Of a stretch of 64,000 bases of DNA, positions 1-64,000 are shown in pieces. Within the stretch, counting starts at the first letter, position 1. Each line of letters begins with the position of its first letter. Origin of the DNA: a virus; the IMG/VR virus record IMGVR_UViG_3300020578_000020, positions 42,307 through 106,306 of that record; one strand, given 5' to 3'. The position numbers and the translations under genes were made by a program. The notes below the pieces were generated by a model. The model made no database searches. It worked only from the letters and a program-made list of their open reading frames with translations, and was not told the origin of the DNA.

Positions 1-15
1 TGGTTAAAAAAAAAC

Positions 16-216
16 ATGAATACTCTAATTAATTTTCTACAAGGTGTTGTATCTATCATTTTTGTTATGATCGGTTGTTTTTTTATGAACTTATATTTAA
101 ATCAACCTTTAGGATTTGTGAGTTTTTTTTGTGGTCTCTTAGGGTTTTTTATTCTCTATCCTGCAATAGATAAATGGAAGGAGACTCTAAAGTTTCGAAA
201 AAATAGTCAGGAGTAG
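16..216 (+). CDS. small two-helix membrane protein
   Basis: A 66-residue protein with two hydrophobic stretches (about residues 5-27 and 31-51) and a basic tail, KWKETLKFRKNSQE. It lies just upstream of a second tiny membrane protein and a holin-like gene, so it may belong to the lysis group (a pinholin, antiholin or spanin-like part), but that rests on position only. No family is recognised. The start ATG follows an A-rich stretch, as at many genes here, with no Shine-Dalgarno sequence. Confidence 0.55.
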   Translation: MNTLINFLQGVVSIIFVMIGCFFMNLYLNQPLGFVSFFCGLLGFFILYPAIDKWKETLKFRKNSQE

Positions 217-271
217 TTGAATGCTAATTTAGTCTTACCTTCATTCAAAAAAAACGTTTAAAAATAAAAAA

Positions 272-358
272 ATGGATCTATCAACTTTAGTTGCAATTTC
301 GGTTCCAGTGATTCTGGTAATAATTGTAGTGTTTATGGCTGTTAAAGGACAAAAATAA
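272..358 (+). CDS. tiny single-span membrane peptide
   Basis: A 28-residue reading frame starting MDLSTLVAISV and ending VKGQK. Almost the whole peptide is one hydrophobic helix followed by a short basic tail. It lies between another small membrane protein and the holin-like gene, and the upstream sequence is A-rich. It is short enough to be chance, but the helix-plus-lysine layout and its place in a lysis-like group make it credible. Function unknown. Confidence 0.4.
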   Translation: MDLSTLVAISVPVILVIIVVFMAVKGQK

Positions 359-410
359 TAATCGAATATTCTTTTCTTTTTGTGTATTTTATAAACAACT
401 GAGTATTTAT

Positions 411-418
411 TGAATAAA
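411..418 (+). promoter_or_regulatory. TATTTATT element upstream of the holin-like gene
   Basis: TATTTATT, 25 nt before the ATG at 444. It is one copy of an element found upstream of many genes in this window. Confidence 0.35.
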
Positions 419-443
419 TAATTATATTCAAAACTCAAAAAAG

Positions 444-617
444 ATGAAACTAACAAAAGAACAAATTTTAGGAATTGTAAGACATGGACTCACATTTATT
501 GGTGGTATTTTGGTGATGAAGGGTCTTGTTGACGAAACAACCATTACTGAGATCATTGGTGGTCTAATCACTTTAACTGGAACCATTTGGTCCATCATCT
601 CCAAAAAACAAGCCTAA
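444..617 (+). CDS. holin-like protein
   Basis: A 57-residue protein starting MKLTKEQILGIVRH and ending IISKKQA. It has two hydrophobic segments (about residues 15-26 and 34-52) separated by a short acidic turn, LVDETTITEI. The layout resembles the small putative holins typed by Pam3 gp28, with an N-terminal amphipathic part, a GG-containing first helix, a DE-type turn and a second helix ending in lysines. A holin would open the inner membrane to release the endolysin, which is encoded 1.2 kb downstream on the same strand. A hairpin follows the stop codon. The family match is from memory of the pattern. Confidence 0.65.
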   Translation: MKLTKEQILGIVRHGLTFIGGILVMKGLVDETTITEIIGGLITLTGTIWSIISKKQA

Positions 618-627
618 TCTAAAAAAA

Positions 628-656
628 ATATCCCCCTTCTTTATGTTGGGGGATAT
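628..656. terminator. hairpin after the holin gene
   Basis: A 9-bp stem, ATATCCCCC with GGGGGATAT, around an 11-nt loop. The T tract is better on the - strand (the complement of the A run at 621-628); on + the stem is followed by ATATATTA. It probably acts at the end of the holin transcript. Confidence 0.55.
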
Positions 657-681
657 ATATTATATATAAAATATCCAATAT

Positions 682-1284
682 ATGTCTGAAATTATAATTG
701 CGTTTATTACGGGGGTTTTAGGGCCAATAATATTAATTTATATTAAACACTTTTTAGATAAAAGAAAAAAGAAGCCTGATATGGTTATGGATACTTTACG
801 AGTTAGCGAGTTGATAAATCAAAAAATAGACCACATCAAAGAGGAATTCAAAGCGGACCGAGTTTGGATATCTCAATTTCACAACGGTGGAAATTTTTAT
901 CCAACAGGAAAATCAATGGCCAAATTTTCAATAATGTATGAAACAGTCGGGGCTAGCACCCAATCAGTACAATCTAATTTCAAAAATATACCAGTTCAGT
1001 TATTTTCAAAGGCAATAAATGAACTTTACCAAAATGACATAATTGAAATTTCTGATTTCAAGGATGAAACCATCCCAACCTTTGGACTAAAATATATCGC
1101 AGAAGAATGTGGATCCAAATCATCATATTTGTTTGCAATTAAGACCATTGAGGAAAAGTTTATTGGTATATTAGCAATTGACTTTACTCGTAGAAAAACA
1201 AATCTTGACATTGAGTCAGTTAACCATCTTAAAGTTCATGCATCATCAATTGGTGGTGTTCTTATGACTTATTTGAATCAGTAA
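682..1284 (+). CDS. membrane-anchored GAF-like domain protein
   Basis: A 200-residue protein. Residues 1-24 form one N-terminal membrane helix followed by a very basic stretch (KRKKKP). The rest reads as a GAF-like sensor fold: a helix with DRVWISQFHNGGNFYPTG, then a long middle part, then EKFIGILAIDFTRR near the end. Similar membrane-plus-GAF proteins occur in large phages, but the ligand and role are unknown. It has its own start after the hairpin at 628-656 and lies between the holin-like and endolysin genes, so a role at the host membrane late in infection is possible but unproven. Confidence 0.5.
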   Translation: MSEIIIAFITGVLGPIILIYIKHFLDKRKKKPDMVMDTLRVSELINQKIDHIKEEFKADRVWISQFHNGGNFYPTGKSMAKFSIMYETVGASTQSVQSNFKNIPVQLFSKAINELYQNDIIEISDFKDETIPTFGLKYIAEECGSKSSYLFAIKTIEEKFIGILAIDFTRRKTNLDIESVNHLKVHASSIGGVLMTYLNQ

Positions 1285-1307
1285 AAAAAATTCATTACCT
1301 TTTAGGT

Positions 1308-1778
1308 ATGAATATTTTCTTTTTAGATTTTGATACAAACAAATGTGCGAAATATCACTGTGATAAACACGTAGTAAAAATGATATTAGAAACCGCACAA
1401 CTTTTATGTGGTGTTCATCACGTATCCTCCCAAGTTACCCCCCAAGTCCCATATAAGTTATCACATAAAAATCATCCTTGTGCGATATGGACGCGTAGTT
1501 CATTATCTAATTACTTGTATCTTTGTGATCTTGGTTTGGAGTTGTGTAAAGAATATACTTTCCGTTATGGAAAAAGGCACAAGTCTCAAGATGTTATAGA
1601 ATGGTGTTTACAAAACAAACCTAGTATTCGTGATATTGATTTTACATGTCCACCATTAGCTATGGCGGATGAATTTAAAATTGGTAATGATGTGATTGAA
1701 TCATATAGAAATTATTATAGAGGCGCCAAAAAAAAATTTGCAAAATGGAAAAATAGAGATATTCCTGAATGGTTTTAA
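1308..1778 (+). CDS. conserved phage protein with DKHVVKM motif
   Basis: A 156-residue soluble protein. It carries the pattern FFLDFDTNKCAKYHCDKHVVKM near the start (residues 4-25), SHKNHPCAIWTRSS in the middle, YTFRYGKRH around residue 88, and YYRGAKKKFAKWKNRDIPEWF at the end. I know this pattern as a family common in large marine and freshwater phages, usually annotated hypothetical. The many conserved His, Cys, Asp and Trp residues suggest an enzyme or metal-binding protein, but I cannot name a reaction. It starts 23 nt after the GAF-like gene and precedes the endolysin. Confidence 0.7.
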   Translation: MNIFFLDFDTNKCAKYHCDKHVVKMILETAQLLCGVHHVSSQVTPQVPYKLSHKNHPCAIWTRSSLSNYLYLCDLGLELCKEYTFRYGKRHKSQDVIEWCLQNKPSIRDIDFTCPPLAMADEFKIGNDVIESYRNYYRGAKKKFAKWKNRDIPEWF

Positions 1779-1788
1779 CTAATCGGAA

Positions 1789-1796
1789 TATTTATT
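1789..1796 (+). promoter_or_regulatory. TATTTATT element upstream of endolysin
   Basis: TATTTATT, 18 nt before the endolysin ATG at 1815. It is a copy of the recurrent element. Confidence 0.4.
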
Positions 1797-1814
1797 AGAA
1801 ATTGCAATTATTTA

Positions 1815-3173
1815 ATGTTAACAAAAAAACAAGTTTTACTAGAAGCTCAGAATGGTAAATTAACAGGATTGACATCAATAGGTAATGGTCATCAAATGAA
1901 TGCTGAAGCTGCTAAGGCATATGAAAGAATGGTCGCTGCGGCAAAGAAAGATGGTATAACTTGGAAGGTGACTGACTCATACAGACCTTATGAGATCCAA
2001 AATAAAATCTTTGATTGGAATTACTATGAAAAAACAGGTAAAAAAAGAAAAAAAGGTACTTCAGGTACTCCTGTTGCTTATCCTGGTCAATCTAATCATG
2101 GTTGGGGAAGTGCTGTGGATCTTGGAGCTAAATACGGTGATCCTGTTCATAAATGGTTAACTAAAAACGCGGCAACTTTTGGATTCTCAAACCCATTTAG
2201 GAACCCAAGAACAGAACCTTGGCATTGGGAGCACGTTTCAAGTGCAAAGTCAATGAAATCAGGTGGGGACGTTTCCGAACCCTCACCAAATAAAGAAATA
2301 TCTAAAAATACTGATTTATCAAATTTAACAATTTCTCAAAGTGCGTACCAAGGAGCCGCAAAATCTAATATTGATATGATCATCAATAAACTTAAGAATA
2401 AAGGTATTACTAACCCAATTCCCGTTTTAGGTATATTATCAGTTATTGGGAAAGAAAGTGGTTTTATACCTCAAAGCGAAAAAGGTTATTGTAGTACAGA
2501 TGATAGTAGAATTATAAAAATATTTTCAGATAGAGGTAGAAAGTGTAAAAAACATAAATGTGATGATGAAAAATTCTTTGATTGTGTATATGGCAAAAAT
2601 TCAGGTATTAAATTGGGAAATGATGAAACTGGTGACGGATTCAAATATAGAGGACGAGGATTTAATCAAATAACAGGAAAAGATAACTATCGTAAATACG
2701 GTTTCGAAAATAGTCCTGAAGAATTAAATAGCCCTGAAAAAGCTGCAGATGCAATGATTAATTTCTTAACACCTGAAGGATCTTCATTAAACAACAAATT
2801 TAAAAATTTAGACGAGGCAATTAACTTTTTTGTGACCAGAAATGCAGGTGGGAAAAGATCAAGTATGGAAGAAACAAAGGCTAAAGAGGTTATTTCTAGT
2901 TTCAAGGTTGGTGATCAACTTTCCACAGATTATTTGCCTGCTTCGAATTCAGAAACTTCAACCGTTGGAACCTCAAGAGTTGATTCTGATGAAACTAAAA
3001 ATAATGATAAAGATAAACTCGATGTTCTCGATATGCTCGGTTTGGGTGGGATAAAATCTTATATAAGTTTTTTAAGAGGAGATGAGAAACAGTTTAAAAA
3101 AGATATTGACAAAGACATTAATTTGACCGAACAAACAGAAAGAATCAAAGATTTAATTAAGAAAATTATCTAA
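1815..3173 (+). CDS. two-domain endolysin: M15 peptidase + GH19-type muramidase
   Basis: A 452-residue cell-wall hydrolase. Residues 20-145 are an M15/VanY-type zinc D,D-carboxypeptidase or L-Ala-D-Glu peptidase domain: SYRPYEIQ, then SNHGWGSAVDLG (His95 and Asp102 as zinc ligands) and EPWHWEH (His137/His140 region). After a Ser/Pro/Asn linker, residues about 175-355 are a GH19 chitinase/lysozyme-like domain with GKESGF (likely catalytic Glu) and GDGFKYRGRGFNQITG. The C-terminal 90 residues are charged and unassigned. There is no signal peptide, so export would depend on the holin. A peptide-cutting and a glycan-cutting domain in one protein is a potent lysis design. The assignment is strong for both domains; exact bond specificities are inferred. 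Confidence 0.88.
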   Translation: MLTKKQVLLEAQNGKLTGLTSIGNGHQMNAEAAKAYERMVAAAKKDGITWKVTDSYRPYEIQNKIFDWNYYEKTGKKRKKGTSGTPVAYPGQSNHGWGSAVDLGAKYGDPVHKWLTKNAATFGFSNPFRNPRTEPWHWEHVSSAKSMKSGGDVSEPSPNKEISKNTDLSNLTISQSAYQGAAKSNIDMIINKLKNKGITNPIPVLGILSVIGKESGFIPQSEKGYCSTDDSRIIKIFSDRGRKCKKHKCDDEKFFDCVYGKNSGIKLGNDETGDGFKYRGRGFNQITGKDNYRKYGFENSPEELNSPEKAADAMINFLTPEGSSLNNKFKNLDEAINFFVTRNAGGKRSSMEETKAKEVISSFKVGDQLSTDYLPASNSETSTVGTSRVDSDETKNNDKDKLDVLDMLGLGGIKSYISFLRGDEKQFKKDIDKDINLTEQTERIKDLIKKII

Positions 3174-3226
3174 CTTTCTTGATTTATCCACATATTTCAT
3201 TTATTACTGTAATATAATAATAAAAA

Positions 3227-3385
3227 ATGACAGAAGAGATCAAACAAATAGAAATCTATTATTACTTCGCCAACGGTAGAAAAATTTGGACTACAAATAA
3301 ACTATTTGCTCAAATTAGAGCAATTCATTATGGTATGGGTCAAATCTATGTTGAGGTAATGGATGTAAAAGAAGAAAAAAATTAA
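3227..3385 (+). CDS. small hypothetical protein (52 aa)
   Basis: A 52-residue reading frame from MTEEIKQIEIYYYFANGRK to VMDVKEEKN. It is rich in Tyr and Ile at the start and acidic/basic at the end, without membrane helix or signal peptide. It lies between the endolysin and the promoter of the large RNA and has an A-rich leader. No family is recognised. Composition and position suggest a real gene, but it is short. Confidence 0.5.
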   Translation: MTEEIKQIEIYYYFANGRKIWTTNKLFAQIRAIHYGMGQIYVEVMDVKEEKN

Positions 3386-3403
3386 AAAAAGTTTACAAAT
3401 TAC

Positions 3404-3434
3404 TTGACAGATCGAAATAAATGTCTTAAATTTG
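3404..3434 (+). promoter_or_regulatory. Bacteroidota-type promoter of the large RNA
   Basis: TTG at 3404-3406 (within TTGACA), a 20-nt spacer, then TAAATTTG at 3427-3434. This fits the Bacteroidota primary-sigma consensus TTTG / TAnnTTTG, with an expected start near 3440. The tmRNA promoter at 4948-4978 has exactly the same spacing. Confidence 0.75.
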
Positions 3435-3439
3435 TAGAA

Positions 3440-4421
3440 CAAAACAGGAAAAGTCTTGAAACGTTCTTTGAAAAAATAGATTATCCGTTCAGGAAAAAGT
3501 TTTGTCAGATTCTCTGACAAGTAATTGAGATAAAATTCTCTCCTTTAACTGATAAAGATATTGGGCCGTGTATGGTCCACTAAAATAAACCATGAAAGTG
3601 GGATAAAGTGAATCATTTGTGTTAGATGATTTGCGGCTTCTTCGGAAGCTCGAGTACACAAGCGGGATACCGTTTAATCTTTAGTACCGAGGGCAACGCT
3701 GTAGGGAAAGTGATTAGATGACTTGGCGATGTGGGTCGTCAAATTGAGGTGGGAACACTAAAAGAATTAACCCGTAGGGATATTTGCAAAACGTGAGATT
3801 ATCCGATTTCATTATTGCGTGTTCCAATATTATAGGTCGCTTAAAACCGAAAGGTATGTTGGTGTACGAGTGGTGTCGTTACTAACCTTGACTTACTTCT
3901 ACCAAGAAGTTCGTTTCGAAGTGGTCTTGAAATATGAAGGCAGGGATGTCTTACGGAGTAGTTGAGTATCGACTTGTTCAAAAGATGGGTTGGCTTGGTT
4001 GGCGGACCACTACTTCGATAATCCACGACACAAACTTATGACTATTGAATTAAGTCTAATTAATTATAATACAATAAGGAAAAGTGTCCGTCAGATCTTG
4101 TCGAAAGGTGATTACTTAGTCACGGGCTGTCCGTGGCACATGAGGTTCCCAAGACCAAGTGTATTTTTACCAAAGATCTCTAATCCCGCAAGGACGAGTT
4201 GGGGAGGCATCCTCGAAGAGAGTCGAGTAGTAAGAGTGTAGATAAGATCTCAAGGAGTGGTTCACCTAAATAACCATCACTGAGAAATACTTTCCAAAAG
4301 AAAGTGGATAGGAGTAGAAACAATAATGACTCTAAAGGTTCTCACAAAAACGTGTAATCTCAGCGTTTCTTTTTAATGGAGCCACCGGTAAAAACATTAG
4401 GGACAATTAGTCCCTTTTTTT
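3440..4421 (+). ncRNA. large structured non-coding RNA (GOLLD/ROOL-like candidate)
   Basis: About 980 nt with no credible reading frame, bounded by a host-type promoter and an intrinsic terminator. Base composition is unlike the AT-rich genes: the 60-nt lines at 3661 and 4081 contain 28 and 30 G+C. Many local helices are visible: TTGTCAGA/TCTGACAA at about 3502-3520; GCTTC-TTCG-GAAGC with a UUCG loop at 3636-3649; CTTCT-ACCA-AGAAG at 3896-3909; CACGG/CCGTG at 4121-4135. Phage-borne RNAs of this size, complexity and position next to tRNA-like genes are typical of GOLLD (usually 800-1000 nt) or the shorter ROOL, both known to assemble into large multimeric RNA particles. I cannot recall the GOLLD consensus well enough to confirm the class. 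A new class is possible. Confidence 0.7.
4399..4421 (+). terminator. intrinsic terminator of the large RNA
   Basis: Stem AGGGAC (4399-4404) with GTCCCT (4410-4415), 5-nt loop, then a run of seven T to 4421. Confidence 0.85.
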
Positions 4422-4466
4422 GTGCTTAAAAAAATCACAATCAAACAAACAAAAATTTCGAGGGCA

Positions 4467-4499
4467 TAAAAAAATCCCACCATAATTAAATGATGGGAT
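4467..4499 (-). terminator. intrinsic terminator of tmRNA
   Basis: On the - strand, ATCCCATCAT pairs with ATGGTGGGAT over 10 bp and is followed by T7. One pair is G-U, which works only in the - strand RNA and so fixes the direction. Confidence 0.85.
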
Positions 4500-4503
4500 C
4501 AGT

Positions 4504-4910
4504 TGGTGGACCTAGAGGGCTCCGACTCCCTCGTCCGGCTCGTCTTGTCTAAAAGACAACTACATGTTTAGGTTGGTATTTTCTAATACCCCAAAATATT
4601 TGATTTTGTCCTGATCAAAAACAAGGTTAGTTTGTTCTTTACCATCGTAAACTAACAACCAATGAACCACTCAATTTATAGTTTAATGGTAATCCACTTT
4701 TATCACTTCTGTTCCTGAGCGTATGTGAACCGGCTCGCGTTTCCGTATCTTATTAAGCTACAGTAACTTCAGAACCTCTTAGTAAACCAAGAGTTTCCAT
4801 TTTGTTTAGCACATTGCCAATTGTTGTTCGAATCAGTTTTTAACGAGTTTAATTCAGACCCGACATGCTTCTTTTATTCAACCAACGCCCGTCAAATCCG
4901 ATATAGGCCC
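4504..4910 (-). ncRNA. ssrA: transfer-messenger RNA (tmRNA)
   Basis: A 407-nt tmRNA that would rescue stalled ribosomes by adding a tag. The 5' end reads GGGCCTATATCGGATTTGACG and continues to GCATGTCG, matching the conserved tmRNA start (GGAUUCGACGG...GCAUGCCG). The 3' end is TAGGTCC-A-CCA, with CCA encoded. GGGCCTA and TAGGTCC make a full 7-bp acceptor stem with G3-U70, the alanyl-tRNA synthetase identity pair. A PK1-like pseudoknot is visible: CGGGT/ACTCG and TGAAT/ATTCG. The tag frame ends GSEVTVA then TAA TAA; the likely resume codon is GGC about 10 nt after PK1, giving a tag of about 21 residues starting GNVLN. The tag lacks the usual ALAA end, and the T-loop between GAGGG and CCCTC is an unusual 8-nt AGTCGGAG. 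Confidence 0.93.
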
Positions 4911-4947
4911 ATATATCTTAAATGACTATTTTCAAAGAACTATAGAA

Positions 4948-4978
4948 CAAATATAATACAAAGATTTCACTTTGACAA
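4948..4978 (-). promoter_or_regulatory. Bacteroidota-type promoter of tmRNA
   Basis: On the - strand: TTG (4978-4976), a 20-nt spacer, then TATATTTG (4955-4948), an exact TAnnTTTG. Transcription would start about 30 nt before the mature tmRNA end, leaving a leader for RNase P to remove. Confidence 0.75.
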
Positions 4979-4980
4979 TA

Positions 4981-4988
4981 TATTTATA
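4981..4988 (+). promoter_or_regulatory. TATTTATA element upstream of the 374-aa gene
   Basis: TATTTATA, 5 nt before the ATG at 4994 and directly behind the divergent tmRNA promoter. It is a copy of the recurrent element. Confidence 0.4.
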
Positions 4989-4993
4989 AATAT

Positions 4994-6118
4994 ATGAAAA
5001 AAAGACTTCTTATAGAAAACGACATAGATGATCTAGAAGATTTCAGAAAAATTCTACTTTTAAATAAAAAAAAGTTAGATTATAATGATGTTGAGTTCTA
5101 TAATAAAGATGGAAATAACTTCAGAGATACTGTTGAAGTAACCGCACATGGTTTAATGTTCCATTTTGATGATTTAGAAAAGTTTTTGAAGTTTTTCTTT
5201 CCTGAAACATATAGTGAGAATTCTGATGGTGAATGGGATGCAGTTAACTACGATAGAATGTATTATGGTAATTGGGACTTTTATGGTGAGTGTCAAGATA
5301 GAGCGTACGACGATTGGCATGAGGGATATACCTTAGATTATTTTTGTGACTCTGCAACAATGAAACTAAAACAACTTGCAGAGTTTCTAGATCCATCTAC
5401 AAGTAAAGATTTTAGAATACACCCTAACGGTCGTTTGTACTATGATGGTGCAGGCCATATTACAAGTATACTTGATAAGTTTTTTCCTGAACTCGGTGAT
5501 GAAATTGACGAGATAGTTTGTAGAGGAAAAGATCGTGCAACCTTACAAGGTGCATCAGACTTGATGAAAGACACCTATTGTGATAGTTTGAAACAATTTG
5601 GTATTGAAAATTGGGGTGGAAGAGCAGGATGTTTTAGAACCTATTTTATAAGTTGGGGAAATCTTGTTCAGTTATTTATTGATAAAGGTGATTTTGATGA
5701 GAATGTGTTGGACTTGTTATTTAACTCAGTTGAAAAGGGTTTTAGTGGTCACCCACCTGAGTATTATGAGATTGAACATACTGTTTGGGATAATGAGATT
5801 TTCGAAAGTGAGACTTGTGAAAAATTGGAAGACTTGATGGATGAGTATATTGAAAGGGCTTATGAGGATATTGATTCAGATTATCTCGAAGTAATGAAAA
5901 AAATTAGAAAACTCGGATTATTTAGTTTCAAAAAATTACCCGATAAAAAACATTACCTTAAAGTTGTAAAGGTAGATCCTGAAACACTTAAAGTAACATT
6001 TAGAGTTGGGACCTCACAACAAATCCCAACAAAAATAGGTGTATCAGATGTTGATAGTGTGATTGCAATGGTAACTCAGCCAGGTTTATTTAACCCGACT
6101 GAGTATAGAATTGATTAA
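4994..6118 (+). CDS. acidic protein of unknown function (374 aa)
   Basis: A soluble, acidic protein starting MKKRLLIENDIDDLEDFRK, a start style seen in many proteins of this phage type. It is rich in Asp, Tyr, Trp and Phe (for example NWDFYGECQDRAYDDWHEGY at residues 94-113) and has a compact C-terminal part after residue 315 (HYLKVVKVDPETLKVTFRV). No membrane segment, signal peptide or known catalytic motif is seen. It is divergent from tmRNA and convergent with the M20 peptidase gene; only 2 nt separate the two stop codons. I do not recognise a family. Confidence 0.7.
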   Translation: MKKRLLIENDIDDLEDFRKILLLNKKKLDYNDVEFYNKDGNNFRDTVEVTAHGLMFHFDDLEKFLKFFFPETYSENSDGEWDAVNYDRMYYGNWDFYGECQDRAYDDWHEGYTLDYFCDSATMKLKQLAEFLDPSTSKDFRIHPNGRLYYDGAGHITSILDKFFPELGDEIDEIVCRGKDRATLQGASDLMKDTYCDSLKQFGIENWGGRAGCFRTYFISWGNLVQLFIDKGDFDENVLDLLFNSVEKGFSGHPPEYYEIEHTVWDNEIFESETCEKLEDLMDEYIERAYEDIDSDYLEVMKKIRKLGLFSFKKLPDKKHYLKVVKVDPETLKVTFRVGTSQQIPTKIGVSDVDSVIAMVTQPGLFNPTEYRID

Positions 6119-6120
6119 AA

Positions 6121-7149
6121 CTAATCTAACGAATAACGATATTTTAGAATCTCGTATAATTTATATCCGTCTTCATCATCGATATAAAGTTGGTTTTCGT
6201 CGTATAGATCTGAAATTATTATACCATTCTTTTCTTCTATTACATCAACTGTGGATAATTGATGAACTTCATCATAAAAAGGTTTATCATCTTGAAAATC
6301 AAAAATGCTTGGTTGGGGTTTAATTTCTTCTTTGAATTCATATTTTTTTAAACCCAACTTATCAACCATATTTTTTCCTGCAACAATCGCCCTTTCAACA
6401 TCCGAGATTGATACGAATTCATTTGTTGTATGCATATTATAATAACCACATGACATGTTGATACAAGAAAAATCACCATATTGTTTAACCATCATAATAT
6501 CGGTATAAGGGTGTGATTGAACCATCATTTCATTTTCAAAACCCTCTGAGATCGCTTGTAATGCCAAAGGGAAAAACTCACCATTTTTATCAAATAATAT
6601 TGTTCCTGAACAACTATAAGAAATCAAGTGATCACCAGGAGCATCATATTGGGTACAATACCCAACATCTTTTAAAAAGTCCTTATCTAAGTTTCTTGAC
6701 CCATGACAACCCGTTTCTTCTGAAACAAAAAATGCGACTTTTACTTTATCTAATTGTTTAAGTAATTCTAAACAAATAAAAATTCCACATTTATCATCAC
6801 CACCAATACCAGTTGGTTTATTGTTTTTATCATAAGCCTTTAAACATAATACTTTTTCATTTCCAAAATCTTTTCCAAAAGTATATGGTCTTGAAAGGTA
6901 TTCTTCTTTAACAATGATTTCATCCACAAGATTATGAACCGTGTCGGTATGAGAAATAAACATGGGATAAAATTCACCTTCATTTAATATGCCTTTGGTT
7001 GCATATATGTTTTTATGTTCATCACATGTAACTTTAATGCCATCTAATTTTGAAAGTTCATTTAGTATATAATCTACCATCTTATCTTCTTGATAAGTTT
7101 TGGTTGGAACCGATAATAGTTCTTTAAGTTTTGTTGTGTTCATATTCAT
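6121..7149 (-). CDS. M20-family-like zinc peptidase
   Basis: A 342-residue protein resembling M20 zinc aminopeptidases of the tripeptidase T / aminoacylase type. Motifs run in family order: SHTDTVH (first zinc His and Asp, about residues 65-71), GGDDKCG (bridging Asp, about 116-122), SEETGCHGS (catalytic Glu pair, about 141-149), a GDFSCINMSCGYYNMHTTNE stretch with likely ligands around 231-250. The probable role is cleavage of short peptides or other amide bonds in the host cytoplasm, perhaps to recycle amino acids; this is inference. A strong host-type promoter sits only 6 nt before the first ATG, so translation may start at Met3 (7143) or the message may be leaderless. The gene is unusual for a phage and probably host-derived. 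Confidence 0.78.
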   Translation of the reverse strand: MNMNTTKLKELLSVPTKTYQEDKMVDYILNELSKLDGIKVTCDEHKNIYATKGILNEGEFYPMFISHTDTVHNLVDEIIVKEEYLSRPYTFGKDFGNEKVLCLKAYDKNNKPTGIGGDDKCGIFICLELLKQLDKVKVAFFVSEETGCHGSRNLDKDFLKDVGYCTQYDAPGDHLISYSCSGTILFDKNGEFFPLALQAISEGFENEMMVQSHPYTDIMMVKQYGDFSCINMSCGYYNMHTTNEFVSISDVERAIVAGKNMVDKLGLKKYEFKEEIKPQPSIFDFQDDKPFYDEVHQLSTVDVIEEKNGIIISDLYDENQLYIDDEDGYKLYEILKYRYSLD

Positions 7150-7154
7150 TTATA

Positions 7155-7186
7155 CAAAAATAAATAAAAGTTTTCAACTTAACAAA
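7155..7186 (-). promoter_or_regulatory. Bacteroidota-type promoter of the M20-like peptidase gene
   Basis: On the - strand: TTTG (7186-7183), a 20-nt spacer, TATTTTTG (7162-7155). The spacing is the same as at the two RNA genes. It is back to back with the TATTTATA element at 7188-7195. Confidence 0.65.
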
Positions 7187-7187
7187 G

Positions 7188-7195
7188 TATTTATA
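7188..7195 (+). promoter_or_regulatory. TATTTATA element upstream of a 40-aa gene
   Basis: TATTTATA, 13 nt before the ATG at 7209. Confidence 0.4.
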
Positions 7196-7208
7196 AAATA
7201 AATTAGTT

Positions 7209-7331
7209 ATGAAAAGAGTCATAAGACTTACAGAATCAGATTTAACTCGTATTGTAAGACGAGTTATCAACGAAAGACAACAATTGACCGAACAAGTAGT
7301 GAAAAATTTAGTGGTACCAACTCAAAAATAA
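7209..7331 (+). CDS. small phage protein with LTESDLTRIVRRVINE motif
   Basis: A 40-residue protein starting MKRVIRLTESDLTRIVRRV and ending VPTQK. The segment LTESDLTRIVRRVINE is a signature I know from the N-termini of many proteins in large marine/freshwater T4-like phages, where it often stands alone or heads a structural protein. It is basic and probably helical. The same kind of N-terminal motif heads the protein at 7895 (ISESEKNRILEMHK). These may be cleaved prohead propeptides or docking helices, but that is not shown here. Confidence 0.6.
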   Translation: MKRVIRLTESDLTRIVRRVINERQQLTEQVVKNLVVPTQK

Positions 7332-7332
7332 A

Positions 7333-7367
7333 AAACCCCAATCCAAAACAGATCAGGATTTGAGTTT
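7333..7367. terminator. bidirectional terminator-like hairpin
   Basis: AAACCCCAATCC pairs with GGATTTGAGTTT, with two mismatched positions. A runs and T runs flank both sides. It lies between convergent genes. Confidence 0.5.
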
Positions 7368-7789
7368 TAAGAGGATTTAATAATATTAAACTTATTTGTT
7401 TTTTTTACGGTGGTCATTCCCACAGAATTCCAATACCATAGAACATTATCCTGTTTTTGACTTATGTGAATAATTAAACCGTAATCAAACCCTTCTTCCA
7501 AAATTTTCACAATCAACAATCCATCATTTGTTTTTATGGTTTTTATTGGTAATACACTTAAAAATTCATCATTTACATAATAAGAGGATGTTTCATCACT
7601 CAAGTCAATTACATAAGTTGTTTTTGTTGACTCAGGATCACGTAAAATATCAGGACTCATCAAGACCGAATCTAAAGTTGTGCTTCTAAATGAAACCATT
7701 TCTTGTCTTTCAAACATCTCAATTACTATTTTTTGAGAAAAAGAAAAAGAGAAGAAGAATAAAAGAATTGATAAGAAATAAGTTTTCAT
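7367..7789 (-). CDS. secreted hypothetical protein
   Basis: A 140-residue protein with a classic signal peptide: MKTYFLSILLFFFSFSFSQ, with a basic n-region, a Phe/Leu-rich core and an SFSFSQ end typical of flavobacterial secreted proteins (cleavage near residue 18 or 19). The mature part is about 120 residues, mostly beta-like, with no cysteine and no domain I recognise. It would be exported to the periplasm or outside. A TAnnTTTG element (7819-7826) precedes it, as for other accessory genes here. It may be host-derived and could act on the host envelope. Confidence 0.6.
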   Translation of the reverse strand: MKTYFLSILLFFFSFSFSQKIVIEMFERQEMVSFRSTTLDSVLMSPDILRDPESTKTTYVIDLSDETSSYYVNDEFLSVLPIKTIKTNDGLLIVKILEEGFDYGLIIHISQKQDNVLWYWNSVGMTTVKKTNKFNIIKSS

Positions 7790-7818
7790 AATAATTGTGT
7801 TTTAAATTGATAATAAAA

Positions 7819-7826
7819 CAAAGGTA
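7819..7826 (-). promoter_or_regulatory. -7 element of the secreted-protein gene
   Basis: TACCTTTG on the - strand, an exact TAnnTTTG, 29 nt before the ATG. No clear -33 TTTG is seen. Confidence 0.45.
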
Positions 7827-7870
7827 TATAAAAAATTAAATAAAAAAAAACTTTTTATTTTTTTTTGGTG

Positions 7871-7878
7871 TATTTATA
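7871..7878 (+). promoter_or_regulatory. TATTTATA element upstream of the 308-aa gene
   Basis: TATTTATA, 16 nt before the ATG at 7895. Confidence 0.4.
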
Positions 7879-7894
7879 ATTAAATAAAAAACAT

Positions 7895-8821
7895 ATGAAA
7901 AAATTTTTAATATCAGAATCAGAAAAAAACCGAATTTTAGAAATGCACAAAAGAGCCGTTAGAAAAGAATGGGTTCTTAATGAAGCTTCTGGCGATGATG
8001 ATGGTAGCGGTAAAGAATTAAAAAATGCTGGAATTAGAAGTATATCACCTGCAGATACTACCGATTCTAATACAGGCGGATTAAAGGCGGCTGGAGGGGC
8101 GACTTTCGTCCAACTTGTAGATATAAATGGGATTACACTTTATTATAACTGTATAAGAGACCCAAGAGCAAGTAAAAAAGAGGTCGATGTCAGCCCTACA
8201 ATTTTCAAAACAGGGTCCCTAATGGATCAAAATTACAATGATGTAAGAAACAACACAATATTGCATGGAAATTGGGAACAAATACTACAAAAAAATTGTA
8301 GTTCTGCGTATTCATTTGTTAATAATTGGAGAGCTGAAAATTGTCCAAAACTGAACGCTAAAACATATTGGGATTATAACAATCAATGTTCTATTTATAT
8401 GAATGCTCAAGCGGCTGAAAAACAACAACAAGCTCAAGCAACTGCTGACGCAGATGCTCAAAAAGTAAAAGATGCTGAGGCGGCTAAAGAGAAGGCCGAT
8501 ATGGATGCTAGAACCGCAGCTGCAAATGCCAAAAACTTAGAGGCAAAAACTTCGGCAGCTTCATTTTCGGAGCCTTTCAATAAACTTTATAGTGAGTTAT
8601 TTACATTAGTTTCTTCATCTCCTATGGGTAGTCAACAAGAAATAGAGGATAAAATTAATCAATTAAATACTATGTATAACGACCCAAATCTAAAAACAGG
8701 TAGACTTGAAGCTAAGGATAATAATTCAATCGCGACAACAATAAAAAATACACCAAAATTATTACAACAAGCTAAAGCCCAATATCCAGGAATAACCGCA
8801 ACATTTGGAAAGTCTCTTTAG
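7895..8821 (+). CDS. probable virion-type protein with SEKNRILEMH N-terminus
   Basis: A 308-residue protein starting MKKFLISESEKNRILEMHK, an N-terminal signature widespread in large T4-like phages of aquatic bacteria. Residues about 70-170 form a compact part with four cysteines (ITLYYNCIRDP, LQKNCSS, NCPKLN, NNQCSIY). Residues about 170-225 are an Ala/Gln/Lys-rich coiled coil with AEKQQQAQATADADAQKVKD, and the tail is helical. There is no signal peptide or membrane segment. The family signature and the TATTTATA element suggest a late or structural protein. Exact function unknown. Confidence 0.6.
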   Translation: MKKFLISESEKNRILEMHKRAVRKEWVLNEASGDDDGSGKELKNAGIRSISPADTTDSNTGGLKAAGGATFVQLVDINGITLYYNCIRDPRASKKEVDVSPTIFKTGSLMDQNYNDVRNNTILHGNWEQILQKNCSSAYSFVNNWRAENCPKLNAKTYWDYNNQCSIYMNAQAAEKQQQAQATADADAQKVKDAEAAKEKADMDARTAAANAKNLEAKTSAASFSEPFNKLYSELFTLVSSSPMGSQQEIEDKINQLNTMYNDPNLKTGRLEAKDNNSIATTIKNTPKLLQQAKAQYPGITATFGKSL

Positions 8822-8857
8822 TATTTACAACCAAATAATTTGATTTTTTTATACAAA

Positions 8858-8886
8858 AACCCCCATCCTAAAGAGGGGGTTTCTTT
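8858..8886. terminator. bidirectional terminator
   Basis: AACCCCC (8858-8864) pairs with GGGGGTT (8875-8881) around a 10-nt loop, with T-rich tails in both directions. It separates convergent genes. Confidence 0.8.
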
Positions 8887-9399
8887 TTATTTATACATTG
8901 TCAAAACACAGTAAAAAGTTGGATTATTTTGATAGAACACATTCCCATAATATATTTTATTCGATATTTTAGATCCCACACAAACACCATCGTATTTTGT
9001 ATCAAGTAAAAGTGCATTATGTGATGGAGAATTTTTCCATATTTCTAAAACTCGATTGGCCCTTTCTTCATCTGTTTTTTTATCGTCAAATGTACATAAA
9101 TTTTCACCAATGTATTTATAGTTATAACCATATAGGTAGGTGATTCGATCGGTAAAATTATTAAAAGTTTGACCAAAAGATGATTGTATCGTTTGTGAGT
9201 GATCGAAAGGCATTGTTGATGTCTCAACCATGTAAGTTAGCATTTGACTATTTGCCAATTTTGCTTCAGAAGAATACTTTAATGGTGAGAGACCATATTC
9301 TTTTCGATATTGATTAACTTTTTTAATGATTAGATCATTTACAGTTTGACCAAAGCTGTGAAAGAAAAGAAAGAAGATAAAAATTGATAATGTTTTCAT
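8887..9399 (-). CDS. secreted CAP (SCP/PR1) domain protein
   Basis: A 170-residue protein with signal peptide MKTLSIFIFFLFFHSFGQ (cleavage near residue 18). It is followed by one CAP domain: KVNQYRKEYGLSPLKYSSEAKL, the CAP helix with FDHSQT, the GENL motif (about residue 108) and WKNSPSHNALLLDTKYDGVCVG near the C-terminus. Bacterial CAP proteins are extracellular or periplasmic with poorly known functions. A CAP gene in a phage is uncommon and probably came from the host. It may alter the infected cell surface or interact with neighbours. Convergent with the 308-aa gene and followed by a shared terminator. Confidence 0.8.
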   Translation of the reverse strand: MKTLSIFIFFLFFHSFGQTVNDLIIKKVNQYRKEYGLSPLKYSSEAKLANSQMLTYMVETSTMPFDHSQTIQSSFGQTFNNFTDRITYLYGYNYKYIGENLCTFDDKKTDEERANRVLEIWKNSPSHNALLLDTKYDGVCVGSKISNKIYYGNVFYQNNPTFYCVLTMYK

Positions 9400-9416
9400 T
9401 TGTTAGATTTATACTA

Positions 9417-9424
9417 CAAATGTA
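9417..9424 (-). promoter_or_regulatory. -7 element of the CAP gene
   Basis: TACATTTG on the - strand, an exact TAnnTTTG, 17 nt before the ATG. The -33 element is not clear. Confidence 0.45.
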
Positions 9425-9463
9425 AAATTAATTTCTCTAATAAAAAAAATTAAAACAATATTT

Positions 9464-11506
9464 TTATTTAGTTTTATTTCTTCCCCTTCTTTTTGGGTTT
9501 TCTTCTTTGGTTACCACAAGAATTTCATCGTTTTCAACAACCAAAACATACTCCTTATTTTCTTCGATTTCCGACATCAATATCTTTTCTGAAATTAAGT
9601 CTTCAATTTTTTCTTGGATTGCCCGTTTTATAGGTCTTGCCCCGAAAGTTTCATCAAAACCGACTTTTGAAATATACTCAATTAAATCTTGATTATATGT
9701 GAAGATATAATGTTTTTCTAAAACTCTACTTAATAGTTTATCAACCTCGAGTTTTGTGATCTTATCGATATGGTCTTTTTCTAAAGAATTAAAAATAACA
9801 ACATCATCAATTCTATTTAAGAATTCGGGTGCGAAAAACTTCTTCAACTCTTTTTTTAGAACCTCTTGTTTTTCTTCTTCTAATACAACATCACTTTTTG
9901 TGGTTTTGAATCCCATGCCAGTTCCAAAATCTTGTAATTTCTTAACACCAATATTGGATGTCATGATTATTAAACAATTTTTGAAATTGATTTTACGACC
10001 CAAAGAATCGGTAATATGACCATCGTCTAACAACTGTAATAATGTTGAAAATATGTCTTTATGAGCCTTTTCAATCTCATCGAATAATACAACAGAATAA
10101 GGTTTGTTTTTGACTTGTTCGGTTAATTGACCACCTTGGTCATATCCAACGTATCCTGGAGGAGATCCAATAAGTCGAGATATTGTGTGTTTTTCTTGAT
10201 ATTCACTCATATCCACTCTAATCATGTTGTCAGGACTTCCAAAAATTTCTTTTGCCAATTGTTTTGCCAAGTATGTTTTTCCAACTCCTGTTGAACCAAG
10301 AAAAATGAATGATCCTATGGGTTTGTTTGGATCTTTAATACCCATTCGGTTTCTTCTAATTGCTTTTGATATTTTATTTACCGCCTCTTCTTGACCAATT
10401 ACCTTTGAGTTCAAGTTTTCATTCAAACTAATTAAACTATTTCTTTCATCTACGTTGATATTTGAAATTGGAATTTTAGTCATATTTGATACAACTTCAT
10501 AAATCAACTCTTCAGGAATATTTCTTTTACTATTTCTTAAGTGTTGCTCAAATTTCTTTTTTTCTTCCTCCAATTTTGATAGTACACTTCTTTCACGGTC
10601 TCTTAGTTCTGCCGCTTGTTCGTAATTTTGTTTTTTAATTACGTTGAATTTCTCTTGTTTGATGTTGTTTGCTTGTTGCTTGAGGTCTTCAATTTCCTTT
10701 GGTAATTTAACGTCGATTTGCATTCTTGCTCCAACCTCATCTAAAATATCAAAGGCCTTGTCAGGAAATTCGCGATCTGTAATATAACGATCTGCTAACT
10801 CAACAAATATTTTTAATGTTTCATCGTCGTATGAGACTTTATGATGATCCTCATATTTTAATTTACTTAATTTTAATATTTCCAATGTTTCTTCTTTTGA
10901 AGATGGATCAACCACAACTTTTTGAAACCTTCGCTCTAATGCTCCGTCTTTTTCAAAGTTTGTTCGATATTCATCTAAGGTTGTTGCTCCAATACATTGT
11001 ATTTCACCACGAGAAAGTGCTGGTTTGAAGATGTTCGACGCATCTAACGATCCTGAACTATTTCCTGCACCAACAATCGTATGAATTTCATCAATAAATA
11101 AAATAATATTCGGAGTGTTCTGAAGTTCTTCGATTATTACTTTCATCCTTTCTTCAAACTGACCACGGTATTTTGTTCCTGCAACCAAAGAATTCATATC
11201 CAAAGACACGATTCTCTTATCCATAAGATTTTTGGGACATTCTCCTTTGTGAATCATCATAGCAAGACCATCGACGATTGCCGTTTTACCTGCTCCAGGT
11301 TCACCAATAATAATTGGATTATTTTTTTTTCTACGAGATAGAATTTGAGCAATTCTCAAGATTTCTTTTTTTCTTCCAATAACAGGATCAAGTTTCCCAT
11401 CTTGTGCAAACTTATTTAAATCCTTGCTGAAATTATCTAAAACAGGTGTTACACTGTCACTCTTCTTTTTTGATTTGTCGTTTTCTTCATCCATAAATTC
11501 TAACAT
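9464..11506 (-). CDS. ClpC-like AAA+ unfoldase without N-domain
   Basis: A 680-residue Hsp100 protein with two AAA+ modules. Module 1 starts near residue 40 with GEPGAGKTA (Walker A) and [10 protein letters not shown] (Walker B); module 2 has [10 protein letters not shown] and [11 protein letters not shown]. Between them is a short middle region with a UVR-type motif ([11 protein letters not shown]), which marks ClpC rather than ClpA/ClpB. The usual N-terminal repeat domain is missing; about 30 charged residues stand in its place. In module 2, [20 protein letters not shown] carries MGF where ClpC has its VGF ClpP-docking loop, so coupling to host ClpP is possible. It would unfold proteins or remodel complexes; loss of the N-domain suggests changed substrate or adaptor choice. 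Confidence 0.9.
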
Positions 11507-11677
11507 AACTTTTTTTCAAATTATACAATTATCTTTTTATAAAGTCCATAACTGAACATTTGTCATGTTTTTTAATTTTAGTATGACAAAATAACAGTAT
11601 TTTTATTTTTTTTTAAAAATGGCACATTATTGGTTTAGAATGGTAAAAAATAAACTTATTAAAAAAATGTATTCAAA

Positions 11678-13546
11678 ATGGGAAAAATTATCGGAATAGA
11701 TTTAGGGACTACTAATTCTTGTGTGGCAGTAATGGAAGGTCGCGAACCTGTGGTAATCACAAACAGCGAAGGTAAAAGAACAACACCATCTGTTGTTGGA
11801 TTTATTAAAGATGGTGAGAGAAAAATTGGAGATCCAGCAAAACGACAGGCTGTAACAAATCCAAATAAAACAATCTACTCAATCAAAAGATTTATGGGAA
11901 GTAAATTCGAGGAAACAAAAAGTGAAATATCGAAAGTTCCTTATAAAATCATAAACGAAAATCAAACACCAAAGGTTAAAATTGATGATAGAAGTTTTTC
12001 TCCACAAGAAATCTCCGCGGCAATTCTTCAAAAAATGAAACAAACCGCTGAAGACTACTTAGGTCAAAAGGTCACAGATGCGGTGATTACGGTTCCTGCA
12101 TACTTTAATGACGCACAAAGACAAGCAACAAAAGAAGCTGGTGAGATTGCTGGTCTAAATGTTAAAAGAATCATCAACGAACCTACCGCAGCGGCTTTAG
12201 CATATGGATTAGATAAAATTTCAAAAGACATGAAAATAGTTGTATTTGACTGTGGTGGTGGAACACATGACGTATCTGTATTGGAACTTGGTGATGGTGT
12301 ATTTGAAGTATTATCCACTGACGGGGATACTCATTTGGGTGGTGATGACTTTGATCAGGTAATTATTGATTTTTTGGCGTCAGAATTTAAACAAAATACA
12401 GGAATCGATGCGACAAAAGATCCTATGGCACTTCAAAGATTAAAAGAGGCAGGTGAAAAAGCAAAAATAGAATTATCATCTTCACCACAAACTGAAATTA
12501 ATTTACCTTATTTATCGGCAGATTCAACAGGGCCCAAACACCTTGTTGTAACAATCACAAAATCAAAATTCGATCAACTAACTGAGGATTTGGTAAAAAG
12601 AACAATTAGACCATGTGAATCGGCCTTGAAAAAGGCTGGTTTAAAACCAAGTGATATTGATGAGATTATTTTGGTGGGAGGATCAACACGTATTCCAGCA
12701 ATTCAAGAAGCCGTAAAAAAATTTTTTGGTAAAGATCCTTCAAAAGGGGTTAATCCCGACGAGGTGGTTGCCTTAGGGGCCGCAATTCAAGGTGGTGTTT
12801 TGGGTGGTGATGTTACTGATGTATTATTATTGGATATAACTCCACTTTCATTGGGTATTGAAACAATGGGTGGCGTATTTACAAAACTAATTGATGCAAA
12901 CACAACTATTCCAACAAAAAAATCTGAAACATTCTCAACGGCAGTTGATAACCAACCAACGGTAGAAATTCATGTTCTTCAAGGAGAAAGAGCGATGGCA
13001 AAAGACAACAGAACTATTGGTAAATTTAATTTGGACGGTATTCCACCAGCAAGACGAGGAACTCCTCAAATCGAAGTAACTTTCGATATTGACGCGAACG
13101 GTATAATCAATGTATCTGCGGTCGACAAAGCAACAAATAAAGTTCAATCTATTCGTATTGAGTCATCATCAGGTCTTTCAAAAGAAGAAGTTGAAAGAAT
13201 GAAAAGGGAGGCTGAAATAAATGCTGAGGCGGACAAAAAACTTAAAGAAGACGCTGATACTTTAAATTCGGCAGATTCATTAATGTTCCAAGTTGGTAAA
13301 TCACTCGAGGATCTTGGTGACAAAATCTCTGAAGAAGAAAAATCTGAAATTAACTCCAAAGTTGAGAAATTAAGAGAAGCTTGTAATAAGAAAGATATTT
13401 CACAAGTTAAAACACTTACCGAAGAAGTCAATAAAAAGTTTCAAGAGATAAGTCAAAAGTTGTATGAACAAACAAATCAAACAACACCTAATGATGAAGT
13501 TACAGAAGAAGACTTCCAAAATGTTGAGTTCGAAGAAGTAAAATAA
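11678..13546 (+). CDS. dnaK: DnaK (Hsp70) chaperone
   Basis: A full-length 622-residue Hsp70. The nucleotide-binding domain starts [15 protein letters not shown] and contains [10 protein letters not shown]. The substrate-binding domain has the usual linker ([19 protein letters not shown]), and the tail ends in NVEFEEVK, like Bacteroidota DnaK. The phosphate-2 motif reads [14 protein letters not shown] instead of the usual DLGGGTFDVS, two changes close to the nucleotide. It is divergent from the ClpC-like gene. No phage J-domain or GrpE is seen here, so it would need host co-chaperones. It probably helps folding or assembly of virion proteins. A strong hairpin terminator follows. Confidence 0.97.
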
Positions 13547-13568
13547 TCTCTCAAGATTGAAATAAATT

Positions 13569-13596
13569 AAATCCACCTTCGGGTGGATTTTTTTTT
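13569..13596 (+). terminator. intrinsic terminator of dnaK
   Basis: AATCCACC-TTCG-GGTGGATT, a UUCG tetraloop stem of at least 8 bp followed by a T run. Confidence 0.9.
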
Positions 13597-13600
13597 CATA

Positions 13601-13608
13601 TATTTATA
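13601..13608 (+). promoter_or_regulatory. TATTTATA element upstream of the 106-aa gene
   Basis: TATTTATA ending only 3 nt before the ATG at 13612, too close for an ordinary -10 box. Confidence 0.4.
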
Positions 13609-13611
13609 GTC

Positions 13612-13932
13612 ATGAAAGCTTGGAAAAAATTCGCAGAAACTTTAGAATTAACAAATGAGTTAGAAGATATGTATTTCGAAATTAGAGAAATTTTTCAAAT
13701 AGAAGGTTGGACACAAAAAGATGTTGAAAGGCCACCATATTATCCAAATGACTTGATGACTTTACATTCAAAATTCCAACAATTAGTTCGAGAAACAGAC
13801 CGAACAATAAGAGATTATGGTTTTGATGTTGACGGACAAGAAGTTAGTAATTATATTATAAAAAAACTTAGTCACATAGATGACATAACCCCATTAAGAG
13901 ACGAAGATGGCAATAACAAGCGAAATAATTAG
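13612..13932 (+). CDS. hypothetical phage protein (106 aa)
   Basis: A soluble, mostly helical 106-residue protein starting MKAWKKFAETLELTNELEDM. The middle has WTQKDVERPPYYPNDLMTL and the tail is polar. No family is recognised. Its last 26 nt overlap the start of the KTSC gene, so the two are probably translated together. It opens the gene series leading to the head genes, and its TATTTATA element suggests late expression. Confidence 0.65.
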   Translation: MKAWKKFAETLELTNELEDMYFEIREIFQIEGWTQKDVERPPYYPNDLMTLHSKFQQLVRETDRTIRDYGFDVDGQEVSNYIIKKLSHIDDITPLRDEDGNNKRNN

Positions 13933-14149
13933 TGGAACTACAATTTTAAATGAAGTAGAATCTTCAAACATTGTTAGAACACAATACGATACTTTAACAA
14001 AAAAAATGATTGCTGAGTTTAAAAACGGAGCAAAATATGAATATGATGATGTACCTCATCAAAAGTATACTCAATTCAGATCGGCACAATCACAGGGTAA
14101 TTTTTTCAATACGAACATTTCAAAAGTTCATAAGTATAAGAAACTATAA
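13907..14149 (+). CDS. KTSC domain protein
   Basis: An 80-residue protein that is almost entirely one KTSC domain: SSNIVRTQYDTLTKKMIAEF, NGAKYEYDDVPHQKYTQFR, then SQGNFFNTNISKVHKYKKL. KTSC domains are small beta-rich modules named for the lysine tRNA synthetase C-terminal region. They occur in many phages and bacteria; their role is unknown, with nucleic-acid binding often suggested. The start overlaps the previous gene by 26 nt. The C-terminal half includes the conserved S-x-G-x-FFN-x-x-I pattern. Confidence 0.8.
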   Translation: MAITSEIISGTTILNEVESSNIVRTQYDTLTKKMIAEFKNGAKYEYDDVPHQKYTQFRSAQSQGNFFNTNISKVHKYKKL

Positions 14150-14157
14150 TCAGTAGG

Positions 14158-14165
14158 TATTTATT
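14158..14165 (+). promoter_or_regulatory. TATTTATT element upstream of the nucleotidyltransferase-like gene
   Basis: TATTTATT ending 3 nt before the ATG at 14169. Confidence 0.4.
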
Positions 14166-14168
14166 AAT

Positions 14169-14906
14169 ATGTATAATACCGATGTTATTAAAAGTTTTAA
14201 ATCTCAAGACGAACTCAATTTAAAAATTTGGGAAAAGGATGGTAAGTCGTATATGATGAGACCTGACGTTAGAGAAAGACTTTTGGAGGTTGCCAACCTT
14301 TTTATCGATTCATTAGGGGTTGATTTAATAATCACTGATATTATTATGATTGGTTCTTTAGTTAATTACAACTGGTCAAAATATTCTGATATTGATTTAC
14401 ACGTAGTTGTTAATTTCGATCAGTTTTCTGAAAACTCAAAAGATTTATATCTCGAATTCTTTGATCTAAAAAAAGTAGTTTTTAATCAAAAACATAATAT
14501 TACAATGTTTGGTTATGATGTTGAGTGTTTTGTACAGAAGGAAGATGAAACAACTTTTAGTAGTGGTATCTATTCTATTCTTTATGATATGTGGATGAAT
14601 GAACCAAAAAAACTTGGTGTTGATAATATTGATAAGAAATTATTAAAAGACAAAGCGTCACAATGGATGAGAATAATTGATGGTGTTGTTGACAACATAG
14701 AAGATGAAAATCCTAACGAAATTAAATCTTTGGTAAAAAAATATAAAGAAAAACTTAAGAAGTTTAGAAACTGTGGTTTAGAAAAAGATGGCGAAATGTC
14801 TTTAGAAAATTTAGTTTTTAAATTACTAAGAAGAAACGGGTACATCGAAAAACTATACGATGTTCCAAATAAAGTCATAGACAAAAAACTCTCTATGAAA
14901 CAATAA
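14169..14906 (+). CDS. nucleotidyltransferase-like protein (pol-beta fold)
   Basis: A 245-residue protein with a minimal polymerase-beta-type nucleotidyltransferase motif: MIGSLVNYNWSKYSDIDLHVVVNF (residues 59-82). This fits the GS...(S)DxD pattern, with Asp75 and Asp77 as metal ligands and the GYDVECFVQ strand (about 117-125) supplying a third acidic residue. The C-terminal half is helical and charged. Such proteins are frequent in large T4-like phages. The substrate is unknown; nucleotide transfer to RNA, protein or small molecules are all possible. It lies directly upstream of the head block. Confidence 0.65.
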   Translation: MYNTDVIKSFKSQDELNLKIWEKDGKSYMMRPDVRERLLEVANLFIDSLGVDLIITDIIMIGSLVNYNWSKYSDIDLHVVVNFDQFSENSKDLYLEFFDLKKVVFNQKHNITMFGYDVECFVQKEDETTFSSGIYSILYDMWMNEPKKLGVDNIDKKLLKDKASQWMRIIDGVVDNIEDENPNEIKSLVKKYKEKLKKFRNCGLEKDGEMSLENLVFKLLRRNGYIEKLYDVPNKVIDKKLSMKQ

Positions 14907-14982
14907 ATCAATAGAAACAAAAATAATTGTATTTATCGATATATTTATTAATAAAAAATAATTTCTGTTAAAATAAAAAAAC

Positions 14983-16530
14983 ATGGGAGGAATAAAACCT
15001 ATTGGAAGTGAAAGACTCGAAGGGATGAATAAACTTAGACGAATTATGGAAATTGCTCGTTTTAAAGAAAATATCCCACAACAAATAAATGAAACTAAAT
15101 CCACAGAATATAGTATCCACTTGGCTGACGGTAATGTTTATCGTATCGAAAAAGAAAGACAAGGTTATATAATCAAATTGGCGATTAATGAATCGGAGTC
15201 AGAATACATCGAGCCTATGAAGGCAAGAAGATATTATAACGCATACTCACAAGCTCTAAAAAGATTAAATCTAATCACAAAAGAAATTAATGCACTTCAT
15301 GAAAATGAAGAAGGAACCGCACTAATTGGTGAGCAAAAAAAAAAGTTCATACTAAAGACCAAAAAAAAAGTTGAGTCTCCACCTGCTCAAAGCGCAGAAG
15401 GTGGGGCAGGATTACCGCCTGTTCCTAGTGGAGAAGGCGACGCAGGATTACCGCCTGTACCCAATACAGAAGGTGGAGCAGAATTACCACCCGTTCCAAG
15501 TGCAGAAGAACAAGGATTACCCCCTGTAGAAGGAGAATTACCACCTACTCCAAGTGCGACAGGGGAGGAAGGAGAATTACCACCTACTCCAAGTGCGACA
15601 GGAGAGGAAGAAGGGTTACCACCTGCTCCGAATGCAGCAGGAGAGGAAGGAGAATTACCACCTGTAGAAGGAGAAGAGGAAGAAATGGAATTTGATGCGG
15701 AAGAAAAACCAAAAGAAAAAAAAGTATCTGATCTCAAAAGAATTCAAATTTTAGTTGGTAAATTAGCTCAAAAAATCAGGTCATATGGCGAAGAAAAAGA
15801 ACTTTCTTCTCAAAATGTTAAATATATTGTTAACTCTATTTTATCAGCTCTCGATGTTGATGTTTTAGATGAGGACGACATAGAATCAATTATATCAAAA
15901 TTAGAAGGTGTTGAGGGTGATGAAGAGGAAGAAGGGGAAGAAATTGAAACTGATGTTGAAGGAGAACTTCCCGAGCCGCCACCCGCACCCGAAGGAGAAT
16001 TACCTGAACCGCCAATAGAGGGTGGAGAAATTCCCGCACCACCTGAAATGGGTGAAGGATACGATACCTTAGGAGGAGCATTAAGAGATTATATACCAGC
16101 AGCATACGGTAATTTGGCCATGAGTAAAATGTCGGGTGAACAAGTTGAAGAGTATGATCCTGATTTAGAAGAAATTGATTTCGAAGACGTAGGGGAGGAT
16201 GACTACCGTTCCCATAGAAGAAAAAGACATCTTTATCCCGATACAGAAAGACTCTCTCATGGAACGTTTGGCGAATCAACCGTTGATAAAATACTGAGCA
16301 ACTATTTTTCTGTAACCCCTAAAGAAAAAGTATTACATGAGATAAATTATAAGAATAATAAAGATAGTATTATTAAACTTGCCAAAACTGTTTCTCAATT
16401 AGATCAAGCTTTAGATTTTATTAAAAAAAATCCTAAAACTAAATTAATAGGTTTGTCTAACAAAAAGAATTTAATTTTCAAACAAGGAATCAACGAAGTT
16501 AAAATTACTGTTAATGGATTAATTTTATGA
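14983..16530 (+). CDS. proline-rich repeat phage protein upstream of terminase
   Basis: A 515-residue protein in three parts. Residues 1-130 are basic and helical (LRRIMEIARFKENIPQQINE). Residues about 130-235 are a low-complexity region of imperfect repeats built on LPPxPSATGEEGE, LPPVPS and LPPVEG units. A second helical part (KKVSDLKRIQILVGKLAQKI) is followed by another Pro/Glu-rich stretch, and the C-terminus (from about residue 430) is basic and helical. Repeat copies vary at the DNA level, unlike the exact repeats in the scaffold gene. A virion or assembly role is suggested by position only. Its stop overlaps the next start (ATGA). Confidence 0.6.
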   Translation: MGGIKPIGSERLEGMNKLRRIMEIARFKENIPQQINETKSTEYSIHLADGNVYRIEKERQGYIIKLAINESESEYIEPMKARRYYNAYSQALKRLNLITKEINALHENEEGTALIGEQKKKFILKTKKKVESPPAQSAEGGAGLPPVPSGEGDAGLPPVPNTEGGAELPPVPSAEEQGLPPVEGELPPTPSATGEEGELPPTPSATGEEEGLPPAPNAAGEEGELPPVEGEEEEMEFDAEEKPKEKKVSDLKRIQILVGKLAQKIRSYGEEKELSSQNVKYIVNSILSALDVDVLDEDDIESIISKLEGVEGDEEEEGEEIETDVEGELPEPPPAPEGELPEPPIEGGEIPAPPEMGEGYDTLGGALRDYIPAAYGNLAMSKMSGEQVEEYDPDLEEIDFEDVGEDDYRSHRRKRHLYPDTERLSHGTFGESTVDKILSNYFSVTPKEKVLHEINYKNNKDSIIKLAKTVSQLDQALDFIKKNPKTKLIGLSNKKNLIFKQGINEVKITVNGLIL

Positions 16531-16934
16531 ATTATTTAATTTACATAAATGGTTTAGGACCTAACTATAAAGGAGACAACATTTATGAATTTATTTATTC
16601 GGACAACATTGAAGTTTTTGGAGAAAATTGGGAATCCAAACCATCAAATGGATACCCTTCTCCTCCTGACATCGAATACATAAAAAAAGTTGGAACTTTA
16701 ATTAATGAAAATGTTGAGTTTGATTTAGTTCAAAATTCCGATGTGTTTTCAATGATCGACTCTATGGACGGAGTGATTGCTTTGGGTTGGGAAAAAGAAA
16801 ATGACGATAAAGATTTTTCTTTAATAAAAAGATTGGTATTTCATTTCGGAGAGACTGAAGAGAATGTAAAAAATAAATTATACGAAAGAGATATCGTGTT
16901 ACAATTTGAAAAAGAAGTGGTGTATGAAAACTAA
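16527..16934 (+). CDS. hypothetical phage protein (135 aa)
   Basis: A 135-residue acidic protein starting MNYLIYINGLGPNYKGDNIYEF. It starts inside the previous stop codon (ATGA overlap) and overlaps the next gene by 11 nt, so all three are translationally coupled. It has no cysteine motif, signal peptide or membrane helix. The pattern NGLGPNYKGDNIYEFIYS recalls a conserved protein found near terminase in related phages, but I cannot name a function. Confidence 0.65.
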   Translation: MNYLIYINGLGPNYKGDNIYEFIYSDNIEVFGENWESKPSNGYPSPPDIEYIKKVGTLINENVEFDLVQNSDVFSMIDSMDGVIALGWEKENDDKDFSLIKRLVFHFGETEENVKNKLYERDIVLQFEKEVVYEN

Positions 16935-17775
16935 AAAAAATATAATTTTCCTCATCGAAAACGGGATATCGTCAACCACGATAAATAAGATGACTGATCG
17001 ACAGATCAATGTTTTGGTTGAAAAGTTTAAAAAATTAAATAAAAAGGAAAATAAGGAGCAAGTACAACAAACAACTACTGTTGGACCTAAGGGTGGTGTT
17101 GTACCTTTAAAACCCGGTCAAACACAAGTAAGTTTGAAACCAGTGGCAAATGCCGAACCAGGAACTGTTGAAGTTGTTGAAACTGAAATGACTGAAGATC
17201 AAACTGATAGTGTCACATCATCAAATGCGTTAGGTAAAATTGCAACACAAGCTTACACAGGGCAAGAGGCACCTCACGACGCTAATGACATGGCGGATGA
17301 TGGTATGGACAATGATTCAGGAAATAATCGATCAATGATGGGTATGGCGGAGTCTGAAATTAATGAAAAGTTCGAGTCAAAGGCTCAACAAGGTTTGTTT
17401 TGGGCACGTTGTAATAAATGTGCGTCTAAAAATTGTAAGTGGTGTAAAATGGCAAAAGAGTTCTCGGACTCAACCTCTAAAAAACAATACAAAGATATGC
17501 CCGAGAAAAAACACCCCGAAAAAACGGTAGATTATAAAAAGAAGAAGAAAACAAACGAAAATTTAGAAAAATTTTTAGAAAAAAAAATTTTTGAAATGGT
17601 AGATTCGCAAATCAAACCAAGAATGACTAAAAAAGATCTTATTGAGGCTGTAAAAAAAAAGTCTAAAAATTTCAAATCAATGATCATTAGAAAACCAAAA
17701 AAAAATACAATGTTTTCTGATGAAGCACCTGTTGAATTACCAATTGGTAAAATGTTTTCTATTGGTAAAAAATAA
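16924..17775 (+). CDS. phage protein with Cys cluster, next to terminase
   Basis: A 283-residue basic protein. I chose the ATG at 16924 (MKTKKNIIFLIENGISS); a TTG 18 nt upstream is less likely. Residues about 30-130 are polar and disordered-looking (TTTVGPKGGVVPLKPGQTQV). Residues 160-173 contain ARCNKCASKNCKWC, two C-x-x-C pairs that could bind one zinc. The C-terminus is lysine-rich with KSKNFKSMIIRKPKK. It lies directly before the large terminase gene, where T4-like phages often carry the small terminase or DNA-packaging partners; a zinc-binding DNA contact is possible but not shown. Confidence 0.6.
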   Translation: MKTKKNIIFLIENGISSTTINKMTDRQINVLVEKFKKLNKKENKEQVQQTTTVGPKGGVVPLKPGQTQVSLKPVANAEPGTVEVVETEMTEDQTDSVTSSNALGKIATQAYTGQEAPHDANDMADDGMDNDSGNNRSMMGMAESEINEKFESKAQQGLFWARCNKCASKNCKWCKMAKEFSDSTSKKQYKDMPEKKHPEKTVDYKKKKKTNENLEKFLEKKIFEMVDSQIKPRMTKKDLIEAVKKKSKNFKSMIIRKPKKNTMFSDEAPVELPIGKMFSIGKK

Positions 17776-17801
17776 TCTTTACAACAAAAGTCCCGAAATG
17801 A

Positions 17802-17809
17802 TATTTATT
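17802..17809 (+). promoter_or_regulatory. TATTTATT element upstream of terminase
   Basis: TATTTATT ending 4 nt before the ATG at 17814. Confidence 0.4.
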
Positions 17810-17813
17810 TTAT

Positions 17814-19592
17814 ATGGGTCTAAGTAAAGAACAAGTAATGATAGAATATGTGAAGTGTCTCAAAGATACTCCATATGCTCTTAGAACGTATCTTCAAACA
17901 TACGACAATACGGTTTCTAAGTATGTCCCTTTAGAATTATTTCCTGATCAAATATTACTTTTAAAAGACTATGAAGAATACGAAGAAAATATTGCTCTGA
18001 AATATCGACAAGCCGGAGTTTCTACCGTGACTGCTGCATGGATTTCAAAAAGATTAGTTTTTGCAAAAAAAACACAACCTGAAAAAATTCTAATTATTGC
18101 AAACAAACTTGATACATCTCAAGAAATGGCAAATAAGATTAGGTCTTTTATTGATCAATGGCCTTCTTGGGTTGGTGCTGGTTTTGCTGTTGAAAAAAAT
18201 TCACAAAGACATTATAAATTAAATAATGGTTCTGAGGTTAAGGCGGTTGCAACATCAAAGGATGCACTTCGTGGATTCACACCTACAATTCTTGTATTTG
18301 ATGAGGCGGCGTTTATTGAGGCGGACAACGACTTTTGGGCGGCTTGTATGGCTTCCTTATCTACGGGTGGTAAAGTAATTGTAGTATCAACACCAAATGG
18401 TTATGACCAAATTTATTATGAAATTTACGATCAAGCTTTAAAAGGAATGAACCAATTCAAAATTTCTGAAATGTATTGGTACAGAGATCCTAGATACACA
18501 AAGGATCTTTATTTAGTTCCAACAGATGATTTAATACATTATCTTATAAATAAAGAAGAATATGATGAATCAAAAAATATATCTTTTGCGCATGTTGACC
18601 CGTATCAAAGAGATTATCAAGAATTAGAAATGTTTTTTAAACAAGGATATAAACCATGTTCAACATGGTATGAAAAAATGGTTAAGAAACTTAAATACGA
18701 TAAAAGAAAAATTAATCAGGAGTTGAATTGTGAGTTTCTAGGTTCTGGTGATAATGTTTTTGAAAACAAACAGCTTGAAGAAATAAAAAACAACTATTTA
18801 ATGGACCCTCCTTCTAAATTAATGGGTAACTCTTTATGGATTTGGAAAGAGCCTGTTGAGGGTCATAAGTACATAATGGGCGTTGACGTTTCTCGTGGAG
18901 ATAGTGAAGACTTTTCGTCAATACAAATTATTGATTTTGATAAAAGAGAACAAGTTTTGGAATATGTTGGAAAAATACCACCTGATAATTTAGCTGAAAT
19001 TGCCTATAAGTGGGGTATGATGTATAACGCTTTTGTTGTAGTGGATATAACTGGTGGTATGGGTATAACTACAATTAGAAAAATGCAAGAACTTGGATAT
19101 AAAAGTTTATATGTTGATGGAATAGATCCTTTTAATATTTGGGCGGTCAATAAATCATCAACAGAAAAAATACCAGGTATAAACTTTAATAATAAACGAG
19201 TTCAAATTATTGCGGCTTTTGAGGAGTGGGTAAGACACAAATTCAAAATAAGAAGTGTTCGTTTATATAATGAGATGAATACTTTTGTTTATATCAACGG
19301 AAGACCAGATCACCAAAAGGGGCAACATGACGACTTAATTATGGGAATCTCAATGGCGATTTATATCGCCGAGTCATCATTTTCAAAGTTAGAAAAGGCA
19401 ACCGAACAAGCAAAAGTTATGATTGATTCTTGGGCGGTTGTTAATGGTGAATCTGTTAAAAAAGAAGTACATTTTGATCCATTAATTCCAAATCAAAATG
19501 TTTTGAACGAACGGATGGGATTAAATAATAGTAGTTCAACAATAGATGATTATAAAAATTATGGTTGGTTGTTCGGTGGATTAATAAAATAA
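17814..19592 (+). CDS. terL: terminase large subunit
   Basis: A 592-residue DNA-packaging motor and nuclease of the T4 gp17 type. The ATPase part has a modified Walker A region (KYRQAGVSTVTAAW, about residues 63-76), Walker B TILVFDEAAFIE (about 158-169) and a coupling motif VVSTPNG. The C-terminal RNase H-like nuclease has MGVDVSRGDSEDFSSIQIID, VVVDITGG and GQHDDLIMGISMAI, supplying the acidic triad. It cuts concatemeric DNA and drives it into the prohead through the portal, encoded 0.8 kb downstream. Length fits the family. It is the clearest marker of a tailed phage here. Confidence 0.96.
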   Translation: MGLSKEQVMIEYVKCLKDTPYALRTYLQTYDNTVSKYVPLELFPDQILLLKDYEEYEENIALKYRQAGVSTVTAAWISKRLVFAKKTQPEKILIIANKLDTSQEMANKIRSFIDQWPSWVGAGFAVEKNSQRHYKLNNGSEVKAVATSKDALRGFTPTILVFDEAAFIEADNDFWAACMASLSTGGKVIVVSTPNGYDQIYYEIYDQALKGMNQFKISEMYWYRDPRYTKDLYLVPTDDLIHYLINKEEYDESKNISFAHVDPYQRDYQELEMFFKQGYKPCSTWYEKMVKKLKYDKRKINQELNCEFLGSGDNVFENKQLEEIKNNYLMDPPSKLMGNSLWIWKEPVEGHKYIMGVDVSRGDSEDFSSIQIIDFDKREQVLEYVGKIPPDNLAEIAYKWGMMYNAFVVVDITGGMGITTIRKMQELGYKSLYVDGIDPFNIWAVNKSSTEKIPGINFNNKRVQIIAAFEEWVRHKFKIRSVRLYNEMNTFVYINGRPDHQKGQHDDLIMGISMAIYIAESSFSKLEKATEQAKVMIDSWAVVNGESVKKEVHFDPLIPNQNVLNERMGLNNSSSTIDDYKNYGWLFGGLIK

Positions 19593-19596
19593 AAGT

Positions 19597-19833
19597 ATGG
19601 GATTATCATTTAGAAATAAATCTGGAAGAATTGCAAATGGATCAAGATTAGTTGTTTCTGGTGAAGTTACAACAGGACAAAAAGTATTTCAACCTGCTTT
19701 TCAATATAAAAAATCCGCCCCCAAAGATAATGATTTATTAGAACAAATACTACCATTTTTAACTCCTAATCCAACACCAACTTCGACTCCGATTCCAACT
19801 CAAACACCTACACCAACTCCATCCGTGACATAA
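19597..19833 (+). CDS. truncated Thr-Pro-rich protein, first segment
   Basis: A 78-residue frame starting MGLSFRNKSGRIANGSRL and running into Thr-Pro repeats before a TAA at 19831. The same frame continues after the stop in the same style of sequence. It starts 5 nt after the terminase stop. The first 55 residues look like a normal folded or docking part; the PT linker resembles those in the fibre-like genes at 60.5-63.1 kb. Either the full gene is broken or the TAA is read through or is an error. Confidence 0.5.
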   Translation: MGLSFRNKSGRIANGSRLVVSGEVTTGQKVFQPAFQYKKSAPKDNDLLEQILPFLTPNPTPTSTPIPTQTPTPTPSVT

Positions 19834-19929
19834 ACACCCACACAAACACCTACAGTTACACCAACTAACACACCTACAATAACACCCACACAAACACCTA
19901 CAGTTACACCAACTAACACACCCACTAAC
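19834..19929 (+). repeat. 48-bp direct repeat coding for Thr-Pro linker
   Basis: Two copies with a 48-bp period, starting at 19834 and 19882. The first 41-42 bases are identical and begin ACACCCACACAAACACCTAC. Confidence 0.75.
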
Positions 19930-20355
19930 ACACCAACCCCAACACCAAGCCCTATTGTGGGATATCTTAATATTAGAGTTGCTGCGGACTCATTTATACC
20001 ATCCACTGATGCGACTGTATGGTATGCGATATCAGGAACATATGATGGAACTCAACCTTTCCCACTCGGGCAAACATGGTTACAATTAGGTTTATCACAA
20101 ACTTTAGCATTTTGTCCATCTAACACATTATATGGAACAATAACAGTTCCTGTTGGTTCGATTGTTTATGTTCAAATAAGAAATAGTTCAGGATCTAGTA
20201 TATAATTAACAACAAATAATTTTACAAGTTCCAATCCATGTTTATTCCCATCGTTGACTACACCGTATACAGACAGTTTTGCCATGGGAAGTCCGAGTTC
20301 AGATAATAAGACATATAAAATTTCAAATCCAATTACAACAACACCAGCACCATAG
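19834..20355 (+). pseudogene. in-frame continuation after TAA; second TAA at 20203
   Basis: The frame of the preceding CDS stays open and coding-like past the TAA at 19831-19833. A TPTQTPTVTPTNTP repeat is followed by a folded-looking domain (VGYLNIRVAADSFIPS to VQIRNSSGSSI), then a second TAA at 20203, then LTTNNFTSSNPCLFPS to a TAG at 20353. Both TAA codons are one C-to-T change from CAA. Without the stops the protein would be about 250 residues: N-terminal part, PT linker, beta domain. A degraded virion protein, readthrough and sequence error all fit. Confidence 0.5.
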
Positions 20356-20376
20356 TCATTTAAATAACTATTGAAA

Positions 20377-20384
20377 TATTTATA
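20377..20384 (+). promoter_or_regulatory. TATTTATA element upstream of portal
   Basis: TATTTATA, 20 nt before the portal ATG at 20405. Confidence 0.4.
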
Positions 20385-20404
20385 TCTATAGTTAAATTAT
20401 TAAT

Positions 20405-22219
20405 ATGGAAAATAACAATCAAAATCTAACGGTTTGGCAAAAACTTGCCAAAACTTTTGGTCCTGATAGCACTTTAGGTCAAGGAAGACCAGACTACAAA
20501 TTAGATAAAAAAGAAATATTAAAAACCCAAGATAAGGAAGAGTATGAAAGAGCAAAACTCCAAAATCAACAATCTTTATATCTAAGTACAAATTGGACTA
20601 AAGTTGAGAACAATTTATATACCCAAGCAGTATATTATGAACCCACAAGGTTAGCAGCGTTTTACGATTATGAATCTATGGAATATACTCCTGAAATCTC
20701 AACCGCATTAGATATATACTCTGAAGAATCGACCACACCAAATCACGATGGTTATGTATTACAAGTTTATTCAGAATCAAAAAGAATTAAAAGTATTTTA
20801 GTAGATTTATTTGTCAATACATTAGATATAAATACAAACTTACCAATGTGGATTAGAAACATGTGTAAGTATGGCGATAATTTTGTTTATTTAAAATTAG
20901 ATTCTGAAAAAGGGGTTACGGGTTGTTTGCAATTACCTAATATCGAAATTGAAAGATTAGAGAGAGGTGAGGACGCAAGGACATATAACGCAACTATTAA
21001 TGTGAATAGAAAAGCACTCAAATTTTCTTGGAAAACAAGAGATGCGGAATTTAATACTTGGGAAGTAGCTCATTTTAGATTATTAGGGGATGATAGAAAA
21101 CTTCCTTATGGAACATCGATGTTAGAAAAAGCTAGACGTATTTGGAAGCAATTAGTTTTAGCAGAAGATGCGATGTTAATTTATCGTACATCAAGAGCTC
21201 CCGAGAGAAGAGTTTTTAAAGTATTTGTTGGTAATATGGACGACAAAGACGTTGAGGCATATGTCCAAAGAGTCGCTAATAAATTCAAAAGAGATCAGGT
21301 TGTTGACAGAAAAACAGGTAATGTCGACTTGAGATTCAATCAAATGGCTGTAGACCAAGATTATTTTATCCCCGTTCGTGATGCTACACAAGCAAGTCCA
21401 ATTGACACTCTGGCTGGCGCAGCAAACCTTTCTGAAATTGCCGATATTGAATATATCCAAAAAAAATTAGTTACTGCACTTCGTATTCCTAAAGCTTATT
21501 TAGGATTTGAAGAACCTGTGGGAGATGGTAAAAACTTGTCGTTATTAGACATTAGATTCGCAAGAACAATTAATAGGATTCAAAAATCCGCAATTGCTGA
21601 AATGAACAAGATAGCCATTATCCATTTGTTTCTTATGGGATTTGAAGATGAGTTATCAAATTTTACATTACAACTTACAAACCCCTCTAAACAAGCAGAT
21701 TTATTAATGGTTGAGGTCATGACACAAAAAATGACATTGTATAAAGATATGGTTGCTGAAATTCCTAAATCGATACAAGCGGTGTCTGCAACTTGGGCAA
21801 AAAAACATATATTTGGATTCTCTGATGAAGAAATTAAAAACGATTTACTTCAAATAAGAATGGAAAGAGCGGTTTCTGCCGAACTTGATAACACGGCAAC
21901 AATTATTACCAAAACCGGTGTATTTGATACATTCGATAGATTATATAAACCTGTAACAGCGTCTACATCATCAACATCAACTGCGGCACCTGAAGGAGTA
22001 GCTCCTGCCGCAGAGGCTGAAGGACCACCCGCAGCACCTGAGGCTCCACCGGCAGGTGGACCGACACCACCAATACCTGAATCCGTAAAAAAAGATAACT
22101 TCAAACTTATTATGGAAAATAAAGATGAATTTGATGAAGATGAATTTTTAGAATTTCAAAAAATTAATAATTCTTTGGGCTCAATCAAAGATCAATTATC
22201 CAATCTTTTGAAAGATTAA
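20405..22219 (+). CDS. portal protein (gp20-like)
   Basis: A 604-residue portal vertex protein. Diagnostic stretches are YTPEISTALDIYSEESTTPN (about residues 97-116), WIRNMCKYGDNFVYLKLD, a DRKTGNVDLRFNQMAVDQDYFIPV strand region, and LGFEEPVGDGKNLSLLDIRFARTI (about 367-390), all typical of T4-like portals. It would form the dodecameric ring through which TerL packages DNA and to which the neck binds. The C-terminus has an Ala/Pro/Gly-rich linker (about 515-560) and then an acidic helix, DEFDEDEFLEF, possibly a scaffold or terminase contact. Order terminase-portal-protease-scaffold-capsid is as in T4. Confidence 0.93.
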   Translation: MENNNQNLTVWQKLAKTFGPDSTLGQGRPDYKLDKKEILKTQDKEEYERAKLQNQQSLYLSTNWTKVENNLYTQAVYYEPTRLAAFYDYESMEYTPEISTALDIYSEESTTPNHDGYVLQVYSESKRIKSILVDLFVNTLDINTNLPMWIRNMCKYGDNFVYLKLDSEKGVTGCLQLPNIEIERLERGEDARTYNATINVNRKALKFSWKTRDAEFNTWEVAHFRLLGDDRKLPYGTSMLEKARRIWKQLVLAEDAMLIYRTSRAPERRVFKVFVGNMDDKDVEAYVQRVANKFKRDQVVDRKTGNVDLRFNQMAVDQDYFIPVRDATQASPIDTLAGAANLSEIADIEYIQKKLVTALRIPKAYLGFEEPVGDGKNLSLLDIRFARTINRIQKSAIAEMNKIAIIHLFLMGFEDELSNFTLQLTNPSKQADLLMVEVMTQKMTLYKDMVAEIPKSIQAVSATWAKKHIFGFSDEEIKNDLLQIRMERAVSAELDNTATIITKTGVFDTFDRLYKPVTASTSSTSTAAPEGVAPAAEAEGPPAAPEAPPAGGPTPPIPESVKKDNFKLIMENKDEFDEDEFLEFQKINNSLGSIKDQLSNLLKD

Positions 22220-22233
22220 ATTAATTTACCTTA

Positions 22234-22241
22234 TATTTATT
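22234..22241 (+). promoter_or_regulatory. TATTTATT element upstream of the gene at 22257
   Basis: TATTTATT, 15 nt before the ATG at 22257. Confidence 0.4.
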
Positions 22242-22256
22242 AATAAATTGAATAAA

Positions 22257-22967
22257 ATGTTTGGAGAATTAAAATCAAAAATAGAAGTTTGTTTGACAGA
22301 GTCATATAAGAAAAACAAAATAAAAGATCATTTGTTTATCTTTGAAGAACTTGTTTTGAAAAACAAAAATATATCGAAAATATTTTTTATTTATGATGAG
22401 TTATCGTCTAAAAAAGAATTACAGGAAAGTTTAGCAACAGAATTTATTCATGAATCCATTACGGTTTATGAAAATACTTTAAACAAAATAGCACCTATAC
22501 ATATTAAAGAACTAAAAATGTGGGTTGGTAATATCAAATGTAAAAACAATTATCAAGATATTGACAACCTGTTTTCAAAAAATATTTTATCGTTAGAGAG
22601 TAAAATTCAAAGCAAAAAAATAATTTTAGAAACTCTCAAAAGTAAAAAAGACAAGAAAAAAGAAGTAATTAATGTTCCTTTGAAATCTATGATAAATGTT
22701 GCAAATAGAACGGTTACAAAATTCATTGAATCATTAACTGAATCTGAAAAAAAAGAACTCAAAACAATTCTAAATATTCCAAAAGAAAAATTAATTGAAA
22801 ATTATAATGAAACAAAACTTTTTGTTTTAGAAAAATTAGAGGAACAAAAAAAAAATTCAGATAACGAAACTTTAAAAACAATAGATTTAGTTATGGAAAA
22901 AATTCAAACCGAATCTTTTAATGAATTAAATTATTATAAATTAAAACAACTGAAAGGAGATCTTTAA
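22257..22967 (+). CDS. lysine-rich helical protein between portal and protease
   Basis: A 236-residue, highly charged, helical protein starting MFGELKSKIEVCLTESYKK. A TTG nine bases upstream is possible but the ATG fits the leader better. Long Lys/Glu helices (KKIILETLKSKKDKKKE; KLFVLEKLEEQKKNSDN) suggest coiled-coil or core packing. In T4 this interval holds small prohead core proteins, so an internal or core role is possible, but no sequence match is recognised. Its stop overlaps the stop of the antisense bS21 gene by 4 nt. Confidence 0.6.
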   Translation: MFGELKSKIEVCLTESYKKNKIKDHLFIFEELVLKNKNISKIFFIYDELSSKKELQESLATEFIHESITVYENTLNKIAPIHIKELKMWVGNIKCKNNYQDIDNLFSKNILSLESKIQSKKIILETLKSKKDKKKEVINVPLKSMINVANRTVTKFIESLTESEKKELKTILNIPKEKLIENYNETKLFVLEKLEEQKKNSDNETLKTIDLVMEKIQTESFNELNYYKLKQLKGDL

Positions 22968-23152
22968 TCTAGTTTCAGTTTCAATTTTTGAATGTATATA
23001 GCTTTTTTGATTTGAGATCTTTTTCTAACTGATAATTTAATAAACTCTTTTCTATTTAACAAAATATTGTTTTGTTTAGTTTTCACAATTTTCGCTTTCA
23101 GCTCTTTCAAGCCCTTTTCAATATTTCCTTTTTTTATCTCTACTTTCAACAT
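22964..23152 (-). CDS. rpsU: ribosomal protein bS21 homologue
   Basis: A 62-residue basic protein. It aligns by eye with Bacteroidota bS21: MLKVEIKKGNIEKGLKELK corresponds to the usual MLIIPVKxGENIDRALKRYK start, and RKEFIKLSVRKRSQIKKAIY to the RQAFxKPSVxxRAxIQKAxY core. bS21 sits on the small subunit near the anti-Shine-Dalgarno end of 16S rRNA; in Flavobacterium it helps hide that sequence. A phage copy could replace the host protein and alter which messages start translation. It is antisense to the head operon, with its own TATTTATA element at 23170-23177. Its leader contains only a weak GGA, unlike host rpsU, which often keeps a strong Shine-Dalgarno. Confidence 0.82.
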   Translation of the reverse strand: MLKVEIKKGNIEKGLKELKAKIVKTKQNNILLNRKEFIKLSVRKRSQIKKAIYIQKLKLKLD

Positions 23153-23169
23153 AAATTTTCCATTGTTGA

Positions 23170-23177
23170 TATAAATA
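23170..23177 (-). promoter_or_regulatory. TATTTATA element upstream of bS21
   Basis: TATTTATA on the - strand, 17 nt before the bS21 ATG at 23152. Confidence 0.4.
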
Positions 23178-23231
23178 TAAATAATGTTTACATTTAATCA
23201 AAAATAAACTTTAAGCATATGAAAATTATTT

Positions 23232-23699
23232 ATGAAAAAAGGAAAAACGATCAAACTAAATGGATATCGGTCCTTTAAATCCCATTTTGGTACAATCGAC
23301 TCAACAAATTTAAAATCAATTTTTATTAACATTCAGACATGGGCAGAACCCAAAGATGAAGTGGAAAATTGGAACCGTGTTGTTTTAAACATGACAAGAT
23401 CGGTAAAACACTCTGTTTTAGAAAACTTAAACAAAGAATATTTTGACACAAAATTTATAGTAGATTTAGATCTGAGAACAAGTGGACTTCAAATAAAAAA
23501 GAAATCTTTTTTGAATTTAGAAATCAATCTATTTCTTATTAACAAAATAGATTTCAAATCTCCAAAACTTAAAAAACTTGTTAAAAGTTTAATAAAATCA
23601 ATTTATGGGGATATAATTAACAAAAATACATATTTTAAATTTTATCTTACAAAAAATGGAAATCCAAAGTCATTAAAGAAAGAAACTGAAACTATTTAG
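23232..23699 (+). CDS. hypothetical phage protein (155 aa)
   Basis: A 155-residue basic protein starting MKKGKTIKLNGYRSFKSHFG and ending KSLKKETETI. It has alternating strand-like and helical stretches, including FIVDLDLRTSGLQIKKKSFLNLEINLF around residues 77-103, but no cysteine or known motif. It sits between the bS21 gene and the prohead protease gene on the head strand. An earlier ATG at 23219 is out of frame and closes after 19 codons. Function unknown; a head or neck role is suggested only by position. Confidence 0.6.
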   Translation: MKKGKTIKLNGYRSFKSHFGTIDSTNLKSIFINIQTWAEPKDEVENWNRVVLNMTRSVKHSVLENLNKEYFDTKFIVDLDLRTSGLQIKKKSFLNLEINLFLINKIDFKSPKLKKLVKSLIKSIYGDIINKNTYFKFYLTKNGNPKSLKKETETI

Positions 23700-23707
23700 T
23701 ATTTATT
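23700..23707 (+). promoter_or_regulatory. TATTTATT element upstream of prohead protease
   Basis: TATTTATT, 14 nt before the ATG at 23722. It overlaps the end of the previous stop codon. Confidence 0.4.
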
Positions 23708-23721
23708 AATAAAAATATTAA

Positions 23722-24450
23722 ATGAACAGTTTGAAAATATTAGGTCCAAGAGATTTAGGTTGTGGTATTCTTGTAGAATATGATGCGGGTTACATTGATC
23801 CAAATGAAAGAAGAAATTTATCAATGATAAGAGAAAATCGTGATATGTTGGACTACTCGAAACCATTCGAGTTTTATGCGGTACTTCAGAAATATGACAC
23901 TCCGAATAGAAATGGAAGAATATATCCCGAGAAGATATTAAAACGAGAAGTTGAGAATTATAAAAAAATTATTCAAAAAGGAACCGCTCTTTCTGAGTTA
24001 AACCATCCTGAATCGTCTCTTATTGATTTGGATCGTGTATCACACTCGATAACAGATATTTGGTGGGAAGGTCCTGTACTATTAGGCAAATTAAAATTAC
24101 TTACATCACCTGGTTTTCATGAAAGGGGTGTTGTGTCGACAAAAGGTGATTTAGCGGCAAATTACCTTCGTCAAGGAGTAACTTTAGGTATTTCTTCTCG
24201 TGGTGTTGGGTCTCTTAAAAAAGTTGGTGAACAAAATGAAGTTCAAGATGATTTTGAATTGATTTGTTTTGATTTAGTATCATCTCCATCTACACCAGGT
24301 GCATATTTGTTTAGAGAACCTAATGAAAGATTGAAGTTCGAGGAGAGTTTAGATGAAGAAAAAAAAATGAATGCAAATAGACATGTTGGTGAAGCAGGTT
24401 CTAAATCACTTGACTTGATGAATAGATTGTCCGATTATTTACATAAATAA
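23722..24450 (+). CDS. prohead core protease (gp21-like)
   Basis: A 242-residue serine protease of the T4 gp21 type (peptidase family S80). The conserved order is visible: LQKYDTPNRNGRIYPEKIL (about residues 56-74), the catalytic His in LSELNHPESS (about 92-101), the catalytic Ser in LGISSRGVGSL (about 155-165), and FDLVSSPSTPGAYL. The protease digests the inner core and cuts head-protein propeptides during maturation. It lies just upstream of the scaffold and capsid genes, its expected substrates. Confidence 0.92.
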   Translation: MNSLKILGPRDLGCGILVEYDAGYIDPNERRNLSMIRENRDMLDYSKPFEFYAVLQKYDTPNRNGRIYPEKILKREVENYKKIIQKGTALSELNHPESSLIDLDRVSHSITDIWWEGPVLLGKLKLLTSPGFHERGVVSTKGDLAANYLRQGVTLGISSRGVGSLKKVGEQNEVQDDFELICFDLVSSPSTPGAYLFREPNERLKFEESLDEEKKMNANRHVGEAGSKSLDLMNRLSDYLHK

Positions 24451-24457
24451 AAAAAAA

Positions 24458-24670
24458 ATGAACGAAAAATATTTTATTACAAAAATTACGTCTGATATAC
24501 CTGATGAAAACACAGGTAAAATCAAAAAAATAAGAGAAGAAAAATTAGTTAAAGGTTTTTCACCAACGGATGTTGAGGCAAAAATAACTAAAGTTTATGA
24601 ACAGTATTCTCAAGATTGGAGAATAACATCAATTGTAGAATCAAAAATTGATGAGGTGATTGAAAGCTGA
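24458..24670 (+). CDS. DUF4494-like small protein
   Basis: A 70-residue protein starting MNEKYFITKITSDIPDEN. The layout (short beta-strand, TGKIKKIREEKLVKGFSPTDVEAKI, then a helix and DWRITSIVES near the end) fits the DUF4494 family, which is common in Bacteroidota and their phages and has no known function. It starts 8 nt after the protease stop and is followed by a strong terminator, so it ends the portal-to-protease transcript. Confidence 0.7.
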   Translation: MNEKYFITKITSDIPDENTGKIKKIREEKLVKGFSPTDVEAKITKVYEQYSQDWRITSIVESKIDEVIES

Positions 24671-24690
24671 TTTTTTAAAAAATCTAAGAA

Positions 24691-24730
24691 AAAAGGGAAA
24701 AGGACTTTTGTCTATTTCCCTTTTTTTTTT
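24691..24730 (+). terminator. intrinsic terminator before the scaffold gene
   Basis: AAAAGGGAAA (24691-24700) pairs with TTTCCCTTTT (24715-24724), followed by a T run. It separates the protease and scaffold transcripts. Confidence 0.8.
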
Positions 24731-24770
24731 GTTAAAATTTAAATAAACTAATTTTTTTTAAATTATATGA

Positions 24771-24778
24771 TATTTATT
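24771..24778 (+). promoter_or_regulatory. TATTTATT element upstream of scaffold
   Basis: TATTTATT, 9 nt before the ATG at 24788. Confidence 0.4.
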
Positions 24779-24787
24779 TGTAAATAA

Positions 24788-26428
24788 ATGAATAAAACAA
24801 CTATGGCAAACAACCAAAATGTAGTAGAAGACGCTCTTTTCCAAATTAGGAATTTGGAGGAGACTCTACAAGAAAATGCAAAAGGAATACTTCAATCTAC
24901 GATGAGTGAAGAAATCAGACAATTAGTAAAAGAATCCCTTCAGGAATCTAAGAAGAAAAAAGGGGTTAAGGAACAAGGAACCTCTCCAGCCGCGCCTAGT
25001 GCGAAAACTCAAACCAATGTTGATGATGAAGACATGGAAATGGATGATGAAGACATGGAAATGGATGATGAAGACATGGAAATGGATGATGAAGACATGG
25101 AAATGGATGATGAAGACATGGAAATGGATGATGAAGACATGGAAATGGATGATGAAGACATGGAAATGGATGATGAAGACATGGAAATGGATGATGAAGA
25201 CATGGAAATGGATGATGAAGACATGGAAATGGATGATGAAGACATGGAAATGGATGATGAAGGAGAAACTATCGATATGAGAGGAGCTTCTGACGCTGAA
25301 GTCTTAAAAGTTTTCAAAGCAATGGGAGATGATGATGGAATCGTTATAAAAAAAGAAGGTGAAATGTTACACCTTGAAGACGGTGATAACGAATATATGA
25401 TACGACTAAGAGAATCAGAAAGAAAAATGAATGAAGTAATATATGAAATAGAAATGGATGGGGACACTTCAAGCAAGTTTGGTAAGAACATATATGACGA
25501 ATCCGATTATAAATTGGGCGAAGATATAGATAGCGAGCCTGAACATGAATATAATGAAGGTTGGTCTTGGGCTGGTGCCGCAAAAGGTGCTATGATGGGC
25601 GGAATTGGTCTTGAAGAAGAAGATGGTTACGGAAGTGAAGAAAAAGTTTATGAATTCGAAGGAGATGACTTAGAAAATGCAATCGCTGAAGCCGTTGAAA
25701 AAACCAAAAAATCAATCAAAAATAAAGGTGTCGGTATTGGTCGTGGTCCTAAATTTGCATATGGTAAAAAACCTAACATGAGCGGAGGGTTTAATGAAAA
25801 AAGAAAAGAAGCTTTTGGAAAAGGAACTAAAGCCATGGGAACAGGTAAAGCAAAATTTGAATATAAGGACGAAACGAATGGTGATTTCAAGAATGTTAGA
25901 AAAATGGAAACTAAAGAAGCCGTACGAACTAATAGTTACACCAGAGCCAATAAAGTTGGAAACAGAAAAGGTTCTGATCAAAATGTTAACAGAAAAGAAA
26001 TCAGAGTAAGACCGCACACAAGAATAAATGAAGAAGTTGAAATGTTAAAAGAAAAAAATAACGAGTATAAAAAAGCTTTAGACGTTTTCAGAACCAAAAT
26101 CAATGAAGTTGCGGTTTTTAATTCAAATTTAGCTTATGCAACTCGTTTGTTCACTGAACACTCAACAACTAAACAAGAAAAAATAAATATTCTAAGAAGA
26201 TTTGATAATGTTGAATCTTTGAAAGAATCTAAAAATCTTTACCGAACTATTAAAAATGAATTGTCATCTTCAGTAAGTTCAGGTTCAGAACAAAAATTAA
26301 CCGAATCAATTGAAAGAACTGTAAATAAATCTGTTGAAACAGGTTCAGCAGTAAACTTAATTGAGTCAAAAACGTATGAGAATCCTCAATTTTTAAGAAT
26401 GAAGGATTTGATGTTAAAAATAAAATAA
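24788..26428 (+). CDS. acidic prohead core/scaffold protein with tandem repeats
   Basis: A 546-residue, very acidic protein directly upstream of the capsid gene, the place of the T4 gp22 core protein. Residues 1-77 are helical. Residues 79-155 are 11 identical copies of DDEDMEM, encoded by 11 identical 21-bp units. A central region (about 160-410) is Glu/Gly/Lys-rich, and the C-terminal 130 residues form a helix-rich part, EEVEMLKEKNNEYKKALDVF through LAYATRLFTEHSTTKQEKIN, which resembles scaffold C-termini in related phages. It would be degraded by the gp21-like protease. Met6 (24803) is another possible start. Role inferred from position, charge and C-terminal pattern. Confidence 0.75.
   Translation: MNKTTMANNQNVVEDALFQIRNLEETLQENAKGILQSTMSEEIRQLVKESLQESKKKKGVKEQGTSPAAPSAKTQTNVDDEDMEMDDEDMEMDDEDMEMDDEDMEMDDEDMEMDDEDMEMDDEDMEMDDEDMEMDDEDMEMDDEDMEMDDEDMEMDDEGETIDMRGASDAEVLKVFKAMGDDDGIVIKKEGEMLHLEDGDNEYMIRLRESERKMNEVIYEIEMDGDTSSKFGKNIYDESDYKLGEDIDSEPEHEYNEGWSWAGAAKGAMMGGIGLEEEDGYGSEEKVYEFEGDDLENAIAEAVEKTKKSIKNKGVGIGRGPKFAYGKKPNMSGGFNEKRKEAFGKGTKAMGTGKAKFEYKDETNGDFKNVRKMETKEAVRTNSYTRANKVGNRKGSDQNVNRKEIRVRPHTRINEEVEMLKEKNNEYKKALDVFRTKINEVAVFNSNLAYATRLFTEHSTTKQEKINILRRFDNVESLKESKNLYRTIKNELSSSVSSGSEQKLTESIERTVNKSVETGSAVNLIESKTYENPQFLRMKDLMLKIK
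25022..25252 (+). repeat. 11 perfect tandem copies of a 21-bp unit
   Basis: The unit reads GATGATGAAGACATGGAAAT plus G. Eleven copies without a single base difference, coding (DDEDMEM)11 inside the scaffold gene. The 12th unit diverges after GATGATGAAG. Confidence 0.95.
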
Positions 26429-26457
26429 AAAATAAACTAAAAAATAAAATAAAAAAA

Positions 26458-28395
26458 ATGGGAGCTTTATTAGAATCAGGTCTTGTTGGTAACATCGGGT
26501 TAAAACACCTTAAAGTTATCAAAGAAGACACAATTAACAAATGGGACAAATTAGGTTTTTTAGATGGCCTAAGAGGTCACCTAAAAGAAAACGTAGCACA
26601 ATTATACGAAAATCAAGCATCTTTTTTAATCAACGAAGCAACTTCTGACGGAACTTCAAATGGAGCATTCGAAACAGTTGTTTTCCCGATTGTAAGACGT
26701 GTATTTTCTAAATTGTTAGCTAACGACATCGTATCAGTACAAGCAATGAATTTACCTATTGGTAAATTGTTCTACTTTGTACCACGTATTCAAGGATATC
26801 AAAATCTTAGTTCTACGTATGCAAACCTTTATCCAAATTCCTCACCATCTAACGCAACAGCGGGTGGTGATCATTACGCACCAATCGGTTCACCAGAAGC
26901 GGTTAATGCCAATTTGAACAATCCTAGCCAAGGATATCCTACCAATGATTACTACTACAAAAAAAATCTTTACGATTTATTTTACGAAGGCAACGAAGCG
27001 TCATTAGATCCTCCTGGATTATTTGACTACTCTAAAGGTAAGTGGACTGCGGTCACTGCAACTACGTTAGTTCAAGCATGGGCCGGTTCTGAGTTAGTAA
27101 ACGCTAACATTGGTGCTGGTGAAATTATTCCAGCAGGTAACTATAGAAAAGTTATCGTTAAACTTTGTGGTTTCATGAATTCAGGAGCTGGAAAACTTAT
27201 CGGTCCTGATGGTAACGAAATGGACACTGAGTCATTCCTTTCTGACCTTAGAATTTACGCGGCTAATGGTTTCTCAGCAGCAACAACACCTTGTAGTGTA
27301 ACAACAACTACTTATAATGGATCCACAGTTTACGCTCCTCTATTATTTAGAGTTGTAACTCAAATCTATGGTAAAGGTATTGTAAAATATGGTAGCAACG
27401 CAGCAACTGTGTTCACAAATGCGTCAGGTTATCCAAACAGTCCATCTAACGGTGGTAATGGTGGTAACTATAATGACATTTGTGATGAAAATGGTTGTAT
27501 TTGGTTAGAGGTTGATTTATCTTGTCCTGTATGTGCTGATTGTGATGCGACTTCGTTAGACGGATATACAGGGACAACAATCTCATCAGGATCATCAGCA
27601 TCTTCATTTACCGCATGGTATAGAAGATATGCCAATTTGGAATTTGAAGATCAAATTGGTGAGGTTTCTTTTGACCTTGAGTCAGTAACTGTATCTGTTA
27701 CAGAAAGAAAACTAAGAGCACAGTGGTCACCTGAGTTAGCACAAGACGTTGCTGCATTCCACAACATTGATGCTGAGGCCGAATTGACGGCTTTGTTATC
27801 AGAGCAAGTTGCAGCTGAAATTGACCGTGAAATCTTACGTGACTTGAGAAAAGGAGCGGCATGGCAGTTACGTTGGGACTACAACGGATGGAGAAGAATC
27901 AACAACCAAGTTTCTTATACTCAGAAAGATTGGAACCAAACTATGATTACTGCAATCAACCAATTGTCAGCACAAATCCACAAATCTACTTTGAGAGGTG
28001 GAGCTAACTGGATTGTTGTATCATCTGAGGTTTCTGCTATCTTTGACGATTTAGAATACTTCCACGTATCTAACGCGGCTCCTGAGCAAGACCAATACAA
28101 CATGGGTATTGAAAGAGTAGGTACACTTTCAGGACGTTACCAAGTTTATCGTGATCCTTACTTCCCACCAAACCAAGTTTTGATCGGACACAAAGGAACT
28201 TCATTATTAGACACAGGTTACATTTACGCACCGTATGTTCCTCTACAATTAACACCTACAATGTATAACCCATTCAACTTTACGCCAATCAAAGGTATTA
28301 TGACCAGATACGCGAAGAAGATGGTGAACAACAGATTCTACGGGAGAATTACCGTGGATGGTGTTAGAACATTCGATTTGAGAGAATTGAGATAA
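26458..28395 (+). CDS. major capsid protein (gp23-like)
   Basis: A 645-residue T4-type major head protein. The N-terminal part (LLESGLVGNIGLKHLKVIKE; WDKLGFLDGLRGHLKENVAQ) matches the gp23 start including the delta/propeptide zone. PIVRRVFSKLLANDIVSVQAM, and near the end YAPYVPLQLTPTMYNPFNF and RYAKKMVNNRFYGRI, are diagnostic. The middle (about 130-400) is long and variable, with a cysteine-rich loop CDENGCIW...CPVCADCD, probably the surface insertion domain. It has an A-rich leader without Shine-Dalgarno and strong preference for common codons, fitting very high expression. A tetraloop terminator follows. Confidence 0.95.
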   Translation: MGALLESGLVGNIGLKHLKVIKEDTINKWDKLGFLDGLRGHLKENVAQLYENQASFLINEATSDGTSNGAFETVVFPIVRRVFSKLLANDIVSVQAMNLPIGKLFYFVPRIQGYQNLSSTYANLYPNSSPSNATAGGDHYAPIGSPEAVNANLNNPSQGYPTNDYYYKKNLYDLFYEGNEASLDPPGLFDYSKGKWTAVTATTLVQAWAGSELVNANIGAGEIIPAGNYRKVIVKLCGFMNSGAGKLIGPDGNEMDTESFLSDLRIYAANGFSAATTPCSVTTTTYNGSTVYAPLLFRVVTQIYGKGIVKYGSNAATVFTNASGYPNSPSNGGNGGNYNDICDENGCIWLEVDLSCPVCADCDATSLDGYTGTTISSGSSASSFTAWYRRYANLEFEDQIGEVSFDLESVTVSVTERKLRAQWSPELAQDVAAFHNIDAEAELTALLSEQVAAEIDREILRDLRKGAAWQLRWDYNGWRRINNQVSYTQKDWNQTMITAINQLSAQIHKSTLRGGANWIVVSSEVSAIFDDLEYFHVSNAAPEQDQYNMGIERVGTLSGRYQVYRDPYFPPNQVLIGHKGTSLLDTGYIYAPYVPLQLTPTMYNPFNFTPIKGIMTRYAKKMVNNRFYGRITVDGVRTFDLRELR

Positions 28396-28417
28396 TCAAT
28401 TAAAGTTTTATAAGAAA

Positions 28418-28446
28418 AAAGGTCAGAGAAATCTGACCTTTTTTTA
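28418..28446 (+). terminator. intrinsic terminator after the capsid gene
   Basis: A 10-bp stem, AAAGGTCAGA with TCTGACCTTT, GAAA tetraloop, then a T run. Confidence 0.92.
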
Positions 28447-28470
28447 TTTATAATAATAGGTTCTACGTTA

Positions 28471-28478
28471 TATTTATA
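28471..28478 (+). promoter_or_regulatory. TATTTATA element upstream of the HNH gene
   Basis: TATTTATA ending 4 nt before the ATG at 28483. Confidence 0.4.
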
Positions 28479-28482
28479 TTAT

Positions 28483-29166
28483 ATGAAAAAAATAATTATT
28501 GATAAGGATTTAGAATGTGAAATTATAAGACTTTATAATGAAGAATATTTGGGTAGTCCTTCTATATCTGAAAAATTAGATATAAAAAAACATATAGTGT
28601 TAAGAATTTTAAAAGAAAATAATGTTAAGATTGGGTCATCTGGAAGAAAATATAAAGGGGGTAAAAGTGCATCTGATAAAAGAAACTACCAAAAACACAA
28701 AGAAAAGAAATTAATTTATTACAAAAAATGGTCTGAAAAAAATAGAGAACATCTTAATGAGTATCATCAAAAATGGAGAAAAAAAAATATTGAAAGACAT
28801 AGGGAAAATAAAAGAAATTACGAAAGAAATCGTAAATCAAGAGACCCCCTCTATAAATTAATAAACAATTTCAGAACTGCTATTTATCAAGTTCTTAAAG
28901 AAAACGACATAAATAAAAACGGACATTATTTTGACATTCTAAAATATACTCCCGAGCAACTTATATCTCATTTGGAAGATAGATTCAGTGAAAATATGTC
29001 GTGGGATAACTACGGTGAATGGCACGTTGACCACGTTAAACCCATTTCATCGTTTATGATTTTAGAAATAGGCGATGAAGCGTTTATGAATTGTTGGTCA
29101 TTAGGTAATTTACAACCTATGTGGGGTGTTGACAATATTAAAAAATCAAATAAATTATTGTCTTAA
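28483..29166 (+). CDS. HNH endonuclease
   Basis: A 227-residue, lysine-rich DNA-cutting enzyme. The N-terminal 60 residues look like a helix-turn-helix (LYNEEYLGSPSISEKLDI), followed by a long basic linker. The C-terminal HNH domain has WHVDHVKPISSF (His-Asp-His, about residues 182-193) and SLGNLQPMWGVDNIKKSNK with the final Asn. It stands alone right after the capsid gene, a common site for free-standing homing endonucleases in T4-like phages. It would spread by cutting related phages that lack it. A packaging role for an HNH protein is less likely here because TerL has its own nuclease. Confidence 0.85.
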   Translation: MKKIIIDKDLECEIIRLYNEEYLGSPSISEKLDIKKHIVLRILKENNVKIGSSGRKYKGGKSASDKRNYQKHKEKKLIYYKKWSEKNREHLNEYHQKWRKKNIERHRENKRNYERNRKSRDPLYKLINNFRTAIYQVLKENDINKNGHYFDILKYTPEQLISHLEDRFSENMSWDNYGEWHVDHVKPISSFMILEIGDEAFMNCWSLGNLQPMWGVDNIKKSNKLLS

Positions 29167-29367
29167 CATAGTTCTAATTGCTTTAGAAATAACTTCTGTT
29201 TCACCAATTGTATAAACCCCTTTCCTGTAGGCCAATTTAACAGATTCAATTATATAATAATTTGCTAAATCCTTATCCATAGACACTAAAATTGCCTCTA
29301 AATGTTCCTCACTCAAAAGTTCTATTGACCCAAAAAGGTTACCATAAATTTCTTTTTCTTCATTCAT
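29155..29367 (-). CDS. hypothetical protein (70 aa)
   Basis: A 70-residue protein; I chose the start MNEEKEIYGNLFGSIELLSE at 29367 over an upstream one at 29403, because the latter would run into the neighbouring promoter region. It is helical and acidic with KAIRTMLRQ at the end. Its 3' end overlaps the end of the HNH gene by 12 nt on the opposite strand. No family is recognised. Confidence 0.5.
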   Translation of the reverse strand: MNEEKEIYGNLFGSIELLSEEHLEAILVSMDKDLANYYIIESVKLAYRKGVYTIGETEVISKAIRTMLRQ

Positions 29368-29383
29368 ATTTATAATTATAAGA

Positions 29384-29391
29384 TATTTATA
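29384..29391 (+). promoter_or_regulatory. TATTTATA element between divergent genes
   Basis: TATTTATA, 11 nt before the ATG at 29403. It lies in a near-palindrome (ATTTATAAAT) between two divergent genes. Confidence 0.35.
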
Positions 29392-29402
29392 AATGTTATT
29401 CA

Positions 29403-30170
29403 ATGAAAAATCTAAATAAAATTATATCTAAGGTAATTAGAGAGGCGACGAGTGACGCTACGGGAAGTCGGGGAAGTTATATACCTCCCGTGCAACCAGG
29501 TCTTAGACCATGGAAAAAATCGAGTTTGGGACCATTTGACAAGTCTGTATCTAATTTCAAAAGCCCACTTGTCCAATATGATAGTTATGACCACAAGTTT
29601 GACCTAAAAAAAGATCAAATTATAGAGTTGGAAAAAGTCGCTTCAAAAATACAGAATTACATCAAATCCCACCCTTACTCAACCTTTTCAGATCAAGATG
29701 GAAACCCTGTGAATCAATTTATGTATGATGGTAAAAGTCCTGATCATAATAGGAAATTGGCGCCATTTATAGAAAAGGTCCCTTTTAATGAGTGGGTGGA
29801 AGTTTCAGACAAAGGTTTAATAAACGAAGATTTGGCCGTATGGTTTGGTAAAAAGAAGAAACCCAAAGGATCTTCTCAACCAAGTGGTCCTTGGGTAGAT
29901 ATTTGTCGTAAAGTCGACGGTAAGCATCCTCCCTGTGGACGAAGTGATACTTCTAAGGGTTCTTATCCTAAGTGTAGAGCTGCGGGAGTTGCTGGTAAAA
30001 TGTCTGACTCACAAAAAAGGAGTGCTTGTGCTCAAAAAAGAAGAGCCGAAAAAAAAGATCCACAACAAGGTAAAGGACAAAAACCTGTGATGACTTCTTA
30101 TAAACCAAAAAAGAATATAAAAGAAGATACCACGGTACTGTCAATTATTCAAAAACTTAAATCTTCTTAG
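29403..30170 (+). CDS. phage protein with DUF6321-like Cys motif
   Basis: A 255-residue basic protein starting MKNLNKIISKVIREATS, another form of the short helical N-terminus common in this phage. Residues 160-220 have PWVDICRKVDGKHPPCGRSD, then SYPKCRAAGVAGKMSDSQKR and SACAQKRRAEKK. That cysteine/glycine pattern is a DUF6321-like motif frequent in phage and algal-virus proteins, of unknown function, possibly zinc-binding. The first 150 residues look structural (PFIEKVPFNEWVEVSDKGLI). Confidence 0.65.
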   Translation: MKNLNKIISKVIREATSDATGSRGSYIPPVQPGLRPWKKSSLGPFDKSVSNFKSPLVQYDSYDHKFDLKKDQIIELEKVASKIQNYIKSHPYSTFSDQDGNPVNQFMYDGKSPDHNRKLAPFIEKVPFNEWVEVSDKGLINEDLAVWFGKKKKPKGSSQPSGPWVDICRKVDGKHPPCGRSDTSKGSYPKCRAAGVAGKMSDSQKRSACAQKRRAEKKDPQQGKGQKPVMTSYKPKKNIKEDTTVLSIIQKLKSS

Positions 30171-30331
30171 ATTAGAATTAATTTTTTTTTTAAAATATAA
30201 TCCAAAGAATTTTTTATATTGTTTTTACTTCGATTTCACTTTTGTTTCTTCTTTTTTCATTTATTTGTAGTTTATGTTTGTTCTACAAATATCGAAATGA
30301 ATATAAAATAAAACTAATTAGGATTAGTTCA

Positions 30332-30790
30332 TTAACAAAACGCTCCTGAACACCTTCTTTTTCCGTCAAGTCCTTTAATTTTCCCTTTACAGACTTGGAC
30401 AGCGTGACCATTTGAATATGCGCTTGGATATACGTCGTATTTTGCTTTGGCAGATGCAATACCTCTAGCACATAATTTTGTTCCAGTTTTTTTCCTACCT
30501 TCCATCATCATATCGTCATACATATTGTCTTCATGGTGTTCTGAATTGGTCTGATTCATCAAAAAATCAAAAACTTGATCCATGTTGTTTTTTGCTTCAC
30601 TGACGTGATCTTGAGCCCAATCATGACCGTTTTCTAAAATTTCGTCAATCATGTTTTGATCCAAATCTAATAATAGATCACATTGTCTTCTCATTTGTTC
30701 CAAATTGGAAAAAAACATATATCTCGAGGAATGTTGTTCGTCGTGTGTTTCTAATAAAACTTTTCTAATAATATAATTTAAATTTTTCAT
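30332..30790 (-). CDS. phage protein with DUF5872-like C-terminus
   Basis: A 152-residue protein starting MKNLNYIIRKVLLETHDEQ at 30790; a longer frame reaches further upstream but would overlap the neighbouring gene. The last 50 residues (GTKLCARGIASAKAKYDVYP, then SAYSNGHAVQVCKGKIKG) match the DUF5872 pattern known from phages and large eukaryotic viruses, function unknown. It shares the MKNLNxIIxKV start with the convergent gene at 29403. The 160-nt gap between the two stops is AT-rich with no clear feature. Confidence 0.68.
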   Translation of the reverse strand: MKNLNYIIRKVLLETHDEQHSSRYMFFSNLEQMRRQCDLLLDLDQNMIDEILENGHDWAQDHVSEAKNNMDQVFDFLMNQTNSEHHEDNMYDDMMMEGRKKTGTKLCARGIASAKAKYDVYPSAYSNGHAVQVCKGKIKGLDGKRRCSGAFC

Positions 30791-30795
30791 AATCT

Positions 30796-31185
30796 TCACA
30801 TGTATAATCCGTTTTGTCCTCCTAATTGAACTGCATCTAACTGTGTAATTGGATTTCCATATAACCCTGTCCATTCTGGGTGTGGTAATGTTACTTCATT
30901 TACGGTTGTTCCTGTTCCACATGGACAACAGATAACACAACCTTTGTATTCTGTTCCTGCGGAAAATGGAATACTAGAATTACAAGAAATACAAGAATCA
31001 AATAAAGTTCCTAAAGTATATTCAGGTCCCGATGGAGCACCCCCAACAAAAGTGGCACAATATATTGCACCTGTAGAACCATCTATTACGGAATACGTGT
31101 CACCTGTAACTAAAGTTGCATCATTATCGTCGACTTGAACAAAAACTCCCGATTGATCACATAACTCAAAATTTTGAAATGGCAT
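30796..31185 (-). CDS. probable virion protein with Cys pairs (129 aa)
   Basis: A 129-residue, Gly/Thr-rich, beta-type protein with several cysteines: DSCISCNSS, KGCVICCPCGTG. It starts MPFQNFELCDQSGVFVQVDD and ends LGGQNGLYM. Low charge and beta-rich composition resemble tail or fibre accessory proteins. It is followed after 5 nt by the DUF5872-like gene and preceded by a TATTTATA element at 31198-31205. Specific role unknown. Confidence 0.6.
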   Translation of the reverse strand: MPFQNFELCDQSGVFVQVDDNDATLVTGDTYSVIDGSTGAIYCATFVGGAPSGPEYTLGTLFDSCISCNSSIPFSAGTEYKGCVICCPCGTGTTVNEVTLPHPEWTGLYGNPITQLDAVQLGGQNGLYM

Positions 31186-31197
31186 AATATTTTTTTT

Positions 31198-31205
31198 TAT
31201 AAATA
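31198..31205 (-). promoter_or_regulatory. TATTTATA element upstream of the gene at 30796
   Basis: TATTTATA on the - strand, 12 nt before the ATG at 31185. Confidence 0.4.
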
Positions 31206-31210
31206 TCTAA

Positions 31211-32677
31211 TTATTCTGTTTTCTCGTTTACGATTTGAAAATTAATTTGTTGTTTATAAACATTTACTTGACCTGAGGTCGTTACCTTGATATCAACAAA
31301 ATACATATTTGGTATTTTATCTCTTGTATCAAAAATGAAATAATACTCATTTGGTGTTCTATTCAATGAAGTCCAATCTTGAACAATAACTTCAGTTTGA
31401 CCTTCTCTAACATACACTCTATATTGACCATCTACGTTGGGAAGTTGTTTATTTGTTGTATAGGCCTGTTTTATTATAACCCCAACTTTTCTAACATCTG
31501 TATTTAAGATTTTTTCATTTTGTTTTAATCCGTAATAACTAAATCCATATTGAGAAGGATCATTTGTTGACGTTCCAATTTGGATTGATTTTTTCAACGG
31601 ATATACAGTAAATTCATTAATTTGATTGGGTAATGAAAATCCATTAAGTTTTATATATGACCATGTGTCCGTAAATAAACAAGGTGTTTTGTAACCAATT
31701 AGCGGCGGAATTTCAACTTCATAAACTCCTTTTGTTTTCAAACAGGAAATTAAGTTTATTAAACCAGGTATTGCAGTTCCCGATGAATCGGAAATGGTTA
31801 CTAATGGTGTTTGATCTAAATTTTTGAAATCCCCATCTTCGTAAATGTATAGGTATAATTTATTGGCAGTTCCCAATGTGAAGTTATTTCTATCATCTTC
31901 AATTAAATCATCATAAGTTGTTTGTAAATAGGGTTCATAAAAAGTTTGGGTATGTCTTGTAAAAAAACCTACAGAATAAATTCCACTTGTCCCTACAAGA
32001 TTTTCAACATCTGGAAGATATGCGATTCCCCAACCTGTAGGATTTATGTAGTCTCCGTTTAATAAATCATTGATTTCTTGTGTCATATCAAATTCGATGT
32101 CTTCATTACCGAATTCAAAATGTTGTATATCTACAATTGTCAACGAAGAAAAGGGTATAGGTCCAATATTCATGTTGTCATAAACTCCAGATTGTTCCCA
32201 ATTTTCTATTGTTGTTGTTTGATACCAATTCGATGGTCTGTTGGAATAATATTTGTTTGGTATCATTTGATTTGGTACATCATAAAAATCATAACCAACA
32301 CCTTCATCCCAATATTGTGGTCTTGTTTGATCAAAATCTTTCGGTGGTATTCTAAAAAGGATCAAATCAAAAGAAGTCGCTCTCAAACTCCCATCAGGCA
32401 TAGACGTATTCAAAAGTTCATTATCGAATGATGAAGTATTTGTCATTTTTAAAATGTGTCTCATGTTGTTTGTACAACCTGTGGAGATTACACCTGTGAA
32501 TAACTTTTCTCTCAATAGCTCCAAATCTAAATCAAAAATAAACCTTGAATACCCTATTGGATTTACTAAACCACCATCCCCATAATAAAGTTGCGTAACA
32601 GGGTTCCTACCTGTATTTACATAACTGTTGAATACTATTGTATTATTTCTACTAAAATAAGAGTTATTAATTGACAT
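31211..32677 (-). CDS. probable virion protein, beta-rich (488 aa)
   Basis: A 488-residue, Tyr/Thr/Asn-rich protein without membrane segments, starting MSINNSYFSRNNTIVFNSYV. Repeated beta-like stretches and a C-terminal Ig-like part (QYRVYVREGQTEVIVQDW; YFIFDTRDKIPNMYFVDIKV) suggest a tail, collar or fibre component. It is part of a run of late-type genes next to a probable baseplate gene. No confident T4 counterpart. Confidence 0.6.
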   Translation of the reverse strand: MSINNSYFSRNNTIVFNSYVNTGRNPVTQLYYGDGGLVNPIGYSRFIFDLDLELLREKLFTGVISTGCTNNMRHILKMTNTSSFDNELLNTSMPDGSLRATSFDLILFRIPPKDFDQTRPQYWDEGVGYDFYDVPNQMIPNKYYSNRPSNWYQTTTIENWEQSGVYDNMNIGPIPFSSLTIVDIQHFEFGNEDIEFDMTQEINDLLNGDYINPTGWGIAYLPDVENLVGTSGIYSVGFFTRHTQTFYEPYLQTTYDDLIEDDRNNFTLGTANKLYLYIYEDGDFKNLDQTPLVTISDSSGTAIPGLINLISCLKTKGVYEVEIPPLIGYKTPCLFTDTWSYIKLNGFSLPNQINEFTVYPLKKSIQIGTSTNDPSQYGFSYYGLKQNEKILNTDVRKVGVIIKQAYTTNKQLPNVDGQYRVYVREGQTEVIVQDWTSLNRTPNEYYFIFDTRDKIPNMYFVDIKVTTSGQVNVYKQQINFQIVNEKTE

Positions 32678-32689
32678 TTATCTTTTTAT

Positions 32690-32697
32690 AATAAATA
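32690..32697 (-). promoter_or_regulatory. TATTTATT element upstream of the gene at 31211
   Basis: TATTTATT on the - strand, 12 nt before the ATG at 32677. Confidence 0.4.
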
Positions 32698-34251
32698 TCA
32701 ATTAAGTCGTATTCTTTGATTTAATATTGTGTTACTAGAATTTTGCAAAATATTTCTTATTTCTTCTATCTTTGTTCCATCGACAGCAACTGGTATTGGC
32801 GCTTTATTTATGTTATGAACATGTGACTCTAAAAAATCAACAATAAGAGTTAATAATTTCATAAGTTCATTTCCTCTTACCATAGGATCTGTGTTTTTAC
32901 TTATAATTTCGTTGAAGAAAGGTTGTGGAATACCATATAAAGTTTTTTTCGGTTCTAAAACAATTTTTCTTTTGGAAGGGATATCTGTTTTATGGGAAAG
33001 AAGATATAGTGTGTCTGCGACCATTGTTCCGAAGGATATTGGATTTGATGTGTAAACATTTTGATCAAGTGTATTTGTTTGAACTGTAAGTTGTTGGCCC
33101 ACAATATTTTTTGTCCAAACTAAAACACTTCCATATTCTTTATTTGATGGTAGCAATTTTATTTGTGTAAAAAAATTATTCACCATGTTAAAGTCAGTTG
33201 ATCCTGTCGAACTAAGCTTATCAACGTTATTTTTTGAAGGTCTAAAATAAAAGGGAAATTGTCTTGAAATCTGTAAACTACTATCGAAAGGATATTGTTC
33301 ATAATTTTGAACATTGATTTTTCCATTATTTACCCCCGAAATAAATTGATTGATAATTTTTACACCTTCCTCTAAAGTTTGACCAGTAAAAAACAATTCA
33401 TACTCTGGCCCCGCTTTAGAATCATCTAAAGGTGTGTTCATGTGAATATCAATTGTTGTTACCTTTGATTTAGGTAGTAAAGAATATAATTTAATATTAC
33501 CATCATAATATGTCACACCTGTTACTGAATTATTTTGTGTTAGACCTGTAATACTGTTTTCATTTGTAATTTCCCACTCGATTAATTTTTTGACCGCCAA
33601 AGCTTTATTAATTAATTCAGTAACTTTTTTGGGAGGTCTTTCACCTCTTTCGAGTTCGAAGTTTGAAAGTTGGACAAATGCTCGATTAAGTCTAGGTGTT
33701 GGTAAATTAAATCCTGCAGTTTGTGTTGGTATATTTTTTCCTGCTCTAATTAACACTTCTTCTTGTTTAACAATAACATCAGAGGTCCCTCTTCCAAGTA
33801 AAGCATTATCTCCTGGTTCAGGATAAATCCCTTTTGCTTCAGCTTTGATTTCAAAACTTAACGGGTCTTTGATGTTATTTGCTTTTTTTAAAAAAACTCC
33901 ACTAGCTAACATTGATTCTGAATTATGCCAAGATTCAAAAAAGTTATTTTGGGGTCTAGTAATAGGTCCTTGAATATAAAATTTAGAATTGTCAACAACC
34001 ATTTCTGTGTTGTGATAAAAAATGTGAATATACTCATCAATTTTTGGAATTTGACTTATATAATAAGGTAGTAAAGGAAGAAAAATTAGAGGATCTTTTT
34101 CAGTCCAAATATCTTTTTCAGGATTGAAATCTATGGGTAAAATATCGGACTCAACTTGATCGATTGGTAAGGCTCTTATACGACCTAACATTAAAGGATC
34201 TTGGTTATTTATTACATAACCTTGGAAAATCATTCTTTTATCGTCTATCAT
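32698..34251 (-). CDS. probable baseplate hub protein with gp5-like OB fold
   Basis: A 517-residue protein. The N-terminus (MIFQGYVINNQDPLMLGRIR, about residues 7-26) fits the OB-fold start of gp5/VgrG-like baseplate hub proteins, where the D-x-x-x-GR(I/V)R motif is conserved. SQIPKIDEYIHIFYHN continues the fold. The rest has no lysozyme motif, unlike T4 gp5; the C-terminal 150 residues contain ESHVHNINKAPIPV, a helical then short beta part. It overlaps the upstream gene by 4 nt. Baseplate assignment is moderate. Confidence 0.6.
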   Translation of the reverse strand: MIDDKRMIFQGYVINNQDPLMLGRIRALPIDQVESDILPIDFNPEKDIWTEKDPLIFLPLLPYYISQIPKIDEYIHIFYHNTEMVVDNSKFYIQGPITRPQNNFFESWHNSESMLASGVFLKKANNIKDPLSFEIKAEAKGIYPEPGDNALLGRGTSDVIVKQEEVLIRAGKNIPTQTAGFNLPTPRLNRAFVQLSNFELERGERPPKKVTELINKALAVKKLIEWEITNENSITGLTQNNSVTGVTYYDGNIKLYSLLPKSKVTTIDIHMNTPLDDSKAGPEYELFFTGQTLEEGVKIINQFISGVNNGKINVQNYEQYPFDSSLQISRQFPFYFRPSKNNVDKLSSTGSTDFNMVNNFFTQIKLLPSNKEYGSVLVWTKNIVGQQLTVQTNTLDQNVYTSNPISFGTMVADTLYLLSHKTDIPSKRKIVLEPKKTLYGIPQPFFNEIISKNTDPMVRGNELMKLLTLIVDFLESHVHNINKAPIPVAVDGTKIEEIRNILQNSSNTILNQRIRLN

Positions 34252-34490
34252 ATGACCTTTGTTCTTTCTGTATATTCTTTATGTATAACATTATAAGTGT
34301 TTTCCAAAGCGTCCAAATGGTGTGTTAACTTAATTATAGATTCTTTGGTGACTTTGTGATCCTCACTTATAAATTCCATGGCAATTTGCAAATCTCTGTT
34401 CGATCTGTCTTTATGCTCTTTAATAATTTTAAGAACTTCATTTGCCTTTATTCTTTTATCTTCAATATTAAAAAAACTTTCCATATGCAT
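34248..34490 (-). CDS. small helical protein (80 aa)
   Basis: An 80-residue helical protein. I place the start at 34490 (MHMESFFNIEDKRIKANEV); Met3 at 34484 is possible too. It is rich in Lys, Glu and His (EHKDRSNRDLQIAMEF). Its start overlaps the end of the upstream 639-residue gene by 23 nt, and its stop overlaps the next start, so it is part of a translationally coupled series. Size and position would suit a small baseplate or tail chaperone; no family is recognised. Confidence 0.5.
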   Translation of the reverse strand: MHMESFFNIEDKRIKANEVLKIIKEHKDRSNRDLQIAMEFISEDHKVTKESIIKLTHHLDALENTYNVIHKEYTERTKVI

Positions 34491-36387
34491 CTGATGGTGT
34501 GGTAACACCTGCTGGTGTTATGGTTAATGGTCCAATACCGATTGCTACTTTACTGTTTTCTTCGATTTCTTTAGCGTTTCCATCAATAATTGCTTTGATT
34601 GACGCTAAAAATTCGTTTGGGCTACCATCTGGCATAGGTCCAGTAGGAACTCCTATTTCTTCTAAATTTTCTATAACGTTTAGAAATGCTCTTGTTGGTG
34701 AATATCCATCCAAAATTTTTGCCGACAATAATAAAGGAAGTGGTAAATCACCACCCTTGGCAGCTATAGCATCCAATCCTTTTTTTATACCTATATTCAA
34801 CAATTGTAACAATTCATCTAAAACACTTCTACATTCTCTGAAATCTTTTGCAATTACTAATAGTCCTGGTATAACAGCGGCAATTGCTAATATCATTCGA
34901 TATTTTTTATTTGATTTCTCTGTACCTATGTCTTCCAATAACAACTTCACTAATGCTTTTATTTCTTTTTTAAGTTCATTGAAAACTTCTTTGGTAAAAA
35001 TTGCCGTAATCTTAGTCATGAATTCGTTAAAAAATGTTCTGAATTTTTTTTGAAAGTCCTCAATATTAGAAATTTCTTTATAAATAGGTTGATTAAACAT
35101 TGCGGCAACTGTCATAATAGGTAAAACATTCTTTGGCGATAACACAGAATTAACTAACGCTTTAATAAATTGTTGAAAAAATCCTGCATCTAAAGAAAGT
35201 TTAAAAGTGTCATCTGTAGCGGGATAAATAATACCTGAGGCTGCCTCTATTTCATTTACGTCTGTGGTATCTTCGTTGAAAGTTAATTCATCTAAGGCGG
35301 TCAAAACCGCCTCAAGGTTAAGAGGAAATTTAATTTTATCACACTCTTCGTATTCGATTACACCTAATTTTATATCAGAAATATTTTGTTCTATAATTCT
35401 AAGGTCAATGTTGTTAAATTCATAAAAAGATTCGTCAACATTATCAACCTCAGATATTTTAGAAGACGATCCGACATTAATTTCTTTATTTGAATCAGAA
35501 CATAATCCTAATATTCTTTGCATAATAATTAAAACTTTTTGTATAGAACTAAGTTTTAAATTTCCGTCACCTCTTCCGAAAGAAATTACTCCTGTAACAT
35601 AATCTACTAAATTTGTAAAAAATTGTTTATAATCTAAAATGTCAATTGATTCGTAATAATCTGACAACAATTTATCAACGGCCGGTACTCCTAATCTTGT
35701 ACTTATATCCACTTTAAAAAAACTACCTTGTATTGGTTGTAGAGATATGGGATCAACGTAGCTTTCAACATAGGTTATATCAAAAATACCTTGTTGAGAT
35801 AGACCTAAATAGTTGTTGTTCGCAACAGCAGAATATGGTTGATTTAGATTTTGAATTCTATTATATAGTTCTCTATTCATCGAAAATGGATATTCGTTGT
35901 ATGAAATTTCATTTTGTTCATAGAAAAATTTTCCAATTTTGTCGGTCGGCGGTAATTCAAAAGATCCAAATAAATCTACAGACTTAACAGGTACGTAGTA
36001 TGTTGATGGTATCGTTAAAGTTATGTTACTACATCCTAATGCTTTGATCGCTTCATCGATAATGAGATTTTTTATCTGAGGTTTGATTTTTTTTAAAGAA
36101 TTGATAAATATTCTTTTGATCAACTTATCTGATTCAACACCAGAACCTTTGAGTTGTTTCAATTGTTTTATTAGTTCATCCAAAAAAGTTTTAGCATTAG
36201 CTTCATGTTTTTTTTTCCAAGCCGTGAAATCATTCAAAGGTTTTTTCAAAAAATTGTTACTAGTTTCCTGTGAACTTCCAACCTTTTTTTTTAGGTCTTC
36301 ATACCCTTTTTTATACTCTTTGTATTTTTTATATACGCCTGATTTATTTTCAGCCTTTTTTAACTCTTCATTTATATCTACTGCCAT
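34468..36387 (-). CDS. large helical virion-type protein (639 aa)
   Basis: A 639-residue protein starting MAVDINEELKKAENKSGVYK. The first 110 residues are a basic coiled-coil region. A central region has both strands and helices (KIKFPLNLEAVLTALDELTF), and there is one hydrophobic stretch near residue 500 (KYRMILAIAAVIPGLLVIA) that could be a membrane-active or buried helix. The C-terminus is Gly/Pro/Ala-rich. It lies between probable baseplate genes. A hydrophobic helix in a large tail protein recalls tape-measure proteins, but the length is short for one. Function not assigned. Confidence 0.58.
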   Translation of the reverse strand: MAVDINEELKKAENKSGVYKKYKEYKKGYEDLKKKVGSSQETSNNFLKKPLNDFTAWKKKHEANAKTFLDELIKQLKQLKGSGVESDKLIKRIFINSLKKIKPQIKNLIIDEAIKALGCSNITLTIPSTYYVPVKSVDLFGSFELPPTDKIGKFFYEQNEISYNEYPFSMNRELYNRIQNLNQPYSAVANNNYLGLSQQGIFDITYVESYVDPISLQPIQGSFFKVDISTRLGVPAVDKLLSDYYESIDILDYKQFFTNLVDYVTGVISFGRGDGNLKLSSIQKVLIIMQRILGLCSDSNKEINVGSSSKISEVDNVDESFYEFNNIDLRIIEQNISDIKLGVIEYEECDKIKFPLNLEAVLTALDELTFNEDTTDVNEIEAASGIIYPATDDTFKLSLDAGFFQQFIKALVNSVLSPKNVLPIMTVAAMFNQPIYKEISNIEDFQKKFRTFFNEFMTKITAIFTKEVFNELKKEIKALVKLLLEDIGTEKSNKKYRMILAIAAVIPGLLVIAKDFRECRSVLDELLQLLNIGIKKGLDAIAAKGGDLPLPLLLSAKILDGYSPTRAFLNVIENLEEIGVPTGPMPDGSPNEFLASIKAIIDGNAKEIEENSKVAIGIGPLTITPAGVTTPSDAYGKFF

Positions 36388-36393
36388 AAAACA

Positions 36394-36765
36394 TTATTTT
36401 TTCATTTTATAATTTGAGTCCGTATTGATATCTTTTTGTAATAAACTTTGGATTGCAAGATCATTCATGTCTATATCTGACAGAGTAAAATCTTCTTCTT
36501 TGTCTGTGGATTTTTGCCACATTTGCGCTTGTAATTTTGACAAAGTTAGTTTTTTCTCAACACAATCATTTATGATTTTTTGTTGTTTTTCAATCACAGG
36601 ACCTATCACAGTCATATCTTCAGGTTCTTTCATCATTGTTAACATTTTGTTTTGTATTCTAATCGCAGTACTTCTTTGTTCTACAAGTTCGTTATAAATT
36701 TCTTGCATCAAAGACAACATTGATTCTTTTGATAAATTAATTTCTTTTTTTGTTGGTCGGGGCAT
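36394..36765 (-). CDS. hypothetical helical phage protein (123 aa)
   Basis: A 123-residue all-helical protein starting MPRPTKKEINLSKESMLSLM. No motif beyond heptad-like spacing. It lies just before the 639-residue protein (6-nt gap) and just after the late sigma factor gene. Its TATTTATT element ends 3 nt before the ATG, suggesting that a new late transcript starts here. Confidence 0.6.
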   Translation of the reverse strand: MPRPTKKEINLSKESMLSLMQEIYNELVEQRSTAIRIQNKMLTMMKEPEDMTVIGPVIEKQQKIINDCVEKKLTLSKLQAQMWQKSTDKEEDFTLSDIDMNDLAIQSLLQKDINTDSNYKMKK

Positions 36766-36768
36766 AAT

Positions 36769-36776
36769 AATAAATA
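36769..36776 (-). promoter_or_regulatory. TATTTATT element upstream of the gene at 36394
   Basis: TATTTATT on the - strand, ending 3 nt before the ATG at 36765. Confidence 0.4.
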
Positions 36777-37523
36777 TTAATCTTTAAGTAATTCTTGGAT
36801 TAAATCATAATACAATTTTTTATATTTTTTAATCAAAGTTCTGATTTCTTTAGTAGAAAGATTTGTCATTTCTCTGAGTTCAAAAAGAATTAAATTTTTA
36901 TTAAATTTATTGTTTGAGGTGTCATGAAAAATTTGATTGTAATTTTCAAATAGATCGTAAATTGCTGAACCTAATTTATATTCTTGTTCATTGATTTCTT
37001 GATTTTCCAAATTATTCTTTAATTTTTCTAAAAACTTTTTAATGATAGTTTCTGAACTCAAGTCATAATTATCAATTGAATAAGACATTTCACTTTTGTT
37101 TGATAAATCACTAGAAATATCCTCGTATGATATTTTTCTATTTGTTTCTTTTTGATCTTTCATTATTTGTCCCATCAAATAGTTTTTACAAATAGTTCCG
37201 AAATAAGAATATGCCTTTTTTTCTTTTGAAGGTTTAAATTTTTCAATTTTAGTCATCAAAAAAGAATGTGTATCTACGTGTATTTCTTCGTAGTTCATAT
37301 CCTTCCTATACAATTTATATCTTCTAATAATTGAAGATATCATTTTGTCTAAAGGTACTCTTAAATAATCGTTATAAATTTTGTTTTTTTCATCGTAAGT
37401 TTCGGCGACTAAAAAATTTCTAACTGCCGTCTCCTCTCTTTCATCAAAATAATTATTAACTTTTGGTTTTCTACCTTTCTTTTTCTTTTTGTTTATAATT
37501 TCAGTTTCATTTACTACTATCAA
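36777..37523 (-). CDS. late transcription sigma factor (gp55-like)
   Basis: A 248-residue sigma-family protein. The core is a region-2-like helix set, YSYFGTICKNYLMGQIMKDQ (about residues 104-123), typical of phage sigma factors for late genes. It has a basic N-terminus (KKKKKGRKPK) and a helical C-terminus but no clear region 4, matching T4 gp55, which needs clamp and co-activator partners. It would direct host RNA polymerase to late promoters, possibly the TATTTATA/T elements described here. Its ATG overlaps the stop of the upstream glycosyltransferase gene (ATGA). Confidence 0.78.
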   Translation of the reverse strand: MIVVNETEIINKKKKKGRKPKVNNYFDEREETAVRNFLVAETYDEKNKIYNDYLRVPLDKMISSIIRRYKLYRKDMNYEEIHVDTHSFLMTKIEKFKPSKEKKAYSYFGTICKNYLMGQIMKDQKETNRKISYEDISSDLSNKSEMSYSIDNYDLSSETIIKKFLEKLKNNLENQEINEQEYKLGSAIYDLFENYNQIFHDTSNNKFNKNLILFELREMTNLSTKEIRTLIKKYKKLYYDLIQELLKD

Positions 37524-38326
37524 ATTTCTTGTGGTTCATAATTTATATCCCTTTCGTTTTTGAAAAAAAATTCTTTTTTTGCCGTCTCGATCCAAAATCT
37601 TGCTTCTTCCTGATCCAATCTGTCGTCACCGTTTTTGTAGTTCCAAAAAATTGATCCTTCTCTTAAGTTAATATGTTTGTAACCAATACGAGGTATTGTC
37701 ATAATTCGTGCTGAGTAGTGTGTAAGACGTAAAAATAATTCATAACCAAAAGTTAGTTTGATATTGGATTTCAAACCACCAACTTCTTGGTATTTTTGTT
37801 TTTTGAAAACCATACCTGATGTCTGAAAATTTTGATAAGTTTGTAATGTTTCGTTGCTCAAAATTCCCATGTCAGTTGATACATTAGCCGCAAAAGTTGC
37901 TTCATTAGTAAATCCAGCAAATACCAACTTATCATCAACGTCAACTACTATAGGTAAGAACGCATCTACATCTTTATAAATATTCATATATTTAATTACG
38001 TTTTTGAACCAAATATTCGAATATTCGTCATCAAATTCCACGATCGAACACCATTCATTTTTTGCGATTTCAACACCCTTGTTTACTTGTTTCGCAAAAT
38101 TTGGTTTGGTTGTCCATACTTCTTTGACTACAGTTAGACCACTGAAATCATACTTATCTAAAAAGTTAGTTAAATATTCTTCTGATCCGTGAACGATTAT
38201 TAGTTCACCTAAAAAATCTCCTTGATTTTTGACAGATTGGATACACTTATCAAAAAATTCTTGAAAGTCGATTGCTTTACCTGATTTAATTGGTAAAATA
38301 ACTGATATTTTATTTTTGTTGCTCAT
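37520..38326 (-). CDS. glycosyltransferase, GT2-like
   Basis: A 268-residue GT-A type transferase. It starts KISVILPIKSGKAIDFQEF, has a variant DXD zone at WCSIVEFDDEYSN (about residues 91-103), and an acceptor-side stretch QKYQEVGGLKSNIKLTFGYE. Role: transfer of a sugar from a nucleotide-sugar, acceptor unknown. It lies between the late sigma factor and another glycosyltransferase, all with overlapping or near-touching ends, so it belongs to one transcript. Confidence 0.75.
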   Translation of the reverse strand: MSNKNKISVILPIKSGKAIDFQEFFDKCIQSVKNQGDFLGELIIVHGSEEYLTNFLDKYDFSGLTVVKEVWTTKPNFAKQVNKGVEIAKNEWCSIVEFDDEYSNIWFKNVIKYMNIYKDVDAFLPIVVDVDDKLVFAGFTNEATFAANVSTDMGILSNETLQTYQNFQTSGMVFKKQKYQEVGGLKSNIKLTFGYELFLRLTHYSARIMTIPRIGYKHINLREGSIFWNYKNGDDRLDQEEARFWIETAKKEFFFKNERDINYEPQEI

Positions 38327-38328
38327 AA

Positions 38329-39387
38329 TTAAATTGTTTGTAATTTTTCAAGTTGATCTTCAAATGAAGTTATTCTGCTTTCGAACATTTTACTAAAAAG
38401 TTCTAAAGTATCCGTTTCAAATTTTTGTGAGTTTGAAATTGAATTAATTGTCGATTCCATGTTAGAAAACAACTCTGGATTTAAATTGTCTTCTAACCAA
38501 TTTTGAATAAAGTCGGAAAGAACATCAACTATAATTGTTTTATTATTCATCCAAAGCCCATTGTCTTCATTCATCCATGTTGGTACATGATCAGGAACCA
38601 AACCTAATACAGGAATTCCCATTTTCATAGATTCTAATGGAAATGTCCCAAAAGAACTTGTTTGATCTATCCAAACAGAAATAAAACTGTCTTTCATTGC
38701 TAAGGAGAATTCTTCTTCAGACAGTCCTCTCAAATCTCTAAATGTGATCCATCTATATTGTGGAAATTTAGCATAAAAAGTTTTGATAAGATTTGTTGTA
38801 TCTCTATGATCACGAGTGTGAATATTTACGACAGTTTTTGGTGGGAATGTATTTTTTTGAAAATTATCGGAAATATAAGGGGAAATTACATCAACTGAAA
38901 TTTGTCTCATAACACCCTCGATTAATTCTTTTTGTTTTTCTGAAGTTGTAATACATTTGTAAAACCCTAATTGACTCCAAGTTTGACCTGGTTGTAAAGT
39001 TTCAAATATGTGATCAAAAGCCTGACATAAAACAACTTTACCACAAGGAAGTTTTGTGATTTGATCCATTATGAATCCATATATTTCAGGAATGATAATT
39101 AAATCATCAGGGGAAATTTCTAAACTTGTTCCTTCGATTGCTCTATGTTCTAATTCTAACATATATTCTTCACCTAACCAAGAAGAAACACCAAAATAAT
39201 CTGGTTTTTCATGAAGGATAATGGAATTGTAACCGTTTCTTTTTAAAGTCAAAGCCATTTGATAAATGTATCTTATCGATGCTTTAGCGTTACCTTTTGT
39301 GTCTTGCACAATAAAATAAATCCGTGACAACTTTTCTTTCATGTTGTCGATAGATTTTTCTAATTTTTTAATTTGTTCTTCATTCAT
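38329..39387 (-). CDS. glycosyltransferase-like protein, GT-B fold
   Basis: A 352-residue protein with the features of GT4-like enzymes: N-terminal KGNAKASIRYIYQMALTLKR (start of a Rossmann half), a middle part with VVNIHTRDHRDTTNLIKTFY, and a C-terminal nucleotide-sugar site region SVWIDQTSSFGTFPLESMKM then GIPVLGLVPDHVPTW, where the Glu near residue 256 is the usual donor-ribose contact. There is a helical N-terminal extension of about 20 residues. Sugar and acceptor unknown. Part of the - strand glycan block. Confidence 0.7.
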   Translation of the reverse strand: MNEEQIKKLEKSIDNMKEKLSRIYFIVQDTKGNAKASIRYIYQMALTLKRNGYNSIILHEKPDYFGVSSWLGEEYMLELEHRAIEGTSLEISPDDLIIIPEIYGFIMDQITKLPCGKVVLCQAFDHIFETLQPGQTWSQLGFYKCITTSEKQKELIEGVMRQISVDVISPYISDNFQKNTFPPKTVVNIHTRDHRDTTNLIKTFYAKFPQYRWITFRDLRGLSEEEFSLAMKDSFISVWIDQTSSFGTFPLESMKMGIPVLGLVPDHVPTWMNEDNGLWMNNKTIIVDVLSDFIQNWLEDNLNPELFSNMESTINSISNSQKFETDTLELFSKMFESRITSFEDQLEKLQTI

Positions 39388-39392
39388 ATTAA

Positions 39393-39647
39393 TTATAATT
39401 TATTTATTATTTTTTTTATTAAGAGAGTGTTAAATGAAATTTTAAATGGAATGGTAACTTCATTTGTTTTAAATCCCATATTCTCATCCACAGTTTCATT
39501 TTCGGTTAAAACAGTCTCCAACATATTTTTAATCATTTCATATTTGACTAAATGAATTTGGGATTCACCTGTCAAATTCATAATTTCAACTTCTTTTTCG
39601 ATTTTATCTAAATCGACATAGTAATTTTCTCCTAAAATTTTAAACAT
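39393..39647 (-). CDS. hypothetical phage protein (84 aa)
   Basis: An 84-residue protein starting MFKILGENYYVDLDKIEKEV and ending LLIKKIINKL. It has a beta start, a helical middle with acidic residues (ETVLTENETVDEN) and a hydrophobic C-terminus. It overlaps the upstream HAD-like gene by 8 nt and precedes the GT-B gene by 5 nt. No family is recognised. Confidence 0.58.
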   Translation of the reverse strand: MFKILGENYYVDLDKIEKEVEIMNLTGESQIHLVKYEMIKNMLETVLTENETVDENMGFKTNEVTIPFKISFNTLLIKKIINKL

Positions 39648-40302
39648 TTTTCTTTATTTTTTTTAAAATTTCTTCAAATTCACATAATCTGTCTATTTGT
39701 AAATCTGATTGAACATGTTTATTGTAGGAAGTATTGAATTGTATTACAATTTTTCCTTTTGGTTTTTCTAATAATAGATTAGGATCTGCGGTAAGTAAAA
39801 CATCTATTTGATTCCACATGTTATTTTTTGTGATCTCACTGAAAAAAAATATTTTTTCTAACAAACATCCAAATTTAGAAAGAAAAAAAAGAGAAGATGG
39901 TTTAGATTTTCCGATTTCGCTCGAGACAACTACTAATTCGTTCTCGTTTCTCAAATTGAAATATAAATCGTTTAAAATATTGAAAGTCGTCATTTCGGTG
40001 GATGGTGCATGACCAAATAATTCCATAGAGTATTCTTCATACATAAAATTAAACAACTCGTCTTTGTTTTTGAACGCAAAATGGTTTTCTAAATTTAGAG
40101 AATCAACTTCCGAAATAATTTTATAGTCAAACTTTTCCGTAAGATTGTTAATAATCTGTGTATTTCCAGACATATCTAATTCATAAGTGTTGTGAACAAC
40201 ATCTTTATCATCAGATTCAATTAAATGTTTCTCATAAAGTTGAGAAAATTTTCCAATTGTATCTCTTAAAACACCATTGATATCAATGCCTATCCTCATC
40301 AT
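39640..40302 (-). CDS. HAD-like hydrolase
   Basis: A 220-residue protein with a HAD-type first motif, RIGIDINGVLRDTIGKF (about residues 3-19), where the two Asp of DxN/DG...RD would be nucleophile and acid/base. ELVVVSSEIGKSKPSSLFFL follows as motif II/III, and VLLTADPNLLLE as motif IV. Related phage proteins are often called 5'-nucleotidase or phosphatase. Substrate not known. The first Met pair (40302 or 40299) lies within the 3' end of the phoH-like gene. Confidence 0.65.
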   Translation of the reverse strand: MMRIGIDINGVLRDTIGKFSQLYEKHLIESDDKDVVHNTYELDMSGNTQIINNLTEKFDYKIISEVDSLNLENHFAFKNKDELFNFMYEEYSMELFGHAPSTEMTTFNILNDLYFNLRNENELVVVSSEIGKSKPSSLFFLSKFGCLLEKIFFFSEITKNNMWNQIDVLLTADPNLLLEKPKGKIVIQFNTSYNKHVQSDLQIDRLCEFEEILKKIKKNV

Positions 40303-41014
40303 ATTTTTGTAATATTTTTGTAATAATTGGGTTTCTTACTCCATCTTTTTCTCCAAATTCAAAAATACCTATTCCGTTTACCCCTTTGAATCTTGTTAAA
40401 GCATCGTATAAACCTGATTGTTTTTTGTCTTTATATCTATCAGTTTGTTCAATGTCTCCAGATATAAAAAACTTACTATTGAATCCAATTCTAGTAAGAA
40501 GGAGTTTCATCTGATTGGGGGTTGAGTTTTGGGCTTCTTCGAAAATTAAAATCGAATTATCTATATTCATACCTCTCATATATGCTAAAGCAAATACTTC
40601 TATTATTTCATGTTCCTTCAATTTTTCTCTCTCATCTTTACCAATAATTTTATTCAATAAATAATAAGATGGGAAGATGTAAGGATCTAATTTTTCTTCT
40701 AAGTTTCCAGGCAGTGAACCAAGTTTTTCCTCTGCCTCAACCGCAGGCCTTACAATTATAATTTTTTCATATGCGTTTCCATCGTCTAATAAAAGATCAA
40801 CTGCGGCCTTCATTGCAATATAACTTTTACCAACACCAGCTGGTCCCGAACATATTGTGATTTGATTCGTGATTAATCTATCGTAATATTCTTTTTGATT
40901 TTCAGTAAGAAACTTACTTCTTTGTTTTTTCTTTACTACCGTGTTTATGAACTCTTTTTTTGATTGTGGAGTTTTAGTATCCTCGGTTGTCGTGTTTATT
41001 TTTCTTTTTTGCAT
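40283..41014 (-). CDS. phoH: PhoH-like ATPase
   Basis: A 243-residue P-loop ATPase. Walker A is CSGPAGVGKSYIAMKAA (about residues 56-72), then RPAVEAEEKLGSLPGNLEEK, a PhoH signature, Walker B NSILIFEEAQNSTPNQM, and sensor ISGDIEQTD. PhoH proteins are common in marine and T4-like phages; an RNA helicase-like role has been proposed in some systems. The basic N-terminus (KRKINTT, KKKQRSKF) suggests nucleic-acid contact. It lies between the HAD-like and cytidylyltransferase-like genes. Confidence 0.92.
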   Translation of the reverse strand: MQKRKINTTTEDTKTPQSKKEFINTVVKKKQRSKFLTENQKEYYDRLITNQITICSGPAGVGKSYIAMKAAVDLLLDDGNAYEKIIIVRPAVEAEEKLGSLPGNLEEKLDPYIFPSYYLLNKIIGKDEREKLKEHEIIEVFALAYMRGMNIDNSILIFEEAQNSTPNQMKLLLTRIGFNSKFFISGDIEQTDRYKDKKQSGLYDALTRFKGVNGIGIFEFGEKDGVRNPIITKILQKYDEDRH

Positions 41015-41018
41015 AATT

Positions 41019-41465
41019 TTATCTTACAAATCTTTTGGATGTTTCTTGGTCATAAATTAAATTTCTTAAGTTAGTAGATGAAAAATTATGATCTCTCTTG
41101 TTATAGGCGAACTTTATGCCTCTTTTTTGACAAATGTTTTTTGCCGTAAAGTCCTTTTCTTTATATTCTTCACCTATTATCCTAACATCTAAATCTAAAG
41201 ATAAAAATATTGATTCGAGCTCTTCCTCCGAATTATATGGTATAATTTTATCTACGTGTTTTACTGCATCTAATTGAATATATCTTTCAACCAAAGTCTG
41301 TATTGGTTTGTTTTTTTCTGGTCTATCAATTGTTGGATCTATTTGTAGTGCGCATATTAGATAGTCACAATATTTTTTACACTCTTCTAACATTATTATA
41401 TGGCCTGCGTGTAAAAGATCAAATGTTGAACAAGTAATACCTATAGTTCTGTTTTGTTTATCCAT
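41019..41465 (-). CDS. cytidylyltransferase-like protein
   Basis: A 148-residue nucleotidyltransferase of the TagD/RfaE type. TCSTFDLLHAGHIIMLEECK (about residues 11-30) contains the HxGH signature, PIQTLVERYIQLDAV follows, and FSSTNLRNLI near the end matches the ISST(x)LR motif. It would activate a polyol- or sugar-phosphate with CTP or ATP (glycerol-3-phosphate, heptose-phosphate and others are possible). It overlaps the GDP-fucose synthase gene by 8 nt, so it belongs to the sugar pathway block. Confidence 0.82.
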   Translation of the reverse strand: MDKQNRTIGITCSTFDLLHAGHIIMLEECKKYCDYLICALQIDPTIDRPEKNKPIQTLVERYIQLDAVKHVDKIIPYNSEEELESIFLSLDLDVRIIGEEYKEKDFTAKNICQKRGIKFAYNKRDHNFSSTNLRNLIYDQETSKRFVR

Positions 41466-42375
41466 TTTTTCTTACAAAACTATAATTGTTTTCGAAAAAT
41501 TCAATAGTTTCTTTTAACCCTTCATATATAGGAGTGAACTTAAATTCAGGTAAATAATTTTTTATTTTAGAATTGTCAGAAGGTTTTCTATGTTGACCAT
41601 CAGGTTTAGATGAATCAAACATTACTTCACCTTTAAAATTCATCAGCTCAATAATAATATTAACAATCTCTTTAATTGATATTTCTTCTGATGTTGAAAG
41701 TATTATTGGTTCATTTTCATTGTAATTAAACAGCGCCCATTCAGTTAATTTTGCAACATCTTTACTAAAAATAAATTCTCTTAGCGGATTTCCTGATCCC
41801 CATATTTTAAGAGGGGTTTTATTTTCTCTTGCAAGATAACATTTGTGAATTAGTGACGGTATAACATGACCATTAATAATATCGTAATTATCATTAGGAC
41901 CATAGATATTTGATGGTATAACTGATTTATAATTTAATCCATACTGTTCTTTATATGCTGTTATTTGAATATCGGTCATTCTTTTAGCATATGCATATGC
42001 GTCATTAGAAAAGTGGGGTGGACCCAAATGAACTTTTTTCTCAGTTAAGGGATATTCTACATTATCGGGGAATACACATGTTGACAAAAATGCCACTAAA
42101 TTTTTTACTTTTGTAAGTCTTGAAGACTCTATTACGTTAGTGTTTATCATTATGTTGTCATAAAAAAATTCTCCTTTATGATTCATATTACCACCTAACC
42201 CACCTACTTTTCCCGCAGTATGTATTACACTATCAAAATTCTTTAACATTAATCTATTAACTTCTTGTGGATTTCTTAAATCATATTCTTTAGAAGTTGG
42301 TTTGAAATATTGGTCACCAATAAATTCAGACCCAACCAAACCATGACCGCCTGTTACTAAAATTTTATTTTCCAT
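41458..42375 (-). CDS. fcl: GDP-L-fucose synthase
   Basis: A 305-residue epimerase/reductase of the SDR family. NAD(P)-binding motif ILVTGGHGLVGSEFI (about residues 5-19), then HTAGKVGGLGGN, LSTCVFPDN, and the catalytic YxxxK in AYAYAKRMTD. These are the standard Fcl/WcaG motifs. It converts GDP-4-keto-6-deoxymannose, the product of the neighbouring dehydratase, to GDP-L-fucose. With GT10 and GT11 type transferases in the same block, this completes a fucose supply-and-use set, given host GDP-mannose. Confidence 0.92.
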   Translation of the reverse strand: MENKILVTGGHGLVGSEFIGDQYFKPTSKEYDLRNPQEVNRLMLKNFDSVIHTAGKVGGLGGNMNHKGEFFYDNIMINTNVIESSRLTKVKNLVAFLSTCVFPDNVEYPLTEKKVHLGPPHFSNDAYAYAKRMTDIQITAYKEQYGLNYKSVIPSNIYGPNDNYDIINGHVIPSLIHKCYLARENKTPLKIWGSGNPLREFIFSKDVAKLTEWALFNYNENEPIILSTSEEISIKEIVNIIIELMNFKGEVMFDSSKPDGQHRKPSDNSKIKNYLPEFKFTPIYEGLKETIEFFENNYSFVRKNG

Positions 42376-43750
42376 AATATTTTAACCAATATTTAATCAT
42401 TTCAGCTAACATTGTTTCAAATGTGTATTCAGGTTGCCACATTAAATATTTTCTTAATTTTGATGAATCACCTTTAAGGTTTTCTAACTCTTCGGGTCTA
42501 AAATGTTTTTCGTCAACAACAATATATTCTAAATAATTTAAACCTAATGAACTAAATACGTATTCACATAAGTCTTTTACTGAATGTGAAATACCTGTCG
42601 CACAAACATAATCATCAGGTTTTTCGGTTTGTAACATTAACCACATTGCATAAACATAATCTTTTGCGTGACCCCAATCTCTTGTTGCTGATAAATTACC
42701 AATATGTAATTTGTCTTGTAAACCTAAACTAATTCTTACTGCGGCTTTAACTACTTTATTTGTTACAAAGTTAGTTCCTCGTCTTGGTGATTCATGATTG
42801 AACAAAATTCCATTCCATATTTTCATACCATAAGAGTTTCTATAATTTCTACATATATTATATGAAAAAACTTTAGCACACCCATACGGCGAAACCGGAT
42901 TCATGGGTGTAGTTTCCCTTTGGTACCCGTCACTATCTATGTTATTTCCAAACATTTCTGAAGAAGAAGCTTGATAAATTTTAGAGTGTGGTGAAACCAT
43001 TCTAACCGCTTCTAACATATTTAATGTACCTAATCCCGTTGCGTTCGCGGTGTATATCGGTTGATCAAATGATATTCTAACATGAGATTGAGCGGCTAAG
43101 TTATAAACCTCATCTGGTTGAACCATCTTCAAAACCCTAATTAATGAGGCCATATCCGTTAAGTCAGCATACTCTAAAGTAATTTTATTGTCGTCTCTTA
43201 AATGATCAATTCTTGTTGATTGTGTTTCTGATACTGAATTTCTTTTAACTGTACCCCAAACTTCATAACCTTTTTCTACTAAAAGTTCTGCCAAGTAAGA
43301 ACCGTCTTGGCCATTTATACCTGTAATTAATGCTTTATTTTTTTTAGATTTTTTCATTATATATGATTTTTCGTTTTCCTTAATTATTTTAAAATTTAAA
43401 TTTTTGTAGATTTTTAGTGCCATAATATTGTCCTTATCTACAGATAAAAGTATATCACCATTATAAGAATTAATCAACGATTCGACAATATATTTACCAT
43501 ACCCCATACCATTATTTCCGTCAAAAACTATCACCCCTAACCATACATTACCATCTTCTTCATCTAAATGCCCATAACCTACACATTTACCATTATTAAA
43601 ATATAAAAAAGTGATTTTATGTTTTTGTAATACTGAAAAATCTCTTTTTTGAAAGTACCTAAATGTTTTTGTTCCTTTTGGGCTATTATCTATGTGATTC
43701 CTTAGTAACTCAATATCCTTTTCTGATGTAATTTTTTTTTGTTTTAACAT
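42365..43750 (-). CDS. gmd: fusion: GNAT acetyltransferase + GDP-mannose 4,6-dehydratase
   Basis: A 461-residue two-domain protein. I chose MLKQKKITSEKD at 43750; an earlier ATG at 43789 lies inside the upstream gene. Residues 1-135 form a GNAT domain (VWLGVIVFDGNNGMGYGKYI is the acetyl-CoA loop; LLSVDKDNIMALKIYKNLNF is the usual last strand-helix). From residue 140 a complete GMD follows: ALITGINGQDGSYLAELL, NLAAQSHVRISF, YQASSSEMFG, SPYGCAKVFSYN (YxxxK) and RDWGHAKDYVYAM. GMD makes GDP-4-keto-6-deoxymannose. The GNAT may acylate an amino sugar made from it by the aminotransferase encoded at 44189. The fusion itself is unusual. It overlaps fcl by 11 nt. Confidence 0.9.
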   Translation of the reverse strand: MLKQKKITSEKDIELLRNHIDNSPKGTKTFRYFQKRDFSVLQKHKITFLYFNNGKCVGYGHLDEEDGNVWLGVIVFDGNNGMGYGKYIVESLINSYNGDILLSVDKDNIMALKIYKNLNFKIIKENEKSYIMKKSKKNKALITGINGQDGSYLAELLVEKGYEVWGTVKRNSVSETQSTRIDHLRDDNKITLEYADLTDMASLIRVLKMVQPDEVYNLAAQSHVRISFDQPIYTANATGLGTLNMLEAVRMVSPHSKIYQASSSEMFGNNIDSDGYQRETTPMNPVSPYGCAKVFSYNICRNYRNSYGMKIWNGILFNHESPRRGTNFVTNKVVKAAVRISLGLQDKLHIGNLSATRDWGHAKDYVYAMWLMLQTEKPDDYVCATGISHSVKDLCEYVFSSLGLNYLEYIVVDEKHFRPEELENLKGDSSKLRKYLMWQPEYTFETMLAEMIKYWLKYYGK

Positions 43751-43757
43751 GGTGAAA

Positions 43758-44192
43758 TTAATAATTTTCAATAAAGTCACTACACACACCTAAACATAAA
43801 TTAATATCTTCGTTATTAATCTCAGGTAATACTGAAATACTACCCTTAATTGGTTGTTTTCCGGGATATGCCCAAATAAAATTTAAAGAGGTAAGTGTTA
43901 TGTGGTCTTCTTGGTGCCAAAAATAATTAAAATCATACCCACATTCTTTAAAGAATAGTACTGAGTCGATGTCTTTACAATGTATCCACAATTTAGATAA
44001 TCTATCCTTAAACCAATTGAAATCAACCCCGTATTGAGGGTTATCGTGACCCAACCAAAGAATATTATCTATAAACCAAACGTCAACTTCAACATCATAT
44101 CCTTTTGATATTGCTAAATCAATGTAGTTCGGTTCGTTTTCATAAGACTCAAATTTACCATTAATATTACCTCTGTGTGAAATTTTTATCAT
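43758..44192 (-). CDS. GDPD-like protein
   Basis: A 144-residue protein resembling the first part of glycerophosphodiester phosphodiesterases: IKISHRGNINGK (catalytic-type HRG, residues 2-13), ENEPNYIDLAISKGYDVEVD (the ExD metal site near residue 37) and ILWLGHDNPQYG (the second His). The TIM barrel is shorter than in full GDPDs (about 240), so it may be a minimal form. It could trim a glycerophospho group from a glycan or lipid. It sits between the aminotransferase and the GMD fusion, ATG overlapping the upstream stop region. Confidence 0.65.
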   Translation of the reverse strand: MIKISHRGNINGKFESYENEPNYIDLAISKGYDVEVDVWFIDNILWLGHDNPQYGVDFNWFKDRLSKLWIHCKDIDSVLFFKECGYDFNYFWHQEDHITLTSLNFIWAYPGKQPIKGSISVLPEINNEDINLCLGVCSDFIENY

Positions 44193-45283
44193 TTTTTTAA
44201 TTTAAAGAAATCTTTTATTAGTCTGCAAATATATAATACTTGACCTTTATTCAAATTAGGGGAACTTGGTAATAATAATACCTGTGAATTTAGTGTGTCA
44301 GATATGGTGTTATCTGATTTTATATTTTTTAAATGTTTGTGTGAATTAATTGAGTAAAACATAGGCCTAGTCTCAACACCCATTTTATATAGATGCAATT
44401 CCAAAGACCTTTTAATGTCTATATCAATATTATTAAATCTTAGTGAAAACATCCAGTTTGAGTGAATAGTACCTGACTCAATTTCTTGAAATTCAACATT
44501 GTCCAACGTTTTTAGATTTTCACGATACAAATTAAAGATCTCATTTTTCTTATCAATAATTTCATTCATAATCTCTAACTGACCATATAGAATTGCTGCT
44601 TGTATATTGGTCATTCTATAGTTATAACCTAAATTGTTATGTATAAATTTTTCACTTGATTGACCCTGATTTCTGATGTTATTTATATACTCGAATGTTT
44701 CATCGTCGTTTGTTATAAAACAACCTCCTTCACCACTTGTTATTGTCTTATTACCAAAAAAAGAAACTGAAGAACAAAGTGATTTAGTTCCCGAATAATG
44801 GTCATCGTATTTTCCCAAAAATCCCTCACAATTATCTTCAACAATTAAAGTGTTTTTAAATTTATTCTGTAGTTTAGGTACATTAACTATGTTACCTAAA
44901 TTGTGAACAACTAAAATGGCGTCGTTTTTTTTAGGATTGATTAAATCTTCGTTAAAATTCCAAGTTTTTATGTCGGTATCAATCGGTTTTAAATTAAAAT
45001 GATTATCATATAAAAATGAATTCCAAGCGGCGACATAAACATTATTAGGGCAAATAATGTTATTGATGTTAGGGTTTTTATGGATTAATGATTTTGACAA
45101 TAAATGAGTTGCCGTGGTACCATTATTTGTTAATACAATCCATTTAACATTTAAAATTGATTTCAATTTTTCTTTTGCAGCATCTAAATAATAACCTTGA
45201 GATGAGATCCAAGTAGAATCTAACGCTTCGTGAGCGTAAGATAATGTTTTTTTATTTAGATAAGGTTCATAGATTTTTATCAT
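44189..45283 (-). CDS. DegT/DnrJ/EryC1-type sugar aminotransferase
   Basis: A 364-residue PLP enzyme. KKNDAILVVHNLGN and EDNCEGFLGKY are typical. The Schiff-base lysine is in SFFGNKTITSGEGGCF (about residues 171-186), and NLGYNYRMTNIQAAILYGQL closes the active site. The family transfers an amino group from glutamate to a keto-sugar nucleotide. Next to GMD, the most likely reaction is 4-amination of GDP-4-keto-6-deoxymannose to GDP-perosamine, which the GNAT domain could then acylate. The sugar assignment is inference; the family is clear. Confidence 0.88.
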   Translation of the reverse strand: MIKIYEPYLNKKTLSYAHEALDSTWISSQGYYLDAAKEKLKSILNVKWIVLTNNGTTATHLLSKSLIHKNPNINNIICPNNVYVAAWNSFLYDNHFNLKPIDTDIKTWNFNEDLINPKKNDAILVVHNLGNIVNVPKLQNKFKNTLIVEDNCEGFLGKYDDHYSGTKSLCSSVSFFGNKTITSGEGGCFITNDDETFEYINNIRNQGQSSEKFIHNNLGYNYRMTNIQAAILYGQLEIMNEIIDKKNEIFNLYRENLKTLDNVEFQEIESGTIHSNWMFSLRFNNIDIDIKRSLELHLYKMGVETRPMFYSINSHKHLKNIKSDNTISDTLNSQVLLLPSSPNLNKGQVLYICRLIKDFFKLKK

Positions 45284-45295
45284 AAATTCAGTAAG

Positions 45296-46186
45296 TTATT
45301 TTCTGGCAACTTTCATTACTGAATTATAATAGTATTCACAACATTTATCAATATTATGGTTTGATTTAAATTCCTCATGACCTCTTAACCCTAAATCAAG
45401 ATATCTATTGTCTTCTAACAAATAATTTATTTTTTCCTCAAGGTTGGAGTAATCATCATTAAATATTTCATAGTTACTCAACTCCATGTGGTTTGAGTCA
45501 ACGGAATGACTTCTCATTTTTGGCATTAATAATGCGGTTTTACAAGATAGGATTTCCCAAATCCTAATTGAGTCGTAGGAATTACCAAAATAATGGAGAC
45601 CAATTTTAGATTGGTTTGTAATATTTCTAAAGTTTTCAGTTGCAAATCCTGGTTTGTAATTTGCTCCATTAACATCTATATACCAATTAAGATGACTTAA
45701 AGTCGTTTGTGATAAATTAATAATGTAATCAACAAAAGGTCTTCTTCTTGGATTTGTCATGTTACCAATAAAAGATATATCATATGGTTTATCTGTTATA
45801 TTTTCATCATATATACTATTCATTGGGAAATGAAATGGTATAACAGGTGATTTTGTTGTTATATGTGTATTATCTGTCAATTCTCTTTGCATGAATATAT
45901 CAGGTTCTCTGATTGTCCATCTTTGTAATTGTTCTTCATCGGTATCGTCGTGTTGGATAAGGAAACTATTTCTCAGTTGATTATCTAATAAAGAATTTAT
46001 TCTACGCAATTGATTCGGTTCGTGCAAATAAACAACCACATTTTTATAACTAACGGTTGGGTTAAAATAATGAATGGTATTCTCATCAACAATATCAATA
46101 GAATGACCCATCTTTTCAAAATATTTAAAGTAAGTTGTTGATCCCCACACCCAAGAGTAGTTAAAAAATAAAAAATCCTTTTCCAT
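45296..46186 (-). CDS. glycosyltransferase-like protein (CgeB/GT1-like)
   Basis: A 296-residue protein with a C-terminal GT-B half: YDISFIGNMTNPRRRPFVDY (about residues 123-142), then IGLHYFGNSYDSIRIWEILS with the Glu used for donor binding, and a final helix set SNYEIFNDDYSNLEEKINYL. The N-terminal half is short. It resembles CgeB-like spore/LPS glycosyltransferases. Acceptor unknown. It follows the remnant at 46191 and precedes the aminotransferase by 12 nt. Confidence 0.68.
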   Translation of the reverse strand: MEKDFLFFNYSWVWGSTTYFKYFEKMGHSIDIVDENTIHYFNPTVSYKNVVVYLHEPNQLRRINSLLDNQLRNSFLIQHDDTDEEQLQRWTIREPDIFMQRELTDNTHITTKSPVIPFHFPMNSIYDENITDKPYDISFIGNMTNPRRRPFVDYIINLSQTTLSHLNWYIDVNGANYKPGFATENFRNITNQSKIGLHYFGNSYDSIRIWEILSCKTALLMPKMRSHSVDSNHMELSNYEIFNDDYSNLEEKINYLLEDNRYLDLGLRGHEEFKSNHNIDKCCEYYYNSVMKVARK

Positions 46187-46190
46187 AATG

Positions 46191-46436
46191 TTATTTTAAT
46201 ATATTATAATTTATATTGCTTGTTGTGTTTATTTCTGTTGTGACATAATTTTCTAAATAAAATTTCAAAACTTTTTCAGCATGTGATATGTCAAAATTAT
46301 GTTCTATATATATTCTGTGCATATAGTTCCATAAATCAGAATATTTTTTCATAAAATCTATATTTCCATATGATATGTGATCGTTAAAAATTTGTAATCC
46401 TTGATACTCGGCAAGACTAAATGGGATTGTTTCATA
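46191..46436 (-). pseudogene. 5'-truncated gene remnant without start codon
   Basis: An 82-codon open stretch directly after, and in frame with, the stop of the upstream gene. It begins YETIPFSLAEYQGLQIFNDH and ends in NINYNILK then TAA. It has no ATG until FMKKYSD. Its composition is that of a normal protein C-terminus. The likely reading is the 3' remainder of a glycan-locus gene whose 5' part was replaced by the 102-residue gene; readthrough of the TAA is a less likely alternative. Confidence 0.45.
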
Positions 46437-46745
46437 TTAGTATGTCTTGTGAGATCGTTGTAAAAATTTACCGTTATCAAGATCCTCACCTGAAAACTTA
46501 GCGTTAATTAGTTCGATTAATTTTTCGTCAACTTCATTGATTAGTTGGTTTCTTTGAACATTCAGATCGGTCGCTTTCTTTAAGGTTTCCCAAAGTTTTT
46601 GAGCTCCCTCTTCATCGTTAAAATATTTTTCTTTATATTCATCAAAAGTCATTCTTCTTATTTCATATAATAACTCTTGATTAGTCCACATCTTCATATC
46701 AACGGTAACTAATTTGTCGATAACATTACCTAAAGTATCAGCCAT
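46437..46745 (-). CDS. conserved phage protein (102 aa)
   Basis: A 102-residue helical protein starting MADTLGNVIDKLVTVDMKMW and ending FLQRSHKTY. The start (MADTLGxxxDKL) and the HKTY end are a pattern I know from many marine T4-like phages; function unknown. It sits alone within the glycan block, flanked by a gene remnant downstream, which suggests that it or the neighbours moved. Confidence 0.72.
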   Translation of the reverse strand: MADTLGNVIDKLVTVDMKMWTNQELLYEIRRMTFDEYKEKYFNDEEGAQKLWETLKKATDLNVQRNQLINEVDEKLIELINAKFSGEDLDNGKFLQRSHKTY

Positions 46746-46766
46746 TTTATTTATTTAATTGTTTAT

Positions 46767-47465
46767 TTATTTAATTACTTTTATGCCATTTTTACTAATA
46801 TATTCGCTAAGTTCAACCCTATCGGAATACATATGGGCAAAAACGTTATTATTAAGTTTATAACACATTAGTAGTGAAAGGAAAGAACTACTAATTATGT
46901 GACATTCTTTTGCGTTTTCAATTACCTTTAATAATGAAAAAGTTTTGTATTTTCTATCCGCATAAATTACTGGCAAATCAATATTAATTTTACGTCTATC
47001 TATTAGTATGTTTTCATCTTTTTTTTCGTGTATAAAAACATAATTACTAATATTATTATTTAATATTAATTCTTGGTAAACCCTATTTTCCTCATTAATG
47101 TCCCTCTCGATATGAAAATATTCGTGTTTGATTTTTGGGTCATATCCGGCCATCATATAAAATGAGTCATCAAAGTCCTTAGAATAATCAAATGTTTTTT
47201 GACCTATTAGAAACGATGAAATTATTTTATGAAATCTATTCGTTAATGTGTACCTATCCATATCATTATCGTTATTTATCTCAACAACTTTAATCTTATT
47301 GATGTCCCGATACATAAATTTAACATTATCTATATTGTGTGATTTTGCGGGTACGTAAATATCATATTCAGGGTAATCCTCAGAAATCTTCCTTACCATC
47401 CCATTATGGACAATATTATCCCCCAATCCTAAATGTTGTTTAACAAATATTTTTTTAGTAGACAT
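46767..47465 (-). CDS. glycosyltransferase-like protein (GT9-like)
   Basis: A 232-residue protein; I prefer MSTKKIFVKQHLGLGDNIVH at 47465 over a Met three codons earlier. LGLGDNIVHNGMVRKISEDY resembles the start of heptosyltransferase-like GT-B proteins, and the C-terminal half has KECHIISSSFLSLLMCYKLN, like the donor-site part. It is short for a full GT-B enzyme (usually over 320). Acceptor and sugar unknown. It overlaps the end of the SGNH-like gene. Confidence 0.6.
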   Translation of the reverse strand: MSTKKIFVKQHLGLGDNIVHNGMVRKISEDYPEYDIYVPAKSHNIDNVKFMYRDINKIKVVEINNDNDMDRYTLTNRFHKIISSFLIGQKTFDYSKDFDDSFYMMAGYDPKIKHEYFHIERDINEENRVYQELILNNNISNYVFIHEKKDENILIDRRKINIDLPVIYADRKYKTFSLLKVIENAKECHIISSSFLSLLMCYKLNNNVFAHMYSDRVELSEYISKNGIKVIK

Positions 47466-47994
47466 AGATTCCAATTTCTTTAAATTTTGTTTGTATGATT
47501 TCTTTAACTAAGTCATGTTTTAAATGACAATAATCCATAAAGTAATTCATTTTAGTTAGTCCGTCAATACCTATAAGGTCTTTAATTATTGAAACGTGCG
47601 GTATGTTGTTTTCAATAAACAAAGATTCTATATATGAGTCCCATTTTAAACTTATTGTATTTCTAAAACGACAATCCCCAATAATAGGTTCTGAGGGGTT
47701 TTCGCTAGGTCCTGATATGGTTGATGGGTGGCCACCCCAACCAATTACATTATATCCCCTTTCTTTTAGGTCTAAATAGGTTCTAAAAAATCTATCAACA
47801 CATTCTATAATTACCTCATCAATTGGTCTACTTTGCAATTGAATTTGTTTTGGTAGGTGAACTCGGCAATCAACCTCACCTACAATTAACATTACATAAT
47901 CGTTTTTTTTATCTAAACAGTATAAATCAAATGAATCTAAAAAATTAATGTTGTATTGATAATGTTTATTATATGTTGGGATGACGATATTCAT
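47455..47994 (-). CDS. SGNH-hydrolase-like protein
   Basis: A 179-residue protein. VMLIVGEVDCRVHLPKQIQL (about residues 34-53) and VIGWGGHPSTISGPSEN, then FMDYCHLKHDL (about 153-163), fit the SGNH-like proteins of polysaccharide loci, where GExDCR and the final D-x-x-H are conserved. These often add or remove O-acyl groups on sugars. The nucleophile Ser is not obvious, so it may be a non-hydrolytic relative. It lies between the HAD/nucleotidyltransferase fusion and a glycosyltransferase. Confidence 0.62.
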   Translation of the reverse strand: MNIVIPTYNKHYQYNINFLDSFDLYCLDKKNDYVMLIVGEVDCRVHLPKQIQLQSRPIDEVIIECVDRFFRTYLDLKERGYNVIGWGGHPSTISGPSENPSEPIIGDCRFRNTISLKWDSYIESLFIENNIPHVSIIKDLIGIDGLTKMNYFMDYCHLKHDLVKEIIQTKFKEIGIYVY

Positions 47995-47996
47995 TT

Positions 47997-49352
47997 TTAT
48001 TTTTTAAAATTTTCTAAGTAATTTTTTAAATCTTCAGGTGTCCCTAATCCCCACATTTTTTCTATATTAAATGTTCTAATTTTTTTATTGTCTTTGATTG
48101 CTTCATTAAAAACAGGACAAACATAAAATTCCTTATTTACTCTTATATTTTTATTTACCATTTGTTCTGCATATTTAACAAAATCCGAACCATGTTTCCA
48201 ATAATAATATCCTACAGTCGCAGTGTTAGATATTGGTTTTTTTTCTGCCACTTCAGTTACCAAACCATTTTCATCAACTTTAGCAAAAGACCATTTTGGG
48301 TGAGTTGCGGTGAAGGTGACAATACCACCATCGGCGTCAGTCTCTTGCATTTTATACATAAACTCATTTGAATCCCACTCAACAAATTGATCTGAATTTG
48401 CAAAGAATAATGGATTCTCGTTATTTATAAATTCTTTCGCTAATAGTGCTGTACATGCTGCACCATCAGTTAATCCTTTAGTTTCAACAATAGTACAATT
48501 GGGTGTTATCAAATTTAATAATATGTCTAAATTGTATTTTTTTCTATGTGATTTTTGTACCACATATATATAATTCGCATCAAGATTTAAATTTTCAACT
48601 ACTACTTGGATCATAGGTTTATTTTTAACCTCAATTAGTGGTTTTGGGAAGGTGTATCCTGCTTGTTCAAATCTACTACCTGCGCCGGCCATTGGAATTA
48701 AAATATTTAATTTATCATTTTTCCATTTAAGTGTTGTGTTCATTTTTGTCTCTCCAAGGTGTTTATTTATATTATTGTAGGTAACTTCCTTTGGTGACTT
48801 TACCCTCATTATGTTCGATTTAGATCTACTAGCGGCCAATAAACCATATGGTGAATCCTCAACAATTAAAGTTTCTTCAGGTAGATATCCCATCATAGAA
48901 ACGGCTTTCCAATAAATTTCAGGATGAGGTTTTGAATTTTTAACATCTTCATTAGATAGAATTAAATCAAAATATTCGATAATCCCCAATTTAGATAGTA
49001 CCGTCAATACGGTCTTACGAATACTATTACTACAACATGCGATTTTATAACCATCATTCGATAATTTTTTCATACAATTTTGTAACTCAATTGACGGAGA
49101 CAACAACCCTAACTTTAATAATGTTAATCTTTGTTTTTCATTCCAAACCTTGTCATAATCCTCAATTGGTAATCCTTTTTCTTTTGTTAACATCTCTAAT
49201 TTTTGGTTAGTTTTTAATCCGTCGTATTTACTTAAATGTTCCGACCAATCTATAGAGTAATTAGGTCCTAGCGCATCATTTAAAGAATTAAAATGTATAA
49301 TTTTAGCATCTACTAAAACACCGTCTAGATCAAATATTATTAACTTTATCAT
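47997..49352 (-). CDS. fusion: HAD phosphatase + sugar nucleotidyltransferase
   Basis: A 451-residue protein. Residues 1-200 are a HAD phosphatase or phosphomutase: LIIFDLDGVLVDAKIIHF, CCSNSIRKTVL, SKPHPEIYWKA and IVEDSPYGLLAA. Residues 215-451 are a sugar-1-phosphate nucleotidyltransferase: ILIPMAGAGSRFEQAGYTFP, then KPLIEVKNKPMIQVV, PLFFANSDQFVEW and the C-terminal MWGLGTPEDL. It could dephosphorylate or isomerise a sugar phosphate and then activate it to an NDP-sugar. The exact sugar is not readable from sequence. The two-step fusion fits a compact phage glycan pathway. Confidence 0.88.
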   Translation of the reverse strand: MIKLIIFDLDGVLVDAKIIHFNSLNDALGPNYSIDWSEHLSKYDGLKTNQKLEMLTKEKGLPIEDYDKVWNEKQRLTLLKLGLLSPSIELQNCMKKLSNDGYKIACCSNSIRKTVLTVLSKLGIIEYFDLILSNEDVKNSKPHPEIYWKAVSMMGYLPEETLIVEDSPYGLLAASRSKSNIMRVKSPKEVTYNNINKHLGETKMNTTLKWKNDKLNILIPMAGAGSRFEQAGYTFPKPLIEVKNKPMIQVVVENLNLDANYIYVVQKSHRKKYNLDILLNLITPNCTIVETKGLTDGAACTALLAKEFINNENPLFFANSDQFVEWDSNEFMYKMQETDADGGIVTFTATHPKWSFAKVDENGLVTEVAEKKPISNTATVGYYYWKHGSDFVKYAEQMVNKNIRVNKEFYVCPVFNEAIKDNKKIRTFNIEKMWGLGTPEDLKNYLENFKK

Positions 49353-50043
49353 ACTAATTCATCTAATTTTTTTATTATTTCATTTGTTGTGAGGTTAAAA
49401 ACCACTGATTTTTGTTTTTTAAATTGTACTATAGATTTAGTATTCATGGTAAATGTATAATGTAACCTCACTCTTTTAGACCATTCCACGTCTTCCGCCT
49501 CTCCCCATGTCAAATCCTCATTTAGTGGAAACTCTACCATCACTTTCTTTTTTGAAATCCAGTAACTTCCCGATATATATTGGAATTGATTTAAATTATT
49601 TATTTCATATGGTAATAGTGCAGAACTTTTAATTATGTCTTCAGTTGATTGTCCGTGATTTATTTGATTGTGAGGCCATAGACACCAATCTCTGAATCTA
49701 CTACCGTCTTTATTTAATATAATATCCATTCTTATGTCAAAATAATTACCTGATAATATCTGACCACTGTACCAGCCATCTGAAAATGTGATATAATCAT
49801 GTAGAAAAACTATGTTTTCAAAAATAGAATTTTGAGTTATTAAGTTTTTTTTTTTGTTATCCATCCTGTTTTTGAAGATTCATTAAACGGTATATGTTTA
49901 ATTTTTGGATGGTTATATGACCCCATATCCCCACCTACTATTATAATTTCATAATTAGGGATTTTTTGTTGGTCTATTGAGTGTATCACATCAAACAAAT
50001 CACTTATATGTTTATTAGTCACTATACCAAAAGTAAAATCCAT
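49349..50043 (-). CDS. glycosyltransferase GT2-like, split by A11 tract
   Basis: Two overlapping frames together make one GT2-like enzyme of about 230 residues. The N-terminal part (50043 down) reads MDFTFGIVTNKHISDLFDVI, IPNYEIIIVGGDMG and FNESSKTGWITKKK; the other frame continues NLITQNSIFENIVFLHDYIT, SDGWYSG and LTWGEAEDVEWSKRVR. The break is in 11 A (plus-strand T 49845-49855). Twelve or nine A would restore the frame. Both halves are needed for a complete fold. Phase variation by slippage, transcriptional slippage or a homopolymer read error are the options. Confidence 0.75.
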
Positions 50044-50048
50044 TTTCT

Positions 50049-50738
50049 TTAATTTGTGTATCTTTCTATTATTGTTTTTCTTTGATCCCCTGGATTTGTA
50101 GTATACCTTGATTGATCGTTAATGTCTATAGATTCACCAATAAATGCGAAGTCATCTATTTTTCTATCTCTCATTATTTTACGACAATCCCCTTCATAAT
50201 TAAAGTACTCATCGTGCACTAATCTAGATGTTTTAGTCATCGGGTAAATGATATCCCTTAAAAATATTTGGTCAATAAACTTTTCGTGGGGATTATTATT
50301 ATATCGGTCTATCAAGGGTATTATATCTATCGACCCACCTTTAGAACCCCACATACCCGCATTAATAACCCACGAATGACCAACTGGGTGGTCTCTAATT
50401 ATATGAAAATCTTTTCCAGAATCTATCCATTCATATACCGATGCCCTATCTCTTAGAGAAATCCTTGAGTCAGCATCTCTAGATATAAAGTATTCTACAG
50501 ATTTATTTCCACAGGGGTAGAATCTCCACATAGACCTATAAAACCCATTATTTTCGGATTTTATTAGTTTAACATTATTGTTTTTTAATTTATCTAATAT
50601 TTCATTTGGTACTGTGTCGTCATGGTAAACCCACATTTTCCATTCCGGAAATATTTTAAACATTAATTCAGAGTTCTTAACAGCACCTATGGTGTATAGT
50701 GGATCCGAACCAAAAAGTGAAAAACTAACTACTTTCAT
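50049..50738 (-). CDS. glycosyltransferase-like protein, GT-A type
   Basis: A 229-residue protein starting MKVVSFSLFGSDPLYTIGAV. The middle has YFISRDADSRISLRDRASVY (about residues 83-102), with a DAD metal motif, followed by IRDHPVGHSWVINAGMWGSK. That pair is typical of a GT-A family found in phage and surface-glycan loci, with DxD binding the nucleotide-sugar. Sugar and acceptor unknown. It lies in the run of transferases with gaps of only a few bases. Confidence 0.75.
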   Translation of the reverse strand: MKVVSFSLFGSDPLYTIGAVKNSELMFKIFPEWKMWVYHDDTVPNEILDKLKNNNVKLIKSENNGFYRSMWRFYPCGNKSVEYFISRDADSRISLRDRASVYEWIDSGKDFHIIRDHPVGHSWVINAGMWGSKGGSIDIIPLIDRYNNNPHEKFIDQIFLRDIIYPMTKTSRLVHDEYFNYEGDCRKIMRDRKIDDFAFIGESIDINDQSRYTTNPGDQRKTIIERYTN

Positions 50739-50739
50739 T

Positions 50740-51534
50740 TTATTTTATTTTTTTATATATAATATCTTCAGGTAATATAAATTCTTTACATAAATATAGA
50801 TTTTTTTTAACTGACTCTATTTTTGACAGATATAAATCTTCACTTAAATCGTTAATATTTATCTCATCTAAAAAAAGAATACCATCTTTATCAAAATAAT
50901 CAATTATTTTTTTAGACCCTTTATAAATTGGTATTGTTCCGGTTGCAAAACAGTCTAATATTTTTTCAGTAAAATATGTGTCCATTGTTGCGTTCTCAAT
51001 ACAAACGGAAAACATATAATCACATAAACCTTCTTCTTTATTATGTATTTCATTAAATCCTCTACCATACACATCAATCTTATCTTTATGGTTGTTGGCG
51101 AAATCAAACCTAAGTTTTTGTTGCTCTGTAAAAGTTTTATTTGACGTTACCATTGATACTAATTTTTTTTTATCACACATCATAGGCTCTTTTATCCATG
51201 ACCCCATTGCGGGTACAAAATAAAACTTTTGACTAAGCGATAATAACTCCTCATTATATGTGAAAATATAATCAAAAACGTCTAAAACTAATTTTAAATT
51301 ATTTTTTATATAATCAAAAACCCCATTATTAAAGTACGGTGATTCTAGTGTCCATAAAACTTTTTTATTACCGTCTAATCTATTATTAATACCATTAATA
51401 ATCCCACCATCGATATAGAAATCATACTCACCTGTACCATTAAAAAAATCCCATTTAAAATACTTCGGTGTTTGGTTAACAGTTGATGACCCATTGTGTA
51501 GAAAAATTTGACTTTTCATATTAAAAATATCCAT
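50740..51534 (-). CDS. GT10-type fucosyltransferase
   Basis: A 264-residue enzyme of the alpha-1,3/1,4-fucosyltransferase family GT10. The diagnostic donor region is SVCIENATMDTYFTEKILDC (about residues 178-197), then FATGTIPIYKGSKKIIDYF. Upstream, VTSNKTFTEQQKLRFDFAN and IDVYGRG fit the N-terminal half. It transfers fucose from GDP-fucose, which fcl and gmd in this block could supply. The start may be at 51534 or Met6 (51519). Confidence 0.82.
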   Translation of the reverse strand: MDIFNMKSQIFLHNGSSTVNQTPKYFKWDFFNGTGEYDFYIDGGIINGINNRLDGNKKVLWTLESPYFNNGVFDYIKNNLKLVLDVFDYIFTYNEELLSLSQKFYFVPAMGSWIKEPMMCDKKKLVSMVTSNKTFTEQQKLRFDFANNHKDKIDVYGRGFNEIHNKEEGLCDYMFSVCIENATMDTYFTEKILDCFATGTIPIYKGSKKIIDYFDKDGILFLDEININDLSEDLYLSKIESVKKNLYLCKEFILPEDIIYKKIK

Positions 51535-51537
51535 AAT

Positions 51538-52323
51538 TTAAAAATATAATATATAGTTTTTATGGTGAGTTAATGGTTTTTCTTCTGTAAAAATTGAGTT
51601 AGGTATTTTTTTACCCCACTCATCTTTATTGTAATTTTTTAAATTAAAATGATCACCAATATCGTTTCCGGTGATATAACAATGCTTTGAATTATAAATT
51701 ATCTTTTCGATGTAAATGTCTTGCATTTCTTTACTACACTCAGTAATAGCATAATTTGATATTATCAAATCGTATTTTTTATTTGGTAGATTATTAAAAT
51801 TTAAAAAATTAAGATTTTTGTAATCGTACATATCTAAATATTTTTTTGTGAGTCCCAAAACTTCAGGTAAATCAACAAAGTTATATTCTTTTATATTAAA
51901 ATGATCTTGTATAATTTTTGATTGTCCTCCGTAACCCACACCTATTTCCACAATTGACATATCGTCAAGGTTACCGAATAATGTGATTAAATCGTTTAAA
52001 ACCTTAATATACCTTAATGTTGATGGGGATACATTACCATAAGGTTCTTTATACCAAAACTGTTTTGGGTTACCTTGTATATCGTTAGTTTTAAATTTTT
52101 CAATTAACGACATATCTATCTTTGTTAATTTTTCTATTTCGTTTATATACCCAACTCCTTGTTCATATGTTGTGTGTTCTAATATCTGATTAAATGAAGG
52201 GTTAGATTTAAAATTATTAAAAATATAATTATCTTCACATGCAAATTTACATATGTTTTTAAAGTTGTTTTCGTCAGAGATTGATGTATTAGACAATGAG
52301 TTTTCCGTTTTCATATTTAACAT
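51538..52323 (-). CDS. SAM-dependent sugar methyltransferase
   Basis: A 261-residue methyltransferase. The SAM site is MSIVEIGVGYGGQSKIIQDH (about residues 140-159), followed by EYNFVDLPEVLGLTKKYLD and YDLIISNYAITECSKEM. NPKQFWYKEPYGNVSPSTLR upstream is typical of putative sugar O-methyltransferases in surface-glycan clusters. O-methylation caps or masks sugars. The start region overlaps the GT11-like gene; Met4 is also possible. Confidence 0.78.
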   Translation of the reverse strand: MLNMKTENSLSNTSISDENNFKNICKFACEDNYIFNNFKSNPSFNQILEHTTYEQGVGYINEIEKLTKIDMSLIEKFKTNDIQGNPKQFWYKEPYGNVSPSTLRYIKVLNDLITLFGNLDDMSIVEIGVGYGGQSKIIQDHFNIKEYNFVDLPEVLGLTKKYLDMYDYKNLNFLNFNNLPNKKYDLIISNYAITECSKEMQDIYIEKIIYNSKHCYITGNDIGDHFNLKNYNKDEWGKKIPNSIFTEEKPLTHHKNYILYF

Positions 52324-53113
52324 TTATTTTTATCCATTTATTTTCGTATATATCTTGGTAGTGTTTTTCCCCTCTAGGCCCAAACCAAATTGATGGTACA
52401 AATACTTTTTTATTGTGATTTAAATTAAGATAAGATCCCCACCAAGAAAATGAAGAATTAGACATAATATTATGATTACATAAACTCATCATCCATAATT
52501 CTTCATAATCATCTAATTTATTAACAATGGTTGAATTGGGGTAATTTAGATTCTTCTCGACCCAATCTTTGTCATTAGAGAATATAAAAATATAACCTTT
52601 TTTATCAATTAGACTAAGACACTCATTTAAATATGATTTATCAACCACAGGTAAAATATCACTAACACCTAAGTAATCACCCCTACGAACATGAATGGAT
52701 ATTGAGTTATTTTTGAAAACAAAAGGATATAATTTTTTTATTTTATTTATAAACTCTTCAGTTGGTTGGAATAAACTTTTAATTTGATTTTTAAAATCCC
52801 CAAAATTTTTACTACTTTGAAAGTAACCAAAAAACTCAGTGGACGTATGATACAACGGTTCAATTTTATTATACGACCAAGATGGTTCTGATATTCTTAT
52901 TAGTGGTTCTGTAATGTTATCAAATTTTAAATTCCTAAAAATGTTATTCATATATTTTGTTGGTTGATTTCCCTCCATAGGAATAAATGAAATAGGTCTA
53001 AAAACTACATCAATGTTATTTTTAAATCCTTCCGTTTTTGCTTTGGCGATTTGGAACATTTGATTTCCTAACCCACCCATCAAATACGAAGTTACAATCA
53101 TTTTATCAACCAA
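52289..53113 (-). CDS. GT11-type fucosyltransferase
   Basis: A 274-residue enzyme of family GT11 (alpha-1,2-fucosyltransferase type). SYLMGGLGNQMFQIAKAK near the N-terminus, NSISIHVRRGDYLGVSD with the HxRRxDY motif (about residues 137-145), and NHNIMSNSSFSWWGSYLN (about 217-234) are the three family motifs. It uses GDP-L-fucose. Two different fucosyltransferase families side by side strongly support a fucosylated product. It overlaps its neighbours on both sides. Confidence 0.9.
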   Translation of the reverse strand: MVDKMIVTSYLMGGLGNQMFQIAKAKTEGFKNNIDVVFRPISFIPMEGNQPTKYMNNIFRNLKFDNITEPLIRISEPSWSYNKIEPLYHTSTEFFGYFQSSKNFGDFKNQIKSLFQPTEEFINKIKKLYPFVFKNNSISIHVRRGDYLGVSDILPVVDKSYLNECLSLIDKKGYIFIFSNDKDWVEKNLNYPNSTIVNKLDDYEELWMMSLCNHNIMSNSSFSWWGSYLNLNHNKKVFVPSIWFGPRGEKHYQDIYENKWIKINVKYENGKLIV

Positions 53114-53721
53114 TTATAATCCATTACTTGATTTTGTATATCAGAAAAACTAACAATTTGTGAAGTTAAACCTGGAACACTTGAATACGCCTTATATTTT
53201 CTTTGGAGGTTTGCCATCATTACATCATTCTCAATTGAATATGTTTGTAGTGCAAACATCAATTCCTCAAACACATAAGATTTTAGTATAACACAATGTG
53301 CCGAAAAACTCTTATTAAGTTTGATACATTTTTCATTAACAACTTCTGTTTTTTCACCGACATGATAATTGTGATTTGCCCCAAAATACAACATGTCCCA
53401 GTTTTCAGGAACATGATCCATATACTCCTTTAATTTTTCATTAAAATCGTCAACGAAGATACAATCATCCTCAATAATTAGAATACTATCTTTAGGTGTT
53501 TTTTTCCAATCATTATACATGTTTATATAAGTCTTAATTAAACCAAACATACCTGAAGGCATTTTTGTGGGATTCTCAATTTTTTTACCGTTAACACCCT
53601 CAAATAAAATATAATCTTTGCATCCTATTTTTTCTAATTGATTTAAAATGTGTTCTTTTCTGTCAGTTCTTTCTTTCAGATTTATAACGTAAATTGAGTC
53701 TGTTAAATCGTTAAGTGTCAT
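53098..53721 (-). CDS. GT25-type glycosyltransferase
   Basis: A 207-residue enzyme of the LgtB/GT25 kind. It starts DSIYVINLKERTDRKEHILN (residues 8-27), has PSGMFGLIKTYINMYNDWKK and SILIIEDDCIFVDDF (the acidic EDD donor motif, about residues 80-94), and SFSAHCVILKSYVFEELM near the end. GT25 members often add galactose to lipooligosaccharide. The sugar here is unknown. It overlaps the GT11-like gene by 16 nt. Confidence 0.85.
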   Translation of the reverse strand: MTLNDLTDSIYVINLKERTDRKEHILNQLEKIGCKDYILFEGVNGKKIENPTKMPSGMFGLIKTYINMYNDWKKTPKDSILIIEDDCIFVDDFNEKLKEYMDHVPENWDMLYFGANHNYHVGEKTEVVNEKCIKLNKSFSAHCVILKSYVFEELMFALQTYSIENDVMMANLQRKYKAYSSVPGLTSQIVSFSDIQNQVMDYNWLIK

Positions 53722-53727
53722 ATTATT

Positions 53728-55107
53728 TTAATTTTGTAAATTATTTTTTTTCATAATATAGTCATAAAGTTCTTGACTATTTTTATTAGCTTCGGTAGAT
53801 ACAGTTCCATCCTTTTCGTGATGAAAATAAGTGAATAATGGTTTTGGTATTCTTTTACCTACATATCCTGATTTCATCATTCGTACCCATAAGTCATAAT
53901 CTTCCCAACCTTTCATATTTTCGTCATAACCACCACATTTGCTGAAGGCTTCTTTAGTAAACATAGAACAATTAACAATGAATGGCCCTTGTATTAAACG
54001 TTCTTTAGACCATTCAGGTCTCTTCTCAACCCCGTTCATTTGACCAACATGGTTTGTATCACAATACACCGGACTCAATTTATTATTTTTTTCAATTAAA
54101 TTAACACAAGTTTGGATATATTCTGGTGATATCATGTCATCAGAATCTAAAGGTAAAATATACTCACCAGTAGAATTTTTAATACCAGTATTCCTTGCTG
54201 AAGAAGGACCGGCATTTTTTTGATGTATAATTTTAATGTTTGGGTGATTTGATAAACTCTCAAGTTTATTAAGAATATATTGGTTGTTAGACCCATCATT
54301 CACAATTACTAACTCAATATTTTTATAAGTCGAATTGAATACTGACTCTAATGATTTTTGAAACATGTTACCGTAATTATGGATCGGCATAATTACAGAA
54401 ACTAAAGGTTGTTTTGAGTCATGTGTAAACGTAGGTAAATCAGTACCAATTATTTGAGGTAATTTATATTTAAATGTGTCTATAAATTTAATTCTGTTTT
54501 CTTCCCACTGTCGGTTAGTTTGACCAATTGATAAGTGTGTTATTGGAATATTAGATATTACACCAACCTTAACACCCTCTAAATGATTTTCGAATGTAAA
54601 CGTAGTATCGTAAAAATGGAATCCCTGAACATTTTCATTGAACTGTTTGGATATTTTATCTTTTTGTATCATCATGAAAACACCGTCAACAATAACCGAT
54701 TGTAAAACTTTATTACCAAATGGTTCGCTATACTTTGATAACCATTTTTTACCGTTGTGTTGGTGATAAACTTGACCTATCATTTCAGATGATACTTCCC
54801 ACCACATACCTGATTCAGGGTAATACCTTGTACCTGCAACACCCAAAATACCATACTCTGGTCTTTTTTGGAAATGCTCAATCACACGTTTTGCCCAATA
54901 TTTTTTTTCAAAAATAATGTCGTCATGGCATAATATAACAATGTTATTGGAACTTTCATTTAATATTTCATTATAAACAACCGATAATGATTTTTCACCA
55001 TTATTTATTTTTTCTATGATCTCGGCGTCATCAATACCACAAGTTTCTTTGATTTGTTGTATAAAATTTGGTTTCGGTGTTTTTGTACTAAATCCTATTG
55101 TAATCAT
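53728..55107 (-). CDS. two-domain glycosyltransferase (StrF-like + GT2)
   Basis: A 459-residue protein with two GT-A domains. Residues 1-225 resemble the StrF-like glycosyltransferase-like domain (VVYNEILNESSNNIVILCHD, then WWEVSSEMIGQVYHQHNGKK and VIVDGVFMMIQKDK). Residues 235-459 are a classic GT2: VSVIMPIHNYGNMFQKSLES, VNDGSNNQ, PSSARNTGIKNSTGEYILPL with DSDD, and KCGGYDENMKGWEDYDLWVR. It may add two residues or a repeating unit. It overlaps the dUTPase gene by 4 nt. Confidence 0.88.
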   Translation of the reverse strand: MITIGFSTKTPKPNFIQQIKETCGIDDAEIIEKINNGEKSLSVVYNEILNESSNNIVILCHDDIIFEKKYWAKRVIEHFQKRPEYGILGVAGTRYYPESGMWWEVSSEMIGQVYHQHNGKKWLSKYSEPFGNKVLQSVIVDGVFMMIQKDKISKQFNENVQGFHFYDTTFTFENHLEGVKVGVISNIPITHLSIGQTNRQWEENRIKFIDTFKYKLPQIIGTDLPTFTHDSKQPLVSVIMPIHNYGNMFQKSLESVFNSTYKNIELVIVNDGSNNQYILNKLESLSNHPNIKIIHQKNAGPSSARNTGIKNSTGEYILPLDSDDMISPEYIQTCVNLIEKNNKLSPVYCDTNHVGQMNGVEKRPEWSKERLIQGPFIVNCSMFTKEAFSKCGGYDENMKGWEDYDLWVRMMKSGYVGKRIPKPLFTYFHHEKDGTVSTEANKNSQELYDYIMKKNNLQN

Positions 55108-55718
55108 AAACCAGTTGACCCAAAACCATTATTATTTCGGTCTTTATTTTCTAATTTATTTTTTGAAATTAGGTTTACCCATTTGCCCGACACCACAGGA
55201 CATAAAACCGCTTGAGCAATTTTTTGACCTTTTTCGATTTTAACTTTTTGATTTGTGGTATTGAAAAGTATAACTTGTATTTCTCCTAAATATCCTTGAT
55301 CTACAGTTCCTGGTGAATTCAAAACCATTAAACCCTGTTTAAGTGCTAAACCACTTTTAGATCTTACTTGAATCTCGTATCCATCAGGTATATCAATATG
55401 AAGACCCGTAGGAATAAGGATCCTATCAAAAGGATGAATCCACTTATCTTCAACACTATATAAATCAAAACCAGAATCTGACTCATAAACATATTTTGGA
55501 TCAATCGTATTTTCATTTGATTTTTTATAACTTACGTCAAGTTTCGGGACATATGATTTAATTTCATCTTCTAATTCTTGAAAGTCTAAACCAATTGTGT
55601 CAAATAAGGAATTATAATTAATCTCACTAGTTCCGTTATCATTCGAATTTAGATCTTCTAACATTTTTATAAGAGCGTTTATTTCTTGTTCTTCGTTATT
55701 ATTTAGTTCTTTACTCAT
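55104..55718 (-). CDS. dut: dUTPase
   Basis: A 204-residue trimeric-type dUTP pyrophosphatase. The five motifs are visible: SDSGFDLYS (about residues 80-88), IQVRSKSGLALKQ, NSPGTVDQGYLGEIQVI, KGQKIAQAVLCPV and, at the end, NNNGFGSTGL. The first about 60 residues are an acidic helical extension (NNNEEQEINALIKMLEDLNS) not found in the core enzyme. It keeps uracil out of phage DNA and gives dUMP for dTMP synthesis. Confidence 0.96.
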   Translation of the reverse strand: MSKELNNNEEQEINALIKMLEDLNSNDNGTSEINYNSLFDTIGLDFQELEDEIKSYVPKLDVSYKKSNENTIDPKYVYESDSGFDLYSVEDKWIHPFDRILIPTGLHIDIPDGYEIQVRSKSGLALKQGLMVLNSPGTVDQGYLGEIQVILFNTTNQKVKIEKGQKIAQAVLCPVVSGKWVNLISKNKLENKDRNNNGFGSTGL

Positions 55719-56443
55719 TATCTCAATGATTTTAATTTTATTATTGTATCAACCAAAACTTTAACATCTTTTTCACAGTATTCGGCGATTTCTTTTAATC
55801 TATTATGACTCCAATACGCCTCATGTACCATACCACCATTGACCTCACCATCTTTTGGTGTTGGGATGTCTAAACAAGCACACATTAAATCTAAAGATCC
55901 AATTGATGTATATGCACCGTATTGCCAAATTTCTTTTGTATCGATAGCTTTTACCTCCCATGGTTTAGTATCGTATGACGGTAGAATTTTAGATGGCATA
56001 ATTCCATTTACAATCATTCGTTTTGCTAACATTGGAATATCAAAGTTTTTTAAATTATGTCCACATAAATAAAAATCTAATTTATGACAACGGTTCAAAA
56101 GGTCTCTTACTTCAGTAAGTAGTTTATGTTCATCATCACCTAAAAATGTTTGTCTTTTTGTTTCTCCATTATCTAAAACAAATGCCATGGATACACAAAC
56201 AATCTTTGCAAACTCAGGAACAAGTGCCGCTCGTTTTTTGAAAACAATATCCATGTGTTCTTCAGTTGTTTTTTCTTTACCCGATTCTTTATCTTCAGGA
56301 AATCTTTTCAAAAACCAATCAAAGTATTTATCAAATTGTTCGGCAACTTTGGGATTAAAATTGATACACGTTTGGTAATCAGCACATCCACCAACGGTTT
56401 CGATATCTAAAAATAAAATTTTTGTTATTGGAATATTAATCAT
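55718..56443 (-). CDS. 3'-5' exonuclease (DnaQ/PolB-like)
   Basis: A 241-residue DEDD exonuclease. Exo I is ILFLDIETVGG (about residues 9-19), with Asp and Glu as metal ligands; Exo II is FYLCGHNLKNFDIPMLAKRM (about 137-156); the third motif is IAEYCEKDVKVLVDTI near the C-terminus. It resembles the predicted PolB-like exonucleases of phages and Bacteroidota. Likely tasks are DNA processing or repair. ATG touches the dUTPase gene end; both are DNA-metabolism genes inside the glycan block. Confidence 0.88.
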   Translation of the reverse strand: MINIPITKILFLDIETVGGCADYQTCINFNPKVAEQFDKYFDWFLKRFPEDKESGKEKTTEEHMDIVFKKRAALVPEFAKIVCVSMAFVLDNGETKRQTFLGDDEHKLLTEVRDLLNRCHKLDFYLCGHNLKNFDIPMLAKRMIVNGIMPSKILPSYDTKPWEVKAIDTKEIWQYGAYTSIGSLDLMCACLDIPTPKDGEVNGGMVHEAYWSHNRLKEIAEYCEKDVKVLVDTIIKLKSLR

Positions 56444-56445
56444 TT

Positions 56446-57672
56446 TTATTTAATTAAGGATTTGTAAAATTCGGATCTTCGATGAGTCACAAAGTTTAAG
56501 TCATATTTGTCTTTAACGGTTTCATATAATTTTTCGCCAAGATCTACAATCATATTTGGATTATCAACTAATTTTTTAATATTTTTGACCCAATCACTAT
56601 GATTTCTTACTTCATCGACTAAAAGTGCATTTCCATCCGTAAATTGACCATTTTTTAGGGCGTGTTTCAAATCAATTGTGTACGGTCCAAGATTTGATGC
56701 AATTATGGTTTTTTTGTAAAATCCCGCTTCAATAACTTTGAGTTGGGATTTCATTCTATTAAATATGTGGTTTTTAATTGGTGCTAATGAGATGTCAAAT
56801 TTTGAATAATTTTTTGCGTATGAGTCAGTTGGTCTAGTCCAAACACGAACATAATTTTCATTGTAAAGGTTAGGAAAATCTTCTTCCTTATATTGATTCA
56901 AAAATAATTTATATTCAGGAGAAACAATTTTATAATTATTTGTAAAAATCTCTTCATACCTTGCCCAAACAGTTTCTTCAGGTTTAATAGGTCTTTGTTT
57001 TTTTTCTCCAGTGTCTTTATTAATTTCGGTTACGGAACCTCGTATATCGAATCCACACAAATAAAATTGTAATTTATCCTGTTGACTTGATAGTTTGCCA
57101 ACCATTCCATCTAATAATTTAAGATCATGTAAATGAGAAGAACCGCCTAACCAACCAACTCTTATTTTGTCTGAAGGTAATGTTGGTTTATTAAACTGTC
57201 CTTCTTTCGGGTCAATTGCGTTTGGAAAAACAATAACATTTTTGTTAATTTTTCTAATTTCATTTGCAAATATTTCAGTTGTGGTTGTTACATAATCGGC
57301 AGCCTTAAGATTCTCGATAATTTTTGAATTCATTTTGTCTGCCAAAATTAAATTGTGAATAGGGTGTTCTTTTGTTGGTAACCAATAATCATCGAGGTCG
57401 GCAATAACAATAATCCCCATACTTTTAAGGGCTTTGATAATTGTTGGACATTGTTCTAAGGTTCCAAAATTTCTATGAAAATGAACAATTTGGTAATTTT
57501 TCCAATAATTAAAATCACTAACTTTCGGTGTGAAATCTATATCGACGTGGAAATCGTCAGGATATAAATTTTGTAACATAATGTGTGGGTCGACTGACCG
57601 ATATTTTCCTACTCCTGATGCGTCTGAAGGTAGTACTAAAATTTTGATTTTTTCTTTCATGTTTGGTTTCAA
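56446..57672 (-). CDS. glycosyltransferase, GT4-like
   Basis: A 408-residue GT-B enzyme. N-terminal half: IKILVLPSDASGVGKYRSVD (about residues 8-27) and YQIVHFHRNFG. Middle: VIVFPNAIDPKEGQF and IRVGWLGGSSHLHDLKLLDG, a strong GT4 feature. C-terminal half: YSKFDISLAPIKNHIFNRMK then SQLKVIEAGFYKKTIIASNL, with the donor-binding Glu. Met1 at 57672 or Met5 at 57660. It is the first gene of the long - strand run and lies 163 nt downstream of a terminator-ended unit. Confidence 0.85.
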   Translation of the reverse strand: MKPNMKEKIKILVLPSDASGVGKYRSVDPHIMLQNLYPDDFHVDIDFTPKVSDFNYWKNYQIVHFHRNFGTLEQCPTIIKALKSMGIIVIADLDDYWLPTKEHPIHNLILADKMNSKIIENLKAADYVTTTTEIFANEIRKINKNVIVFPNAIDPKEGQFNKPTLPSDKIRVGWLGGSSHLHDLKLLDGMVGKLSSQQDKLQFYLCGFDIRGSVTEINKDTGEKKQRPIKPEETVWARYEEIFTNNYKIVSPEYKLFLNQYKEEDFPNLYNENYVRVWTRPTDSYAKNYSKFDISLAPIKNHIFNRMKSQLKVIEAGFYKKTIIASNLGPYTIDLKHALKNGQFTDGNALLVDEVRNHSDWVKNIKKLVDNPNMIVDLGEKLYETVKDKYDLNFVTHRRSEFYKSLIK

Positions 57673-57782
57673 TTCTAATAAAGGAAAAATATTTTTTAAT
57701 AGTCATTTCCCGTCTTACTTATGAATTATAACCATATTTTTTTGTTTTATCAATTCTAAATTTTTTTTCATCGTAATTTTCA

Positions 57783-57812
57783 ATAAAAAAATCCACCTTT
57801 AATGGGTGGATT
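57783..57812 (-). terminator. intrinsic terminator of the gene at 57836
   Basis: On the - strand AATCCACC pairs with GGTGGATT (57805-57812 with 57790-57797), followed by a T run. The stem sequence is nearly the same as in the dnaK terminator. Confidence 0.82.
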
Positions 57813-57835
57813 GAGTGGACGCCTGAAAAGTTTTT

Positions 57836-58456
57836 TTATTTTGCAATTTTTTTAATTTTGGTAACTTTACCTTCGAATAAATGTTCGCCAACTCTAAACT
57901 TAAATATTTCGTTTGATCTTATTTCAGATTCAATTAACAGTCCATTTTCCTTCAAAACATCCTCAACAGTTCCTCTAACAATATCTTTTATCTGTTTTCC
58001 GCTCAAAGTAGATTGTATTGGATGTTGTTGTGTTTGAACATGTCTTTTAGTTTCTGATTCAGAGACATTATTTTTTGTGTTAGTATTCATCAATCTACTA
58101 GCTCTTTCAACTAAATCATCACTCAATACCGCTCCTGTCGCAGTTCCCATTGTTGGTTGTTGTATTGGGTGTTCCATCATCAACCGTTTGATTTCGTCAG
58201 GGAGTTTAGAGCTAGCAATTCGTTGTTCTACCGAAATGTTAGAGGGTGTCTGTTGTACAACAGGTTTTGCCTCTTCCAATATGTCGGATGGAATATTATA
58301 TTTTGCCAAAGGAGCGTTGTAGTCTTCAACAATTGGTGCCGACAAACCTGATCCTGATGATATATTTCTCGCCTGATTTCTTTCGATATTTTGATGTTTT
58401 TCCATGATCTTTTTTGAGATCATTAATTTCTGTAGTAATTCTGCTTCTGAGTTCAT
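57836..58456 (-). CDS. hypothetical phage protein (206 aa)
   Basis: A 206-residue polar protein starting MNSEAELLQKLMISKKIMEK. The N-terminal helix is followed by a long Gln/Ser/Pro-rich disordered-looking part with KLPDEIKRLMMEHPIQQPTM, and a small C-terminal fold IKDIVRGTVEDVLKENGLLI, then FKFRVGEHLFEGKVTKIKK. Helix-linker-fold layouts like this occur in virion and DNA-binding accessory proteins. No family is recognised. It ends at a strong terminator. Confidence 0.6.
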   Translation of the reverse strand: MNSEAELLQKLMISKKIMEKHQNIERNQARNISSGSGLSAPIVEDYNAPLAKYNIPSDILEEAKPVVQQTPSNISVEQRIASSKLPDEIKRLMMEHPIQQPTMGTATGAVLSDDLVERASRLMNTNTKNNVSESETKRHVQTQQHPIQSTLSGKQIKDIVRGTVEDVLKENGLLIESEIRSNEIFKFRVGEHLFEGKVTKIKKIAK

Positions 58457-58465
58457 ATTTTTCGA

Positions 58466-58846
58466 TTAAAATACCGCGTTTATAATTAGTCTCGACATAC
58501 TTTTATCTCCTGATGAATTGTAATTAGGTCTTGGAGTATCGAAAGTTTCTTGAGTTGGTCTAATAAATTCCATTTTATCAACCCTGAAAAACCTCCAACT
58601 TGGTAATGGTTTTTTACCCAAATAACCTCTGTGAGAAGCTCCTTCTCTATCCCAAGCTCTTAACACGGGGTTTCCTTTTTTACTCAATCCAAATGCAACA
58701 GGTTCAATAACTCTTAGACCTTTTCCACCTGGTTCATCACCGTTATAATAAATTACGCACACTTGTTTATTTTTAATAGCGTCAACAATTTGATTTTTTG
58801 ATGCTATTTCTAAAATAAGATTATTTAATGTTTTGTAAAGTTTCAT
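58466..58846 (-). CDS. WYL-like domain phage protein
   Basis: A 126-residue protein starting MKLYKTLNNLILEIASKNQI. Residues 17-100 (IVDAIKNKQVCVIYYNGDEP, GGKGLRVIEPVAFGLSKKGN, PVLRAWDREG, WRFFRVDKMEFI) follow the strand order of WYL-type SH3-like domains, as seen in a protein common to marine T4-like phages. WYL domains in host regulators sense nucleic-acid ligands; the phage role is unknown. Its ATG overlaps the stop of the upstream 94-residue gene. Confidence 0.65.
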   Translation of the reverse strand: MKLYKTLNNLILEIASKNQIVDAIKNKQVCVIYYNGDEPGGKGLRVIEPVAFGLSKKGNPVLRAWDREGASHRGYLGKKPLPSWRFFRVDKMEFIRPTQETFDTPRPNYNSSGDKSMSRLIINAVF

Positions 58847-59130
58847 TAAGCCGATGGAGTAGTGTAGGGTTTGTCTGGTTGATATTCGTTTATTTTAATT
58901 TCATTTTTTCTTTCGATAATATCAATAGAAGAACCTCCATTGACCGTATCTAAGAAAATTCCTGTACCTTTACCTGATTCATCTCCATCGGAAAGGGCGT
59001 CAGGATTTACCGCAGAATAAGGGTTATCTGTTTTGTAATCATTTTTTACAATCAAACTTTTTCTTTGAAGATCGGCAATTGCCGTTAAGTCATTTGGTGG
59101 TTGGCTAAAATCTAATCTTTCTGTTTGCAT
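58846..59130 (-). CDS. hypothetical phage protein (94 aa)
   Basis: A 94-residue polar protein starting MQTERLDFSQPPNDLTAIAD and ending EYQPDKPYTTPSA. It has a short helix (ADLQRKSLIVKNDYKTDN) and Gly/Ser-rich parts, mostly disordered-looking. It lies 1 nt from the next upstream gene and overlaps the WYL-like gene's start, so it is translated in series. Possibly a small tail or head accessory protein; no family is recognised. Confidence 0.58.
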   Translation of the reverse strand: MQTERLDFSQPPNDLTAIADLQRKSLIVKNDYKTDNPYSAVNPDALSDGDESGKGTGIFLDTVNGGSSIDIIERKNEIKINEYQPDKPYTTPSA

Positions 59131-59131
59131 T

Positions 59132-59602
59132 TTAAATTATTTTTTTTATTAAATTGTTTATCCTATCAAGGTCTTCTTTTATTGAGATGTCTTGAACGAA
59201 TCTTGAATGTTCTTTTGAAGGACTTATCATATCGCCAAGGGGTCCCAAATTTTTTAATGTTAAGTCATCTGTCGAATTTGGCATAAATTCTTGTTGAATA
59301 AATTCGGAAGCATCTTCATGATTTCTTAAATCTTCTAAAGTGGTATTTACCCAATTTTTCATATAGTCCGCGCCATTCAAAATAAATGGGGCGTCAGTCT
59401 TATCACCATTGTAATTATCGAACCAATTTTTTATTCTACCAAGCTGTTGATAAGTTGCATACCCACTATTTCTTAATTCTTCATTCCTTTTGTGTCCTTC
59501 GATTGAAGGATCTGAATTTGGTATATGATCAAAACAAATTTGTAAGTACTCTACAACCTTATCCGGTAGTTGAATTGTTTTATTGTATAAATTACTGTTC
59601 AC
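59132..59602 (-). CDS. hypothetical phage protein (156 aa)
   Basis: A 156-residue helical protein starting MNSNLYNKTIQLPDKVVEYL. The middle contains ELRNSGYATYQQLGRIKNWF, and DAPFILNGADYMKNWVNTTL, a pattern shared with hypothetical proteins of related large phages. Acidic, no cysteine, no membrane helix. It overlaps the upstream gene by 11 nt. Function unknown. Confidence 0.62.
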   Translation of the reverse strand: MNSNLYNKTIQLPDKVVEYLQICFDHIPNSDPSIEGHKRNEELRNSGYATYQQLGRIKNWFDNYNGDKTDAPFILNGADYMKNWVNTTLEDLRNHEDASEFIQQEFMPNSTDDLTLKNLGPLGDMISPSKEHSRFVQDISIKEDLDRINNLIKKII

Positions 59603-60482
59603 TTTTTTTTAAATGTTTAACTAAACTGTCAACACTTATATTTTCCTTTTCTGCAATTTTTTTAATCGCTTCGATGTTTCTCATCAATATTTTCGAAATA
59701 GGTTTTGATGTGTCGATTTCACTTGTTTTATTTTTAACAACATCGGAATGTTTTGTTTTTTTTGATAAAAGAATTTCGTCAATTAAAATTTCCATTTTTT
59801 CTTTTTCTAATTCTGATAATCTTCTTTTTGTAAAACAATTTTTACACTTTCCTCGTTTTTTGTCTTGCTGAAGTTCTTTATCCAATTTTTTATCGAAACC
59901 TAATCTTTTTAATCTTTTGTCTCTTTGGATGTTGTCTTTAACTTTTAATGTGTTTATCATAATTTTATTTGCTTGATTGTAGTTTTTTGCAAACTCAGTT
60001 TCTTCAAACCCAAATGATTCTGATTGATCAACTTCATCTAAAATATTACCTTTGTTTTCTTCACTCTCACCATAATAAACTCTGATGAAAGGAAATTGAT
60101 TAGATTTTGTCATTCTCACAGTTTGGTCCATCGTTTTTTTGGCCAAATTTCTTTGATTTAAAATCGGAATGTTTGAACTAATCATTGATCCATCGGGATT
60201 GACCAACTCATCCAATTCTTTGGGTGTAGTTTGTTTTTTTGATTGAGAATCAATTAATTTATGAACTTGTTGTTTGGTTAATTTTTTGTTTGACTTCAAT
60301 ATTTTGGTAATAATATTTTGTATTTCCTCAAATACTGACTTATCTATTTCAATAAACTGATCATTTTGTCTAGATTCACTCAAAGTATCTGACACAGAAA
60401 AGTATACTAAGATTTTATCACCTTTATCTTTCAAATAGAAATAATATGGTTTTCGAAAATACTCTTTGTTCAACTTAATCAT
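59592..60482 (-). CDS. hypothetical phage protein with Cys pair (296 aa)
   Basis: A 296-residue, lysine-rich protein. I place the start at 60482 (MIKLNKEYFRKPYYFYLKDK) rather than the longer frame at 60572, because the latter overlaps the divergent fibre gene and lies upstream of the TATTTATT element. The middle is polar; residues about 220-240 have KKRGKCKNCFTKRRLSELEK, a C-x-x-C in a basic context, possibly half of a zinc site. The C-terminus is helical. Nucleic-acid contact is possible; no family is recognised. Confidence 0.6.
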   Translation of the reverse strand: MIKLNKEYFRKPYYFYLKDKGDKILVYFSVSDTLSESRQNDQFIEIDKSVFEEIQNIITKILKSNKKLTKQQVHKLIDSQSKKQTTPKELDELVNPDGSMISSNIPILNQRNLAKKTMDQTVRMTKSNQFPFIRVYYGESEENKGNILDEVDQSESFGFEETEFAKNYNQANKIMINTLKVKDNIQRDKRLKRLGFDKKLDKELQQDKKRGKCKNCFTKRRLSELEKEKMEILIDEILLSKKTKHSDVVKNKTSEIDTSKPISKILMRNIEAIKKIAEKENISVDSLVKHLKKSEQ

Positions 60483-60496
60483 GTTATATTTTTTAC

Positions 60497-60504
60497 AATA
60501 AATA
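60497..60504 (-). promoter_or_regulatory. TATTTATT element upstream of the gene at 59592
   Basis: TATTTATT on the - strand, 14 nt before the ATG at 60482. It is back to back with the + element at 60518-60525. Confidence 0.45.
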
Positions 60505-60517
60505 CTTTCAATTGTTG

Positions 60518-60525
60518 TATTTATA
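60518..60525 (+). promoter_or_regulatory. TATTTATA element upstream of the fibre-like gene
   Basis: TATTTATA, 10 nt before the ATG at 60536. Together with 60497-60504 it forms a compact divergent pair. Confidence 0.45.
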
Positions 60526-60535
60526 AGAAAAACGC

Positions 60536-62722
60536 ATGTCTTATCAAAATATAAATCAATATATTTACCCAAAGTTAAAATTACAAGTCCTTTATGATGG
60601 ACAAGATATGTCTTTAGCTTCCGATGAGGTCGACTTCAATCAAGAAGTTATTTTTTCACCATATATAATAGGTGTTAATGACGGTAAAAAATTACCCATT
60701 AATATTGATTTGAATAGCCCTCTATCTTCCTTAAATTTAACATTAAACTATGGGTCCTACAATTTTGAAAATGTTGTTATATCTGAAACTTTTTATCAAC
60801 CCGAGGATTTAAGAATTGAATGTTTCACCGCTGGAACAACTTGTGATATTGGATTAACGGGAGTTGATAACGGATTGGTAAATTTAATTGAAGGTGAATT
60901 ATTAAATTTTACAAACGGACTTTTTAGTGATGAAGTAAAATTTAATAGAATGTTTTATGACCGAAGAATGAAACTTATTCAAACAACAACAAATGTACCA
61001 AAGAACAATAAATTTTCAGGTGTTACTTACTACACTTCTTACGAAATGGTTTCTAAGTATAGTCCCCAAGTTGGGAGATACATTGAACTATATGGTGGAT
61101 TTTATCAAGGTTTTTATAAATTATTTGGTTATGACTATGAAATATTACCTGAACGATTCAATAAAGGATGGTCAGTTGAAGTTTTGTTAAAACCAAGATT
61201 TTTTAATGAATACAACCCACCTGTTGGATATACAACTTTGAATGAAATTTATCCAAAAAACAAAAATACGTTATTCTATTTGGGAACAAGAGCAGAAAAT
61301 AAATTTTATCATTATGCCGATGGTTCACCAAAATGCGACTCAAATTATACGAGAGTTACAAGTGGTTTAACTAATTGTTTCGAAACTTGTGCTTGTTGTA
61401 ATTATGATATCAAAAATAGTAGATGTATTTACGTATATCCGCCGAGACCAATTGGTGGTGAATACGATCCTCATGTGAATTACGGATGTAACTTATGTAA
61501 TGGGAATTATGAAACAAAACTGACATGTGGATGCGGTTGTGATTTGGACCCCTGTAAAACCTGTGGATGGATGTGTTTCGAACATAAGTGTGAAACAATA
61601 ATTGTCCCGACACCAACACCAACACCTACTCCATCACCAACTCCATCATGTGATACATATTCTGATGTGATACCATGCCCAACAAAACCTTGTTGTACGG
61701 CATGTCCAAGTTGTGGTTGTGATACTTGTGGATGTCCGCCAACTGAACCTTCCAATGTCTTTAAATCAATAGAGGATACTTGTGAAAAAGATCCAAAATT
61801 TGACGCTTTGTCAAATAATTTTTCTATCCGTTTGTGTGGCGACCCAAAAAATCCTGGTATTGGAATTCGAGTTTTGAAAATTACAGGAGAATGTCAAACT
61901 ACTGGAACATGTGTAACAGGTCAAACTTATGTCACTGGATATACAATACAAGATATTTGTACGCCACCAATTTATCCTTATTGTTTAGAAGTAAATCCAG
62001 CTTGGTTAAACTTAGAGCATTGGTTCTTATTGGATGTTGTTTTCGAACGTTATACTTTTATAGATTTTTGTGACCTCAGATGGTTTGGTGGATTAGATCA
62101 AATAACAAGAGTAGAGTTTTTACAAAGTTTGGCAAATAACACAGTATCCTTAATCCAACCTCCTTACACAAATGGATATGAAATCCCACAACAAGTAAAG
62201 ATAGTCCAACTAAATCGAATTTGGTTAGATGAAACTAAATTTAGGTTGGGTAGATTAAAAATCTATATCAATGGAAGAATATTTTATACTATCGAAAATT
62301 TTGAAGAAGTAATTCCGAGGGCTTTAGACACCGACAAAGAAAGACAAGTGGCCGTTCCGTTCAATATGTCTTGGGGTGGGGGAACTCAAGGACTTCATGA
62401 AAATCTTACCTTATCTTCTTGTACCGATACGTCAGAAGGGTATTATATTCAAGATCCCGAATGTTTTCCTGAAAACATATTGAGTGCAACAACTTTAAAT
62501 AAATTGAAAACACACATTTTATTGGAAGAAAATTTTGCAGGAACTTTAGACGGTGCAATTTCTCAATTTAGATTTTATACTCAACCTATTTCTAGTCCTG
62601 AGGTGAAACACAATTTTAAAATATTAAAAGATAAGTTTAGCATGTTCGACCCCGATTGTCCTGTATGTGACACATCATCATGTTTCCCTAATGATTTTAC
62701 ATACACAATAATTAATACATAG
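60536..62722 (+). CDS. fibre-like virion protein with Cys-rich middle
   Basis: A 728-residue protein. Residues 1-265 are beta-rich (YPKLKLQVLYDGQDMSLASD). Residues about 275-410 contain more than twenty cysteines in short spacings (CACCNYD, CGCGCDLDPCKTCGW, CCTACPSCGCDTCGC), interrupted by a PTPTPTPTPSPTPS linker. The C-terminal 300 residues look like a concanavalin/laminin-G-type lectin fold (WLNLEHWFLLDVVFERYTFI; GRLKIYINGRIFYTIENF; DGAISQFRFYTQPIS). Lectin-like ends and PT linkers suit a tail fibre or other receptor-contact protein. Disulphides or metal sites are possible. Confidence 0.68.
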   Translation: MSYQNINQYIYPKLKLQVLYDGQDMSLASDEVDFNQEVIFSPYIIGVNDGKKLPINIDLNSPLSSLNLTLNYGSYNFENVVISETFYQPEDLRIECFTAGTTCDIGLTGVDNGLVNLIEGELLNFTNGLFSDEVKFNRMFYDRRMKLIQTTTNVPKNNKFSGVTYYTSYEMVSKYSPQVGRYIELYGGFYQGFYKLFGYDYEILPERFNKGWSVEVLLKPRFFNEYNPPVGYTTLNEIYPKNKNTLFYLGTRAENKFYHYADGSPKCDSNYTRVTSGLTNCFETCACCNYDIKNSRCIYVYPPRPIGGEYDPHVNYGCNLCNGNYETKLTCGCGCDLDPCKTCGWMCFEHKCETIIVPTPTPTPTPSPTPSCDTYSDVIPCPTKPCCTACPSCGCDTCGCPPTEPSNVFKSIEDTCEKDPKFDALSNNFSIRLCGDPKNPGIGIRVLKITGECQTTGTCVTGQTYVTGYTIQDICTPPIYPYCLEVNPAWLNLEHWFLLDVVFERYTFIDFCDLRWFGGLDQITRVEFLQSLANNTVSLIQPPYTNGYEIPQQVKIVQLNRIWLDETKFRLGRLKIYINGRIFYTIENFEEVIPRALDTDKERQVAVPFNMSWGGGTQGLHENLTLSSCTDTSEGYYIQDPECFPENILSATTLNKLKTHILLEENFAGTLDGAISQFRFYTQPISSPEVKHNFKILKDKFSMFDPDCPVCDTSSCFPNDFTYTIINT

Positions 62723-63145
62723 ATGAGTCAAAATATAATAATTCGAAGTGTTTTTTATGATGGTGAATTAGCAGAAGTGTTATTCAAACCAGACAATGAT
62801 GATGTTGTCATTAATTTACACGAAATAACATTACCATTCTTATTTGAACCTCATTTATTATATCCACCAAGAGAAATATATGGATCATATACTATCAAAC
62901 CTGTTTTTTCTAATTGTCCTTATTTTTTAGATGTTGTTAGACCGACTCCTACACCAACTCCGACTATTACTCCAACAAAAACCCCCACACCAACTCCAAC
63001 TTCAACGATAACACCAACACCATCTATCGATCCTTGTAAAGTTCCAACATTAACACCAACCACAACATCAACCCCAACTCCAACCCCTACCGTGAGCAAC
63101 AGTCCAACACCAACACCAAGTTGGAATCCGTGTATTACACAATAA
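62723..63145 (+). CDS. Thr-Pro-repeat fibre-like protein
   Basis: A 140-residue protein that starts directly after the previous stop (0 nt gap). Residues 1-73 form a small beta-type part (SVFYDGELAEVLFKPDNDDV). Residues about 74-135 are Thr/Pro repeats (PTPTPTPTITPTKTPTPTPT) with two cysteines (DPCKVPT; NPCITQ). PT-rich ends are flexible spacers in phage fibres and could also be glycosylation targets for the locus upstream. It resembles the broken gene at 19597 in style. Confidence 0.62.
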   Translation: MSQNIIIRSVFYDGELAEVLFKPDNDDVVINLHEITLPFLFEPHLLYPPREIYGSYTIKPVFSNCPYFLDVVRPTPTPTPTITPTKTPTPTPTSTITPTPSIDPCKVPTLTPTTTSTPTPTPTVSNSPTPTPSWNPCITQ

Positions 63146-63238
63146 TTTTTTAAGTAAAAGATCGATTTTAATTTCAAATAGTTCGAAATTAATAATAAAT
63201 AAATGATTTTTTTTAAATGTTTTTTATTATTAAGTTAA

Positions 63239-63878
63239 ATGAAACAAAATTTTCTATCGATAAAAATTAATATATTATACGTTGTTCCTCACTTATCAAC
63301 AGGTGGGATGCCCCAATTTGCATTGAAAAGAATTCAATCTTTATATAATAATTTTAAAGTAAACGTTGTTGAATATTCTTATTTTGGTAATCAATATGTT
63401 GTCCAAAGAAATAAAATAATAGACCTAATCGGTGAAGATAATTTTTATTCTTTGGGAACACCAAACCATATCGAAAAAAAAAAATAAGTTAGTTGATATC
63501 ATAAAAAAAAATCAAATTGATATTGTTCACATTGAAGAAATTTCTGAAGGGTTTGAAAGTTTCAATCAAATTCCAATTAGTATTCTTACCGAGTTATATG
63601 ATAACAAAAGAACTTGGAAGATTGTTGAGACATGTCATAACATTTGGTTTGATCCAAAAAACAGAAAATTTCGTCCTGACTCATATTTGTTTGTAACTCC
63701 ATATCATTTAAAAACGTTCGAATTAGAAAAAGTTTATAAAAAAGTTCTTCAATACCCAATTGAAAACAAAAAACCATCAATACTTAAAAAAATTCAAACC
63801 AAAGAAAAATTAAACTTTGACTTGAAAAAAATTCATGTCTTGAATGTTGCCATATATTATAAATACAGACTGCAGTAA
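63239..63878 (+). pseudogene. glycosyltransferase (GT4-like), frameshifted and truncated
   Basis: Two frames join into one GT-B type N-terminal half. The first runs from 63239 (INILYVVPHLSTGGMPQFAL, a GT4 start) to a TAA right after 11 A (63474-63484). The other continues KLVDIIKKNQIDIVHIEEIS, TWKIVETCHNIWFDPKNRKF and YLFVTPYHLKTFELEK. Ten A would restore the frame. It ends at residue about 210 with HVLNVAIYYKYRLQ, whereas GT4 enzymes continue with a donor domain, so the C-terminal half is missing. Confidence 0.7.
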
Positions 63879-64000
63879 TTCCATTATTTTTCTATATACC
63901 TGTAATACCGTAGGATGACATTCAAATGATTTTTTATTTTCTAAACAATTAACAAGTGGGGGTATCCCTTGAATTGACCCCCATTCTTTTACCCCATGTT
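63810..64000 (-). other. open frame running off the right edge
   Basis: A frame of about 63 codons with no stop from the edge to a TAA at 63810. It reads HGVKEWGSIQGIPPLVNCLE near the edge. It overlaps the end of the broken glycosyltransferase. It may be the 3' end of a real convergent gene, or a sign that the sequence beyond about 63845 is joined from elsewhere. Confidence 0.25.

Follow-up and report, generated by a model that had tools for sequence, protein, structure and literature searches.

The closest described counterpart of the RNA analysed here is GOLLD env-38, which forms an RNA-only cage, a 14-mer, as resolved by cryo-EM (PMC12286853). The same article reports that GOLLD expression goes up during lysis, cites a ribosome pull-down for GOLLD, and presents ROOL as a further giant phage RNA cage. 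The proximity of GOLLD to tRNA has already been published (PMC12286853; PMC6582537), and GOLLD and tmRNA are treated as separate RNAs where PMC6582537 deals with them. The words 'boxA', 'antitermination' and 'tmRNA' are absent from the main text of PMC12286853, and no paper joining GOLLD with boxA was found in a literature search that lay mostly outside subscription papers. The RNA class itself is known; a boxA expression signal and a tmRNA partner of GOLLD were not found reported.

The window, i.e. the whole stretch of DNA that was analysed, covers 64,000 bases out of a virus record of 106,306. Within it, no credible protein gene occupies the roughly 1.6 kb between an endolysin-like gene (1815-3173) with a trailing 52-aa frame and a frame starting at 4994, and this gap holds two over-cut-off Rfam RNAs, GOLLD on the plus strand and tmRNA on the minus strand. 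The span 3404-4421, for which a large, folded phage RNA had been predicted, corresponds to the GOLLD gene from promoter through terminator. The features are as follows:

3404-3434 (+): promoter TTGACA...TAAATTTG, Bacteroidota-type -33/-7
3437-4421 (+): predicted GOLLD transcript, starting where the promoter places it and closing with the T run of the terminator
3463-3471 (+): boxA-like element GTTCTTTGA, 28 nt past the -7 box
3560-3953 (+): structured part, GOLLD 5' domain, with covarying helices, outside the Rfam model
3568-3573/3654-3659 (+): candidate pseudoknot in the GOLLD 5' domain, with two-sided changes
3954-4366 (+): GOLLD 3' domain, RF02032
4027-4083 (+): variable linker within the 3' domain, from the alignment; ARAGORN calls no tRNA there
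4187-4191 (+): loop CGCAA with self-complementary GC, about where GOLLD loop L21a (bridge B8) sits
4399-4421 (+): GOLLD intrinsic terminator, stem 4399-4415, then a T run
4473-4500 (-): intrinsic terminator-like site trailing the tmRNA
4504-4910 (-): phage tmRNA, RF00023, 80.2 bits against a cut-off of 47
4753-4818 (-): putative tmRNA tag frame GNVLNKMETLGLLRGSEVTVA plus stop, start inferred from relative L037
4932-4940 (-): boxA-like element GTTCTTTGA in the tmRNA leader
4948-4978 (-): tmRNA promoter TTGTCA...TATATTTG

The RNA is a full-length GOLLD gene, since its 3' domain matched the Rfam model with 315 bits (cut-off 150) over model positions 1-416 of 416. Rfam includes a ROOL model as well, which gave no match over its gathering score, nor any in 3300-5000 at an E-value of up to 1; the locus therefore shares with ROOL the character of a giant phage RNA but lacks an Rfam ROOL match, and both ROOL and a new RNA class were ruled out by these searches. 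The original prediction had offered a divergent GOLLD-type RNA or a new class, to be decided by such a search of the GOLLD and ROOL models: the GOLLD assignment stood, the new class did not, and 'divergent' proved too strong a word because the 3' domain spans the entire model at twice the cut-off. From promoter to model end the non-coding RNA measures about 930 nt, which suits a family where many members exceed 800 nt; its part 3437-3953, comprising leader and 5' domain, lies beyond the Rfam model. Its G+C content (3437-4366) is 40.0%, against 30.9% for the whole window and 29.7% for 2400-3400, and the counts of 28/60 and 30/60 on which a sudden rise in G+C had been proposed are exact. The predicted fold has an energy of -256.2 kcal/mol (z -3.0, 20 shuffles). 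The host-type promoter and the clean terminator that had been described were likewise recovered, the former as TTGACA-17-TAAATT at 3404-3432 within a longer match ending TAAATTTG at 3434, the latter as the stem 4399-4415 plus a T run. The locus resembles env-38 in its full-model 3' domain, two-domain plan, size class, phage location and a self-complementary loop at about the L21a position; it differs in its boxA-like leader, its convergent tmRNA and its probable residence in a Bacteroidota phage, and in the part before the 3' domain, which is about 517 nt here (about 394 of them structured) and 420 nt in env-38. Taking family, structure and leader together, we put the probability of this reading at roughly 0.8.

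The earlier view that the region holds no credible gene was borne out. The longest frame inside the RNA encodes 83 aa (3990-4241, +) and is open in only one of the 28 aligned relatives, while four further inside frames of 47-61 aa are open in 4, 11, 2 and 4 of the 28. Across the 29 sequences, the longest frame per sequence ranged from 45 to 117 aa, at varied places and on either strand, and of the 266 indels in the structured part 15 were multiples of three and 251 were not. A protein frame conserved across homologues, which would have spoken against a structured RNA, was looked for and none was conserved; a coding gene is ruled out on this basis.

Relatives were gathered with a pattern from the GOLLD 3' domain, which returned 77 viral records, and GOLLD scored over the cut-off in 50 of these 77 pattern records (8/34 and 42/43 in two batches); L022, cut by its contig end, scored 101.6 bits, and L020, also cut by its contig end, gave no Rfam match. 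Removal of sequences at least 96% identical over most of their length left 39 non-redundant GOLLD sequences, of which 29 were aligned, by sequence alone; the alignment is without L004, L011, L042, L048, L053, L058, L061, L112 and L113, which are too distant, and L111, which was held out as a test. For cross-validation, a consensus structure was derived from 16 close relatives (window included) and tested on 13 that are more distant. Of the 1406 cells that these 13 sequences contribute to the 5' domain, 1302 were paired (92.6%), and 68 of 109 pairs had two-sided changes, compared with 39-44% paired and 18-27 pairs changed on both sides when the partners were slid; in the 3' domain the corresponding values were 1172 of 1266 (92.6%) and 64 of 98, against 37-49% and 16-30. 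With the 3' letters shuffled in the 13-sequence test, 77% and 74% of cells were paired in the two domains. When the structure was drawn from, and scored on, the same 29 rows, 201 consensus pairs had 97.0% of their cells paired (slid 39-45%), and 137 pairs displayed two-sided changes (slid 38-61; shuffled mean 90). The many perfect local helices first noticed by inspection are thus real, and the helices of both domains covary among homologues, an outcome on which the prediction had been staked.

Pairings beyond the consensus with two-sided changes, scored without a null control, were noted at 3568-3573/3654-3659, 3954-3960/4011-4017 and 4107-4111/4277-4281, the second of which is a helix of the Rfam GOLLD model. 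The loop at 4187-4191 reads CGCAA with GC in 25 of the 29 rows and GUCGA with CG in the other 4; Kretsch et al. describe a self-complementary dinucleotide in L21a, bridge B8 (PMC12286853), and from its position in the model the present loop may be placed at about L21a. The core of the 5' domain, the less conserved of the two in GOLLD, was built as a covariance model of 117 positions, which matched the held-out huge-phage locus L111 (107 bits), L004 and L011 (38 bits) and, weakly although in the right place, the Acinetobacter phage L112 (20.5 bits, E 0.03). It had no match in L042, L048, L053, L058, L061 or the other Acinetobacter phage, L113, and nothing at E up to 1 was returned from ten GOLLD-less loci. 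The 5' domain alignment provides a covariation-supported model for the half of GOLLD that is absent from Rfam. That the window carries a decayed, non-functional copy is barely conceivable: the absence of a tRNA after its GOLLD would fit such decay, but the 416/416 model match, the strong selection on pairs and the presence of promoter, boxA and terminator all oppose it.

Antitermination through boxA is used by bacteria mainly for ribosomal RNA, where boxA recruits NusB-NusE and so helps polymerase to complete a long untranslated RNA. The leader of the GOLLD gene carries TTG-N-TAnnTTTG at 3404-3434, which we take to be the Bacteroidota-type promoter motif, and 36 of 50 GOLLD loci have a promoter of this type where one would be expected. 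The motif GYTCTTTRA precedes the 3' domain in 39 of the 50 testable loci, i.e. those with enough upstream DNA (7 of 57 were too short upstream), compared with a background of 0.04 per 700 nt, many of the loci being near-duplicates. The remaining 11 of 50 gave no such motif: nine distant loci, two Acinetobacter phages among them, together with L045 and L111. A boxA is thus no general part of GOLLD. Promoter and motif were both found in 26 of the 29 aligned loci, spaced by 26-29 nt in 17 and by 33-137 nt in 9, and majority-base identity was 96.9% in the motif columns, against 67.5% in the leader before and 48.1% in the leader after them.

Relative to the gamma-proteobacterial boxA consensus GYTCTTTAANA given in PMC5725501, GTTCTTTGA differs at position 8 (G). 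Leaders of the presumed host group were collected with a 16S pattern in genome contigs, which gave at least 80 loci, nearly all titled Bacteroidota, with one Saccharibacteria and one titled only bacterium; among the matches listed, 75 genes with at least 300 nt upstream were examined (6 had less). GYTCTTTRA was present within 400 nt upstream of 16S in 29 of these 75 listed genes (background 0.023), and exact GTTCTTTGA at -200 to -50 in only 27 of the 75; allowing up to one mismatch to GTTCTTTGA, 44 of the 75 listed leaders carried it at -200 to -50, compared with 8 of 328 control stretches, the commonest variant in the listed leaders being GTTCATTGA. The presumed host group thus has this same string in rRNA leaders of its own. 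It resembles the boxA of rRNA operons in that the same 9-nt string leads a long untranslated structured RNA; unlike the boxA/Nus system of rRNA operons, GOLLD is a phage RNA, and the resemblance here is one of string match.

In a census of 45 chosen GOLLD loci, the window not among them, 38 of 95 motifs lead GOLLD (within 620 nt), 15 tmRNA (within 120 nt) and 5 tRNA (within 300 nt), and 37 lead neither. Within the window, GYTCTTTRA was found 5 times on both strands against 4.0 expected, which is chance level, and the case for a boxA therefore rests on the places of the motif and on the relatives. The window has two exact copies of GTTCTTTGA, one in the GOLLD leader and one in that of the tmRNA, and a promoter accompanies the motif at three sites, these two leaders and 22504-22567 (-). 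This third match lies opposite a 239-aa frame, and may be due to chance or mark an antisense RNA.

A competing explanation for the conservation of GTTCTTTGA is that it is not a boxA and instead constitutes a GOLLD strand that closes the molecule by pairing with the conserved AAGGAG stretch (4250-4257). RNAalifold does pair 3464-3471 with 4250-4257, with 97.8% of cells pairing; however, two-sided change was seen in none of the 8 pairs, one pair is unpaired in 3 of the 29 sequences, and in the 13 test sequences 98.1% of cells pair, against 98.5% with shuffled letters, a value that conservation alone would yield. Additionally, the identical 9 nt stand before many tmRNA genes and before some tRNA genes, and AAGGAGTGGTT occurs too in motif-less GOLLDs, e.g. 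L053 and L048. Such a closing strand is improbable, and boxA is preferred because the pairing shows no two-sided change; GTTCTTTGA probably functions as a boxA.

Several further observations concern these signals. In L005, L031, L074, L019 and L110 the boxA motif also precedes tRNA genes by no more than 300 nt. L040, L074, L037, L021, L057, L017 and L043 have another promoter-plus-boxA match that belongs to neither the GOLLD nor the tmRNA leader; in several of them it immediately precedes the GOLLD leader, and it perhaps serves a further small RNA. An inverted repeat GACA...TGTC (or GTCT...AGAC) was seen by eye in the promoter spacer of several GOLLD loci and is a possible operator; as a common feature of the spacer this dyad was dropped, being missing from many loci.

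The tmRNA matches its model in full (1-374 of 374) and is convergent with GOLLD; the two genes have promoters of one type and share the boxA string. ARAGORN does not call the window tmRNA (those of relatives L037, L035 and L052 are recognised), which has G3-U70 and a tag frame with a stop; G3-U70 is present in 26 of 27 phage tmRNAs, the exception (L105) perhaps having a misplaced 3' end. The putative tag GNVLNKMETLGLLRGSEVTVA has 21 residues and ends TVA rather than ALAA, the tag given by ARAGORN for L037 is GNVLNKMATIGLIREDAAVAA, and a tag frame of the same pattern exists in 24 of 26 relatives (L080 and L081 differ). As a control, 24 of at least 80 16S loci were used, giving 23 Bacteroidota-genome tmRNAs; for these 23 listed genomes ARAGORN reported a 9-residue tag ending AA (e.g. 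GENNYALAA) in 18, none in 3 and a longer one in 2. The phage gene is therefore like the Bacteroidota-type tmRNA in its full-length RF00023 match, its G3-U70 and its tag frame, and unlike it in a tag of 21 residues ending TVA where the bacterial tags have 9 residues ending AA, so that tagged products may escape handling by the usual proteases of the host. A 680-aa double AAA+ unfoldase related to ClpA/ClpB is encoded at 9464-11506 (-), scoring under the cut-offs of the named equivalogs, and could pair with the phage tmRNA tag; a full-length DnaK (Hsp70) gene lies at 11678-13546 (+), scoring 1001 bits against the NCBIfam DnaK model and so over its cut-off.

A tmRNA over the cut-off was found in 26 of the 50 records searched and in 15 of the 20 GOLLD records of at least 50 kb, being absent from the other 5; at E 1e-15 none was detected in two huge phages, two Acinetobacter phages and two further GOLLD records. 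GOLLD and tmRNA stand tail to tail in 23 of the 26 records (24 of 27 counting the window), with a gap of 111 to about 3,300 nt, several of these records being near-duplicates. In L035 and L052 the tmRNA precedes GOLLD in the same orientation, no more than about 2 kb away, and in the record of L065 it lies far from GOLLD. Within 130 nt, the phage tmRNA leaders contain boxA in 19 of 26 cases (20 of 27 counting the window) and the promoter in 24 of 26, while the 23 Bacteroidota-genome leaders among the matches listed contain boxA in 3 and the promoter pattern in 5. A weak control was provided by GOLLD-less pattern records, 5 of 25 of which have a tmRNA, the search pattern lying inside the tmRNA in at least L028 and L059. 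These data may be read in another way, namely that the two RNAs adjoin merely by descent in one phage clade and do no joint work, and we give this somewhat less than an even chance. The near-duplicate records, the 5 of 20 long GOLLD records without a tmRNA, its absence at the above threshold from the huge and Acinetobacter phages and the wide separation in L065 are in keeping with descent, but the order is kept though the gap varies widely, L035 and L052 are arranged otherwise and yet remain close, and promoter type and boxA are mostly common to both RNAs.

Of the tRNA-like genes near which such RNAs often sit, a tmRNA adjoins GOLLD here, and ARAGORN found no tRNA over the 64-kb window. Among the relatives, ARAGORN places a co-directional tRNA 7-20 nt past the 3' end of GOLLD in 13 of 52 loci, Met(CAT) in 7 of these 13; in L111 and L113 it follows at 9 nt. 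Unlike many relatives, the window has a terminator in place of the tRNA, and, by eye, a comparable hairpin followed by Ts is seen in its nearest relatives. Directly after GOLLD, L034 and L008 carry what by eye is a truncated or odd hairpin resembling a tRNA, and L019 a tRNA with an unusual anticodon loop.

Terminase, portal and T4-like major head protein are among the large genes of the window, and the phages matched with terminase and head protein indicate that the phage is T4-like. The nearest records by these two proteins include Flavobacterium phage immuto (26% identity for terminase, 41% for head protein), a Microcystis phage and an uncultured huge phage; a search of immuto, a near isolate, found both GOLLD and tmRNA absent. 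The host group is probably Bacteroidota: the proposal of a Bacteroidota phage is supported, short of proof, by the promoter type, the form of boxA and the presence of a Flavobacterium phage among the nearest isolates. Two huge-phage records, of 634,780 and 642,428 bases, carry GOLLD, and Bacteroidetes hosts have been predicted for the five genomes above 634 kb in the set treated by Al-Shayeb et al. (PMC7162821); the two records presumably belong to those five. A sugar-nucleotide/glycosyltransferase block is located at 41458-57672 (-), with epimerases, a GDP-mannose dehydratase-like protein, an aminotransferase, a HAD/nucleotidyltransferase and a GtrB-like protein.

We propose that host RNA polymerase would start just past the Bacteroidota-type promoter and that the nascent RNA would then expose boxA, 28 nt beyond the -7 box; as happens on rRNA operons, this element probably brings in the NusB-NusE (S10) antitermination complex of the host. 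Because boxA would recruit this complex, the untranslated and strongly folded RNA of about 930 nt could be completed without early (e.g. Rho) termination, its folding perhaps being aided by NusB-NusE, and the transcript would be ended by the intrinsic terminator. By analogy with the solved GOLLD, the RNA would fold into its 5' and 3' domains and assemble as a hollow RNA-only cage, an outcome that we regard as likely. Together with the convergent tmRNA and, in some relatives, the directly following tRNAs, GOLLD may make up a group of stable RNAs that serves translation once the cell is infected, and its most likely job there would be to hold or protect parts of the translation apparatus (ribosomes, tRNA or tmRNA) while infection proceeds, although this role is a guess that we hold to be doubtful. 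The cage may instead be unrelated to translation, acting as a scaffold or shield for other phage parts or as a nuclease or defence decoy, the tRNA and tmRNA neighbours then merely marking a stable-RNA locus. This is a serious contender short of even odds: the text of PMC12286853 offers no established GOLLD function, and a shared boxA would be expected too if every long untranslated RNA needs antitermination, but the cited ribosome pull-down (PMC12286853) and the tRNA within 20 nt after GOLLD in 13 of 52 loci tell against it.

Returning to the translation-directed reading, large Bacteroidota phages might deploy a boxA-led stable-RNA set and an unfoldase/DnaK module to seize translation and quality control, a suggestion that we advance tentatively. 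If it is true, GOLLD, a phage-type tmRNA and some tRNA arrays would be made via borrowed host antitermination machinery, and the cage RNA would be run alongside a tmRNA with its own 21-residue tag, joined in this phage by a ClpA/ClpB-like unfoldase and DnaK. Whether antitermination of the rRNA kind serves to make the cage RNA can be approached through the shared promoter-plus-boxA leader, and whether the GOLLD cage acts on ribosomes, tRNA or tmRNA through the tmRNA partner.
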